From Sphingomonas sp. 28-63-12 (lineage in GTDB: Bacteria; Pseudomonadota; Alphaproteobacteria; Sphingomonadales; Sphingomonadaceae), in contig NCGD01000006.1 of the NCBI GenBank assembly GCA_002281535.1, positions 1-39,541 of the forward strand: a stretch of 39,541 nucleotides of DNA, in the 5' to 3' direction. Position numbers and translations under genes: made by a program. Positions 1 through 39,541 of this stretch are shown here, in pieces. The notes below the pieces were generated by a model. The model saw nothing but the letters and a program-made list of their open reading frames with translations. It had not been told where the DNA came from and searched no databases. Within the stretch, counting starts at the first letter, position 1, and every line of letters begins with the position of its first letter.

Positions 1-2410
1 TGGCGGCGAGCGCCTGGCTCCAGCTGCGCTGCGACTGATCGAGCGCGATCTGGATCGGCAGCGGATCGCGCCCGCCGCCGCGCGGGGCATAGCCGACGAC
101 CTGGTCGCCGAGCAGCGCGCCGATGCTGTCAAACAGCTGGCGTTCGGACAAGCCATATTGGTCGAGCTTGGCGCGATCGGGGATTAGGCGTAGCTCGGGG
201 CGCGGATCGCCGAAACTGTTATCGACATCGACGATATAGGGCACCGATTTGAAGATCGCCTCCAGCTGGGTGGCGGTCGCGCGACGGACAGCTTCGTCGG
301 GGCCGTAGATTTCGGCGAGCAATGTCGCCAGCACCGGCGGGCCGGGCGGGGTCTCGACGACCTTGATCGAACTCCCGGCGGGGAGCGGCACGGCCTTCAG
401 CTTTTCACGCAGCTCGACCGCGATGGCGTGGCTGGCGCGCGACCGGTCTTCCTTCGGGGAGAGCGTGACCATCAGATCGCCCATTTCGGGGCGCGCGCGC
501 AGGAAATAATGGCGGACGAGGCCGTTGAAATTGAACGGCGCTGAGGTGCCGGCATAGGCTTCCATCGCCTCGACCTCGGGCACCGTGCGGACGATGGCGG
601 CGGCTTGCTCGAGCGTGCGCGAGGTCGCCTCCAGGCTGCTGCCTTCGGGCAGGTCGACGACGAGCTGGACTTCGCTCTTGTTGTCGAAGGGCAGCAGCTT
701 GACCGTCACTGCCTTGAAATAGAACATCGAGCAAGCAACGAGCGTGGCGATGCCCACCGCGATCAGGAACAGCCGCGCGCTGCGCTTGGTCGCGATCACG
801 CGACTGGCGACGCGGGCGTAGAGCAGGCCGAGCTTGCCCCCGTGATGGTCAGTATGGGCGTGCCCGTCACTGGTCGCCGAACGGGCGAAGCGGATCATCA
901 GCCAAGGCGCGATGATGACGGCGACGAAAAAGCTGAACACCATCGCCGCCGACGCATTGACCGGGATCGGCGCCATATACGGCCCCATCAGGCCTGAGAC
1001 GAACAGCATCGGGAGCAGCGCGGCGACCACGGTCAGGGTGGCAACGATCGTCGGATTGCCGACTTCCGACACCGCATCGACCGCCGCGTCGATCCGGTTG
1101 CGATCATCCTTCATCGCCCAGTGACGCGCGATATTCTCGATCATGACGATCGCATCATCGACCAGGATGCCGATCGAAAAGATCAGCGCGAAGAGGCTGA
1201 CGCGGTTGATCGTGAAGCCCATGAGCTTGGAGGCGAACATCGTCAGGAGGATCGTCGTCGGGATGACGATCGCCGTGACGCCGGCCTCGCGCCAGCCGAT
1301 CGCGAAACCGATCAGGATGACGATCGACACGGTGGCCAGCGCCAGGTGGAATAGCAGCTCGTTAGCCTTGTCGTTCGCGCTCGCACCGTAATTGCGCGTG
1401 ACGGCGACATCGACGCTGTCGGGAATCAGCGTGCCTTTGAGCGCCGCGACCCGCGCGACGACGCCGGTCGAGACGTCAACCGCGTTGGCGCCTGCGCGCT
1501 TGGCAATGGCGATGCTGACGGCGGGCGCGCGGGTCCAGCCCTTCCCCTCGCTGCGCGACCAGCGCCAGGCATGCGCCTGATCCTCGGTCGCGCCCTGTTC
1601 GACGCTGGCGACGTCGCGCAGATAGACCGGCGCGCCACTGACCGAGCGCACGATCAGCGCGCCGACATCGGCAGCGCTGCCCAAGGTCTGCCCGGCGATG
1701 ACGCTCGCCGCCTGCCCATTTTCGCGTACCGTGCCGGCGGGAAAGGAGCGATTGGCCTGCGAGGCGGCGTCGATCACATTGCCGAGCGGCACCTGGTGCA
1801 GCGCCAGTTTCGCCGGGTCGGGGGCGATGCGGATCGCCTCGCGCTGGCCGCCGACGATGAAGCTCAAGCCGACATTGTCGACCTTGGCGATTTCGGTGCG
1901 CAGCCGGCCCGCGAGCTCGAGCAGCGACTGATCGGTCCATGCCCCCGGCGCGCCGGGCTTGGGCGACAGCGTGAGGACCACGATCGGTACGTCGCTGATG
2001 CCGCGCACCGTCACTTGTGGCGGCGGGATACCGACCGGGATGCGGTCGATATTGGCGTTCAGTTTCTCGTCGATCCGGGTCGCGGCATCCTCGGGGTTCG
2101 ACCCGACCAGGAAGCGCGCGGTGACCAGCACGCCATTGTCTTCGGCCTGGGTATAGACATGCTCGACCCCGTCGACCGACTTGACGATCGTCTCGAGCGG
2201 CTTGGCGACCAGTTCGACCGCGTCGGCGGCGGACAAGCCGGGGGCCATCACGCGGATGTCGACCAGCGGCACTTTGATCTGCGGCTCTTCCTCGCGCGCG
2301 ATGGTGAAGGTCGCGAGCAGGCCGACGAGGATCGCGGCGAGCAGGAACAAGGGCGTCAGCGGCGACTGGATCGTCGCGCGCGTGATCCGCCCCGAAATGC
2401 CCAGGCTCAT
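1..2410 (-). CDS. RND efflux transporter permease, C-terminus beyond left edge
   Basis: Inner-membrane proton-driven pump of the RND superfamily, probably exporting a small toxic compound through the fusion protein and TolC-like channel encoded nearby. The minus frame is open from the ATG at 2408-2410 to base 1, about 803 residues of a protein normally 1000-1050 long. An N-terminal transmembrane segment is followed by a porter-domain stretch (IKVPLVDIRV, then GISDVPIVVLTLSP). The TM4 signature GILVDDAIVMIEN carries the paired Asp of the proton relay and is of HAE1 type, not the heavy-metal type. The start overlaps the stop of the fusion-protein gene by 4 bp (ATGA), so the two are translationally coupled. 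The substrate cannot be read from the sequence. The neighbouring sulfide genes suggest a sulfur or thiol compound, which is inference. Confidence 0.9.
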   Translation of the reverse strand, partial: MSLGISGRITRATIQSPLTPLFLLAAILVGLLATFTIAREEEPQIKVPLVDIRVMAPGLSAADAVELVAKPLETIVKSVDGVEHVYTQAEDNGVLVTARFLVGSNPEDAATRIDEKLNANIDRIPVGIPPPQVTVRGISDVPIVVLTLSPKPGAPGAWTDQSLLELAGRLRTEIAKVDNVGLSFIVGGQREAIRIAPDPAKLALHQVPLGNVIDAASQANRSFPAGTVRENGQAASVIAGQTLGSAADVGALIVRSVSGAPVYLRDVASVEQGATEDQAHAWRWSRSEGKGWTRAPAVSIAIAKRAGANAVDVSTGVVARVAALKGTLIPDSVDVAVTRNYGASANDKANELLFHLALATVSIVILIGFAIGWREAGVTAIVIPTTILLTMFASKLMGFTINRVSLFALIFSIGILVDDAIVMIENIARHWAMKDDRNRIDAAVDAVSEVGNPTIVATLTVVAALLPMLFVSGLMGPYMAPIPVNASAAMVFSFFVAVIIAPWLMIRFARSATSDGHAHTDHHGGKLGLLYARVASRVIATKRSARLFLIAVGIATLVACSMFYFKAVTVKLLPFDNKSEVQLVVDLPEGSSLEATSRTLEQAAAIVRTVPEVEAMEAYAGTSAPFNFNGLVRHYFLRARPEMGDLMVTLSPKEDRSRASHAIAVELREKLKAVPLPAGSSIKVVETPPGPPVLATLLAEIYGPDEAVRRATATQLEAIFKSVPYIVDVDNSFGDPRPELRLIPDRAKLDQYGLSERQLFDSIGALLGDQVVGYAPRGGGRDPLPIQIALDQSQRSWSQALAA

Positions 2411-3432
2411 TTGCCCGTTGCCGCGATCAGTGTGTCGCCCAGCGTGACGCCTGAAAGGATTTCCACCTTGCTTGGATCACCCGAGGGCGCGGTCTGGACG
2501 GGCACGCTTGCAGCGCTGCCATCGGCCGCGAGAACGGTAACGGTATCGATTCCATAGGCGCGGGTAACATAGGCCTGCGGGACGATAAGCGCACCTCGCA
2601 TGCCGGTTTCGACCTCGGCGGCGACGCGGCGGCGGATGAGGCTGTTGCTGATGCCGCGCATGGCGACGTCGGCGGTGATCTGCCCCGCCTCGACAGAGGG
2701 GTAGACGCGGATGACCAAGCCCGTCAGCCGATCGGCGCCAAGGCCACTGGTACGCACGCGCGAACCGGCATGGACCGCGATCGCGAGCGATTCTGGCAGC
2801 GTCAGGCGCAGGATGGTGTCGCCGGCCGTAATCGTGGCGATAGCCATGCCGGGCGCGACCGCCGATCCGGCGGGAATGTCGGCGCGCAGCACGCGGCCCG
2901 ATGCGGGGGCGATGACCATGCCCTGCGCGGCTACGGCACCGACGGCGGATTGCTGCGCCCGCGCCGCGCGGATCTGCGCATTGGCGGCGGTGGACGCGGC
3001 CTGCGCCGCATCGAGCCGCGCCTTGGCATAGACGCCGTTGTCATAGAGGAATTGCACGCGCGACAAATCGGCGCGTGCCTGCACGGCCTGCGCCTGCGCG
3101 GCGGCAGCCTGTGCCCCCAGTGCTGCGGATTGCGGTGCCAGCTGACTATCAACGATCCGCCCGATCGCCTGGCCCTTGCGGACGACATCCCCGGCGCGAA
3201 TGTTGAGCGTTGTCAGGAGGCCGGGGATGCGCGCGATCGCCTGGGCCTGATCGACCGTCGCGATTTCGGCGCTGACGGGCTGCCAGTTGCCGGTCTCGAC
3301 CGCCACGATCTTCAGCCTGGGCCCGGCCGGTGCCGCAACCTTGGCGACCGGCTTTTCCGGCGCACGACCGCAAGCAGCAAGCGGGAATGTCGCCAGCAGC
3401 AACGCTGCCATACCGGGCTGAAAGCGGATCAT
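2407..3432 (-). CDS. Efflux RND transporter periplasmic adaptor (membrane fusion protein), lipoprotein
   Basis: Periplasmic adaptor linking the RND pump to an outer-membrane channel. The 341-residue protein starts with a lipoprotein signal peptide ending in LAAC (Cys21), so it is probably anchored in the inner membrane. A split lipoyl/barrel-sandwich domain follows (IPGLLTTLNIRAGDVVRKGQ, then VIAPASGRVLRADIPAGSAV), flanking an Ala/Gln-rich alpha-helical hairpin, and then beta-barrel and membrane-proximal segments. The ATG at 3432 is preferred over an upstream in-frame start at 3570 because the signal peptide begins there and AAGGA stands just upstream. The longer version would run through the rhodanese gene. 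It lies 13 bp after the rhodanese stop and overlaps the pump gene by 4 bp, giving one leftward operon. Confidence 0.9.
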   Translation of the reverse strand: MIRFQPGMAALLLATFPLAACGRAPEKPVAKVAAPAGPRLKIVAVETGNWQPVSAEIATVDQAQAIARIPGLLTTLNIRAGDVVRKGQAIGRIVDSQLAPQSAALGAQAAAAQAQAVQARADLSRVQFLYDNGVYAKARLDAAQAASTAANAQIRAARAQQSAVGAVAAQGMVIAPASGRVLRADIPAGSAVAPGMAIATITAGDTILRLTLPESLAIAVHAGSRVRTSGLGADRLTGLVIRVYPSVEAGQITADVAMRGISNSLIRRRVAAEVETGMRGALIVPQAYVTRAYGIDTVTVLAADGSAASVPVQTAPSGDPSKVEILSGVTLGDTLIAATGK

Positions 3433-3445
3433 GCAGCGGTCCTTC

Positions 3446-3781
3446 TTATTGGGCGACCGGGAGGCCGGCCGCCTTCCATGCGCCGAAACCACCGGCGAGA
3501 TGCGTTTCGACATTGGCTTCGGCAACGGCGCAGCGATCGAGCGCCATCGCTGATCTTTTGCCGCCCGCACAGCTCAGGATCAGGGTCTTGCCCGCCGCCG
3601 CCGGCAATGCCGCCGGGTCGAAGCGCGACAACGGCAGGTTGCTGGCACCGGGAATATGCCCGGCCGCAAATTCGTCGGGCTCCCGCACATCGACGATGAT
3701 CGCGGCTTGCTGGCGCAGCAGGGCATCGAGCTGGGCCGGGCTGACTTCGCGATGGGCGGGTTTGCGGGAAAATCCAAACAT
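3446..3781 (-). CDS. Single-domain rhodanese-like sulfurtransferase
   Basis: Cytoplasmic sulfurtransferase of 111 residues, the usual size for a single-domain (GlpE/PspE/YgaP-type) rhodanese. Visible signatures are IIVDVREPDEFAAGHIPGA (CH2A region) and the active-site loop SCAGGKRS with catalytic Cys71, followed by the C-terminal GGFGAWKAAGLP motif. It is first in the leftward operon and divergent from the sulfide:quinone-oxidoreductase-like gene. Such enzymes move sulfane sulfur between persulfides, glutathione and cyanide. With SQR and a DUF2892 peptide alongside, a role in sulfide or persulfide detoxification is likely. In some bacteria rhodanese and the DUF2892-type membrane segment are fused (YgaP). 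Here they are separate and divergent. Confidence 0.9.
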   Translation of the reverse strand: MFGFSRKPAHREVSPAQLDALLRQQAAIIVDVREPDEFAAGHIPGASNLPLSRFDPAALPAAAGKTLILSCAGGKRSAMALDRCAVAEANVETHLAGGFGAWKAAGLPVAQ

Positions 3782-3808
3782 GGCGCTACCTCTTTAATTT
3801 CTCGTTTG

Positions 3809-3834
3809 CGCATATCGTGTAATACGTATATGCG
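3809..3834. promoter_or_regulatory. Inverted repeat in divergent promoter region (candidate operator)
   Basis: The 83-bp gap between the rhodanese start (3781) and the flavoprotein start (3865) holds perfect 7-bp arms CGCATAT and ATATGCG around a 12-nt AT-rich centre that is itself near-palindromic (CGTGTAATACG). The patch is AT-rich in a GC-rich genome. Position and symmetry fit a dimeric repressor controlling both operons, as BigR/SqrR-type ArsR regulators do at sulfide-detoxification genes. No regulator gene lies in the window, so the link is inference. Confidence 0.45.
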
Positions 3835-3864
3835 TCAAGAACTATCCAGTGAGAGGAAGCGCAA

Positions 3865-5148
3865 ATGTCGCAATCACATATTGTCGTGTTGGGCGCTGGC
3901 CTGGGCGGGACGATCGCCGCGTATGAAATTCGCGCCGCGTTAAAGGGCAAGGCCCGCGTCACCGTCATCAACAAGGGCGAGGATTATTGGTTCGTACCGT
4001 CAAATCCATGGGTTGCAGTCGGCTGGCGCGCGCCCGAGGCGATCCGCGTCCATTTGCCGCCGGTGATGGCCAAGCACGATATTGCCTATCGCAGCATTGG
4101 CGCGCGCAAGGTGCACCCCGAATCGAACCGAATCGAGCTAAACGATGATTCATTTATCGATTATGATTATCTAGTAATTGCCACGGGGCCCGAGCTCGCC
4201 TTTGACGAGATCGAGGGGTTCGGCCCTGACCGCCACACCGTATCGATCTGCGAAACCGCGCATGCCGCAGCCGCCTTTGCCAAGTTCGAGGAACTGTGCG
4301 CCAATCCCCGGCCGATCGTGGTCGGCGCCGCGCAGGGCGCCTCCTGCTACGGCCCAGCCTATGAAATGGCGATGACGCTCGATACCGAGCTCAAGAAGCG
4401 CAAGATCCGCGACAAGGTGCCGATGACCTTCGTCACCCCCGAACCCTATATCGGCCATCTCGGCCTGGACGGCGTCGGCGACACCAAGGGCCTACTCGAA
4501 AGCGAGATGCGCAACCGCCATATCAAGTGGATCACCAACGCCAAGGTTTCGAGCGTCGAGGACGGCATGATGCACGTCATCGAAGTCAATGACGACGGCA
4601 GCGAGAAGAAGACGCACGATCTGCCGTTCGGCTGGGGCATGCTGATGCCGCCGTTTCGCGGCGTCGATGCGGTGATGGGGGTCGCTGGCCTCAGCAACCC
4701 GCGCGGCTTCATCCTGACCGACAAGCATCAGCGCAACCCGACGCATCGCAACATCTTCGCGGTCGGCGTCTGCATCGCCATCCCGCCCGTCGGGCCAACG
4801 CCGATCCCGGTCGGCGTGCCCAAGACCGGCTTCATGATCGAATCGATGGTCACCGCCGTCGCCGCCAATCTGAAGCAGCTGCACGAGGGCAAGGAACCAA
4901 CCCACGAGGCGACCTGGAACGCCATCTGCCTCGCCGATTTCGGCGATGGCGGCGTCGCCTTTGTCGCCAAGCCGCAAATCCCGCCCCGCAACGTCAATTG
5001 GTCGTCCGACGGTAAATGGGTGCATTTGGCCAAGATCGGCTTCGAGAAATATTTCCTGCGCAAGGTCCGCCGTGGCGAGGCCGAGCCCTTTTACGAAAAA
5101 CTCGCGCTGCACGTGCTCGGCATCGAGAAACTGCGCTTCGACGATTAG
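3865..5148 (+). CDS. NAD(P)/FAD-dependent oxidoreductase, sulfide:quinone oxidoreductase-like
   Basis: Flavoprotein of 427 residues, probably membrane-associated and oxidising sulfide to polysulfide or persulfide with quinone as acceptor. The N-terminal dinucleotide fold is VVLGAGLGGTIAAYEIR (residues 7-23). YDYLVIATGPEL near 100-111 and the FAD-binding C-terminal stretch GFILTDKHQRNPTHRNIFAVGV are typical of the SQR/flavocytochrome-c sulfide dehydrogenase group. Cys161 (GASCYGPAYE) and Cys303 (VGVCIAIPP) sit where SQR enzymes keep their redox cysteines. Cys129 is a further candidate. GAGAGGAAGC lies just before the ATG. It opens the rightward operon. Another NDH-2-like oxidoreductase is possible, but the cysteines and the rhodanese neighbour favour SQR. 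Confidence 0.82.
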   Translation: MSQSHIVVLGAGLGGTIAAYEIRAALKGKARVTVINKGEDYWFVPSNPWVAVGWRAPEAIRVHLPPVMAKHDIAYRSIGARKVHPESNRIELNDDSFIDYDYLVIATGPELAFDEIEGFGPDRHTVSICETAHAAAAFAKFEELCANPRPIVVGAAQGASCYGPAYEMAMTLDTELKKRKIRDKVPMTFVTPEPYIGHLGLDGVGDTKGLLESEMRNRHIKWITNAKVSSVEDGMMHVIEVNDDGSEKKTHDLPFGWGMLMPPFRGVDAVMGVAGLSNPRGFILTDKHQRNPTHRNIFAVGVCIAIPPVGPTPIPVGVPKTGFMIESMVTAVAANLKQLHEGKEPTHEATWNAICLADFGDGGVAFVAKPQIPPRNVNWSSDGKWVHLAKIGFEKYFLRKVRRGEAEPFYEKLALHVLGIEKLRFDD

Positions 5149-5159
5149 GAGAATCCGTC

Positions 5160-5363
5160 ATGAATATCGATCGGGCCGTGCTGGCCTTTGCCGGGGTGAT
5201 CGTGCTGGTCAGCGCTATCCTCTCGGTCACCGTTTCGCCCTGGTGGCTTGCGCTGACCTTGTTCGCCGGCGCCAATATGCTCCAGGCGAGCATCACCGGC
5301 TGGTGCCCGGCCGCCCGGGTGTTCAAGAAGCTCGGCGTACCGGTCGGTCGGGCGTTTCGCTGA
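5160..5363 (+). CDS. Small DUF2892-type inner-membrane protein
   Basis: A 67-residue protein with two closely spaced hydrophobic segments (AVLAFAGVIVLVSAILSVTV and WWLALTLFAGANMLQASITG), then CPAARVFKKLGV. This is the pattern of the DUF2892/YgaP transmembrane domain, where a conserved Cys-Pro follows the second helix. In YgaP this domain is fused to a rhodanese. Here the rhodanese is encoded divergently 1.4 kb away. The gene starts 11 bp after the flavoprotein stop behind GGAG and stops 2 bp before the next ATG, so it is co-transcribed with both neighbours. The function of the domain is not settled; anchoring or sulfur transfer at the membrane has been proposed for the family. Confidence 0.82.
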   Translation: MNIDRAVLAFAGVIVLVSAILSVTVSPWWLALTLFAGANMLQASITGWCPAARVFKKLGVPVGRAFR

Positions 5364-5365
5364 TC

Positions 5366-6631
5366 ATGCGGCTACGTCTTTTTCTGCGGCTGACGGCAAA
5401 TCTCACCTGCCTGGCGCTGGCCGTCCCGGCATCGGCGCAGCACCTCGATAGCGTCATCACCGATGCGCTGGCAAAGGCGCCGTCGCTGGCGGCCGCGCAG
5501 GCACGCGCAGACTCGGCGCGCGCCGGGATCGATCAGGCGCGTGCCGAACGGGCGCCCCTGGCCACGCTCGATGGCGATGTCGGCGTCGGGCGCATCGATC
5601 CACAGGGCTTTTTCGGCCTGACCGCAGACAATGTCACGCCGCGATCGGCCCGCGCAACGGTGGAGCTGCCGCTGTTCACTGGTGGCCGGACCGGCGCCGC
5701 AATCCGCCAGGCGACCGGCGGCGCCGAAGCGGCCGAGCAACAGGTGCGCATGGCCGCGCTTGAGCTGCGTATACGCGTGGTGCAAGCGTATTCCCAGGCG
5801 GTAGCCGCGCGACAGCTGATCGCGCGCTACGACACCCTCAATCGCGCGCTAGACGAGGCGCTTCGGCAGGCCCGGCTCAAATTCCAGGCAGGCGACGGCA
5901 CGTCGACCGAGACCGCCCAGGCCGAAGCACGCCGGGCCGAGGCCGATGCCGGGCTGGCCGCTGCGCAGGGCCAATTGACCGGGGCGATGGCGCAACTCGC
6001 GGCGCTGGCCGGGCATCCGGTCGCGATCGACGCGGATCTGCCCCCCGCCCCGACCATGCCGCCGACCGGCGATGCAGCAGTTGCGCTGGCGATGAAGGAC
6101 AATCCGATGCTGCTGGCCGCTAGCCGGCAGGTAGACGCCGCGCGCGCCAGGGTCGATGGCGTCCGCGCCGAACGCCTGCCGACAGTCGGTGCCTATGCCG
6201 AAGCGGCGAGCGTCCGCGACAAATTCTTTCCCGGCTACAAGGCCGACAGCGCCTCGCTCGGCCTGCGCGCGCGCTGGACGATCTTCAGCGGCGGGCGCAT
6301 CGGCGCCAGGGCGACGGGTGCCGCTGCCGATCTGCGGGCGGCGCAGGCCGATGCCGACAATGCCCGGCTGATTGTCGGGCAGCAGGCGATTATCGCCTTC
6401 GACGATGTAGCGACCGCGCGCGCAGTGCTCGCCGCGAGCGAGGCCCGGCTGACCGCCAGCGAGGCCGCGCTGCGCGGCACGGCGCTGGAAGTGAAAGCCG
6501 GCGTCAAGCCGCTGCTCGCCCAGCTCGATGCCGAACGCGAAGCGATCGAGGCACAAGCCGCGCGCGCCGCGGCCAGCGGGCAATTGCTGGTAGCGGCCTA
6601 CCGGCTGCGCGCGATTGCCGGGATGGAGTAG
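5366..6631 (+). CDS. TolC-family outer-membrane efflux channel
   Basis: Outer-membrane factor of 421 residues and presumed third component of the RND pump encoded divergently. A signal peptide (LTCLALAVPASAQ) is followed by two internally similar repeats of long Ala/Gln/Arg-rich helices, each containing the OEP-type strand pattern (ATVELPLFTGGRTGAAIRQA and LRARWTIFSGGRIGARATGA). A TolC protomer has this two-fold architecture. The ATG at 5366 is used because the signal peptide begins there. A longer in-frame reading from 4946 would run through two other genes. The previous stop is 2 bp away, so expression depends on the upstream promoter. Confidence 0.9.
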   Translation: MRLRLFLRLTANLTCLALAVPASAQHLDSVITDALAKAPSLAAAQARADSARAGIDQARAERAPLATLDGDVGVGRIDPQGFFGLTADNVTPRSARATVELPLFTGGRTGAAIRQATGGAEAAEQQVRMAALELRIRVVQAYSQAVAARQLIARYDTLNRALDEALRQARLKFQAGDGTSTETAQAEARRAEADAGLAAAQGQLTGAMAQLAALAGHPVAIDADLPPAPTMPPTGDAAVALAMKDNPMLLAASRQVDAARARVDGVRAERLPTVGAYAEAASVRDKFFPGYKADSASLGLRARWTIFSGGRIGARATGAAADLRAAQADADNARLIVGQQAIIAFDDVATARAVLAASEARLTASEAALRGTALEVKAGVKPLLAQLDAEREAIEAQAARAAASGQLLVAAYRLRAIAGME

Positions 6632-6663
6632 CGGCAGCTATCGCCCCAGTTGCGGTCGTTTGG

Positions 6664-6996
6664 CTAAGCCAACGCCCACGCAATAAGGCCCCCGACGACG
6701 CCTACCACCAGCGCCAAGCACCCCCACCAAGGCACCGCAACGCCATCGAAATAATCACCAGTTGCAAGATAGGTTCGAATAGCGTCGCGCTGAGCCTCGC
6801 CATAGCTCGCATCGCGCGCGCGTATGTCGCTATCGGACAGGAAATGGGCCACAATTTCGGGAATGTCATCACCGGACGCTTCGAGGTCGCGGTCCAATTC
6901 GTCACAAAGGCGATCAACGGCAGGCCAGTCCACCGCAGGTGCTTCTTCAGCAGAAAGTATTGTCGCCAAGCGGGTCGGCAGGTCGCTAAACGCCAT
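6664..6996 (-). CDS. Hypothetical protein with C-terminal membrane anchor
   Basis: A 110-residue protein that I do not recognise. The first 80 residues are acidic and soluble (VDRLCDELDRDLEASGDDIP, then IRARDASYGEAQRDAIRTYL). The last 20 form one hydrophobic segment (WWGCLALVVGVVGGLIAWAL), giving a tail-anchored look. The ATG at 6996 is chosen over an in-frame start at 7071 because the 25 extra residues would be translated from the hairpin repeat just upstream. It converges on the tolC-like gene with a 32-bp gap. Composition matches the surrounding chromosomal genes. Confidence 0.6.
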   Translation of the reverse strand: MAFSDLPTRLATILSAEEAPAVDWPAVDRLCDELDRDLEASGDDIPEIVAHFLSDSDIRARDASYGEAQRDAIRTYLATGDYFDGVAVPWWGCLALVVGVVGGLIAWALA

Positions 6997-7024
6997 AGCG
7001 CTGGTATAGCATCGTCCGACATTG

Positions 7025-7058
7025 CGAACGACCGCTTTCCACCATTTGCGGTCGTTCG
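7025..7058. repeat. Perfect 11-bp inverted repeat, REP-like
   Basis: Arms CGAACGACCGC (7025-7035) and GCGGTCGTTCG (7048-7058) enclose a 12-nt loop. A close relative of the right arm, TTGCGGTCGTTTGGC, stands at about 6652-6666 on the other side of the hypothetical gene, where TTGCGGTCGTTCGGC stands here. This suggests a dispersed intergenic repeat family. There is no T-tract, so it is not a classical terminator. Confidence 0.6.
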
Positions 7059-7074
7059 GCTCTTCAGGCACGAT

Positions 7075-7818
7075 GCTTAAATGAGCGTTCTTCTTGCAAC
7101 ATTGCTGACTGTGGGCTGTCCAGTTGAGCTACACCGACTGATGCCATTCGCCCAAGGACCGACACAAAGCATGAACGGCATGAGGATTGCGATAGCGAAG
7201 TGCCGCGCACCCGCACAGATCATCAGGTATCCTGCCAAAATTCTCGTGCTATTAACCGTTGATCGACCAGAACGGTCTTTCAATTGTCTTTCAGATTGGA
7301 TTTCAAAGCATCCGAAGGCAGGCTTCACGAAGTTCGGATTTATCGGCTCTGAACAACGTTAGCCGGTCGCTCCGGAATGGCAGCTAACCACCAGCGATCG
7401 CCGTTTGGGTCCCCCCGCATCGCGCCCTCGCCCAAAAGTTGACCGGCAGGTATCGGGGCGGAAGGCAGGCCGGCGGCGGTCGCCCCAATCCCCGCCAGCC
7501 ATTGCCGATTTTCAGTTTCCTGAAACACGCCGCCCATTGAGCAATCGCTTTTTGACAAGCTCCGGCCGACGAACGAGCGGCAGTTTTTAGGAAGCCGTGT
7601 TGAATACGCTCAGCATGAGCACCGTTTTCGGTCGCAACTTTGCATGCCCTGATCCGTTGTGGATTTAAGCGAGAATTCCCAACGGTGTCGATCAACACCC
7701 CTTCTGGCCCAATGTTTTCGTCGCTCATGGCCCAAATCGTCTTGGTGGAAACGGAGCCGCTGACGGCGCTGCTTTGAGTACCCAGCGCGGTCGGCAGCTA
7801 GCGAACAGAGGAATGAAG
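7075..7818. other. Gene-poor stretch of about 740 bp with no supported coding region
   Basis: Short reading frames occur on both strands (for example 7081-7362 plus and 7340-7728 minus), but none has a recognisable domain, a clear ribosome-binding site or neighbour coupling, and several overlap each other. The base composition is lower in GC than the flanking genes. A 6-bp inverted repeat GTTAGC/GCTAAC lies at 7358-7388. It may be an eroded gene or an insertion scar. I see no terminal inverted repeats or transposase fragment. Confidence 0.4.
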
Positions 7819-8277
7819 ATGACAGCAGCACCAAGAAGAATGACGAAAGAGACCCTCATGATTGTTGAGGATGACGCGCTGGTAGCGATGGACCTAAACG
7901 ACGCGCTGGAGGACGCGGGATACAAGATGCTCGACCTGACGGACCGTCAAGAAGCCGCCCTGAATGTTGCCAAAGCCGAAAAGCCCCATCTGGCGTTGGT
8001 CAACATCTCGCTTGCTGGGAATGACGACGGCATCGAGCTTTCGGAGCATCTAAAGGCTATGGGAATACCGGTCTTGCTGATCAGCGGACAGGCCAGCCGG
8101 GCCAGTTCGGCCAAAAGCGTAGCAATAGGCTCGATGCCCAAGCCCTATAGCTCCGCCGCGATGGTGGCAGCCGTGGCCTATCTACTCGCCCGCCTGAACG
8201 GCGACGGGTCACTGTCATGCCCGGCCCAACTAGAGGTCTTTGATGACAGCAGTTTTGATGGCGCACCGGCCGCCTGA
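7819..8277 (+). CDS. Single-domain response regulator with Asp-to-Asn phospho-acceptor
   Basis: Receiver-only protein of 152 residues without an output domain. The acidic pocket is present (VEDDA, Glu17-Asp18-Asp19), as are the Ser/Thr switch position (LLISGQ, Ser89) and the conserved Lys (MPKPY, Lys108). The position that should be the phosphorylated Asp reads LALVNISLAG, so Asn62 replaces it. The ATG at 7819 is chosen because AGAGGA (7807-7812) is well spaced for it. The ATG at 7813 is too close, and the TTG at 7774 has no site. FixJ/CpdR-like and sphingomonad single-domain receivers are common. This one should be phosphorylation-independent or nonfunctional as a phosphorelay receiver. No kinase gene is adjacent. 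Confidence 0.85.
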   Translation: MTAAPRRMTKETLMIVEDDALVAMDLNDALEDAGYKMLDLTDRQEAALNVAKAEKPHLALVNISLAGNDDGIELSEHLKAMGIPVLLISGQASRASSAKSVAIGSMPKPYSSAAMVAAVAYLLARLNGDGSLSCPAQLEVFDDSSFDGAPAA

Positions 8278-8440
8278 TGCAAATTCCGGCTGTTGCGTAT
8301 CGCCGCCAACCAAGGGAATAACTTGATTGGAGCCTTAGCTGTCGGCCTCTACCCACCCAATATAGGTCTGCTTTGACCGCCGCTGCGCCAAACCACCAAA
8401 AGCCGTCAAAACCAGCATGCCACCGATGCCCAGCAAACGT

Positions 8441-9280
8441 TCACCGCCCCCCGCTCACCAGATGCACCCGCGCGGGCAGCCGCACCGCCCCGTCTGACCA
8501 GCGCGCTTCGAACCGCCCGGTCAGCAGATCGGTCGCGCGCGCCAGCAGATGGGCACCGCCCCCCGCGAGCGCCTGGGCCACCGACATTGTCTCGAGCGCA
8601 AATTGCGCGGCGGCGCGCGGTTCAAGGTCACCGCCGATGGCGAGGTTGTCGCTCCAGTCCCCCACCGTCACATCGCGAAATCCTGCATTGCCCAGCAGCC
8701 TGAGCAACACCTGCACGTCGCCATAGCGCAGCGGCCCCGGCGCATCGACGGGCGGGGGCGGCAGGTCGATCAGCTCCCCGACGGTCTCACGCACGATCGC
8801 CATCCAGCGATTGTCGGCCGGCGGCCCCCACACCGCAAAGGCAAAGCGCCCGCCCGGCGCGAGCAACGTCGCCATATTGGCAAAGGCGGCGGCGGGATCA
8901 GCGAAGAACATCGTGCCGAATCGAGAGATGATCCGGTCAAAGGGCGGATCGACCGCCAGGGTGGCGCTGTCCCCCAGTGCAAAAACCGGTGCGGGATCGT
9001 GCGCTGCCGCGCGCGTCTGTGCAAACGCGACCAGCGCCGGCGAAATATCATAGCCGAACACCGCCGCACCCGGATCGGCGGCGGCGGCCAGTGCCAGAGT
9101 CGTGCCGCCCCCGCCACAGGCAAGATCGGCGATCCGCCTTGTCCCCTTCAGGGCAAGCTGCGCGATCAGCGGCGCATCGACCGGCGCCAGCATCGATTCC
9201 ATCCGCGCCAGCTGCGCCAGCCATTTCTCGCCGCGCGCGCCGGCCCAATCGTCGCTGGTCGGGTGTTCGCTGGCGGACAT
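8441..9280 (-). CDS. Class I SAM-dependent methyltransferase
   Basis: A 279-residue Rossmann-fold methyltransferase. Motif I is IADLACGGGGTTLALA, followed by an acidic residue (FGYDIS) for the SAM ribose, then the DRIISRFGTMFFADP and LLAPGGRFAFAVWGPP blocks typical of the UbiE/MerR-like small-molecule or lipid methyltransferase group. The ATG at 9280 has AAGGAG about 8 nt upstream, which decides it over an in-frame start at 9439 lying inside cydC. The gene starts 35 bp after the cydC stop on the same strand, so it is probably the third gene of the cydDC operon. The substrate is unknown. A quinone or heme-related substrate would suit the context but is only inference. Confidence 0.82.
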   Translation of the reverse strand: MSASEHPTSDDWAGARGEKWLAQLARMESMLAPVDAPLIAQLALKGTRRIADLACGGGGTTLALAAAADPGAAVFGYDISPALVAFAQTRAAAHDPAPVFALGDSATLAVDPPFDRIISRFGTMFFADPAAAFANMATLLAPGGRFAFAVWGPPADNRWMAIVRETVGELIDLPPPPVDAPGPLRYGDVQVLLRLLGNAGFRDVTVGDWSDNLAIGGDLEPRAAAQFALETMSVAQALAGGGAHLLARATDLLTGRFEARWSDGAVRLPARVHLVSGGR

Positions 9281-9315
9281 GCGGCGGCTCCTTGATGGTT
9301 GCATGGGTGTCGTCG

Positions 9316-10923
9316 TCAATTCGGCGTGAAAGGCAAGCCAATCTGCGCGATCGCGATCCGGCGATCGGCCAGCGCGAGCGGGGCCGGGCGGTGCGACACC
9401 AGGATCAGCCCGGTGCCGGTCGTGTCGAGCCACGCGCACAGCCGCGCGATCACCTCGGCCTCGGTGGCCGGGTCGAGCCCTTCGGTCGGTTCGTCGAGCA
9501 CCAGCCAGGGCCGCCCGGCCAGAAGCGCACGGGCCAGCGACAGCCGCTTGCGTTCGCCGCCCGACAAGGAGCCGCCATCGTCGCCGAGCCGGGTGTCGAG
9601 GCCGGCGGGCATCACGGCGACGCGACCGTCCAGACAGGCAACGGCCAGCGCAGCGTGCATCTGCGCCGGGGTCACGCGCGGCCGGGCAAGCCGCAGGTTA
9701 TCGGTGATCGTGCCGGCAATCAGCATCGCATCCTGCGGCGACAGCGCCACCTGGGCCCGAAGCCGGTCCGCGCTGCAGTCAGCAACTGCTACGCCATTGA
9801 TCGCGATCGCGTGGATCGCCGGCCGCATCCCCGCCAGCGCTTCGATCAGCCGCGTCTTGCCGGAACCCGATGCACCGGTGATCGCGATGCGCGATCCCGG
9901 CGCCAGCTGGACAGCACCCAAAGTGATCGCAGCAGCTTTCGTCTCCAGCGGAACCGCTGGCGTGACACGATCGGGCAAGGCGATCAGCGCCGCCAGCCGA
10001 ATCAGCGATTCATCGACGCTCGCCTGGCGCAGCGCGGTGCGTGCAAAGGCAGCCATCGACTCGACCGAGGCCGTCGCCGCGAGCAACGCCAGCGCGATTC
10101 CGGCCGCCGGCCCCTGGGCCGCGATCGCCAGCACCAGCGTTGCGCTCAGCGCGCCATAAGCGAGCATCAGCGCGGCCATCACCCCCTCGCCGCGAAACAG
10201 CGCCGCCCGTGCCTGATCGAGCCGGACAGCATGTTCCTCAAGATCGGCGATCACCCGGTCAGCCAGGCCATAAGCGATGATCTCAGGCCGGGCAGCGGCC
10301 AGATCCACGAAGCGCGTCCGCAATGCGCCAAGCGCGTCCGCGGCTGCATGCGCAGGGGCTGCCGTCATCCGCTTCGCAGCGATTGCCAGCAGCAACGGCA
10401 GCGCACCGAGCATCAGCGCCAGCACCAGCGCCGACGCCCAACCGGCAAAGCCAGTCAGGCCGATCGCGAACAATGCTGCGGCAAGGCTGGCGGGACGGGT
10501 TGGCCGCCGAACCACGAGGTCCTCGAGCGCGGCGATGTCGCCGATCAACCGCGCGCTGGCGTCGCCGCCTGACAGGTCTTCGGCCACGCGGCTGTCCTGC
10601 GCGGCCAGCTTGCCGAACAGATCCGCGCGCAGCGTCGCCATGCCGAGCAAGGCGGCGCGGTGCGCAAGCAGGCGCTCGCCATAGCGGCTGCCAGTCCGGA
10701 TGATCGCCAATGCCCGGATCGCTGCGCTTGGCAGCAGATAATTAAACGCCAGCACCGCCGCGCCGCCCGCTGTACCGGCGACCGCCGCCGCCGTCAGGAA
10801 CCAGCCGGACAGTGCCAGCAGCAGGATCGAGGACAGCCCGGCAAGCAGTGCGCAGATCAGCGCCCAGCGCAGCGTGCGCCGTTCGCCCAGGCCAAAGCCG
10901 ATCGGGCTTAGGGGTGGTTTCAC
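9316..10923 (-). CDS. cydC: Thiol reductant ABC exporter subunit CydC
   Basis: A half of the CydDC heterodimeric ABC transporter, which exports glutathione/cysteine and is needed to assemble cytochrome bd. The 535-residue protein has an N-terminal six-helix membrane domain (ALICALLAGLSSILLLALSG onward) and a C-terminal ATPase domain with Walker A GASGSGKT (350-357), signature LSGGE (453-457) and Walker B LVLDEP (474-479). It begins with GTG at 10923, overlapping the cydD stop by 4 bp (GTGA), so the halves are made in coupled fashion. It is assigned CydC because it follows CydD and the pair stands beside cydAB. Confidence 0.9.
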   Translation of the reverse strand: MKPPLSPIGFGLGERRTLRWALICALLAGLSSILLLALSGWFLTAAAVAGTAGGAAVLAFNYLLPSAAIRALAIIRTGSRYGERLLAHRAALLGMATLRADLFGKLAAQDSRVAEDLSGGDASARLIGDIAALEDLVVRRPTRPASLAAALFAIGLTGFAGWASALVLALMLGALPLLLAIAAKRMTAAPAHAAADALGALRTRFVDLAAARPEIIAYGLADRVIADLEEHAVRLDQARAALFRGEGVMAALMLAYGALSATLVLAIAAQGPAAGIALALLAATASVESMAAFARTALRQASVDESLIRLAALIALPDRVTPAVPLETKAAAITLGAVQLAPGSRIAITGASGSGKTRLIEALAGMRPAIHAIAINGVAVADCSADRLRAQVALSPQDAMLIAGTITDNLRLARPRVTPAQMHAALAVACLDGRVAVMPAGLDTRLGDDGGSLSGGERKRLSLARALLAGRPWLVLDEPTEGLDPATEAEVIARLCAWLDTTGTGLILVSHRPAPLALADRRIAIAQIGLPFTPN

Positions 10924-12458
10924 AAGCCTATCTCGCGATCGGCGACGGCGATCAGCCGGGAGTCATGGGTCGCGACGATCACCGCACGATCCTGGGCAAG
11001 ATCGGCCAGCAAGGCGATGATGCCGTCGGCACTGTCGGCATCGAGATCGGCAGTCGGCTCGTCACAGAGCAGCAGCGGCCGCCCCGACAGCAGCGCGCGG
11101 GCCAGCCCGATCCGGCGTCGCTCGCCGCCCGACAGGCCGGAGCCGCGATGATCGAGCGGCAGATCAAGGCCCTCGGGTCGATCGGCGAGTAGGGGCATCA
11201 GCCCGACCCGCGCGGCCACCCTCAGAATGTCGGCGTCGGCGGCATCGGCGCGGGCGAGCGCGAGATTGTCGCGCAGGCTGCCGGGCAGGATCAGCGGACG
11301 TTGCGCTGCCCAGGCAATGTCGCCGGGCGCGATCGCGGTGACTGATCCGCCCGATGGCATGATCTGCCCGGCGATGACGGCAAGCATGCTGGTCTTGCCG
11401 CTGCCCGTCGCGCCGGTCAGCGCGACCATGCCCGATGGACCGATTTCCAGATCGATCGGGCCGATCCGCCGCCCGGGCCAGGGAATCGTCACCCGGCGCG
11501 CGCTGGCGCCGCCGAATCGTGCGGCTGATGCCAGTGGTGGTTCGGCGTCGAGAATCGGCTGCACTTCGGCCATGGCGGCCTCACCCAGCTGCTTCTCATG
11601 ATAGGCGGCCGCCAGGCGACGCATCGGCAGATAGAATTCGGGCGCCATGGCGAGCGCGAAAAAGGCTTCGCGCAAGGTCAGCGTCTCGGGGGCGGGAAAG
11701 GGCAGCAGCTTGAGCAGGCTGAACCCGCAATAGACCGCGACCAGCGCGACCGACAGCGCTGCGAAAAACTCCATTACCGCACTCGACAGGAAGGCCGCGC
11801 GCAGCACTGCGATGGTGCGATCGGCGACGTCGCGGGTCGCCGCCTCGACCTGTCGGGCGATCCGGTCGTCGGCGCCGAAATGGCGGATGATCGGCAGGGT
11901 GCGGACGCGATCGACGAACAGGCCTGACAACTGGCCAAGCGCGACCAGCTGCCGTTCGGCGGCGGCGCGCGCCAGCGAGCCGGTCAGGATCATCCCGCCT
12001 ACGAACGGAATCAGCGTTGCCATCAGGATGCCGGCGGCGACCCAGCTGGCGAGCGCGACGATCACCAGCACCACCAGCGGCGCCGCGGCCGCCGCCATCC
12101 GCGCCGGCACGAAACGCGCTTCATATTGCTCGATCGTCAGCGGATGGTCGATCGCCAGCACCGCTGCCTGGCCGATCAGCGGGGCGGCCGGCAGCCGCGC
12201 GCCGAGCAGCCGGCCGAGCAGGGTGTCGCGCAGCGCGGCTGACGTCGATTGCGCGCCGCGGATCGCCAGCGCGTGGACCAGTTGGACCGCGGCCGCGCGA
12301 ACCAGCCCGCCCGCAACCATCGCCGCCAGTGCGCTGATCGGTACCGCCCGGCCTGTCGCCAACCCACTAATCGCATCGGCAATGCCCCAGGCAAACAGCG
12401 CAGCGCCGGCCAGATCGACCAGCCAGGCGAGCCCCGCGAATTTTAGTTTACTCATCAT
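10920..12458 (-). CDS. cydD: Thiol reductant ABC exporter subunit CydD
   Basis: First half of the CydDC exporter in the inner membrane, 512 residues. A hydrophobic membrane domain fills roughly residues 1-300. The ATPase domain contains LTGATGSGKTSML (Walker A), LSGGERRRIGLARALL (signature) and LLLCDEPTADLD (Walker B). Two tandem ATG codons (12458 and 12455) begin the frame, and either could serve. It is transcribed away from cydA, and the 90-bp gap between them must hold both promoters. At 512 residues it is somewhat shorter than the E. coli protein, but no domain is missing. Confidence 0.9.
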   Translation of the reverse strand: MMSKLKFAGLAWLVDLAGAALFAWGIADAISGLATGRAVPISALAAMVAGGLVRAAAVQLVHALAIRGAQSTSAALRDTLLGRLLGARLPAAPLIGQAAVLAIDHPLTIEQYEARFVPARMAAAAAPLVVLVIVALASWVAAGILMATLIPFVGGMILTGSLARAAAERQLVALGQLSGLFVDRVRTLPIIRHFGADDRIARQVEAATRDVADRTIAVLRAAFLSSAVMEFFAALSVALVAVYCGFSLLKLLPFPAPETLTLREAFFALAMAPEFYLPMRRLAAAYHEKQLGEAAMAEVQPILDAEPPLASAARFGGASARRVTIPWPGRRIGPIDLEIGPSGMVALTGATGSGKTSMLAVIAGQIMPSGGSVTAIAPGDIAWAAQRPLILPGSLRDNLALARADAADADILRVAARVGLMPLLADRPEGLDLPLDHRGSGLSGGERRRIGLARALLSGRPLLLCDEPTADLDADSADGIIALLADLAQDRAVIVATHDSRLIAVADREIGL

Positions 12459-12472
12459 GCGAAATTGCGTAA

Positions 12473-12486
12473 TTGATTTTCATCGC
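12473..12486. promoter_or_regulatory. Partial FNR/FixK-like box between cydD and cydA
   Basis: TTGAT-TTTC-ATCGC matches 8 of 10 consensus positions of the FNR/FixK site TTGAT-N4-ATCAA, with a perfect left half and a degenerate right half. It lies in the divergent promoter region of the high-affinity oxidase genes, where oxygen-responsive control is expected. The imperfect right half keeps confidence modest. Confidence 0.4.
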
Positions 12487-12548
12487 AGCGCCAATGCCCT
12501 ATCACACCATTCATTCGGCAGGGGCGACTCGGAACGAGGAAATTTAGA

Positions 12549-14138
12549 ATGGACATGGCCGTCGTCGAGCTTTCGAGGCTCCAGTTCGCACTCACTGCAC
12601 TTTATCATTTCCTGTTTGTCCCCCTGACATTGGGGCTGTCGTTTATCCTGGTGATCATGGAAAGCGTCTATGTGATGACCGATCGGCCGATCTGGCGCGA
12701 TGTCACGCGTTTCTGGGCCAAATTATTCGGCATCAATTTCGTGCTCGGCGTCGCCACTGGGCTGACGATGGAGTTCGAATTCGGCACCAATTGGTCCTAT
12801 TTCTCGCAATATGTCGGCGATATTTTCGGCGCGCCGCTGGCGATCGAGGGGCTGATGGCCTTTTTCCTCGAAGCGACCTTTGTCGGCCTGATGTTTTTCG
12901 GCTGGGATCGGCTGAGCAAGCGCCAGCACCTCTTCACCACCTTCATGGTCGCGCTGGGATCAAACCTGTCGGCGCTGTGGATTCTGATCGCCAACGGGTG
13001 GATGCAACATCCCACCGGCTCGGCCTTCAACCCGATCACGATGCGGATGGAAGTGACGGATTTTATGGCCGTGCTGTTCAATCCCGTGGCGCAGGCGAAG
13101 TTCGTCCACACCGTCAGCGCCGGTTATGTCACCGCGTCGGTGTTCGTGCTGGGCGTATCGGCCTATTATCTGCTGAAGGGGCGCCATCTCGAACTCGCCA
13201 AGCGCAGCTTTGTGGTCGCCGCCGCCTTTGGGCTTGCCTCGTCGCTGTCGGTCGTCGTGCTTGGCGACGAGAGCGGCTATACGCTGACCGATAACCAGAA
13301 GATGAAGCTCGCCGCGATCGAGGCCGAATGGCACACCGAGCCTGCGCCCGCCGGAATCGCCGTGTTCGGCCTGCCGTCGAATAGCGGGCGTGAGACACTT
13401 TACGAAATCAAGATTCCCTATGTGCTCGGCCTGATCGGGACGCGCAGCCTGACCGGTCAGGTCGAGGGGATCTATCCGCTGGTGGCGCATGCCCGCGAAC
13501 GTATTGTCAATGGCCTGCCCGCCTATGATGCGGTCGAGCGGCTCAAGGCCAACCCCAATGATCTCGCCGCGCGCGAGGCGTTCGAACGCAACAAGAGCGA
13601 TCTTGGCTATGCGATGCTGTTGAAGCGCTATGTCGCCGATCCGCGCCAGGCCGATGCCGCCACGATCGACAAGGCGGCTTGGTCCACCGTGCCCAATGTG
13701 CCGGCATTGTTCTGGCTGTTTCGCGCGATGGCCGGCGTCGGTTTCTTCCTGATCGCCTTTTTCGTGGCGGCGATCTACCTGGGCAACACCCGGCAGTTTG
13801 ATCGCAAATGGTTCCTGCGGCTGGCCGTCCTGATCATGCCGTTGCCCTGGATCGCGATCGAATTCGGCTGGATGGTTGCCGAAATCGGGCGCCAGCCCTG
13901 GGCGGTCGATGGCGTGCTGCCGACCTTCCTTGGCGCATCGAGCCTGAGCGTATCCGCCATTTGGACAACAATCATCGGCTTCACCCTGCTCTATGGCACG
14001 CTGGCGGTGATCGAGGTGCGGCTGATGCTCGCCATGATCAAGAAGGGGCCGGAAACCTATACCCCCTGGCAGCCCCGGCACGATGCCGTGCCCCCTGCCC
14101 CCGAACCAAGCCCGGCCTACGCCGTGCCCGCAGAATGA
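12549..14138 (+). CDS. cydA: Cytochrome bd ubiquinol oxidase subunit I
   Basis: Heme-bearing catalytic subunit of the bd-type quinol oxidase in the inner membrane, reducing oxygen to water at low oxygen tension. The 529 residues include His20 in the first helix (ALYHFLFVPL), His187 (KFVHTVSAGY) and the GRQPW motif (447-451), which correspond to heme-ligand and quinol-site regions of the family. The segment starting NQKMKLAAIEAEW and running about 130 residues is the long periplasmic Q-loop of the E. coli type, not the short form. GAGGAAA precedes the ATG. It begins the cydABX operon, with cydB 26 bp downstream. Confidence 0.96.
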   Translation: MDMAVVELSRLQFALTALYHFLFVPLTLGLSFILVIMESVYVMTDRPIWRDVTRFWAKLFGINFVLGVATGLTMEFEFGTNWSYFSQYVGDIFGAPLAIEGLMAFFLEATFVGLMFFGWDRLSKRQHLFTTFMVALGSNLSALWILIANGWMQHPTGSAFNPITMRMEVTDFMAVLFNPVAQAKFVHTVSAGYVTASVFVLGVSAYYLLKGRHLELAKRSFVVAAAFGLASSLSVVVLGDESGYTLTDNQKMKLAAIEAEWHTEPAPAGIAVFGLPSNSGRETLYEIKIPYVLGLIGTRSLTGQVEGIYPLVAHARERIVNGLPAYDAVERLKANPNDLAAREAFERNKSDLGYAMLLKRYVADPRQADAATIDKAAWSTVPNVPALFWLFRAMAGVGFFLIAFFVAAIYLGNTRQFDRKWFLRLAVLIMPLPWIAIEFGWMVAEIGRQPWAVDGVLPTFLGASSLSVSAIWTTIIGFTLLYGTLAVIEVRLMLAMIKKGPETYTPWQPRHDAVPPAPEPSPAYAVPAE

Positions 14139-14164
14139 CCGCCTGACCGACCCGGAGACAGACC

Positions 14165-15307
14165 ATGCCGCTTGATTATGAAACGCTGCGGATCATCTGG
14201 TGGGCGCTGATGGGCGTGCTGCTGATCGGCTTTGCCCTCACCGACGGCTTCGATCTCGGTGCCGCCGCGTTGCTGCCCTTTGTCGGGCGCAGCGACGAGG
14301 AGCGGCGGATGGTGATCAACACCATCGGCGCGACCTGGGAGGGCAACCAAGTGTGGTTCATCCTGGGCGGTGGCGCGATCTTCGCGGCCTGGCCACTGGT
14401 CTATGCCATCAGCTTCTCGGGGTTCTACCTCGCCATGTTTCTGGTGCTCGCCGCGCTGATCCTGCGCCCGGTCGGGTTCAAATACCGTTCCAAGCATAAT
14501 GACCCGAAATGGCGCAGCCGCTGGGACTGGGCGCTGTTCGTCGGCGGCTTCGTGCCCGCATTGGTGTTCGGCGTCGCGGTCGGCAATGTGCTGCTCGGTG
14601 CGCCGTTCCGCCTCGATGGCGATCTGCGCTCCTTCTATGACGGCGGCCTGCTCGGCCTGTTCACGCCGTTCAGCCTGCTGACCGGGTTGTTGTCAGTGGC
14701 GATGCTGGTGCTGCATGGCGCCGGCTGGCTGAGCCTCAAGCTCGAAGCCGGGCCGGTGCTCGATCGCGCGCGGACCTATGGGCGGATCGCGGCGCTGCTC
14801 GCGATCATCCTGTTCCTCGCCGGCGGCGCGTTCGTCGCCTGGGGCGGGATGGGCTATCGCCTCGACGGGCTGGTCGATGCCAACGGGCCGTCCAACCCGC
14901 ACCTCGTCTCCGCCGTCGCCGCGCCGGGCGCCTGGCTCGACAATTTTGCAGCCCACCCGTGGATGCTGGCCGCGCCGGCACTTGGCCTAATCGGGCCGGT
15001 ACTGGCGATGCTGGGCATTACCGCCCGACGCGACCTGCTGGTCTTTGCCGGCTCCTCGCTCGCCAATATCGGAATCATCTCGACGGTCGGTCTGTCGATG
15101 TTTCCGTTCATCCTGCCAAGCTCGATGGATCCGGCTTCAAGCCTCACCGCCTGGAACGCCTCGTCGAGCCATCTCACTTTGTTTATCATGCTGATCGTCA
15201 CGGTGATTTTCCTCCCCATGGTGCTTGCCTATACCAGCTGGGCCTATCGGGTGATGTTTGGCCGGGTGACGACCGAGCAGGTCCGCTTCAACCCCGATTA
15301 TTATTGA
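14165..15307 (+). CDS. cydB: Cytochrome bd ubiquinol oxidase subunit II
   Basis: Second membrane subunit of cytochrome bd, 380 residues. The start LRIIWWALMGVLLIGFALTD followed by GFDLG is the family's N-terminal signature, and ATWEGNQVWFILGGGAIFAA is the conserved second-helix region. Further hydrophobic helices continue to the end, where SWAYRVMFGRVT matches the typical CydB C-terminus. A GGAGA site lies just upstream of the ATG. It is the size of the long CydB class and pairs with the long-Q-loop CydA. The small subunit cydX follows 22 bp later. Confidence 0.95.
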   Translation: MPLDYETLRIIWWALMGVLLIGFALTDGFDLGAAALLPFVGRSDEERRMVINTIGATWEGNQVWFILGGGAIFAAWPLVYAISFSGFYLAMFLVLAALILRPVGFKYRSKHNDPKWRSRWDWALFVGGFVPALVFGVAVGNVLLGAPFRLDGDLRSFYDGGLLGLFTPFSLLTGLLSVAMLVLHGAGWLSLKLEAGPVLDRARTYGRIAALLAIILFLAGGAFVAWGGMGYRLDGLVDANGPSNPHLVSAVAAPGAWLDNFAAHPWMLAAPALGLIGPVLAMLGITARRDLLVFAGSSLANIGIISTVGLSMFPFILPSSMDPASSLTAWNASSSHLTLFIMLIVTVIFLPMVLAYTSWAYRVMFGRVTTEQVRFNPDYY

Positions 15308-15329
15308 TCGCCGTGAAAGGATTGATCCG

Positions 15330-15446
15330 ATGTGGTATTTCGCCTGGATATTGGGCCTCGGCCTCGCCGTCAGCGTCGCGGTACTGAACGGCGTCTGGCA
15401 CGAATTCCAGACCGACCCGGCGAGCGACCGCACGATCGCCGATTGA
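15330..15446 (+). CDS. cydX: Cytochrome bd small subunit CydX
   Basis: A 38-residue single-pass membrane peptide that stabilises the heme b595/d site of cytochrome bd in characterised relatives. It starts MWYFAWILGLGLAVSVAVLN, with the conserved MWYF(A/S)W opening and one transmembrane helix, and ends in a short polar tail (HEFQTDPASDRTIAD). GAAAGGATTG lies upstream of the ATG at 15330. Position directly after cydB agrees. It is easily missed because of its length. Confidence 0.93.
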   Translation: MWYFAWILGLGLAVSVAVLNGVWHEFQTDPASDRTIAD

Positions 15447-15505
15447 GCGCGGCGGCGCGGGACGGCCGATTGGACCATGTAGCGGCAATCGCTGAGGCAA
15501 GAAGC

Positions 15506-15550
15506 TGGTGCACCCGACTGGATTCGAACCAGTGGCCTCTGCCTTCGGAG
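15506..15550 (-). other. 3' part of tRNA-Arg(CCG): left attachment site (att) of the mobile element
   Basis: Read on the minus strand, the 45 bases start at the anticodon loop (CTCCGAA, anticodon CCG). They continue through the 3' anticodon stem (GGCAG), variable loop, T-arm (ACTGGTTCGAATCCAGT) and acceptor 3' strand ending CGGGTGCACCA. The 5' half (acceptor 5' strand, D-arm, 5' anticodon stem) is absent: the next bases are AT-rich and unrelated. Tyrosine recombinases commonly cross over in tRNA anticodon loops, and an integrase gene begins 184 bp away. The intact tRNA should be restored at the element's other end, outside this window. As it stands this fragment cannot make a tRNA. Confidence 0.85.
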
Positions 15551-15620
15551 CAAATATCAACGTCCTACGCCAGGGAACGCCACTGTTTGTTTTTCTACGC
15601 TAACCTACTGTTTCGATTAA

Positions 15621-15643
15621 GAAAGGTCGTTGAGTGACCTTTC
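15621..15643. repeat. Perfect 8-bp inverted repeat upstream of the integrase gene
   Basis: Arms GAAAGGTC (15621-15628) and GACCTTTC (15636-15643) with a 7-nt spacer lie between the attachment site and the integrase start. There is no T-run, so it is more likely an arm-type recombinase site or operator than a terminator. The choice between these is inference. Confidence 0.5.
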
Positions 15644-15733
15644 CTATGCTACGCAGCAGTTGCCCTGGTTTGGCTCCCATCTGCTTCCGTGGTGCTTCCG
15701 CGGAAGCAGCGCTGGAATCAGAAAGGACGGCTG

Positions 15734-17092
15734 ATGACCAAGCTCAACAAGCGCGTTGTGGACGCTGCACAGGCGCGCGACAAGGACTACTTCATTTGGG
15801 ACGATGACCTCCCCGGGTTCGGGCTTCGGGTCTTCGTCTCGGGCAAGCGCAGCTACGTGATCCAGTATCGCGCGCAAGGCCGCAGCCGTCGTTATACGAT
15901 CGGCCTGCACGGTGTTTGGACGCCGGAACTCGCGCGGCAGGAGGCAAAGATTCAGCTCGGCCGCGTTGCCAAGGGCGACAACCCGGCTGAGGAGCGCCAG
16001 CTCGATCACCAGGCCATCACCGTCAAGCAGCTGTGCGACCTCTATCTGGCTGACCTCAAGGCCGGGCTTATCCTCGGCAAAGGCAACCGGCCCAAGAAGG
16101 CGACCACCATCGGCACGGATACCGGCCGCATCCAGCGTCACATCATCCCTCTGCTAGGCAGCCGACGCGTGAAAGATCTCTCGAAGGCCGACATCAACAA
16201 GGCCCTCAAGGACATCATGGCGGGCAAGACCGCGGTGAGCGTCAAAACCAAGAAGCTGCGCGGCAAAGCGATCGTGAGCGGCGGCGCGGGTACGGCAACG
16301 CGCACCATCGGCCTTTTCGGGGGCATCCTCACCTATGCGATGGACGCTGGCATCATCACCGCCAATCCCGCGCATGGCATCCGCAAGCCGAAGGACAATG
16401 TGCGCGACCGCCGACTGACCGAGGACGAATACCGCCTGCTCGGGCGCATCCTTCGCGACGCGGTCGACGACGGCCAGTACGCGATGGCGGCCGAGATCAG
16501 CCGGCAGATCGCGCTCACCGGCTGTCGCCGCATGGAGATGATCGGCCTTCAATGGGTTGAGATGGACACCGGCGGTAGCTGCCTTCGCCTCATCGACAGC
16601 AAGGAAGGCAAATCGACCCGCCCGGTCGGCTTGCCCGTCGTGGAGTATATGGAGAACCGCCGTGAAGACGCGGAGGGCACCTATGTCTTCCCGGGTCAGG
16701 GTGACGACAACGCCTTCGGCGCGTTCCCGCGGCACTGGGACAAGATCCTCAAGGGAACCGAGCTCGAGGGCATCACGCCCCATGTGCTGCGGCACAGCTT
16801 CGCCAGCATCGGCAACGATCTCGGCTTCACCGAAGTGACCATCGCAGCCCTCGTCGGCCATTCGAAGGGATCGGTGACCAGCAAGTATATCCACACGCTG
16901 GACACCGCGCTGATCATGGCGGCCGACACGATCGCCGGATACATCGCCGGCCTTCTGGACGGCCGACAGTTCAAGCAAACCGCCTACGCGCTCGATCGCG
17001 ACTCCCGGAAGGCGGCGCTCGCGCGCTTCCTCAGCAAGGCAGCCGGCGAGGTCGTGGGGCATAATGACGAGGAGATTCCCCTTGCCGCATAG
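15734..17092 (+). CDS. Tyrosine-type site-specific integrase (P4-like)
   Basis: Catalyses integration and excision of the element at the adjacent tRNA-Arg site. The 452-residue protein has an N-terminal arm-binding domain of the DUF4102 type (LPGFGLRVFVSGKRSYVIQY), a core-binding segment around 95-215, and a C-terminal catalytic domain. The active-site set is visible as Arg265 (TGCRRMEM), Lys290 (DSKEGKST), His350 and Arg353 (HVLRHSF), His376 (VGHSKGS) and Tyr385 (SKYIHTLD). The ATG at 15734 follows AAAGGA with good spacing. An in-frame ATG at 15689 would add 15 residues without a site. It is oriented away from the attachment site, as is usual for tRNA-borne islands. Confidence 0.95.
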   Translation: MTKLNKRVVDAAQARDKDYFIWDDDLPGFGLRVFVSGKRSYVIQYRAQGRSRRYTIGLHGVWTPELARQEAKIQLGRVAKGDNPAEERQLDHQAITVKQLCDLYLADLKAGLILGKGNRPKKATTIGTDTGRIQRHIIPLLGSRRVKDLSKADINKALKDIMAGKTAVSVKTKKLRGKAIVSGGAGTATRTIGLFGGILTYAMDAGIITANPAHGIRKPKDNVRDRRLTEDEYRLLGRILRDAVDDGQYAMAAEISRQIALTGCRRMEMIGLQWVEMDTGGSCLRLIDSKEGKSTRPVGLPVVEYMENRREDAEGTYVFPGQGDDNAFGAFPRHWDKILKGTELEGITPHVLRHSFASIGNDLGFTEVTIAALVGHSKGSVTSKYIHTLDTALIMAADTIAGYIAGLLDGRQFKQTAYALDRDSRKAALARFLSKAAGEVVGHNDEEIPLAA

Positions 17093-17150
17093 GCCAGCGA
17101 CCGAGCGCTCCAGCCTTGTCTTCGAGGGCCCAAACCCGCATATAGAAGGC

Positions 17151-17333
17151 ATGGCGACGACCGCGAAAAAGAAGACTCGAGCGCGCCGCTCTGCTCCGGC
17201 GGAAAAGGCGTTCGTCTACCGGGGGATCAAGATCCCGCCGGCCACGGGTCGCCGCTCGCCTCTTGCGCAAGCCATCCTCGACGATTTGCGCAAGATGTAC
17301 GAGCAGCCGCATGGCGAACCCAGCCAGGCGTAA
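17151..17333 (+). CDS. Small basic hypothetical protein ahead of the TIR-like/HEPN-like pair
   Basis: A 60-residue protein that I do not recognise. A Lys/Arg-rich start (MATTAKKKTRARRSAPAEKA) is followed by FVYRGIKIPPATGRRSPLAQ and a short helix (AILDDLRKMYEQ). AGAAGG immediately precedes the ATG at 17151. A longer in-frame start at 17064 would overlap the integrase end. Its last 23 bases overlap the start of the TIR-like gene, so it appears to be the first gene of a three-gene unit. A DNA-binding or antitoxin-like role is conceivable but unsupported. Confidence 0.5.
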   Translation: MATTAKKKTRARRSAPAEKAFVYRGIKIPPATGRRSPLAQAILDDLRKMYEQPHGEPSQA

Positions 17334-17955
17334 GCCGCCCGCTTCCAAATCGATCTTCATCAACTGCCCGTTCGATGAGGAGTTCAAGCCGATCCTGCGC
17401 GCGATGGTGTTCGCCATCATCGCGGCGGGCTATCACCCGCGCTGCGCGCTCGACGCCACCGACGGGGCTGAGGTTCGGGTCGGCAAGATTGCTGTGATGA
17501 TCGGCGAATGCGACTGGGGTATCCACGATCTGTCGCGGGTCGAGGTCGGCGCCGGCGGCGTGCCGCGGTTCAACATGCCGATGGAACTGGGGCTTCATCT
17601 TGGCGCCCGCCTTCTCGGCGAAAAGCGCCATCGGCGAAAGCGCGCGCTCATCCTCGACGCCGAGCGGCATCGCTATGACCAGGCCCTGTCCGATATCAGC
17701 GGCCAGGACATCGAATCCCACGGCAACGATCCCGACGAGGCCATCCGCTGCGTCCGCAACTGGCTGTCCGAGCATCGAATGCGAAACGCGGAACCGCTGC
17801 CCGGCGCGGCGGCCCTGCAAGCGGATTACCGTCGCTTCCAGGCGGATATCGGCGCTCTGATGGCGCCGCGCCGGCTTGATCCCGATGACCTGACACATAG
17901 CGACTTTTTGTTCGCCGTGCTTGACTGGCTCAAGGTGACTGGGGCCGCGGCGTGA
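17311..17955 (+). CDS. TIR/deoxyribosyltransferase-like Rossmann-type protein, candidate defence effector
   Basis: A 214-residue soluble protein. The opening strand and loop KSIFINCPFDEEF (13-25), followed by AMVFAIIAAGYHPRCALDAT, then GECDWGIHDLSR and the block FNMPMELGLHLGA with Glu92, form the strand-loop pattern of the TIR/STIR/nucleoside 2-deoxyribosyltransferase-like superfamily. There the Glu before a Leu-Gly is catalytic (NAD+ or nucleoside cleavage) in the enzymes that have it. A second half (LILDAERHRYDQALSDISGQ, then IRCVRNWLSEH) looks like a conserved C-terminal helical part. The start at 17311 lies inside the preceding small gene, and the stop overlaps the next GTG by 4 bp. Assignment to the superfamily rests on motif reading only, and I do not know a characterised close relative. 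Confidence 0.6.
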   Translation: MANPARRKPPASKSIFINCPFDEEFKPILRAMVFAIIAAGYHPRCALDATDGAEVRVGKIAVMIGECDWGIHDLSRVEVGAGGVPRFNMPMELGLHLGARLLGEKRHRRKRALILDAERHRYDQALSDISGQDIESHGNDPDEAIRCVRNWLSEHRMRNAEPLPGAAALQADYRRFQADIGALMAPRRLDPDDLTHSDFLFAVLDWLKVTGAAA

Positions 17956-18914
17956 GCGCGCTGCTCGACAATGCCATCGGCAGCATCCGTGTCGGCGTGC
18001 AGGACTACCGCTCTCCCGACGACCACCGCTATCTCAGCGCGGTTCGCAATTACTACGCCGGCATCCTGCTCCTCGCAAAAGAGGTGCTGGTCCGCCGCTT
18101 CCCGAACGAAGACCCCGACATCCTGATCGCTGCCCAGCTCAAGCCACAGGCCGGGCCCAACGGCACGGTCGAGATCGTGCCTGCCGGCCGTACTACAATC
18201 GACTTCCAGACGATCGGTCGCCGGTTCGACGACCTCGGCATCCCGTTCGACCACAAGCTGCTCAACGAGCTCAACCGCATCCGCAACGACATCGAGCATC
18301 GCTTTTCGCCGCTTGGCCGCACCGCAATCATCGAGGCGATCGCCAAGGGGTTTCCGGCGGCGGGGCAGCTGTTCCGCCTGCTCGGCGAGGATCCCGTCGA
18401 GCTGCTCGGCGACGAATGGGCCGAGATGCTCCAGTCGCAGGCGCTGTTCATCGCCGAGCTGGAGGCGTGCCAGAAGACGCTCGAGGCGATCGACTGGCGC
18501 TCGGGCACGATCGCCGAGGCCAAGCTCGTCTGCACGGAGTGCGAGTCCAACCTCGTCCAGCAAGCCGATCCCGAAAACACCGACCAGGATGACGCCGATC
18601 TGTCCTGTCGCGCCTGCGGCGCCCAGCTCGACGTCGGCGAAGTGATTGAGAAAACCGTCGAGGACGTCCTTGGCGCCGAGGCCTACCTTCGCGCCAAGGA
18701 TGCTGGCGAGGACGGTCCCTATTATGACTGCCCCGAATGCGACAAAGGGACGTTCATTGATTTCGAAGCGGCCTGCGCCAACTGCGGGTTCACCTACACT
18801 TCGGACGGTCGATGCGGCATTTGCCACGCGACGATTCCCGTCGCCGACATCCTGCAGGATCCAGACCGCACTCTATGCTCCTACCATCAGTATCTGATGG
18901 AGAAGGACGACTGA
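17952..18914 (+). CDS. HEPN-like protein with C-terminal zinc ribbons, partner of the TIR-like protein
   Basis: A 320-residue protein beginning with GTG in a GTGA overlap with the TIR-like gene. The N-terminal helical half contains NELNRIRNDIEHRF, where Arg111 and His116 form the R-x4-H motif of HEPN ribonucleases (usually R-x4-6-H). The C-terminal half carries Cys pairs C194/C197 and C219/C222, then C260/C263, C275/C278 and C288/C291, so it probably folds into two or three zinc ribbons for nucleic-acid or protein binding. The family as a whole is not one I recognise. Strict coupling to a TIR-like protein suggests the two act together, either as sensor and effector or as two subunits. An alternative is a DUF4145-like HEPN scaffold without nuclease activity. 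Confidence 0.6.
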   Translation: MSALLDNAIGSIRVGVQDYRSPDDHRYLSAVRNYYAGILLLAKEVLVRRFPNEDPDILIAAQLKPQAGPNGTVEIVPAGRTTIDFQTIGRRFDDLGIPFDHKLLNELNRIRNDIEHRFSPLGRTAIIEAIAKGFPAAGQLFRLLGEDPVELLGDEWAEMLQSQALFIAELEACQKTLEAIDWRSGTIAEAKLVCTECESNLVQQADPENTDQDDADLSCRACGAQLDVGEVIEKTVEDVLGAEAYLRAKDAGEDGPYYDCPECDKGTFIDFEAACANCGFTYTSDGRCGICHATIPVADILQDPDRTLCSYHQYLMEKDD

Positions 18915-18930
18915 CCACCCAGGCTTGCCG

Positions 18931-19455
18931 CTAGCGCCCTTCCGCGTCGACCGAAGGCAGCGCACGGGGGCGCGTGAGCAATCCGATCTCTCGGTTCAAC
19001 CCGCGAACATAGGGCTTGCCCGCCGCCGCGAAGCCGGCCTTGCCGAGCGTCGCGCGCATTCTGGCATTATCGGTTCGGACCGTTGAGAAAATCGCCGCGC
19101 CATCCGTATGAGCAAGCGCCTCTGCGATGAGCCGATGAGACCATCCAACGCCCTGAAGGTCGGACTCGATGAACACATAGCCGAGCTCATACGGCACCTC
19201 CGGTTTTGGAAGCGCAACGCCCGTCCACCCGGCAACCTTCTTGCGGTAGCTGTCCCGCGGTCGCTTCAAGGCGACAACCCCGCGCATGACGCCATCGGCC
19301 CAAAGTGTGACTAGCACTCTGGCGTTGGCGATATTCTCTTCGAGTATCGCTCCCCCGACTTCGCCGCCCATAATCACGAGATCCCGAAATCGGGCTCGAT
19401 CGCTGTCGGAAAACGCGTCAGGCGTCGCTGCTTTGATCTCAATCTTGGAAGCCAT
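18931..19455 (-). CDS. GNAT-family N-acetyltransferase
   Basis: A 174-residue protein with the GNAT core: a strand ending VPYELGYVFIESDLQGVGWS, in which the Q-G-x-G-x-(S/A) acetyl-CoA pyrophosphate loop reads LQGVGWSH. It is followed by ALAHTDGAAIFSTVRTDNARM (the usual conserved strand and Asn) and AGFAAAGKPY. The ATG at 19455 is preferred over 19518, since the longer frame would run through a different remnant reading frame. It converges on the HEPN-like gene with a 16-bp gap and may share a promoter with the fragment upstream. The substrate is not deducible. Confidence 0.75.
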   Translation of the reverse strand: MASKIEIKAATPDAFSDSDRARFRDLVIMGGEVGGAILEENIANARVLVTLWADGVMRGVVALKRPRDSYRKKVAGWTGVALPKPEVPYELGYVFIESDLQGVGWSHRLIAEALAHTDGAAIFSTVRTDNARMRATLGKAGFAAAGKPYVRGLNREIGLLTRPRALPSVDAEGR

Positions 19456-19474
19456 CTTCGCGCCATAGCAGTGC

Positions 19475-19609
19475 TCAGCTGTCACCCCCAAGGGCGTCGA
19501 GGTTCTCCAGATCGCCAAACATCTCGTGGATGTAGCGATTCCGTCGCGGGAACGTGGTCAGCAGCTCGTCTGTAACCAACCTGAAGTTTTGCCGATTGTT
19601 CTTCCCGCT
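19475..19609 (-). pseudogene. Possible C-terminal gene remnant upstream of the acetyltransferase
   Basis: The minus frame reads FRLVTDELLTTFPRRNRYIH and then EMFGDLENLDALGGDS before a TGA. It looks like the end of a real protein but meets a TAG at 19610-19612 and has no good start. Its stop is 19 bp before the acetyltransferase ATG, as in an operon. It may mark the breakpoint where the phosphorothioation locus was inserted. A chance reading frame is the alternative. Confidence 0.3.
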
Positions 19610-19666
19610 CTATAGCTTGCTGCGCGTGGTGATGGTGCGAATCGCGATGAGGGGGCGACGACGGGC

Positions 19667-21325
19667 TTGGTGTTCGATTCACAGCGAGGCTACGCGGGTG
19701 CGTCCCCTGGTCAGAATCTTGGGAGCTTGCTCGATCGCCTAACTGTGCGCGACCTCCAGATGATCGTTGGCCCGCGGGTGCTTCCTCTCCTCCCAGTCGT
19801 TCCGAAAGGAGATCGATCCGCCCTGATTGCGGCGGCAGAACGAGCGTTGCAGGACCGGGCGCAACAAGTCGTCGGGGAGCCGGAGATCAGGAAGACCCTG
19901 CTGCGCAATCTCGATCCGGGCAAACTTGACGAATTGAAAGCTCGATTGACCCAAGGTGGGGTCGATGTCGCTGCGGGTGAACTGGATATACGAGATCTCG
20001 CCGCGCCCCGGCCTTGGGCCATCGCCAGTGGATTTCTCGGTCTACAAGGGGAGGACGCGGCTGCTGGAACGACGGCGCTCCACCGCCAAGAAATCCAGCC
20101 AACCTTCCCCCTCTTCCCGCATCAGCGTTCGGTCGTTCGGCGCGCTTATAAGCGCGTCGGGACTGGATTCGGTCGGACGCTCATTCATATGCCGACCGGC
20201 TCAGGCAAAACCCGAACGGCGATGCATTTGGTATCCCGAGCGCTGAACGAGTTCGAACCAGGCATCGTCGTTTGGCTCGCCACCAGCCGGGAACTGTTGG
20301 AGCAGGCTGCCGAAACATTCGACGCGGCCTGGTCGTCGCTAGGCAATCGCGACCTGGAAGTGCGTCGCTTTTGGGGTGCCCGCACGCCAGCGCCGGACGA
20401 CATGGCCGATGGAATTCTCATAGCCGGGCTTGCAAAACTGCATGCATGGCGCGAGCGAGACGGCTTGGCTTTCCTGAAACTCGCCGCCAAGGTCCGCCTC
20501 GTCATTATGGACGAGGCCCACCAAGCCGTGGCGCCGACCTACCGCGAGGTAATCGAGGGCTTGTGCGGCGCGGGGGGCGAAGGCGCCTTGCTCGGCCTGA
20601 CCGCCACGCCGGGTCGGTCATGGAATGACGTGGGTGCCGACGAAGCGCTTTCCGATTTCTTCGGGGGTTCGAAAGTCGTGCTGGAGATCGGCGACGACCC
20701 CAACCCGGTCAAATATCTGCTCGATAACGGCTATCTGGCGCGACCGGCTTTTCAGCAGATTGAATACGCGCCCGAGATCCGCCCATCGCCTTCCGAGTTG
20801 AGGAAGCTCGCGAAGCTTGATGATTATGCCGACGAGACCCTGGACAAATTGGCCGCCGACACGGCGCGTAACCTCGCGATCTTGGATGCGGCCAAGGGAC
20901 TGATCGCTCGCGGACACACGCGGATCATCTTGTTCGCGGTCAGTGTTGAACATGCTCAGGATATGGCCAGCGGCTTGGCGGCACATGGCATCGCGGCCGC
21001 TGTGGTGTCCGGCGATACCCCTGGCGCCAAGCGCACCTCGATTCTCAAGACCTTCAAGAGCGCGACCTCCCGGCCGCAGGTACTTTGCAATTTCGGCGTT
21101 CTGACTACTGGCTTCGATGCGCCGCGCACGAGCGCCGCCATCATCGCCCGGCCCACCAAATCGCTCGTGCTTTACAGCCAGATGGTTGGTCGGGCCACAC
21201 GCGGGCCGCAGGCCGGCGGCAATGACACCTGCGAAATCCTCACCGTCCACGATCCGGCTTATCCCGGATTTGGAGACATCGCCGAGGCATTCTTTAACTG
21301 GGAGGACGTCTGGCATGGCGACTGA
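19667..21325 (+). CDS. DEAD/DEAH-box (SF2) helicase, candidate SspF-like restriction component
   Basis: A 552-residue ATP-dependent helicase or translocase. An N-terminal domain of about 145 residues without a recognised fold (DRLTVRDLQMIVGPRVLPLL and onward) precedes the motor. Motor motifs are FPHQRSVVRRA (Q-like), Walker A MPTGSGKT (175-182), DEAH (282-285), GLTATPGRSW (motif III), VVSGDTPGAKR, VLTTGFDAPR (V) and QMVGRATRG (VI). The frame begins with TTG at 19667 (or GTG at 19670) behind GAGGGGG. No later start keeps the N-terminal domain. The gene overlaps the GHKL gene by 11 bp. With the GHKL and PLD genes it forms a rightward operon facing sspABCD. By composition it probably corresponds to the SspFGH-type restriction arm, but subunit lettering is inferred. 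Confidence 0.85.
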   Translation: MVFDSQRGYAGASPGQNLGSLLDRLTVRDLQMIVGPRVLPLLPVVPKGDRSALIAAAERALQDRAQQVVGEPEIRKTLLRNLDPGKLDELKARLTQGGVDVAAGELDIRDLAAPRPWAIASGFLGLQGEDAAAGTTALHRQEIQPTFPLFPHQRSVVRRAYKRVGTGFGRTLIHMPTGSGKTRTAMHLVSRALNEFEPGIVVWLATSRELLEQAAETFDAAWSSLGNRDLEVRRFWGARTPAPDDMADGILIAGLAKLHAWRERDGLAFLKLAAKVRLVIMDEAHQAVAPTYREVIEGLCGAGGEGALLGLTATPGRSWNDVGADEALSDFFGGSKVVLEIGDDPNPVKYLLDNGYLARPAFQQIEYAPEIRPSPSELRKLAKLDDYADETLDKLAADTARNLAILDAAKGLIARGHTRIILFAVSVEHAQDMASGLAAHGIAAAVVSGDTPGAKRTSILKTFKSATSRPQVLCNFGVLTTGFDAPRTSAAIIARPTKSLVLYSQMVGRATRGPQAGGNDTCEILTVHDPAYPGFGDIAEAFFNWEDVWHGD

Positions 21326-23138
21326 TGAGACCACGATCGAAGACGCGTCCTTCATTCCCGCCGATCTCGCGATCCAGGCGATGCGCGATAGCGGTTACAA
21401 GAACACCGCCTATGCTCTCGCCGAACTGATCGACAACTCGGTGCAGGCCGAAGCCAAGAGCATCGAAATCATCTGCATCGAAGAGATGGTGCAACTCGCC
21501 GACCGCAAGCGCAAACGCCTAACCAAGATCGCGGTGCTCGACGACGGGCTAGGCATGAACGCATCGGTGCTTCGCAAAGCACTGCAATTCGGCAACGGAA
21601 CCCGCCTAAATGACCGTTCTGGTATCGGGCGCTTCGGCATGGGCCTTCCAAATGCATCCATTTCGCAAGCTGGACGGCTCGACGTGTGGAGCTGGCAAAA
21701 CGGGCCTGACAACGCCCTACACAGCTTCCTGGACGTTCAGGAGATTCGAGATCGGCTGCGCAGAGAGGTGCCGATCCCACAGCCGCTAGCGGTTCCCGCC
21801 GAGTGGCGCGAGCGAGCGCTGAGTGTAGGCCATAGCGGAACCTTGGTCGTCTGGACGAAACTGAGTCCGGATCGGCTCACCTGGAAGGGCGCCAAGGCCA
21901 CGTTGAAAAACACCGGCTGGCTGCTCGGACGCATCCATCGTCGTTTTGTCGGTGACGGAAGTCTCAGCATCCGGCTAGCGGGCGGCGAGGACGGATATCT
22001 GGAATCCGATGCCGTCACGATCAACGACCCAATGTACCTGATCGCGGCGCCGACCATGCCGGCGCCATTCAACAAGGAGCCCATGTTCAAGGACGTTTTC
22101 AGCGTCCCAGTGACGGTGGAGGTCAATGATAAGACTTATCAGGTTCAGACCCGTTACTCCGTGGCCAAGGATATCACGCTCGATCTCGCTGGGACGGTGA
22201 ATCGCGGCGACACCGCTTACGGGAAGGACGCGGCCAACAATATTGGCGTCTCCGTGATGCGGGAAGGCCGGGAGCTGATGCTCGACCGATCCTGGACGAT
22301 TCAATACGACCCGCGTGATCGGTGGTGGGGATGCGAGGTCGAATTTCCCGCAGCGCTCGACGAAATCTTCGGGGTCACCAACAACAAACAGGCTGCCACC
22401 GTCTTCAACGAACTATCCGGCCTGGACTGGAAGGATCTCGCCGATCCCGGCGAAACCATGCCGGAGGTCGTTGCGCGGCTCAAGGATGAAGGCGACCCGA
22501 AGGGGGTGCTCCTCCATCTCAGCGAAACCATCAAGAATAATCTCGCCCAACTCCGAAGCACGATCAAAATCCAGGCCAAGGGCACCCGGAAGGGCGGCAA
22601 ACGACATACCGATGGAGATCCAACCGAAGAGGCCAACAAGCGCTGGAAACAGCGGGACGAGACCAATCCGATCCCTGACGCGGATACTCCACCGTCGACC
22701 GATGATCTGAATGAGCTTTCGGGAGACCTGACCGAGGATGGACGCAATGCCGAAGACACGTCGGAAATCGTCGCCCGGGTCGTATCCGGCGACCTGAAGG
22801 TTGTCTTCATCGACAAGGCCCTTGGGGGTTCGTCCGAACTCTTCACCGTGGTCGCTCGTGGCCCGCTCACCGAGGTGGTCTTCAACCGCCGACATCCGGC
22901 CTTCGATATGATCTTCGACACGGTCTCCGCCGATGATGACCTTGACGCCCTATCGAGCACCGAACTGCAGGATCGCCTGCTGAAGGCCGGCCAGGCCGTC
23001 CAGCTTCTCTTCGCAGCCTGGGCCCGCATGGAGCGCGAGGATCCGCCAAACCAGGCACGCTATGAAAGGGTCCGGGAGAGCTGGGGCAAACTGGCCCGCG
23101 ACTTTCTCGATCCTGTCGATATTTCCGGCCTCGACTGA
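21315..23138 (+). CDS. GHKL (HSP90/MORC-like) ATPase, candidate SspG-like restriction component
   Basis: A 607-residue protein with an N-terminal Bergerat ATP-binding fold: N-box AYALAELIDNSVQA (Glu37, Asn41), G1 box VLDDGLGM (75-81 region) and G2 box GIGRFGMGLPNAS (103-115). The order and spacing fit MutL/HSP90/MORC-type ATPases, which clamp around DNA or partners when ATP binds. A middle domain follows. About residues 400-480 are polar and charged (KGTRKGGKRHTDGDPTEEAN region). The C-terminal 130 residues contain HPAFDMIFDTVSADDDLDAL. GGGAGGAC precedes the ATG, which lies inside the helicase gene, so the two are coupled. The PLD gene starts at the last base of its stop. It may act as a switch for the nuclease, an inference from the context. 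Confidence 0.85.
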   Translation: MATDETTIEDASFIPADLAIQAMRDSGYKNTAYALAELIDNSVQAEAKSIEIICIEEMVQLADRKRKRLTKIAVLDDGLGMNASVLRKALQFGNGTRLNDRSGIGRFGMGLPNASISQAGRLDVWSWQNGPDNALHSFLDVQEIRDRLRREVPIPQPLAVPAEWRERALSVGHSGTLVVWTKLSPDRLTWKGAKATLKNTGWLLGRIHRRFVGDGSLSIRLAGGEDGYLESDAVTINDPMYLIAAPTMPAPFNKEPMFKDVFSVPVTVEVNDKTYQVQTRYSVAKDITLDLAGTVNRGDTAYGKDAANNIGVSVMREGRELMLDRSWTIQYDPRDRWWGCEVEFPAALDEIFGVTNNKQAATVFNELSGLDWKDLADPGETMPEVVARLKDEGDPKGVLLHLSETIKNNLAQLRSTIKIQAKGTRKGGKRHTDGDPTEEANKRWKQRDETNPIPDADTPPSTDDLNELSGDLTEDGRNAEDTSEIVARVVSGDLKVVFIDKALGGSSELFTVVARGPLTEVVFNRRHPAFDMIFDTVSADDDLDALSSTELQDRLLKAGQAVQLLFAAWARMEREDPPNQARYERVRESWGKLARDFLDPVDISGLD

Positions 23139-24049
23139 TGCGTCGAGATGGCGATCTGCTCGTCGCGCATGTGGCGCGAGCAAAAAAGAGCGTCTTGCTC
23201 TGTGCGCCCTTCATCAAGCTGGGTGTAGCCAAGCGCCTACTGAGCGCCATCGATCCTGATGTCCCTATAGACATCGTCACTCGGTGGCATGCTGAGGAGG
23301 TCGCCGCCGGCGTTAGCGACTTGGCCGTGTTCGATCTTGCTGCCAGCCGGTCCAGCGTAACTCTGCGCCTTCTCGATAACCTGCACGCCAAACTCTATGC
23401 CTCCGATGATCTGCTGCTTGCTGGTTCTGCAAATCTCACTGCGACCGCCCTTGGCTGGTGCAGCGACCCCAACCTCGAACTTCTCATGGCAGTGCCATCA
23501 AATGACGAGGCGGTCCTGCGGTGTCGGGCGGGACTATCCGCGGCGCGCTTGGCGACCGCCGAGGAACGCGCGGCCATTCAAGCGGTCGTAGACGAGATGC
23601 AGCGACCGCCTTTGCCCGAGGCGAAGACGGTTGACGACGCGCTGGCCGGACCCTGGCTCCCCAAGCTGGCGGCTCCCGAACGATTGTTCGCCGCCTATGT
23701 CCCCTCGGGGCGAGAGAGGTTGACGACTTCGGCCATCGAAGCCGCTGACCATGACCTTCAAGCGCTGGCCATCGAGCCCAACTTGAACGAACCGACCTTC
23801 CGGACTCAGGTCGCCGAGCGGTTTTCCACCATGCCTGCAGTCAGCGCCATTTTGAGAGCGGCTCAAAGCGACTTGTCGGATGCGGCCGCGGCCGATTTGA
23901 TCCAAACGCTTGTCGGAACGTCCGACATGAGTGCAACCGCGCGTTGGCAGATCGTCCGCGAATGGCTCACATACTTCTTGCGCGACAAATACGAGATCGC
24001 GCCTCAATCTTTCGTCACGCGCCTGCGGCCGGGCGCCGGTCGCGAGTAG
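23138..24049 (+). CDS. Phospholipase D-family (HKD) nuclease, candidate SspH-like restriction component
   Basis: A 303-residue protein with a single HKD motif: LHAKLYASDDLLLAGSANLT gives His83, Lys85, Asp90 and the G-S-x-N continuation (Ser97, Asn99). PLD nucleases with one motif usually dimerise to form the active site. An N-terminal strand SVLLCAPFIKLGVAKRLL is typical of the family's first fold element. The last 150 residues are helical and unassigned. The ATG overlaps the GHKL stop by one base (TGATG), indicating coupled translation at a fixed ratio. As the only obvious nuclease of the operon it is the likely DNA-damaging subunit. Its stop lies 61 bp from the converging sspD stop. Confidence 0.85.
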   Translation: MRRDGDLLVAHVARAKKSVLLCAPFIKLGVAKRLLSAIDPDVPIDIVTRWHAEEVAAGVSDLAVFDLAASRSSVTLRLLDNLHAKLYASDDLLLAGSANLTATALGWCSDPNLELLMAVPSNDEAVLRCRAGLSAARLATAEERAAIQAVVDEMQRPPLPEAKTVDDALAGPWLPKLAAPERLFAAYVPSGRERLTTSAIEAADHDLQALAIEPNLNEPTFRTQVAERFSTMPAVSAILRAAQSDLSDAAAADLIQTLVGTSDMSATARWQIVREWLTYFLRDKYEIAPQSFVTRLRPGAGRE

Positions 24050-24070
24050 AGGCTCCTTGGAAATCCACCT

Positions 24071-24110
24071 GCCGACGAACTCGATCAGCGAGAGTTTGTC
24101 CGAAGTCGGC
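24071..24110. terminator. Imperfect hairpin between converging operons
   Basis: Outer arms GCCGAC (24071-24076) and GTCGGC (24105-24110) and inner arms AACTC and GAGTT form an interrupted stem in the 61-bp gap between the PLD and sspD stops. The U-tract is weak on both strands. It may act as a bidirectional terminator. Confidence 0.35.
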
Positions 24111-24953
24111 CTATTTATGACAAATCACGCACCCGCCCGCCGCCTCGTCGATCCCATAGACGTCATCGATGGTATCGGCGGCCGCGTCGGCAAGAGGGTT
24201 GGCTGGCCGGCGTAGCTTGAGCCGCTCCCGTCGGCGTTCATAATCCACTTTGATCTGCTCGGCGCGCGCTGGGCGGATGAGTTCGGGCAAGCTTTCGCCC
24301 TGGCTCCAGGTGAAGGGGGAGCCGTCCCGCAGCGCCGTCTTCTCATAGTCCACGGCTTCGGCAAATCGGTCGGGATGGTGTTCGGCCAATCGTACCCATT
24401 CGATCTTCTGCTGGAAAAAGCAGAAGGTGCAGCCTGAGCGGGAGCGCCAGGAATAGTAGTCCGGCTCGCCAACATCCGCCTGCTGCAGCATCTCGATCAC
24501 CCCAGCGCGATCGATCCCGGCCTCTCGCAATGGCAAGTGGACCTGCATGTTGTCATGCGTTGCCTGATAGCCCTCGCGTGTCGGTTCATCGGCACGGATC
24601 GCCACATAGGAGTGGACTGTGACGCCGGCGTCGAGATCGGCACGCAGCCATTTTTCAAGCGGTCGGAGCTTCAGCTGGCGCGTACACCATCGCGTCCGCG
24701 GGGAGGGAAGAAAGTTGCCATATTCGTCGAGCCAGAAATCGAAGTCGCGATCCGGATTGAGGCGCAGGATCGGCTTTCCCAGGAACCCTTCCAGCCGGTC
24801 GAGGAAGGTATAGACCTCCGGCAGCTCTTTGCCGGTATCGGTGAAAAAATACTCGAGCGGCAGTTCAGGATGGTGCTGCCGCATGTAGACGGCCAGCGCC
24901 GCGCTATCGCGCCCGCCCGAGATGCCAAGAATGTGCCGATCGGGTTGGGTCAC
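24111..24953 (-). CDS. sspD: SspD: PAPS-reductase/ATP-pyrophosphatase family DNA phosphorothioation protein
   Basis: PP-loop enzyme thought to activate the DNA backbone with ATP so that sulfur from SspA can be inserted. The 280 residues carry ISGGRDSAAL (11-20, PP-loop SGGxDS), FFTDTGKELPEVY (36-48, PAPS-reductase type), RWCTRQLKLRPLE with Cys90, and CTFC (175-178). A C-terminal CVIC pair (275-278) could, with the others, hold an Fe-S cluster as in the related DndC. The length fits the compact SspD rather than the longer DndC. It begins with GTG in a GTGA overlap with sspC, the last gene of the sspABCD operon. Confidence 0.87.
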   Translation of the reverse strand: MTQPDRHILGISGGRDSAALAVYMRQHHPELPLEYFFTDTGKELPEVYTFLDRLEGFLGKPILRLNPDRDFDFWLDEYGNFLPSPRTRWCTRQLKLRPLEKWLRADLDAGVTVHSYVAIRADEPTREGYQATHDNMQVHLPLREAGIDRAGVIEMLQQADVGEPDYYSWRSRSGCTFCFFQQKIEWVRLAEHHPDRFAEAVDYEKTALRDGSPFTWSQGESLPELIRPARAEQIKVDYERRRERLKLRRPANPLADAAADTIDDVYGIDEAAGGCVICHK

Positions 24954-27900
24954 GCGATCTCCACCTCGGTATCGGCCGCTAGACTGGCGACAGCGCGCGC
25001 GAGGGCGGCGAACTGGATCCGCCCAAGCGCCTCGTCCTTTCCAAGCGTCTTCAAAAGTCGATCCGCGAGCGCGGTTGCTTGGACCTTCTCTGCCTCGGTG
25101 AGAATGAAGCTGCGAAACAGTGGCGGCGTCTTGGGATCGACGCCGACCACCAAGGCCAACGCTTCCGTACTGGATCGCCGGTCTCGCACGACGGCCAGCG
25201 CTTCAAGTTCCCGGAACTGTCGGCCGAATCTGGCCAACTGGAGCAATGCCTGTTCGCGATCTCGGTCCGACCATTGATGAGCCGGCTTGTGGAGAAGCAG
25301 ACTGGCGACGCCCTCGATATCACCGTCGTCGGACTCGAATGCGGCAGCGCGCATGGCGAAACCCTCGAACGCATAGTCGTTCGTCAGGTTCTTTATCGAA
25401 GCGGCCCGCTCGGACAATCCAGCAAACGTCGATGCATCGACCGCCAGGGATCTGGCGAGCGCACGATGCAGATGATCGAGGAGTCGCTGATATGCGGCTT
25501 CGGCTTCAAGCAGGGCGTCGTGCACCGTTCCGGCGGACGGAGTGTCGCCCATGACCTTCGGCAAATCCTCGAAGAGCAGGGCTTCCGGGTCGCGCGATTT
25601 CAACACGACGCCGCGCACCTTTTGCGCCACGTCACTCAATGTCTCGGTGCGCTTGGCATAGGTCGTCAGCTTCGCGTAGCGCCGGAAGAGGGCCTGGGCC
25701 ACGGGCAGGGACGCGGTGCCATCGCCGATGTCGAATTTCTGCGCCAAGCCACTCAGGAACGCTGCTTGGAGCACAGAGCGATCCACACGCCGCAGACGGA
25801 CCTCGTTCGGCTTCTGCAGGAGCTTATCGACGACGACGTCGTCGAGCCCAGTCTGGAATACGCCGTCGATATAGACGGCCAGCCGGTCACGGTTGGCAAT
25901 CAGGCTGGCCAGCGCCAGCACCGGCATCACACCCGCCTTCAGACCGAAGGGAGGAGCGGCCCAAATTCGATAAATCTCATCAAGCGTGATGTCCCCCGCC
26001 GCTTCAACGACATCCCAGGCCGGACGAAGGCTGGCCCCATCGCCCTCGGCCGTCGGCGCCTGAAAACCATAGACGCCGGGTTCAATCTCGCTGTGTACCC
26101 CAAACGGTTTGAGCGTCGTCAGATAGAGCCCCATTTCGGCGGGGAAACCTTCGAACCCGAGGTCGGGCTGATCCGCTCGTGCAACCATCGCGTGGCAAAG
26201 CTCGCGGAGCGCCGCCATTGCGTTGGACGATGGTCGATCGCGCTGCAGCAACTCGCTCTTGAGAATGGGCGTATGGAAATACGCTTCATCGGCAAGCGCC
26301 GTCGCCACGATCGCCAGCGGTTCACGTAAAACTGTCGCCGGATCAGGCGCGAGCCACCAGCGCGCATGGCTCAGCGCCGCTTCCAGGTCACGATGGACGA
26401 GATCGACTCCGGCCGACCGGCGAGCGGCGATCTCGCGACGGGCGATCCGATCACCTTCGAGCTGCGGATGTTCGCGAAACACCCGCTCGATGGCAAAAAG
26501 TTCCGCCGCGCTCGATCGCAGAGCATAGGCGTCGGTGGCGCCGCCCACCGCCGCGACAATCTTGGCCTTGCCAAGCGCCTTGGCGACGGCTTTGCATCGG
26601 CGTTCAACCTCGCCACCGTCGATTGTTCCGTCGCCAAGCAGCAGGATAAGAGATCCGCTCCCCTTGGGGCGGCGGGCTGCGATCACCTCGGCGATGGCGG
26701 ACGGAATGTCCGCCTCTCCGGTGAGATGAACTACGACCTCGAATGTTCTGAGTGCGCCGGTACGGAAATAGTGACGCTTCGCCGGGGCAAATCCCAAACC
26801 GACCCGTTGGGGCAGAACTGACAATTGTCCGTCGCTGAGTGGCGCCGTCGCCTTGTTGATCGCATCTTCAAGATCAAAGTCACTGCCAGCGAACAGGGCG
26901 TAGCCCTTGAGCCGGGGTTGCCGGATCAGCACCGCCCAATCCACGAGATCCGCGATCGCCGCTTGGCGCTCCTTTTCGGACACGTTTGGCGTCGCGGCGG
27001 CCAGAATATCATCGGCTAGCGCGAGACCCGATCCATTGCGAAAGAACTCGATCGCGGCGGCGCTTTTGGTCAGACAAACGTGGAGCGGCCCACCCTTTGC
27101 ACCGGCCCGCTCAATCGCTTCGAAAGCCAAACTGAACCGCGATCCATCAGCGCCGCTGGCGAGCGCCATGCCGAAGTTCGACGCCAAATAATCCCAGAGG
27201 CGATCGGGCCCGTAGGTCGCGCCGTCTTTGGTCGTATTTAGGTGCTCCTGAAATCCAGACGGCTCGGAGGAGCTAAGAAAGCCAAACACACTTCGCTCAT
27301 TCTGGGCGAAGCGCTGCCGGGATACAGGACCGAGCAAAAGGGCGGTCACCGGATTCAACGGCCAGGTGGCGGTCAAGGCATCGGCGAGAACTTGCTCGTC
27401 GGTTGGCCGCCGCAGGCCAACGGCACCCGCAACGGCCGCGGCAGCCGCTGACGCGGAGGCTGGCCGTTCGGCGCAGCTGATCGCCCGACCTAGCAGGGCG
27501 ACGGTTTCGTCCGCACCAGCGAGGAACGGAATGTCCTGATAGCGGCCCTGGACTTTCACCCATTCTTGGCGGGCGTCGCGCGAAGCGCGGGCCGCGTACT
27601 GATCGAAAGCTTGATGCAAGATGCCAATCACAACCAGCCGGCCGTCGCTTCGCGCAGCGCGCTCGGCGATGTCCTGCAGCAAATGGATGTCGCCACCTTC
27701 CAGCGCTTCGTGCTCAAGAAGCTTCCCAAGTTCGTCTAGAACAATGAGCGCGCCGCTGTGACCTGTGACTGCGGAAGTCAGAAGGGCGTCGATAAGTGCA
27801 TCATCGCTAGCGTTGGCGCGGGCATGCGTCGTCTTCGACCAACCGAACGTCACGGCAGAAGCGTCAGCGATGGCTTGGCGCAGCCCCATTCGGCTGCCCG

Positions 27901-28252
27901 TGATAGCGACGACAGCCCAGGGCCCCGACTTCTCTGGAAACGCCTTTTGGTAGGTGCCTGCCAAAGAGGGGCCGGCGATCTTTCGCGCGATCGATCGGTT
28001 TTTCGATGTGCCGGCGACCAGGTTGGCGACGAGTAGCGCGGCGCTAGACTTGCCGCCACCATATGGGCCGGTCCATGTGAAGGCGCCTTGCTTGCTGTCG
28101 ATCTGGCTGGAGGCGAGGGTTACTAGCGACTTCTCGACACTCGCTTGCAGCACATAGCCGACCAAGGGAGGCGTGCCGTTTAGGTCGGCATCGAGGCGCG
28201 CGGAGCGCGCGAACCGCCGGTTGATTTCTACAATGGACGCCAGCGTGCTCAT
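24950..28252 (-). CDS. sspC: SspC: large ATPase of the phosphorothioation complex
   Basis: An 1100-residue P-loop ATPase. Walker A is GPYGGGKSS (62-70), preceded by a fixed FTWTG strand. Walker B is ALIVLDELGKLLEHE (168-182). The rest is long, mostly helical and without further motifs that I recognise. The ATG at 28252 overlaps the sspB stop by 4 bp (ATGA), which is why it is preferred over an in-frame start at 28360 inside sspB. In SspABCD systems the large ATPase works with the nickase SspB and with SspD in one modification complex. Assignment rests on the DUF4007 gene before it and the PP-loop gene after it as much as on the sequence. It is the longest gene of the cargo. Confidence 0.8.
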   Translation of the reverse strand: MSTLASIVEINRRFARSARLDADLNGTPPLVGYVLQASVEKSLVTLASSQIDSKQGAFTWTGPYGGGKSSAALLVANLVAGTSKNRSIARKIAGPSLAGTYQKAFPEKSGPWAVVAITGSRMGLRQAIADASAVTFGWSKTTHARANASDDALIDALLTSAVTGHSGALIVLDELGKLLEHEALEGGDIHLLQDIAERAARSDGRLVVIGILHQAFDQYAARASRDARQEWVKVQGRYQDIPFLAGADETVALLGRAISCAERPASASAAAAAVAGAVGLRRPTDEQVLADALTATWPLNPVTALLLGPVSRQRFAQNERSVFGFLSSSEPSGFQEHLNTTKDGATYGPDRLWDYLASNFGMALASGADGSRFSLAFEAIERAGAKGGPLHVCLTKSAAAIEFFRNGSGLALADDILAAATPNVSEKERQAAIADLVDWAVLIRQPRLKGYALFAGSDFDLEDAINKATAPLSDGQLSVLPQRVGLGFAPAKRHYFRTGALRTFEVVVHLTGEADIPSAIAEVIAARRPKGSGSLILLLGDGTIDGGEVERRCKAVAKALGKAKIVAAVGGATDAYALRSSAAELFAIERVFREHPQLEGDRIARREIAARRSAGVDLVHRDLEAALSHARWWLAPDPATVLREPLAIVATALADEAYFHTPILKSELLQRDRPSSNAMAALRELCHAMVARADQPDLGFEGFPAEMGLYLTTLKPFGVHSEIEPGVYGFQAPTAEGDGASLRPAWDVVEAAGDITLDEIYRIWAAPPFGLKAGVMPVLALASLIANRDRLAVYIDGVFQTGLDDVVVDKLLQKPNEVRLRRVDRSVLQAAFLSGLAQKFDIGDGTASLPVAQALFRRYAKLTTYAKRTETLSDVAQKVRGVVLKSRDPEALLFEDLPKVMGDTPSAGTVHDALLEAEAAYQRLLDHLHRALARSLAVDASTFAGLSERAASIKNLTNDYAFEGFAMRAAAFESDDGDIEGVASLLLHKPAHQWSDRDREQALLQLARFGRQFRELEALAVVRDRRSSTEALALVVGVDPKTPPLFRSFILTEAEKVQATALADRLLKTLGKDEALGRIQFAALARAVASLAADTEVEIA

Positions 28253-29166
28253 GCCGCGGCCGCCAGCGGCCTGGGATAAGCGCTGCTCACCAGCTTGAGC
28301 GCATCGACCTCGCCGACTTTTTGGATTTGCCGCAAACCAGCGGTGTCGGTCCAGAGCCATGCTCCGTGCGTCAACGCCTCCAACCCCATGAGACGAGTGA
28401 TGACGCTGTCTTCATCGAGTTTGAACACACGGCCCGGCGAGCCGGCGGCATAACAGATTTGCTCGGCCGTCAGCGCGGTCGATCCGCCCTGTCGCTGCCA
28501 GAATTCATTCAGGGCGTAGGCAAATACTCCATCGGGCAGGGTCGGCTTCGGCCCGCGCACAAATTCGTGCCAACCGCCAAATCGCGCCTCACGGATGAGG
28601 CCAAGCTCGGCCAGGAGCGGCTCTGCCGCATCCTCACCCTGCGCATCTTCCCGTCGCGTATAGCCGCGGAGGAAGACTTCAACGTCGCGCTTCAGTGTAC
28701 CTCGAGTAGCCCGCCACCCTCTCGCTGCGACCAAGTCGAGCAGCTCTTCCACAAGCATGGCGGGATCGAACTCGATCGCGGCGAGGCCATTGAACGCATA
28801 GTAGGCAGTGGTCGTGAATTGAGCACTGCTGGCGATCGCCCAATGCACGAGCCAAACAGTGGCGGGCCGCTCGATATATGGGTCGAGGCCATCGTCGCGG
28901 AGGATTACGGCGCCTAGCGAGGTCGGCCTCAAGACGCGATCGACCTCTTCAACGAAGCCAGAAGCGAGCGCCCAATAGCGCATCGAAACGGCCATGTTGC
29001 GTCCGACACCAAAACGTGCGATCGCTGATTGTTCCTGGAATGTTCCGGCCGGCGCACCGTTTTCCACCGCGTCAAACGCCTTCTTCAGCCAAAGAAGGCG
29101 CAGCGGGAATGTCTCATGGCCTGCGAACTGCCCGCGAGAGTCGGAATCGAGGAGGCCGTGCTTCAT
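28249..29166 (-). CDS. sspB: SspB: DUF4007 family DNA nickase of the phosphorothioation system
   Basis: A 305-residue protein of the DUF4007 family, the diagnostic member of SspABCD loci. SspB nicks one strand and recruits the modification machinery. The family opening FAGHETFPLRLLWLKKAFD (14-32) is followed by ARFGVGRNMAVSMRYWALAS (50-69), both hallmark blocks. The middle contains TVWLVHWAIASSAQFTTTAYY. The C-terminal half has GWHEFVRGPKPTLPDGVFAY and a helical end. The ATG at 29166 is chosen because AAGG lies 5 nt upstream and it leaves a 16-bp gap after sspA. A start at 29229 would overlap sspA by 47 bp. Translation couples into sspC through ATGA. Confidence 0.87.
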   Translation of the reverse strand: MKHGLLDSDSRGQFAGHETFPLRLLWLKKAFDAVENGAPAGTFQEQSAIARFGVGRNMAVSMRYWALASGFVEEVDRVLRPTSLGAVILRDDGLDPYIERPATVWLVHWAIASSAQFTTTAYYAFNGLAAIEFDPAMLVEELLDLVAARGWRATRGTLKRDVEVFLRGYTRREDAQGEDAAEPLLAELGLIREARFGGWHEFVRGPKPTLPDGVFAYALNEFWQRQGGSTALTAEQICYAAGSPGRVFKLDEDSVITRLMGLEALTHGAWLWTDTAGLRQIQKVGEVDALKLVSSAYPRPLAAAA

Positions 29167-29182
29167 GACGGCCTTGTAGCGG

Positions 29183-30361
29183 CTACTGGTGGGGTCGTCC
29201 AGTTCGATGGCGCACTCGCAGGCAGGCATCAGCGATTAATGTGGCTGCAAGGTCTATATCGGCTTCCGTATTATAACGACCACAATATATGCGAAATACC
29301 GATGAAGCGTCTACTTGACTCATTCCCATAGCACTCAAGACGTGGGAAGGAAGAACTTGGCCTGCGGTGCAGGCCGATCCAGTCGAAAGGCAGACTGTTG
29401 TTCGCAACATAGCTACTAGGTCGTCAGCCTCGATGCCAGGCGCCATCAAACTGAGGCTACCGGGCAAAACTGGCGCGTCGTCCGTGATTTGACTGCATCC
29501 GACTTGATGCTCATGAAGCCGCGCGAGCAGGCGGCGCGCCAGTTGGCGGCCGTGTTCTCCGTCCGCAGCCAGTCGGTCGCGGGCAAGCCCCGCTGCAACG
29601 CCAAAACCGATGATCAGGGGTACGGGTTCGGTTCCCGGTCTGACGCTGCTCTGCTGCCCGCCGCCCAAGTGGATTGGCCGCGGCGTCGGTGCGGCGGCCG
29701 AGATATACAGCCCGCCAACCCCGGCGGGACCGTACATCTTATGAGATGAGAAGCTCATATAATCGAGATCGAGCTCAACGACCTCCAGCGGAATTTTTCC
29801 AATGGCCTGGGCTCCATCGCAATGGATGAGAGCACCGTTTCGGCGGCAAATGGCCACAACGTCGGACATCGGCTGCAGCACGCCTGTTTCGTTGTTCGCT
29901 GCCATCACCGAAACCAGCAGCGTGTGCTCATCGACCAAAGTCGAAAGCACGGTGCAGTCGATCGCCCCGCGATGGTCGACCGGCGCAACAATGACCTCAA
30001 ATCCGAGAGCTTTGAGCCAATGCGCTGGCTCTAGGATCGCTTTGTGCTCGACAGCCGAGACGACGATTCGCTGCCTTGTGTTTCCCGTTTCGAGAGCCCA
30101 GCGGGCGATGCCGATCAGGGCGAGATTATTTGCCTCGGTCGCGCCGGAGGTGAATACGATCTCAGAGGCGGAGGCTCCGATCAATTCCGCGATAGTTGCC
30201 CGCGCTGCAGCGACAGAAGCCGCTGCCAGTTCGCCGAGAATATGCGGCGATCCAGCATTTGCTGGGTTGGCCCAGGCGACAAACATCGCCTCTCGCGCCT
30301 CTGGCGCCAGCGGCATGGTCGCAAAGCCGTCAAGGTAAATAGGTTGCGTGGTCGGGGTCAC
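29183..30361 (-). CDS. sspA: SspA: cysteine desulfurase supplying sulfur for DNA phosphorothioation
   Basis: PLP-dependent enzyme of 392 residues that takes sulfur from L-cysteine as a persulfide. Visible elements are IYLDGFATMPLAPEAREAM (family N-terminus), SGATEANNLAL (72-82), the VEHKAIL block with His106, SFSSHKMYGPAGVGG with PLP-lysine Lys208, and the active-site loop LSTGSACTAGQVLPSHVL with Cys331. These match the IscS/NifS/DndA group. It begins with GTG at 30361 without a strong ribosome-binding site and opens the leftward sspABCD operon. Its 3' end lies in a noticeably AT-richer patch (about 29240-29300), unlike its neighbours, which suggests a separate origin for the locus. Confidence 0.88.
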   Translation of the reverse strand: MTPTTQPIYLDGFATMPLAPEAREAMFVAWANPANAGSPHILGELAAASVAAARATIAELIGASASEIVFTSGATEANNLALIGIARWALETGNTRQRIVVSAVEHKAILEPAHWLKALGFEVIVAPVDHRGAIDCTVLSTLVDEHTLLVSVMAANNETGVLQPMSDVVAICRRNGALIHCDGAQAIGKIPLEVVELDLDYMSFSSHKMYGPAGVGGLYISAAAPTPRPIHLGGGQQSSVRPGTEPVPLIIGFGVAAGLARDRLAADGEHGRQLARRLLARLHEHQVGCSQITDDAPVLPGSLSLMAPGIEADDLVAMLRTTVCLSTGSACTAGQVLPSHVLSAMGMSQVDASSVFRIYCGRYNTEADIDLAATLIADACLRVRHRTGRPHQ

Positions 30362-30485
30362 TTCAACGGCCTATCAGATCAGGGCCGCTCTTGTCGAAGC
30401 GATGTGGTGACGACTGCGCGATCCAACCATCCAGCAAGTGATCCGAACTTCCCAATTCCCTATTCCGCAGGCGCTAAATCCTGGA

Positions 30486-30620
30486 GGGGAACGCCTTCCC
30501 CTGACGGCCAGCCGGGCTCTGGCCGTACCCCTTCGCGCGGGGACACCCCGCAACACCCCGAGAGGAAGAGCCCGGCCGGGAGAGCCGTGACGGATTGAGG
30601 AGTGGCGAGAGAGGCTCGCC
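30486..30620. promoter_or_regulatory. Hairpin array between sspA and ardC (leader, or single-strand promoter/origin candidate)
   Basis: The 282-bp gap between the divergent genes is packed with perfect inverted repeats: GGGGAA/TTCCCC (30486-30501), CGGCCAG/CTGGCCG (30505-30525), GCGGGG/CCCCGC (30537-30551), the palindrome CCCGGCCGGG (30571-30580) and GGCGAG/CTCGCC (30604-30620). No coding sequence is supported. Clustered hairpins before an antirestriction gene resemble the folded single-strand promoters or initiation sites of plasmid leading regions. That role is a hypothesis. Confidence 0.45.
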
Positions 30621-30643
30621 GCGATCCGTCGCGGGGACTTCCC

Positions 30644-31609
30644 ATGTCACGTATCGCGAACCGGACCGGCGGCGACCGGACCGACCTCTACCAGGACATC
30701 ACCGACAAGATCATCGCCGAGCTGGATGCCGGGCGCCTGCCTTGGGTCCAGCCCTGGGCGGCGGCCCGTGCGTCGCTCGACATGCCGCACAACGCCTCCA
30801 CCCGGAACCGCTACTCCGGCATCAATATCATCATCCTGTGGGACGCGGTGATCAGCTGCGGCTTCTCCACCAACGCCTTCCTGACCTTTCGTCAGGCGCT
30901 TTCACTGGGCGGCCATGTCCGCAAGGGCGAACGTGGCACGACCGTCGTCTACGCCAAGCCGTTCACGCCGGCCGAGGAGAAGCGGCGGGCCGAACGTGAA
31001 GGACGTGAGGCGGCCCGCATCCCGATGCTGAAGCGGTTCACCGTCTTCAATACCGACCAATGCGACGACCTGCCGGCGGAAATCTGCGCCCCGCCGCCGC
31101 CCATTCCCGACGATCTCATCCTGCCGGCTGCCGACGCGCTGATCAAAGCCACGGGAGCGGATTTCCGTATCGGCGGAAATCAGGCTTTCTACGCACCGGG
31201 TCTCGACTACGTGCAGGTCCCGCGGCCGGACGCCTACTTCGAACCGATCAACTGGCATCGGACGGCCTTCCATGAGCTGGGTCATTGGAGCGGCCATGGG
31301 TCGCGACTCAATCGCGATCTGTCCGGCGGCTTCGGCTCGGTTCCATATGGACGCGAAGAGTTGGTGGCCGAGATGGCCGGCGCCTTCGTCTGCGCCTCGA
31401 TGGGCATCGCGCCGACCGTCCGGCATGCGGACTATCTCGGTTCCTGGCTCGCGATCATCCGCGAGGACAACCGGGCGATCGTGCGCGCCGCCAGCGCCGC
31501 ATCCAGGGCCGCCGACTTCATTCTCGGCTTCCGGGACGAGGCCGAGGCGGACGCATCGGAAGCAGAAGCCGATCTCGCCGACCCCGCGTTCGAACGGAGG
31601 GCCGCTTGA
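30644..31609 (+). CDS. ArdC-type antirestriction protein (ssDNA-binding domain plus zincin-like domain)
   Basis: A 321-residue protein of the ArdC/DUF1738 family found on conjugative plasmids and ICEs, where it shields incoming DNA from host restriction. The N-terminal ArdC domain reads DLYQDITDKIIAELDAGRLP and then NRYSGINIIILWD and GGHVRKGERGTTVVY. The C-terminal metallopeptidase-like domain has HELGHWSG (His210, Glu211, His214), followed by LVAEMAGAFVCASMG, which could give a third ligand. The ATG at 30644 has GGGGA upstream and is preferred over an in-frame start at 30602 lying in the leader hairpin. It is transcribed away from sspA and is the first gene of the backbone. The element thus carries both a restriction-type system and an antirestriction gene. 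Confidence 0.9.
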   Translation: MSRIANRTGGDRTDLYQDITDKIIAELDAGRLPWVQPWAAARASLDMPHNASTRNRYSGINIIILWDAVISCGFSTNAFLTFRQALSLGGHVRKGERGTTVVYAKPFTPAEEKRRAEREGREAARIPMLKRFTVFNTDQCDDLPAEICAPPPPIPDDLILPAADALIKATGADFRIGGNQAFYAPGLDYVQVPRPDAYFEPINWHRTAFHELGHWSGHGSRLNRDLSGGFGSVPYGREELVAEMAGAFVCASMGIAPTVRHADYLGSWLAIIREDNRAIVRAASAASRAADFILGFRDEAEADASEAEADLADPAFERRAA

Positions 31610-31701
31610 GCCAAAGCTGGTCCTCCCTTCCGGCGGCGGCGCGTGGGGCGAGTCCGGGCGAGAGTGAGAGAGGGGCCGGATTTTCGTGGCGGGTTGAGGT
31701 T

Positions 31702-31716
31702 GGGAGAGAGTCTCCC
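31702..31716 (+). promoter_or_regulatory. Leader hairpin upstream of the ParB-like gene
   Basis: GGGAGA-GAG-TCTCCC is a perfect 6-bp stem ending 24 nt before the ATG at 31741. It lies in a purine-rich leader similar in layout to those of the ardC gene and the methyltransferase-helicase gene. There is no T-tract, so a role in translation or mRNA processing is more likely than termination. Confidence 0.4.
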
Positions 31717-31740
31717 GGCCGCCCGCCATGGAGAACTGTC

Positions 31741-33924
31741 ATGGCGAAAGCCCTTCCGAAGCTCATCCTCAGCCCGTCGCGGGATATTCCCTTCGACAAG
31801 CTGATCCTGTCCCAGTCCAACGTCCGGCGCGTGAAGGCCGGCGTCTCGACCGACGATCTGGCCGATGACATTGCCCGTCGCGGTCTGTTGCATGGCCTCA
31901 ACGTCCGCCCGCATGTCGATGCGAACGGCGATGAGACCGACCTGTTCGAGGTGCCGGCCGGGGGTCGCCGCTACCGCGCCCTCGAAATCCTCGTGAAGCG
32001 CAAGCGCATGGCCAAGACCGCCTTGGTCCCCTGCGTGGTGAAGTCGGTCGACGACGAGGTTTCGGCTGAAGAGGACTCGCTGGCCGAAAACACCTTCCGC
32101 GAGCCGCTGCACCCGCTCGACGAGTTCCGCGGCATGCAGCGCCTTGTCGAGAAGGGCGACAGCGAGGAGGCGATCGCCGCCCATTTCCGGGTGACGCCCG
32201 CCGTGGTCCGCCAGCGTCTGAAGCTCGCCGCCGTCTCGCCGACACTGCACGAGGTCTATGCCGAAGGCGCCATGACGCTCGACCAGCTCATGGCCTTCTC
32301 GGTGTCGAACGACCACGCTCGTCAGGAGCAGGTCTGGGAAATCCTCGCCCACAGTCTCAACAAGTCGCCGGCCTTCATCCGCGCGCGCCTCACCGAAAGC
32401 ACGGTGCCGGCGGCCGATCGGCGCGCCCAGTTCGTCGGCATCGACGCCTATGTCGAGGCCGGCGGTTGTGTCCTGCGCGACTTATTCGAGGACGATGACG
32501 GCGGCTGGCTACAGGACGCGGGCCTGCTTGACCGGCTCGCGACCGAGAAGCTGAAGGCCGAAGGCGAGCGCATCGCCCGCGAGGGCTGGAAGTGGGTCGC
32601 GGTTGCGATTGACCTGCCTTACGGCTTCGAGGACGGGCTGCGCGAGATCGAGCCGACCCACACGCCGCCGACCGAGGCGGAGCTGGCCGAGATCGCCAAG
32701 CTCCAGGCCGAGGCGGAGGCGCTTGAGGCCGAATGGTCCAGCGCCGACGACATCCCCGACGCGGTCGACCAGCGCATCACCGAGATCGACGAGGACATCG
32801 CCGAGCTGAACGGCGGGCGCTGGACCTATGATCCGCAGGAGATGGCGATCGCCGGCGTGTTCGTCGGCCTGGACGATGATGGCACGGTGTTCGTCGAGCG
32901 CGGCTGGGTCCGGCCCGAGGACGAACCGGTGGCCGCGGTGGAGGAAGACGTTGAGGCCGACGCGGAAGTGGACGGCCAAGGCGCCGACGATCCTCACTTC
33001 ATCGGTCCCCGCCAGCCGCAGCCGGAGGTGCAGCGGGCGGTTATCGCCATCGGTGGCAGCGCTGCGGTCCCGACGACGGAGGAGGATGACGAGGAGGACG
33101 TCATCAAGCCGCTTCCCGACCGGCTCGTGTCGGAGCTGACCGCCGAGCGCACCATCGCGCTCCAGGATGCCTTCGCGCAGAATCCGTCGGTCGCCTTCGC
33201 CACGGTCCTGCACGCCTTGGTGCTGTCGATCTTCTACTATGGCCGGACTGAATCCTGCCTGTCCCTCTCGCTCAGCCGGGTGTCGTTCCCTTTCCAGGCG
33301 TCCGGGCTGAAGGACACGCCGGCCGCGAAGTCGATCGCCGAGCGCTCCGCCCGCTGGAAGGAACGCCTGCCGCAGTCCGACAAGGACCTGTGGGATACGC
33401 TGCAGCAGCTCGACGGCAACGAGCAGGCGGCGCTGTTCGCCCATTGCGCGGCCTATGGCGTCAGCGCGGTGTGGGAGGCCGTGCCGAAGTACGACAACGG
33501 GCGGATCTCGGCGCATGGCGTCTCCCGCCGCATCGAGCACAGCCACATCCTGGCGCGCGCGGTCGGGCTCGACATGATCGGCGCGGGCTGGAAGGCGACC
33601 GTCGACAACTACTTCGGCAAGGTGACCAAGCCGCGGATCCTCGCGGCGATCGCCGAAGCGAAGGGTGAGCAGACTGCCGGTCTGATCGACCATCTCAAGA
33701 AGCCGGACATGGCCCGCGAAGCCGAGCGGCTGATGGCCGATGCCCACTGGCTCCCCGAGCCGCTGCGCACGCCGATCGTAGAGGTTTTCGAACCGAGCGC
33801 GGCCGAACCGGACACGCCGGTGGCCGAAACCGACGCGCTTCCCGCTTTCCTCGAAGAAGAGGAGGCGCTGGAGCCCACCGATCCCGACGAGGTTGCCGCC
33901 GGCCACGCCATCGCGGCGGAATGA
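31741..33924 (+). CDS. ParB/RepB-family partition-like protein with long C-terminal extension
   Basis: A 727-residue protein. The N-terminal ParB/Srx-like domain contains VPAGGRRYRALE (71-82, the CTP/phosphate-binding GGRRYRA motif) and SLAENTFREPLHPLDEFRG (113-131). A helix-turn-helix lies near 141-162 (EEAIAAHFRVTPAVVRQRLK). Typical ParB proteins are about 300 residues. Here a further 500 include an acidic, low-complexity stretch (around 540-640, EEDVEADAEVDGQGADD and EEDDEEDVIKP) and a conserved-looking helical C-terminus (ILARAVGLDMIGAGWKATVD). Such long versions are frequent on alphaproteobacterial plasmids and ICEs, where they may bind DNA without true partition. No parA is visible. GGAGA lies 7 nt upstream of the ATG. 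Confidence 0.87.
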   Translation: MAKALPKLILSPSRDIPFDKLILSQSNVRRVKAGVSTDDLADDIARRGLLHGLNVRPHVDANGDETDLFEVPAGGRRYRALEILVKRKRMAKTALVPCVVKSVDDEVSAEEDSLAENTFREPLHPLDEFRGMQRLVEKGDSEEAIAAHFRVTPAVVRQRLKLAAVSPTLHEVYAEGAMTLDQLMAFSVSNDHARQEQVWEILAHSLNKSPAFIRARLTESTVPAADRRAQFVGIDAYVEAGGCVLRDLFEDDDGGWLQDAGLLDRLATEKLKAEGERIAREGWKWVAVAIDLPYGFEDGLREIEPTHTPPTEAELAEIAKLQAEAEALEAEWSSADDIPDAVDQRITEIDEDIAELNGGRWTYDPQEMAIAGVFVGLDDDGTVFVERGWVRPEDEPVAAVEEDVEADAEVDGQGADDPHFIGPRQPQPEVQRAVIAIGGSAAVPTTEEDDEEDVIKPLPDRLVSELTAERTIALQDAFAQNPSVAFATVLHALVLSIFYYGRTESCLSLSLSRVSFPFQASGLKDTPAAKSIAERSARWKERLPQSDKDLWDTLQQLDGNEQAALFAHCAAYGVSAVWEAVPKYDNGRISAHGVSRRIEHSHILARAVGLDMIGAGWKATVDNYFGKVTKPRILAAIAEAKGEQTAGLIDHLKKPDMAREAERLMADAHWLPEPLRTPIVEVFEPSAAEPDTPVAETDALPAFLEEEEALEPTDPDEVAAGHAIAAE

Positions 33925-33999
33925 ACCCTTGCACTCAGGCGGGGCGGTCTCGGCCGTCCCGCCGCCCGACCAATCGGACTCTTCGATATTCTACGATCT

Positions 34000-34031
34000 G
34001 GGCGGCCCCGTTCTGGGGTCGCCCCCTTTTT
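34000..34031 (+). terminator. Rho-independent-like terminator after the ParB-like gene
   Basis: A GC-rich stem GGGCGGCCCC (34000-34009) pairs with GGGGTCGCCC (34015-34024) across a 5-nt loop, with one mismatch-like position, and is followed by CC and five T. It lies 76 bp after the stop at 33924 and 176 bp before the next ATG. It probably ends ParB transcription, or acts as a partial attenuator for the next gene. Confidence 0.6.
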
Positions 34032-34160
34032 GCCTGGCGGCCGAGAGGCGAGCCGGGAGGCGTGCGGGCTTGGGGGAACGGTCAGCTCCGGCCGCCCATC
34101 CGCGCGTCGCGGCGAGAGGCAGAGGTGGGCCGGAACGGGGCGAGCCGGCCGGGTCCAGAG

Positions 34161-34181
34161 GGAGCGCCCGGGGTTCGCTCC
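34161..34181 (+). promoter_or_regulatory. Leader hairpin upstream of the methyltransferase-helicase gene
   Basis: GGAGCG (34161-34166) and CGCTCC (34176-34181) form a perfect 6-bp stem ending 25 nt before the ATG at 34207. It stands in the 282-bp non-coding interval between the ParB-like gene and this gene, downstream of the terminator, so a promoter for the large gene must lie between about 34032 and 34160. Confidence 0.4.
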
Positions 34182-34206
34182 ATCCCAGCTCTCCCGGATA
34201 TCGCAC

Positions 34207-37200
34207 ATGACCGACACCCTTCCCGGCGCGGGCCGCGCGCCCGCGTCCATCTTCGCCAACTCTGCCCAGGCCCTATTCGACGCGGCGCATCTCCTGCTGC
34301 CGCACCTCGAAGCCGGCCGCGCCATCGACAGCCAGCTGCTCCGCGCGGCGATGGAGAACGCCTTTTCCGGCACCGACGCCGAGGGCGCCTGGGACTGGAA
34401 ATCCGCCTACGACGCCTGCGAGGGCGCGCAGGTCCTGTTCCTGCGCAATTACGGAAGTGCGATCTTCCGCAAAGCCACATCGCCGCAAGCACGGCTGGCG
34501 ATGCTGGCCCGGATTGCCGCGCTATCGCCGACCCACACCCGGCGCTCCGAAAGCGGCCAGGCCTTGCAGCAATTCTCGACGCCGCTCGGGCTCGCCTTCG
34601 TTGCCGCCTGCGCCGCGGCGATCCGGCCGGGCGAGCTGGTGCTCGAGCCCTCGGCCGGCACCGGCCTGCTCGCGGCCCAGGCCGAAGCCATGGGCGCCCG
34701 CATCGTGCTCAACGAGTTGGCCGAGACCCGTGCCGGCTTCCTCGGCTGGCTGTTCACCGACTTTTCGGTGACCCGCCACGACGCAGCGCACATCGACGAT
34801 CATCTCGCCCCGGCGGTCGCGCCCGACGTGGTGCTGATGAACCCGCCCTTCTCGGCGGTGGCCCATGTCGACAAGCGCATGAAGGATGCGGCGCTGCGCC
34901 ATATCGCCTCGGCGCTCGCCCGCCTGCGCCCCGGCGGCCGGCTGGTCGCGATCACCGGCGCTGGTTGCGCGCCCGACGCGCCGGGCTGGGCCGAGGCCTT
35001 CGCCCAGCTGCAGGCGCGCGGCCGCATCGTATTCTCCGCCGCCATCGATGGCCGGATCTACGCCCGGCACGGCACCACGATGGACACGCGGCTGACCGTC
35101 ATCGACCGCGTCCCGGCCGAGGATCCGACGGTCTTTCCCGCCTCACTGGGCATGGCGCGGGACCTGACCACCTTGCTTGGCTGGGTCCTCGACCTTGTGC
35201 CGCCGCGCGAGGCGGTCCCGCCGACGACGCCGACCGGCGGCGGCGCCTTGCCGATCCCCACTCTGCGTCGGTCTCCTGCGAGCGCGGTCGCGCGCCCGGC
35301 TGCACCTCTGTCGTCGGCGCCGCCGGAAGCGCCTGATGGGATCGAGCTCGATTACAGCCTGGTCGATTGGACGCCGACGCAGGGTGAGCGGCTGTCCGAC
35401 GCGATCTATGAGCCTTTCCAGCTCCAGTCGATCCGCATCGCCGGCGCCCGCCCGCATCCGACCGCCCTGGTCCAATCCGCGGCGATGGCCTCGGTAGCGC
35501 CGCCCAAGCCTGGCTATCGCCCGCGCCTGCCGGCCCGCCTGGTCGCCGACGGGGTGCTGTCGGACGCCCAGCTCGAATCGATCATCTATGCCGGCGAGGC
35601 CCATGCCGGCTTCCTGACCGGCGCCTGGCGGGTGGACGAGACCTACGACGTGGTGTCGGCGGTCGCCGAAGACGCCGAGGATGTCGTCCGTTTCCGGCGC
35701 GGCTGGTTTTGCGGCGATGGCACTGGCGCGGGCAAAGGCCGCGAGGTCGCCGGCATCATCCTCGACAACTGGCTGCAAGGCCGTCGCCGCGCGGTCTGGG
35801 TGTCGCTGTCGGACAAGCTGCTGGAGGATGCGCAGCGCGACTGGTCGGCGCTCGGCCAGGAGCGTTTGCTTGTGACCCCGCTCGCCCGTTTCCGGCAGGG
35901 CACGCCGATTCGGCTCGCCGAAGGCGTGCTGTTCACCACCTACGCCACGCTGCGCTCTCAGGACCGCGGCGAGAAGGTCAGCCGCGTTCAGCAGATCATC
36001 GACCTGCTCGGCCGCGACTTCGACGGGGTCATAGTCTTCGACGAGGCGCATGCCATGGCCAACGCTGCCGGCGGCAAGGGCGAGCGCGGCGATCAAGCCC
36101 CGTCGCAGCAAGGCCGCGCCGGCCTGCGTCTGCAGCACGCGCTCCCCAATGCCCGCATCGTCTATGTCTCGGCGACCGGGGCCACCACAGTACAGAACCT
36201 CGCCTATGCCGAGCGGCTTGGCCTATGGCTCGGCGAGGACTTCCCGTTCGCCACGCGCTCCGAATTCGTCGCCGCGATCGAGGACGGCGGCGTCGCGGCC
36301 ATGGAGGTGGTGGCGCGCGATCTCAAGGCGCTCGGCCTCTATGCGGCTCGCTCGCTCTCCTTCGACGGTGTCGAATATGAGCTGCTCGAGCACGCGCTGA
36401 CGCCCGAGCAGGTCCGCATCTACGACGCCTATGCCGGCGCCTTCCAGATCATCCACAACAACCTCGCCGCCGCGATGCAGGCCGCGAACATCACCGGCGC
36501 CACCGGCACGCTGAACGCCCAGGCCAAATCGGCGGCGCGCTCGGCGTTCGAGTCCGCCAAGCAGCGCTTCTTCAACCACCTCATTACCGCGATGCAGACG
36601 CCGAGCGTCGTCGCCAGCGTCAGGCGCGACCTAGCCGAGGGGCACAGCCCCGTCATCCAAATCGTTTCGACCGGCGAAGCGCTGATGGAGCGGCGCCTGG
36701 CCGAGATCCCGACCGAAGACTGGGGCGACGTCCAGGTCGACATCACCCCGCGCGAATATGTCCTCGACTATCTCGCGCACAGCTTCCCGGTCCAACTCTA
36801 CGAGCCGTTCAGCGACAAGGAGGGCAATGTTCATTCGCGCGCCGTCTGGCGCGATGGCCAGCCCGTCGAATGCCGCGAGGCCGTCGCGCGCCGACAGGCG
36901 ATGATCGAGCGGCTCGCGGCGCTGCCGGCCGTGCCCGGCGCGCTCGACCAGATCATCCAGCATTTCGGGACCGACGTGGTGGCCGAGGTTACCGGCCGCA
37001 CGCGGCGCATTGTGCCTCGTCTGCGCGAGGACGGATCGCTGCGCTTCGCCGTCGAGAACCGGTCGGGCGCCGCCAACCTCGCCGAGACCCAGGCGTTCAT
37101 GGACGACATCAAGCGCGTCCTGATCTTCTCGGACGCAGGCGGGACCGGGCGCTCGTATCACGCCGATCTCGGTGCGCTGAACCAGCGGCTGCGAATCCAC

Positions 37201-38559
37201 TATCTGCTGGAGGCAGGCTGGAAGGCCGACACCGCCATCCAGGGGTTCGGCCGCACCAATCGCACCAACCAGAAGCAGCCGCCGCGCTTCCGGCCGGTGT
37301 CGACCGACGTGAAGGCGCAGAAGCGCTTCATCTCAACCATCGCCCGCCGGCTCGACACGCTGGGCGCGATAACCCGCGGCCAGCGCCAGACCGGCGGCCA
37401 GAACATGTTTCGACCCGAGGACAATCTGGAATCGGACTATGCGCGCGACGCGCTGCACCAGCTCTACCGGTTGCTCTACGCCGGCAAGCTGGAAGGCTGC
37501 TCGCTCGATGATTTCGAGGCCGCGACCGGCCTTTCGCTGTCCGACAGCGAGGGACTGAAGGACGAGCTGCCGCCGATCACCACCTTCCTCAATCGGATGC
37601 TGGCGCTGACCATCACACTGCAAGAGGTGATCTTCACCGCCTTCGAAGGGCTGTTGGTCCGCCGCATCGAGGGCGCGATCGCGTCAGGCGTCTACGAGAT
37701 CGGGCTGGAGACGCTACAGGCCGAGAGCTTCGTCATCGCCGACCGCTCGACGATCTACGTCCATCCCGGCACCGCCGCCGAAACGCAGCTCCTCACCATC
37801 ACGCGCAAGGATCGCAACCGTCCGCTTGCACTCGCCGACGCCCTGCATCGCGCGACCGAGCGCGGTGCGCGCCTTATGGTCAACGCCAAGTCGGGCCGCG
37901 CCGCGGTGCAGGTCGGCGCGCGCAGCCTGATGCTCGACGACGGCGGCGTCGAGCGGCGGGTCAGGCTGATCCGGCCGATGGAGGCGCCGACCATGCCGCT
38001 CGACGCGATGGCCGAAACCCAGTGGGAGGACGCCGATCCCAAGGCGTTCGTTGCGGCCTGGAACGCCGAGGTCGCGGCGGTTCCGGAATTCGAGACCAGC
38101 ACGCTGCACGTCGTCGCCGGCCTGCTGCTCCCCATCTGGAAACGCCTGCCGAACCAGTCGACGCGGGTCTACCGGCTCCAGACCGACGACGGCGAGCGCA
38201 TCGTCGGCCGGCGCGTCTCGCCCGCCTGGGCGGCCGCGACGCTTGGGCAGCAGGCGCCGACGCTCGATGCGCGTGCGGCGTGGCCGATGCTGGAGGCCGG
38301 CGATGTCACCCTCCATCTCGCCCAGGGCCAGACGCTCGCCCGGGTCCGGGCGATGAATGCGCCCCGGATCGAACTCAGCGGGTTCAACGACCTAGCCGTC
38401 GAACGGCTGAAGGCGCTCGGCTTGATCTCCGAGATCGTCTCGTGGAAATTGCGACTGTTCGTTCCGACGGGGGCCGCCGGTCCGGACGTGCTCGCCCGGC
38501 TCATGGAGCGCTATCCGCTCCAGCGGGTCGCCGAGCGCCATGCGGCGAAAGCCGCCTGA
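34207..38559 (+). CDS. Methyltransferase fused to strawberry-notch-family SF2 helicase
   Basis: A 1450-residue protein. The N-terminal DNA-methyltransferase-like domain has LVLEPSAGTGLLAAQ (144-158, SAM motif I), LNELAETRAGFL and DVVLMNPPFS (NPPF at 212-215, the N6-adenine/amino-methylating catalytic motif). The central helicase of the strawberry-notch (Sno) type has CGDGTGAGKGREVAG (Walker A near 503-511), DEAH (612-615) and the Sno-specific stretch FSDAGGTGRSYHADLGALNQ. A C-terminal domain with GFGRTNRTNQKQPPRF (motif VI) follows. An in-frame extension to 34030 is possible, but the ATG at 34207 follows directly on the leader and begins a natural N-terminus. The family is common on alphaproteobacterial conjugative elements. 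The function is unproven and may be DNA modification or protection during transfer. Confidence 0.88.
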   Translation: MTDTLPGAGRAPASIFANSAQALFDAAHLLLPHLEAGRAIDSQLLRAAMENAFSGTDAEGAWDWKSAYDACEGAQVLFLRNYGSAIFRKATSPQARLAMLARIAALSPTHTRRSESGQALQQFSTPLGLAFVAACAAAIRPGELVLEPSAGTGLLAAQAEAMGARIVLNELAETRAGFLGWLFTDFSVTRHDAAHIDDHLAPAVAPDVVLMNPPFSAVAHVDKRMKDAALRHIASALARLRPGGRLVAITGAGCAPDAPGWAEAFAQLQARGRIVFSAAIDGRIYARHGTTMDTRLTVIDRVPAEDPTVFPASLGMARDLTTLLGWVLDLVPPREAVPPTTPTGGGALPIPTLRRSPASAVARPAAPLSSAPPEAPDGIELDYSLVDWTPTQGERLSDAIYEPFQLQSIRIAGARPHPTALVQSAAMASVAPPKPGYRPRLPARLVADGVLSDAQLESIIYAGEAHAGFLTGAWRVDETYDVVSAVAEDAEDVVRFRRGWFCGDGTGAGKGREVAGIILDNWLQGRRRAVWVSLSDKLLEDAQRDWSALGQERLLVTPLARFRQGTPIRLAEGVLFTTYATLRSQDRGEKVSRVQQIIDLLGRDFDGVIVFDEAHAMANAAGGKGERGDQAPSQQGRAGLRLQHALPNARIVYVSATGATTVQNLAYAERLGLWLGEDFPFATRSEFVAAIEDGGVAAMEVVARDLKALGLYAARSLSFDGVEYELLEHALTPEQVRIYDAYAGAFQIIHNNLAAAMQAANITGATGTLNAQAKSAARSAFESAKQRFFNHLITAMQTPSVVASVRRDLAEGHSPVIQIVSTGEALMERRLAEIPTEDWGDVQVDITPREYVLDYLAHSFPVQLYEPFSDKEGNVHSRAVWRDGQPVECREAVARRQAMIERLAALPAVPGALDQIIQHFGTDVVAEVTGRTRRIVPRLREDGSLRFAVENRSGAANLAETQAFMDDIKRVLIFSDAGGTGRSYHADLGALNQRLRIHYLLEAGWKADTAIQGFGRTNRTNQKQPPRFRPVSTDVKAQKRFISTIARRLDTLGAITRGQRQTGGQNMFRPEDNLESDYARDALHQLYRLLYAGKLEGCSLDDFEAATGLSLSDSEGLKDELPPITTFLNRMLALTITLQEVIFTAFEGLLVRRIEGAIASGVYEIGLETLQAESFVIADRSTIYVHPGTAAETQLLTITRKDRNRPLALADALHRATERGARLMVNAKSGRAAVQVGARSLMLDDGGVERRVRLIRPMEAPTMPLDAMAETQWEDADPKAFVAAWNAEVAAVPEFETSTLHVVAGLLLPIWKRLPNQSTRVYRLQTDDGERIVGRRVSPAWAAATLGQQAPTLDARAAWPMLEAGDVTLHLAQGQTLARVRAMNAPRIELSGFNDLAVERLKALGLISEIVSWKLRLFVPTGAAGPDVLARLMERYPLQRVAERHAAKAA

Positions 38560-38573
38560 GAAGGACCGGCCCC

Positions 38574-39541
38574 ATGGAAAAACCTGCCACCGTCATTGCA
38601 CGCCGTCTCGCCGACCAGGCCGAGGCGGTGTGCCGCCACTTCCTCTCCAAGGGTCGCCGCGAGGGCAGCTACTGGCTGATCGGTGACGCCCACAACACGC
38701 CCGGTCGCAGTCTCTATGTGCGCCTGGTCGACGCCGCCGATGGGCGCGGCCGCGCGGGCAAATGGACCGACGCCCAGAATGGCGACCATGGCGATCTGCT
38801 CGACATCATCGCCGTCACGCAGGCGACGCGATCGATGCGCGAAACCCTCGACGAGGCCCGGCGCTTCCTCGCGATGCCGCCCGAGCCGATCGTCGGCCAG
38901 CCCGCCTATCGCCGAATCGCGAAGGCCCCGACCGGGACGCCCGAGGCGGCGCGCAGATTGTTCGCGGCCTCGAAGCCGATCGCCGACACCGTCGTGGACG
39001 CGTATCTCCGCAAGCGCGCCATTACGCCGACACGCGGATACGACGCCATCCGGTTTCATCCGCGCTGCTGGTATCGGTTGTCGGACGACGATGCGCCGGG
39101 CACGCGCAATGCCTGGCCGGCGATGATCGCCGCCGTCACCGACCTCGATGGCGAAATCACGGGCGTACACCGCACTTGGCTCGACGGCGCCGCGCTGGAC
39201 AAGGCGCCGGTCGCCTATCCCCGCCGCGCCATGGGTCATCTTCTCGGTCACGGTGTCCGCTTTGGACCTGCGGTCCCGGTCATGGCGGCGGGCGAAGGCA
39301 TCGAGACCATCGCGTCGCTGCGCTGCGCCATGCCCGCCATGTCGATGATCGCCGGGCTCTCCTCGGCGCATCTCGCCGCCATCCTGTTCCCGCCGCAGTT
39401 GCGCCGTCTCTATGTCGCCCGCGACGACGATCCGGCCGGCGCGCAAGCGGTGGCGACGCTGGCCGAGCGGGCCGAAGCGGCCGGAATCGAGATCGTGCCC
39501 GTGCTGCCGGTTCTCGACGACTTCAATGCCGATCACCGCAC
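38574..39541 (+). CDS. Toprim-domain (primase-like) protein, C-terminus beyond right edge
   Basis: The frame is open from the ATG at 38574 to the window edge, 322 whole codons. The N-terminal part (EAVCRHFLSKGRREGSYWLI, then GKWTDAQNGDHGDLLDI) resembles the DNA-binding region of plasmid primase-like proteins. A Toprim domain follows, with GEGIET (240-245, catalytic Glu) and VARDDDPAG (Asp284-Asp286, metal-binding DxD). It starts 14 bp after the previous stop behind GAGAAGGA, so it is co-transcribed with the methyltransferase-helicase gene. A role in priming the complementary strand after conjugative transfer or element replication is the usual expectation for the family. Confidence 0.87.
   Translation, partial: MEKPATVIARRLADQAEAVCRHFLSKGRREGSYWLIGDAHNTPGRSLYVRLVDAADGRGRAGKWTDAQNGDHGDLLDIIAVTQATRSMRETLDEARRFLAMPPEPIVGQPAYRRIAKAPTGTPEAARRLFAASKPIADTVVDAYLRKRAITPTRGYDAIRFHPRCWYRLSDDDAPGTRNAWPAMIAAVTDLDGEITGVHRTWLDGAALDKAPVAYPRRAMGHLLGHGVRFGPAVPVMAAGEGIETIASLRCAMPAMSMIAGLSSAHLAAILFPPQLRRLYVARDDDPAGAQAVATLAERAEAAGIEIVPVLPVLDDFNADHR

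Follow-up and report, generated by a model that had tools for sequence, protein, structure and literature searches.

Do three overlapping genes that lie directly behind an integrase gene encode one defense system, or were separate modules brought together? The question is raised by a contig of Sphingomonas sp. 28-63-12 (the window, 39,541 nucleotides in its whole length). Its first-pass annotation proposed that a TIR-like protein and a HEPN protein, the products of the second and third genes (B and C), belong to a single coupled system of two enzymes, and treated the small protein encoded by the first gene (A) as an extra. Reading of the ORFs bore out the annotated layout exactly: three same-strand genes at 17151..18914, with frames that overlap by 23 and 4 nt. 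The features of the locus are listed below.

15506-15550, minus strand: tRNA-like 3' half and probable attachment site, with an 89% repeat in the tRNA-Arg(CCG) gene further along the contig (C49:81976-82052)
15689-17092, plus strand: tyrosine recombinase of the probable carrying element (Arm-DNA-bind_3; Pfam Phage_integrase, 4.7e-16)
17151-17333, plus strand: gene A, ATG start, 60 aa, basic, net charge +8; partner of B
17311-17333, plus strand: overlap of the A and B frames, 23 nt
17311-17955, plus strand: gene B, ATG start, 214 aa, predicted TIR/NDT-like (N-glycosidase-type) fold
17952-17955, plus strand: overlap of the B stop and the C start, GTGA, 4 nt; possible translational coupling, this locus only
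17952-18914, plus strand: gene C, GTG start, 320 aa, HEPN motif and three zinc ribbons; PADLOC PDC-S64
18931-19518, opposite strand: acetyltransferase-like ORF (by eye), downstream of C
19667-24049: trio of ResIII/DEAD helicase, GHKL ATPase, and PLD-like protein, downstream of C
24111-24953: SspD, strong PADLOC match
24950-28360: SspC, strong PADLOC match

An alternative in-frame ATG at 17064 would extend gene A to 89 aa. Both annotated flanks were recovered: the integrase is the tyrosine recombinase, and the downstream defense locus consists of the helicase/GHKL ATPase/PLD trio followed by SspD and SspC. Since the segment at 15506-15550, the 3' half of a tRNA-like sequence, matches the tRNA-Arg(CCG) gene, it is probably an att remnant. 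An ARAGORN call of tRNA-Ser(cga) at 15506-15580 was rejected, as no Rfam tRNA reached the gathering threshold and only the 3' half matches tRNA-Arg(CCG). The repeat suggests, tentatively, an integrated element of approximately 66 kb, whose cargo would include A-B and C as well as the trio and the Ssp genes.

The N terminus of the GHKL ATPase resembles MzaB, and the trio is MZA- or DISARM-like; its matches did not add up to a complete named system. Behind SspC lie two further genes, one of 326 aa (28249-29229) and one that is cysteine-desulfurase-like (29183-30361); their order is presumably that of sspB and sspA. A promoter scan of the locus found none, and Rfam, repeat, and composition scans of the window were without result.

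Gene C and its relation to gene B

Gene C matched the PADLOC profile PDC-S64 over its full length (E of 4.6e-37; protein positions 3-320, profile positions 9-305 of 305). PDC stands for phage defense candidate in the excerpted text of PMC11514479; a literature search for PDC-S64 returned no paper. Further C loci were collected from a pattern-based scan of genome contigs (46 loci), an alignment-based scan of viral contigs (2 loci), and 12 plasmid records, 4 of which were taken into the set. From the resulting 53 loci, window included, an alignment of 36 rows was built, with the four plasmid copies, copies that are broken, and part of the near-duplicates set aside. All 36 rows keep R, E, and H of the motif R111-N-x2-E115-H116, and 35 of them keep N112, the polar residue after R. 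Likewise, 11 cysteines were present in 36/36 rows, with either C or H at position 312. They are arranged as 194/197/219/222, 260/263/275/278, and 288/291/309/312. The four plasmid copies also retain R and H, as seen in a separate 8-row alignment. The conservation of R111, E115, H116, and the cysteines argues for the Rx4H HEPN motif and for three zinc ribbons, the upper end of what had been annotated. C thus carries both parts of the hallmark of active-RNase-type HEPN proteins, an Rx4-6H motif with a polar residue after R, as it is given in the consulted part of PMC3710099. C proteins mostly end in KDD, or in variants of the RED/RE type, right at the C terminus of the 36-row alignment.

The AlphaFold model of C reached a mean pLDDT of 91.6. 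HEPN toxin chains 8xeh and 8xdj ranked first and second in its Foldseek search (TM of 0.59 and 0.56 by target), although these best matches were weak, with E of 0.49 or worse. Two further chains of this fold test, 1wty and 1jog, are titled nucleotidyltransferase proteins and are, we assume, HEPN relatives. No Pfam HEPN family matched C. To describe the surroundings, 98 of 149 listed neighboring proteins were scanned, which gave 483 matched PADLOC models at 1e-5; many of these models overlap on one protein and so raise the total. Type I R-M, Shedu, Lamassu, AriA, and AbiLi were among the 25 models listed. Given its PDC-S64 match, its motifs, and its defense-type neighbors, C appears to be an ordinary representative of a candidate family that resides in defense islands.

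In a single coupled system, A would sense or regulate, B would make or destroy a nucleotide signal, and C would be a HEPN RNase activated by that signal or by its loss. The overlapping frames and the 4-nt GTGA junction are in keeping with this arrangement, as is the fact that TIR/NDT-like and HEPN folds both serve as effectors in known nucleotide-signaling defenses. None of the sets searched contained a second B-C pair. At the level of the order, a survey of 296 genomes at E up to 1e-6 found C in 4 and B in 13, and both only in the genome of the window itself. The B profile matched at 0/52 other C loci, where the C profile, used as the positive control, matched at 52/52. Conversely, the C profile matched at 0/34 B loci, and the corresponding control with the B profile at 34/34. 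The flanks covered by this cross-search ranged from 1.5 to 7 kb, several of them being cut by contig ends. The genome of the window harbors a second A-B pair that has no C (locus L002, 1283-2094; its B lies on another contig, at C6:25663-26280), and C had one match in this genome. In the sets searched, B is not associated with C.

The borders of C tell the same. Its nearest relative, at locus L042 of Sphingomonas baiyangensis, shares 82% protein identity, and blastn gave 78.5% DNA identity that was limited to 17953-18914; nothing else in the stretch from 15001 to 21000 of the window matched that locus. A different gene of 272 aa (6179-6997) ends 3 bp before C there. At a second locus, L044, which likewise holds a close relative of C, a 415-aa gene (5757-7004) overlaps C by 4 at its 5' side, and at a third, L075, the upstream gene is tightly joined to C with a gap of 3. 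The 272-aa and 415-aa genes are unrelated to each other, and neither matched Pfam at 0.01. The three tightly joined genes might be read as exchanged upstream partners of a constant component C, a reading that we considered and did not adopt. A same-strand ORF of at least 40 aa was called within 120 nt upstream of C at 29/53 loci, and one of at least 90 aa at 18/53 (window included), by a simple gene caller that missed C itself at 5 loci; many short ORFs among these are probably spurious. Apart from near-duplicate loci and two close pairs, no recurrent upstream partner was seen at the C loci, though C may have real partners in some lineages.

Because no B-C pair was found elsewhere and the identity to the nearest C ends at the gene borders, the GTGA junction is a feature of one locus. 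There it may well couple the translation of B and C, and, since such an overlap is what real coupling looks like, C may recently have been recruited into function behind B; as evidence for an evolved two-enzyme system the junction does not serve. B-C as one system was therefore rejected: the annotated pairing was seen nowhere else that was searched, C already stands as a PADLOC family by itself, and DNA identity stops at its gene borders. With C also lacking a common partner at other loci, we regard a coupled three-gene system as very improbable.

Conservation and predicted fold of protein B

For the analysis of B, 37 distinct genes were assembled, to which the genome of the window contributed 2, plasmids 5, viral contigs 8, and other genomes 22. 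Genes of this type are scattered. With the genome of the window included each time, they were found in 13/296 genomes of the order, 5/289 of the class, and 6/299 of the phylum (the last with a clade-II query), as well as on 17 plasmid records, from which the 5 in the set were taken, and on viral contigs. A search of a phage collection gave no match, and single-sequence viral scans were without result.

The B proteins share a signature composed of a near-invariant F16xN18C19P20F21D22 and the invariant elements H72D73 and R86xN88M89P90xE92L93G94. Among 22 columns counted in the 37 proteins, F16, N18, C19, R56, H72, D73, R86, N88, M89, P90, E92, L93, G94, S127, D128, and D133 never vary, so that the annotated Glu before Leu-Gly (Glu92) was present in 37/37. 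Representatives were compared with Pfam (3 proteins; E up to 1 for B of the window), PHROGs (3), NCBIfam (1), and PADLOC (10), and none of these libraries yielded a family. A profile search of PDB sequences gave no match, the best E being 0.56. Specifically, B of the window did not match PF05014, PF01582, or PF13676 in Pfam, and its genome as a whole contained no match to PF05014 and none to PF13676. DUF4406 was found in one of 80 genomes.

The structure model of B (pLDDT of 82.8) placed E92 within the helix at 90-102. The best Foldseek matches of this model were the SPARTA TIR chains 8oz6 (E of 1.2e-3) and 8i88, with 7uxr ranking lower. Chains 2a0k, 6qai, 8rh3, and 4jen, which are of the NDT/TIR type, were matched with a probability of 1.00 and E from 6.6e-3, for the trypanosomatid NDT 2a0k, to 4.9e-2, for the CMP N-glycosidase BcmB (4jen). 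EF-Tu, PurE, and other Rossmann-like chains, with lower probability, lay between the TIR and NDT matches. Against BFVD, TIR and NDT proteins led as well, and phage NDT and CMP-hydrolase-like proteins were among the matches. In the model, the predicted fold is thus of the NDT/TIR type, and a Glu followed by x-Gly stands where a helix begins.

Comparison of alignments by hhalign did not reach significance for NDT (E of 0.09) or TIR (E of 0.17, with two of the 20 TIR rows, L152 and L155, dropped for stop codons), at a probability of <1%. The comparison of NDT with TIR itself, at an E of 0.07, was not better. In this nonsignificant alignment, Glu92-Leu-Gly falls on the FELG motif of NDTs, the Glu of which is catalytic in those enzymes. 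Owing to the combination of a fold match with nonsignificant profile comparisons, B is called NDT/TIR-like in its working rather than a member of a family, and membership of PF05014 or PF13676 is not claimed. Judged by the model, B probably works like an NDT/TIR N-glycosidase. The TIR/NDT-like predicted fold proposed for B at first pass was accordingly supported, and so was the composition of C from a HEPN motif and zinc ribbons; Pfam searches returned no TIR, NDT, or HEPN family for B or C.

Gene A and its pairing with gene B

Far from being an extra, the small protein proved to be the conserved partner of B. At 37/37 B loci, a small ORF (40 to 130 aa, net positive) ends between -27 and +23 nt of the B start, under limits for offset, charge, and length (with ATG, GTG, or TTG as start) that were set after the B loci had been seen. 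The same test was passed at 12/52 C loci, where the start of the match, sometimes without a start codon, was used as the gene start, and at 308/1850 (17%) random ATGs of the same loci. It counts any passing ORF, and at a few loci (e.g., L027, L094, and L109) a second overlapping frame also passes. All A candidates are net positive, mostly from +6 to +18. A is associated with B across loci.

The partners are of several kinds. Pfam confirmed DUF2188 at ten B loci (L040, L041, L090, L093, L095, L102, L105, L108, L109, and L120), the partner at L018 carries DUF3606, and that at L039 has a DUF2188-like stretch below the cutoff. The C-terminal pattern (L/V/F)(S/T)xxxIxxAVxxV, a putative helix, was found in 16/27 partners without DUF2188, compared with 3% of shuffled tails; this expression, too, was defined after the B loci had been seen. 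Both kinds are linked by the partner at L090 (3465-3977), in which a DUF2188 domain occurs together with the C-terminal tail. Gene A of the window matched no Pfam family, DUF2188 (PF09954) included, nor the tail expression. It carries the motif FVYRG(I/L)KI, which among the 37 B loci is common only to the partners in the window and at L088. Searches of the literature on DUF2188 returned no title on this subject, and no publication was found that joins two of the subjects DUF2188, DUF3606, and toxin-antitoxin systems.

In a maximum-likelihood tree of the 37 B proteins, the bootstrap of which had not settled, one central branch was supported (100/99) and separated 14 rows from 23. On the 14-row side, 13 rows were labeled DUF2188, and the fourteenth, L028, labeled other, has an upstream frame that is DUF2188-like on inspection. 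On the 23-row side, 18 rows were labeled tail and 5 other. With these three labels, the tree required 4 changes of partner compared with a shuffled mean of 15.8, and 0/200 shuffles gave a number as low; the DUF2188 labels of L093, L109, and L120 and the tail labels of L099 and L101 had been set by eye, the first three then being confirmed by Pfam, and L090 was counted as tail despite its DUF2188. Since the L090 partner combines DUF2188 with the tail while its B lies on the tail side, the split of the tree by partner is not clean. B of the window groups with B of L088 (99/98). The inheritance of A types together with B clades suggests that A and B are partners in function.

The settings of the B loci point in more than one direction. 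The closest relative of the window pair, at L088, is an opposite-strand cassette among genes that by eye are phage baseplate/tail-like, and a Pfam tally of 93 B neighbors, not made locus by locus, included gp25, tail tube, and capsid families. Metabolic genes were also among the neighbors. When ten selected neighbors were scanned singly, mad3 was matched at L034, mad2 at L092, LmuB at L041, a type II methyltransferase at L040, and a subtilase model at L039; five had no match. Because metabolic genes occur beside B as well, its association with defense is moderate as read from these neighborhoods. The mobile and defense setting given at first pass was supported.

A conserved small gene that overlaps or adjoins a larger partner is a characteristic of type II toxin-antitoxin systems, and under the post hoc limits given above it was present at all B loci, some of them on plasmids and viral contigs. 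A-B might accordingly be a plain type II toxin-antitoxin pair that maintains its element without a phage trigger, with C as an unrelated defense gene. However, the N termini of the partners differ (DUF2188, DUF3606, and others), which fits sensing as well as repression, and B stands beside LmuB, mad2/mad3-like, or methyltransferase genes at 4/10 of the loci looked at singly. We hold this explanation to be unlikely. Another possibility is that A activates B as an adaptor for targeting or for nucleic-acid binding, and that the substrates of B are modified or phage nucleotides delivered by A. The positive charge of the A candidates, the phage NDT and CMP-hydrolase-like proteins matched in BFVD, and the joint occurrence of A type and B clade would agree with such a role; the fact that A is small, with 60 aa in the window, speaks against it, and we rate the adaptor as quite improbable.

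Proposed mechanism and comparison with known systems

We think it reasonably probable that the locus consists of two independent modules placed end to end, an A-B effector-regulator pair and a HEPN gene, C, within the cargo that a probable mobile element carries near its integrase. What the first-pass annotation had observed was right and its fold assignments were reasonable, but a single TIR-HEPN module is not supported, and the overlooked A-B pair makes the better story.

In the first module, the TIR/NDT-like fold and the invariant Glu lead us to infer that B most likely breaks an N-glycosidic bond, the substrate being NAD+ or some other nucleotide or nucleoside and the catalytic residue Glu92. 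The C-terminal part of A would most likely hold B inactive, and its variable N-terminal part would most likely meet the trigger, upon which B would be released and cause arrest or death. A and B would then be a toxin-antitoxin-like pair that serves abortive infection or addiction to the element, for which the NDT-like accessory proteins of retrons would be a precedent. C would most likely be a metal-independent RNase that acts through R111 and H116, an argument by class that draws on the portion of PMC3710099 consulted. Its zinc ribbons may bind nucleic acid or a phage protein and so control the RNase, in a manner comparable to Tha. C would have come to lie behind B by recombination at gene borders.

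As a more tentative generalization, which we regard as possible rather than likely, A-B pairs could represent an undescribed, scattered class of immune or addiction modules. Each would combine an N-glycosidase-fold effector with a small partner whose N-terminal sensor (DUF2188, DUF3606, or others) is exchanged and which, in one clade, docks through a common C-terminal helix. At this locus, the recruitment of a HEPN gene would have produced a suicide operon of two layers, nucleotide and RNA. The analysis corrects the tempting reading of a TIR-HEPN system, which the evidence does not bear, and it brings to light a conserved pair of which the larger member had no match in four profile libraries or among PDB sequences. 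Should B prove toxic and under the control of A, a role would follow for DUF2188, a family without an assigned function, and the exchangeable partners would form a natural repertoire of sensors serving a single effector.

Among known systems, C is closest to the single-gene PDC-S64 of PADLOC; it matches the whole profile, and no difference was found except its place directly behind A-B. With the HEPN toxins, HepT of HEPN/MNT and Tha of Staphylococcus aureus prophages, it shares the Rx4H motif with a polar residue after R, and its model matched HEPN chains weakly. It differs from HepT in having no MNT partner and in its three C-terminal zinc ribbons. In Tha, the HEPN domain is C-terminal, where C has the zinc ribbons instead; according to the available part of PMC11087260, Tha has the motif RNSIMH and is an RNase that tail proteins activate.

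For A, the comparison is with the small DUF2188 (PF09954) proteins, which hold its position at ten B loci, whereas A of the window is not DUF2188. B resembles the TIR effectors, SPARTA TIR-APAZ and BtTir, in that their chains (8oz6 and 8i88, with 7uxr lower) were its best Foldseek matches, but it has no TIR match in Pfam, and no Argonaute-type partner lies beside it in the window. To NDTs and the NDT-like effectors of retrons it is linked by its predicted fold and by a Glu-Leu-Gly at the place of the NDT FELG in the nonsignificant hhalign alignment. As a class, the NDT-like accessory proteins of retrons Eco1, Eco9, and Sen2 are reported, in the text seen of PMC8989520, to be toxins neutralized by RT and RT-DNA. 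B has no RT gene beside it in the window and no PF05014 match, and it is set apart from them by a signature of its own, by a helical region at the C terminus, and by the small partner encoded upstream.
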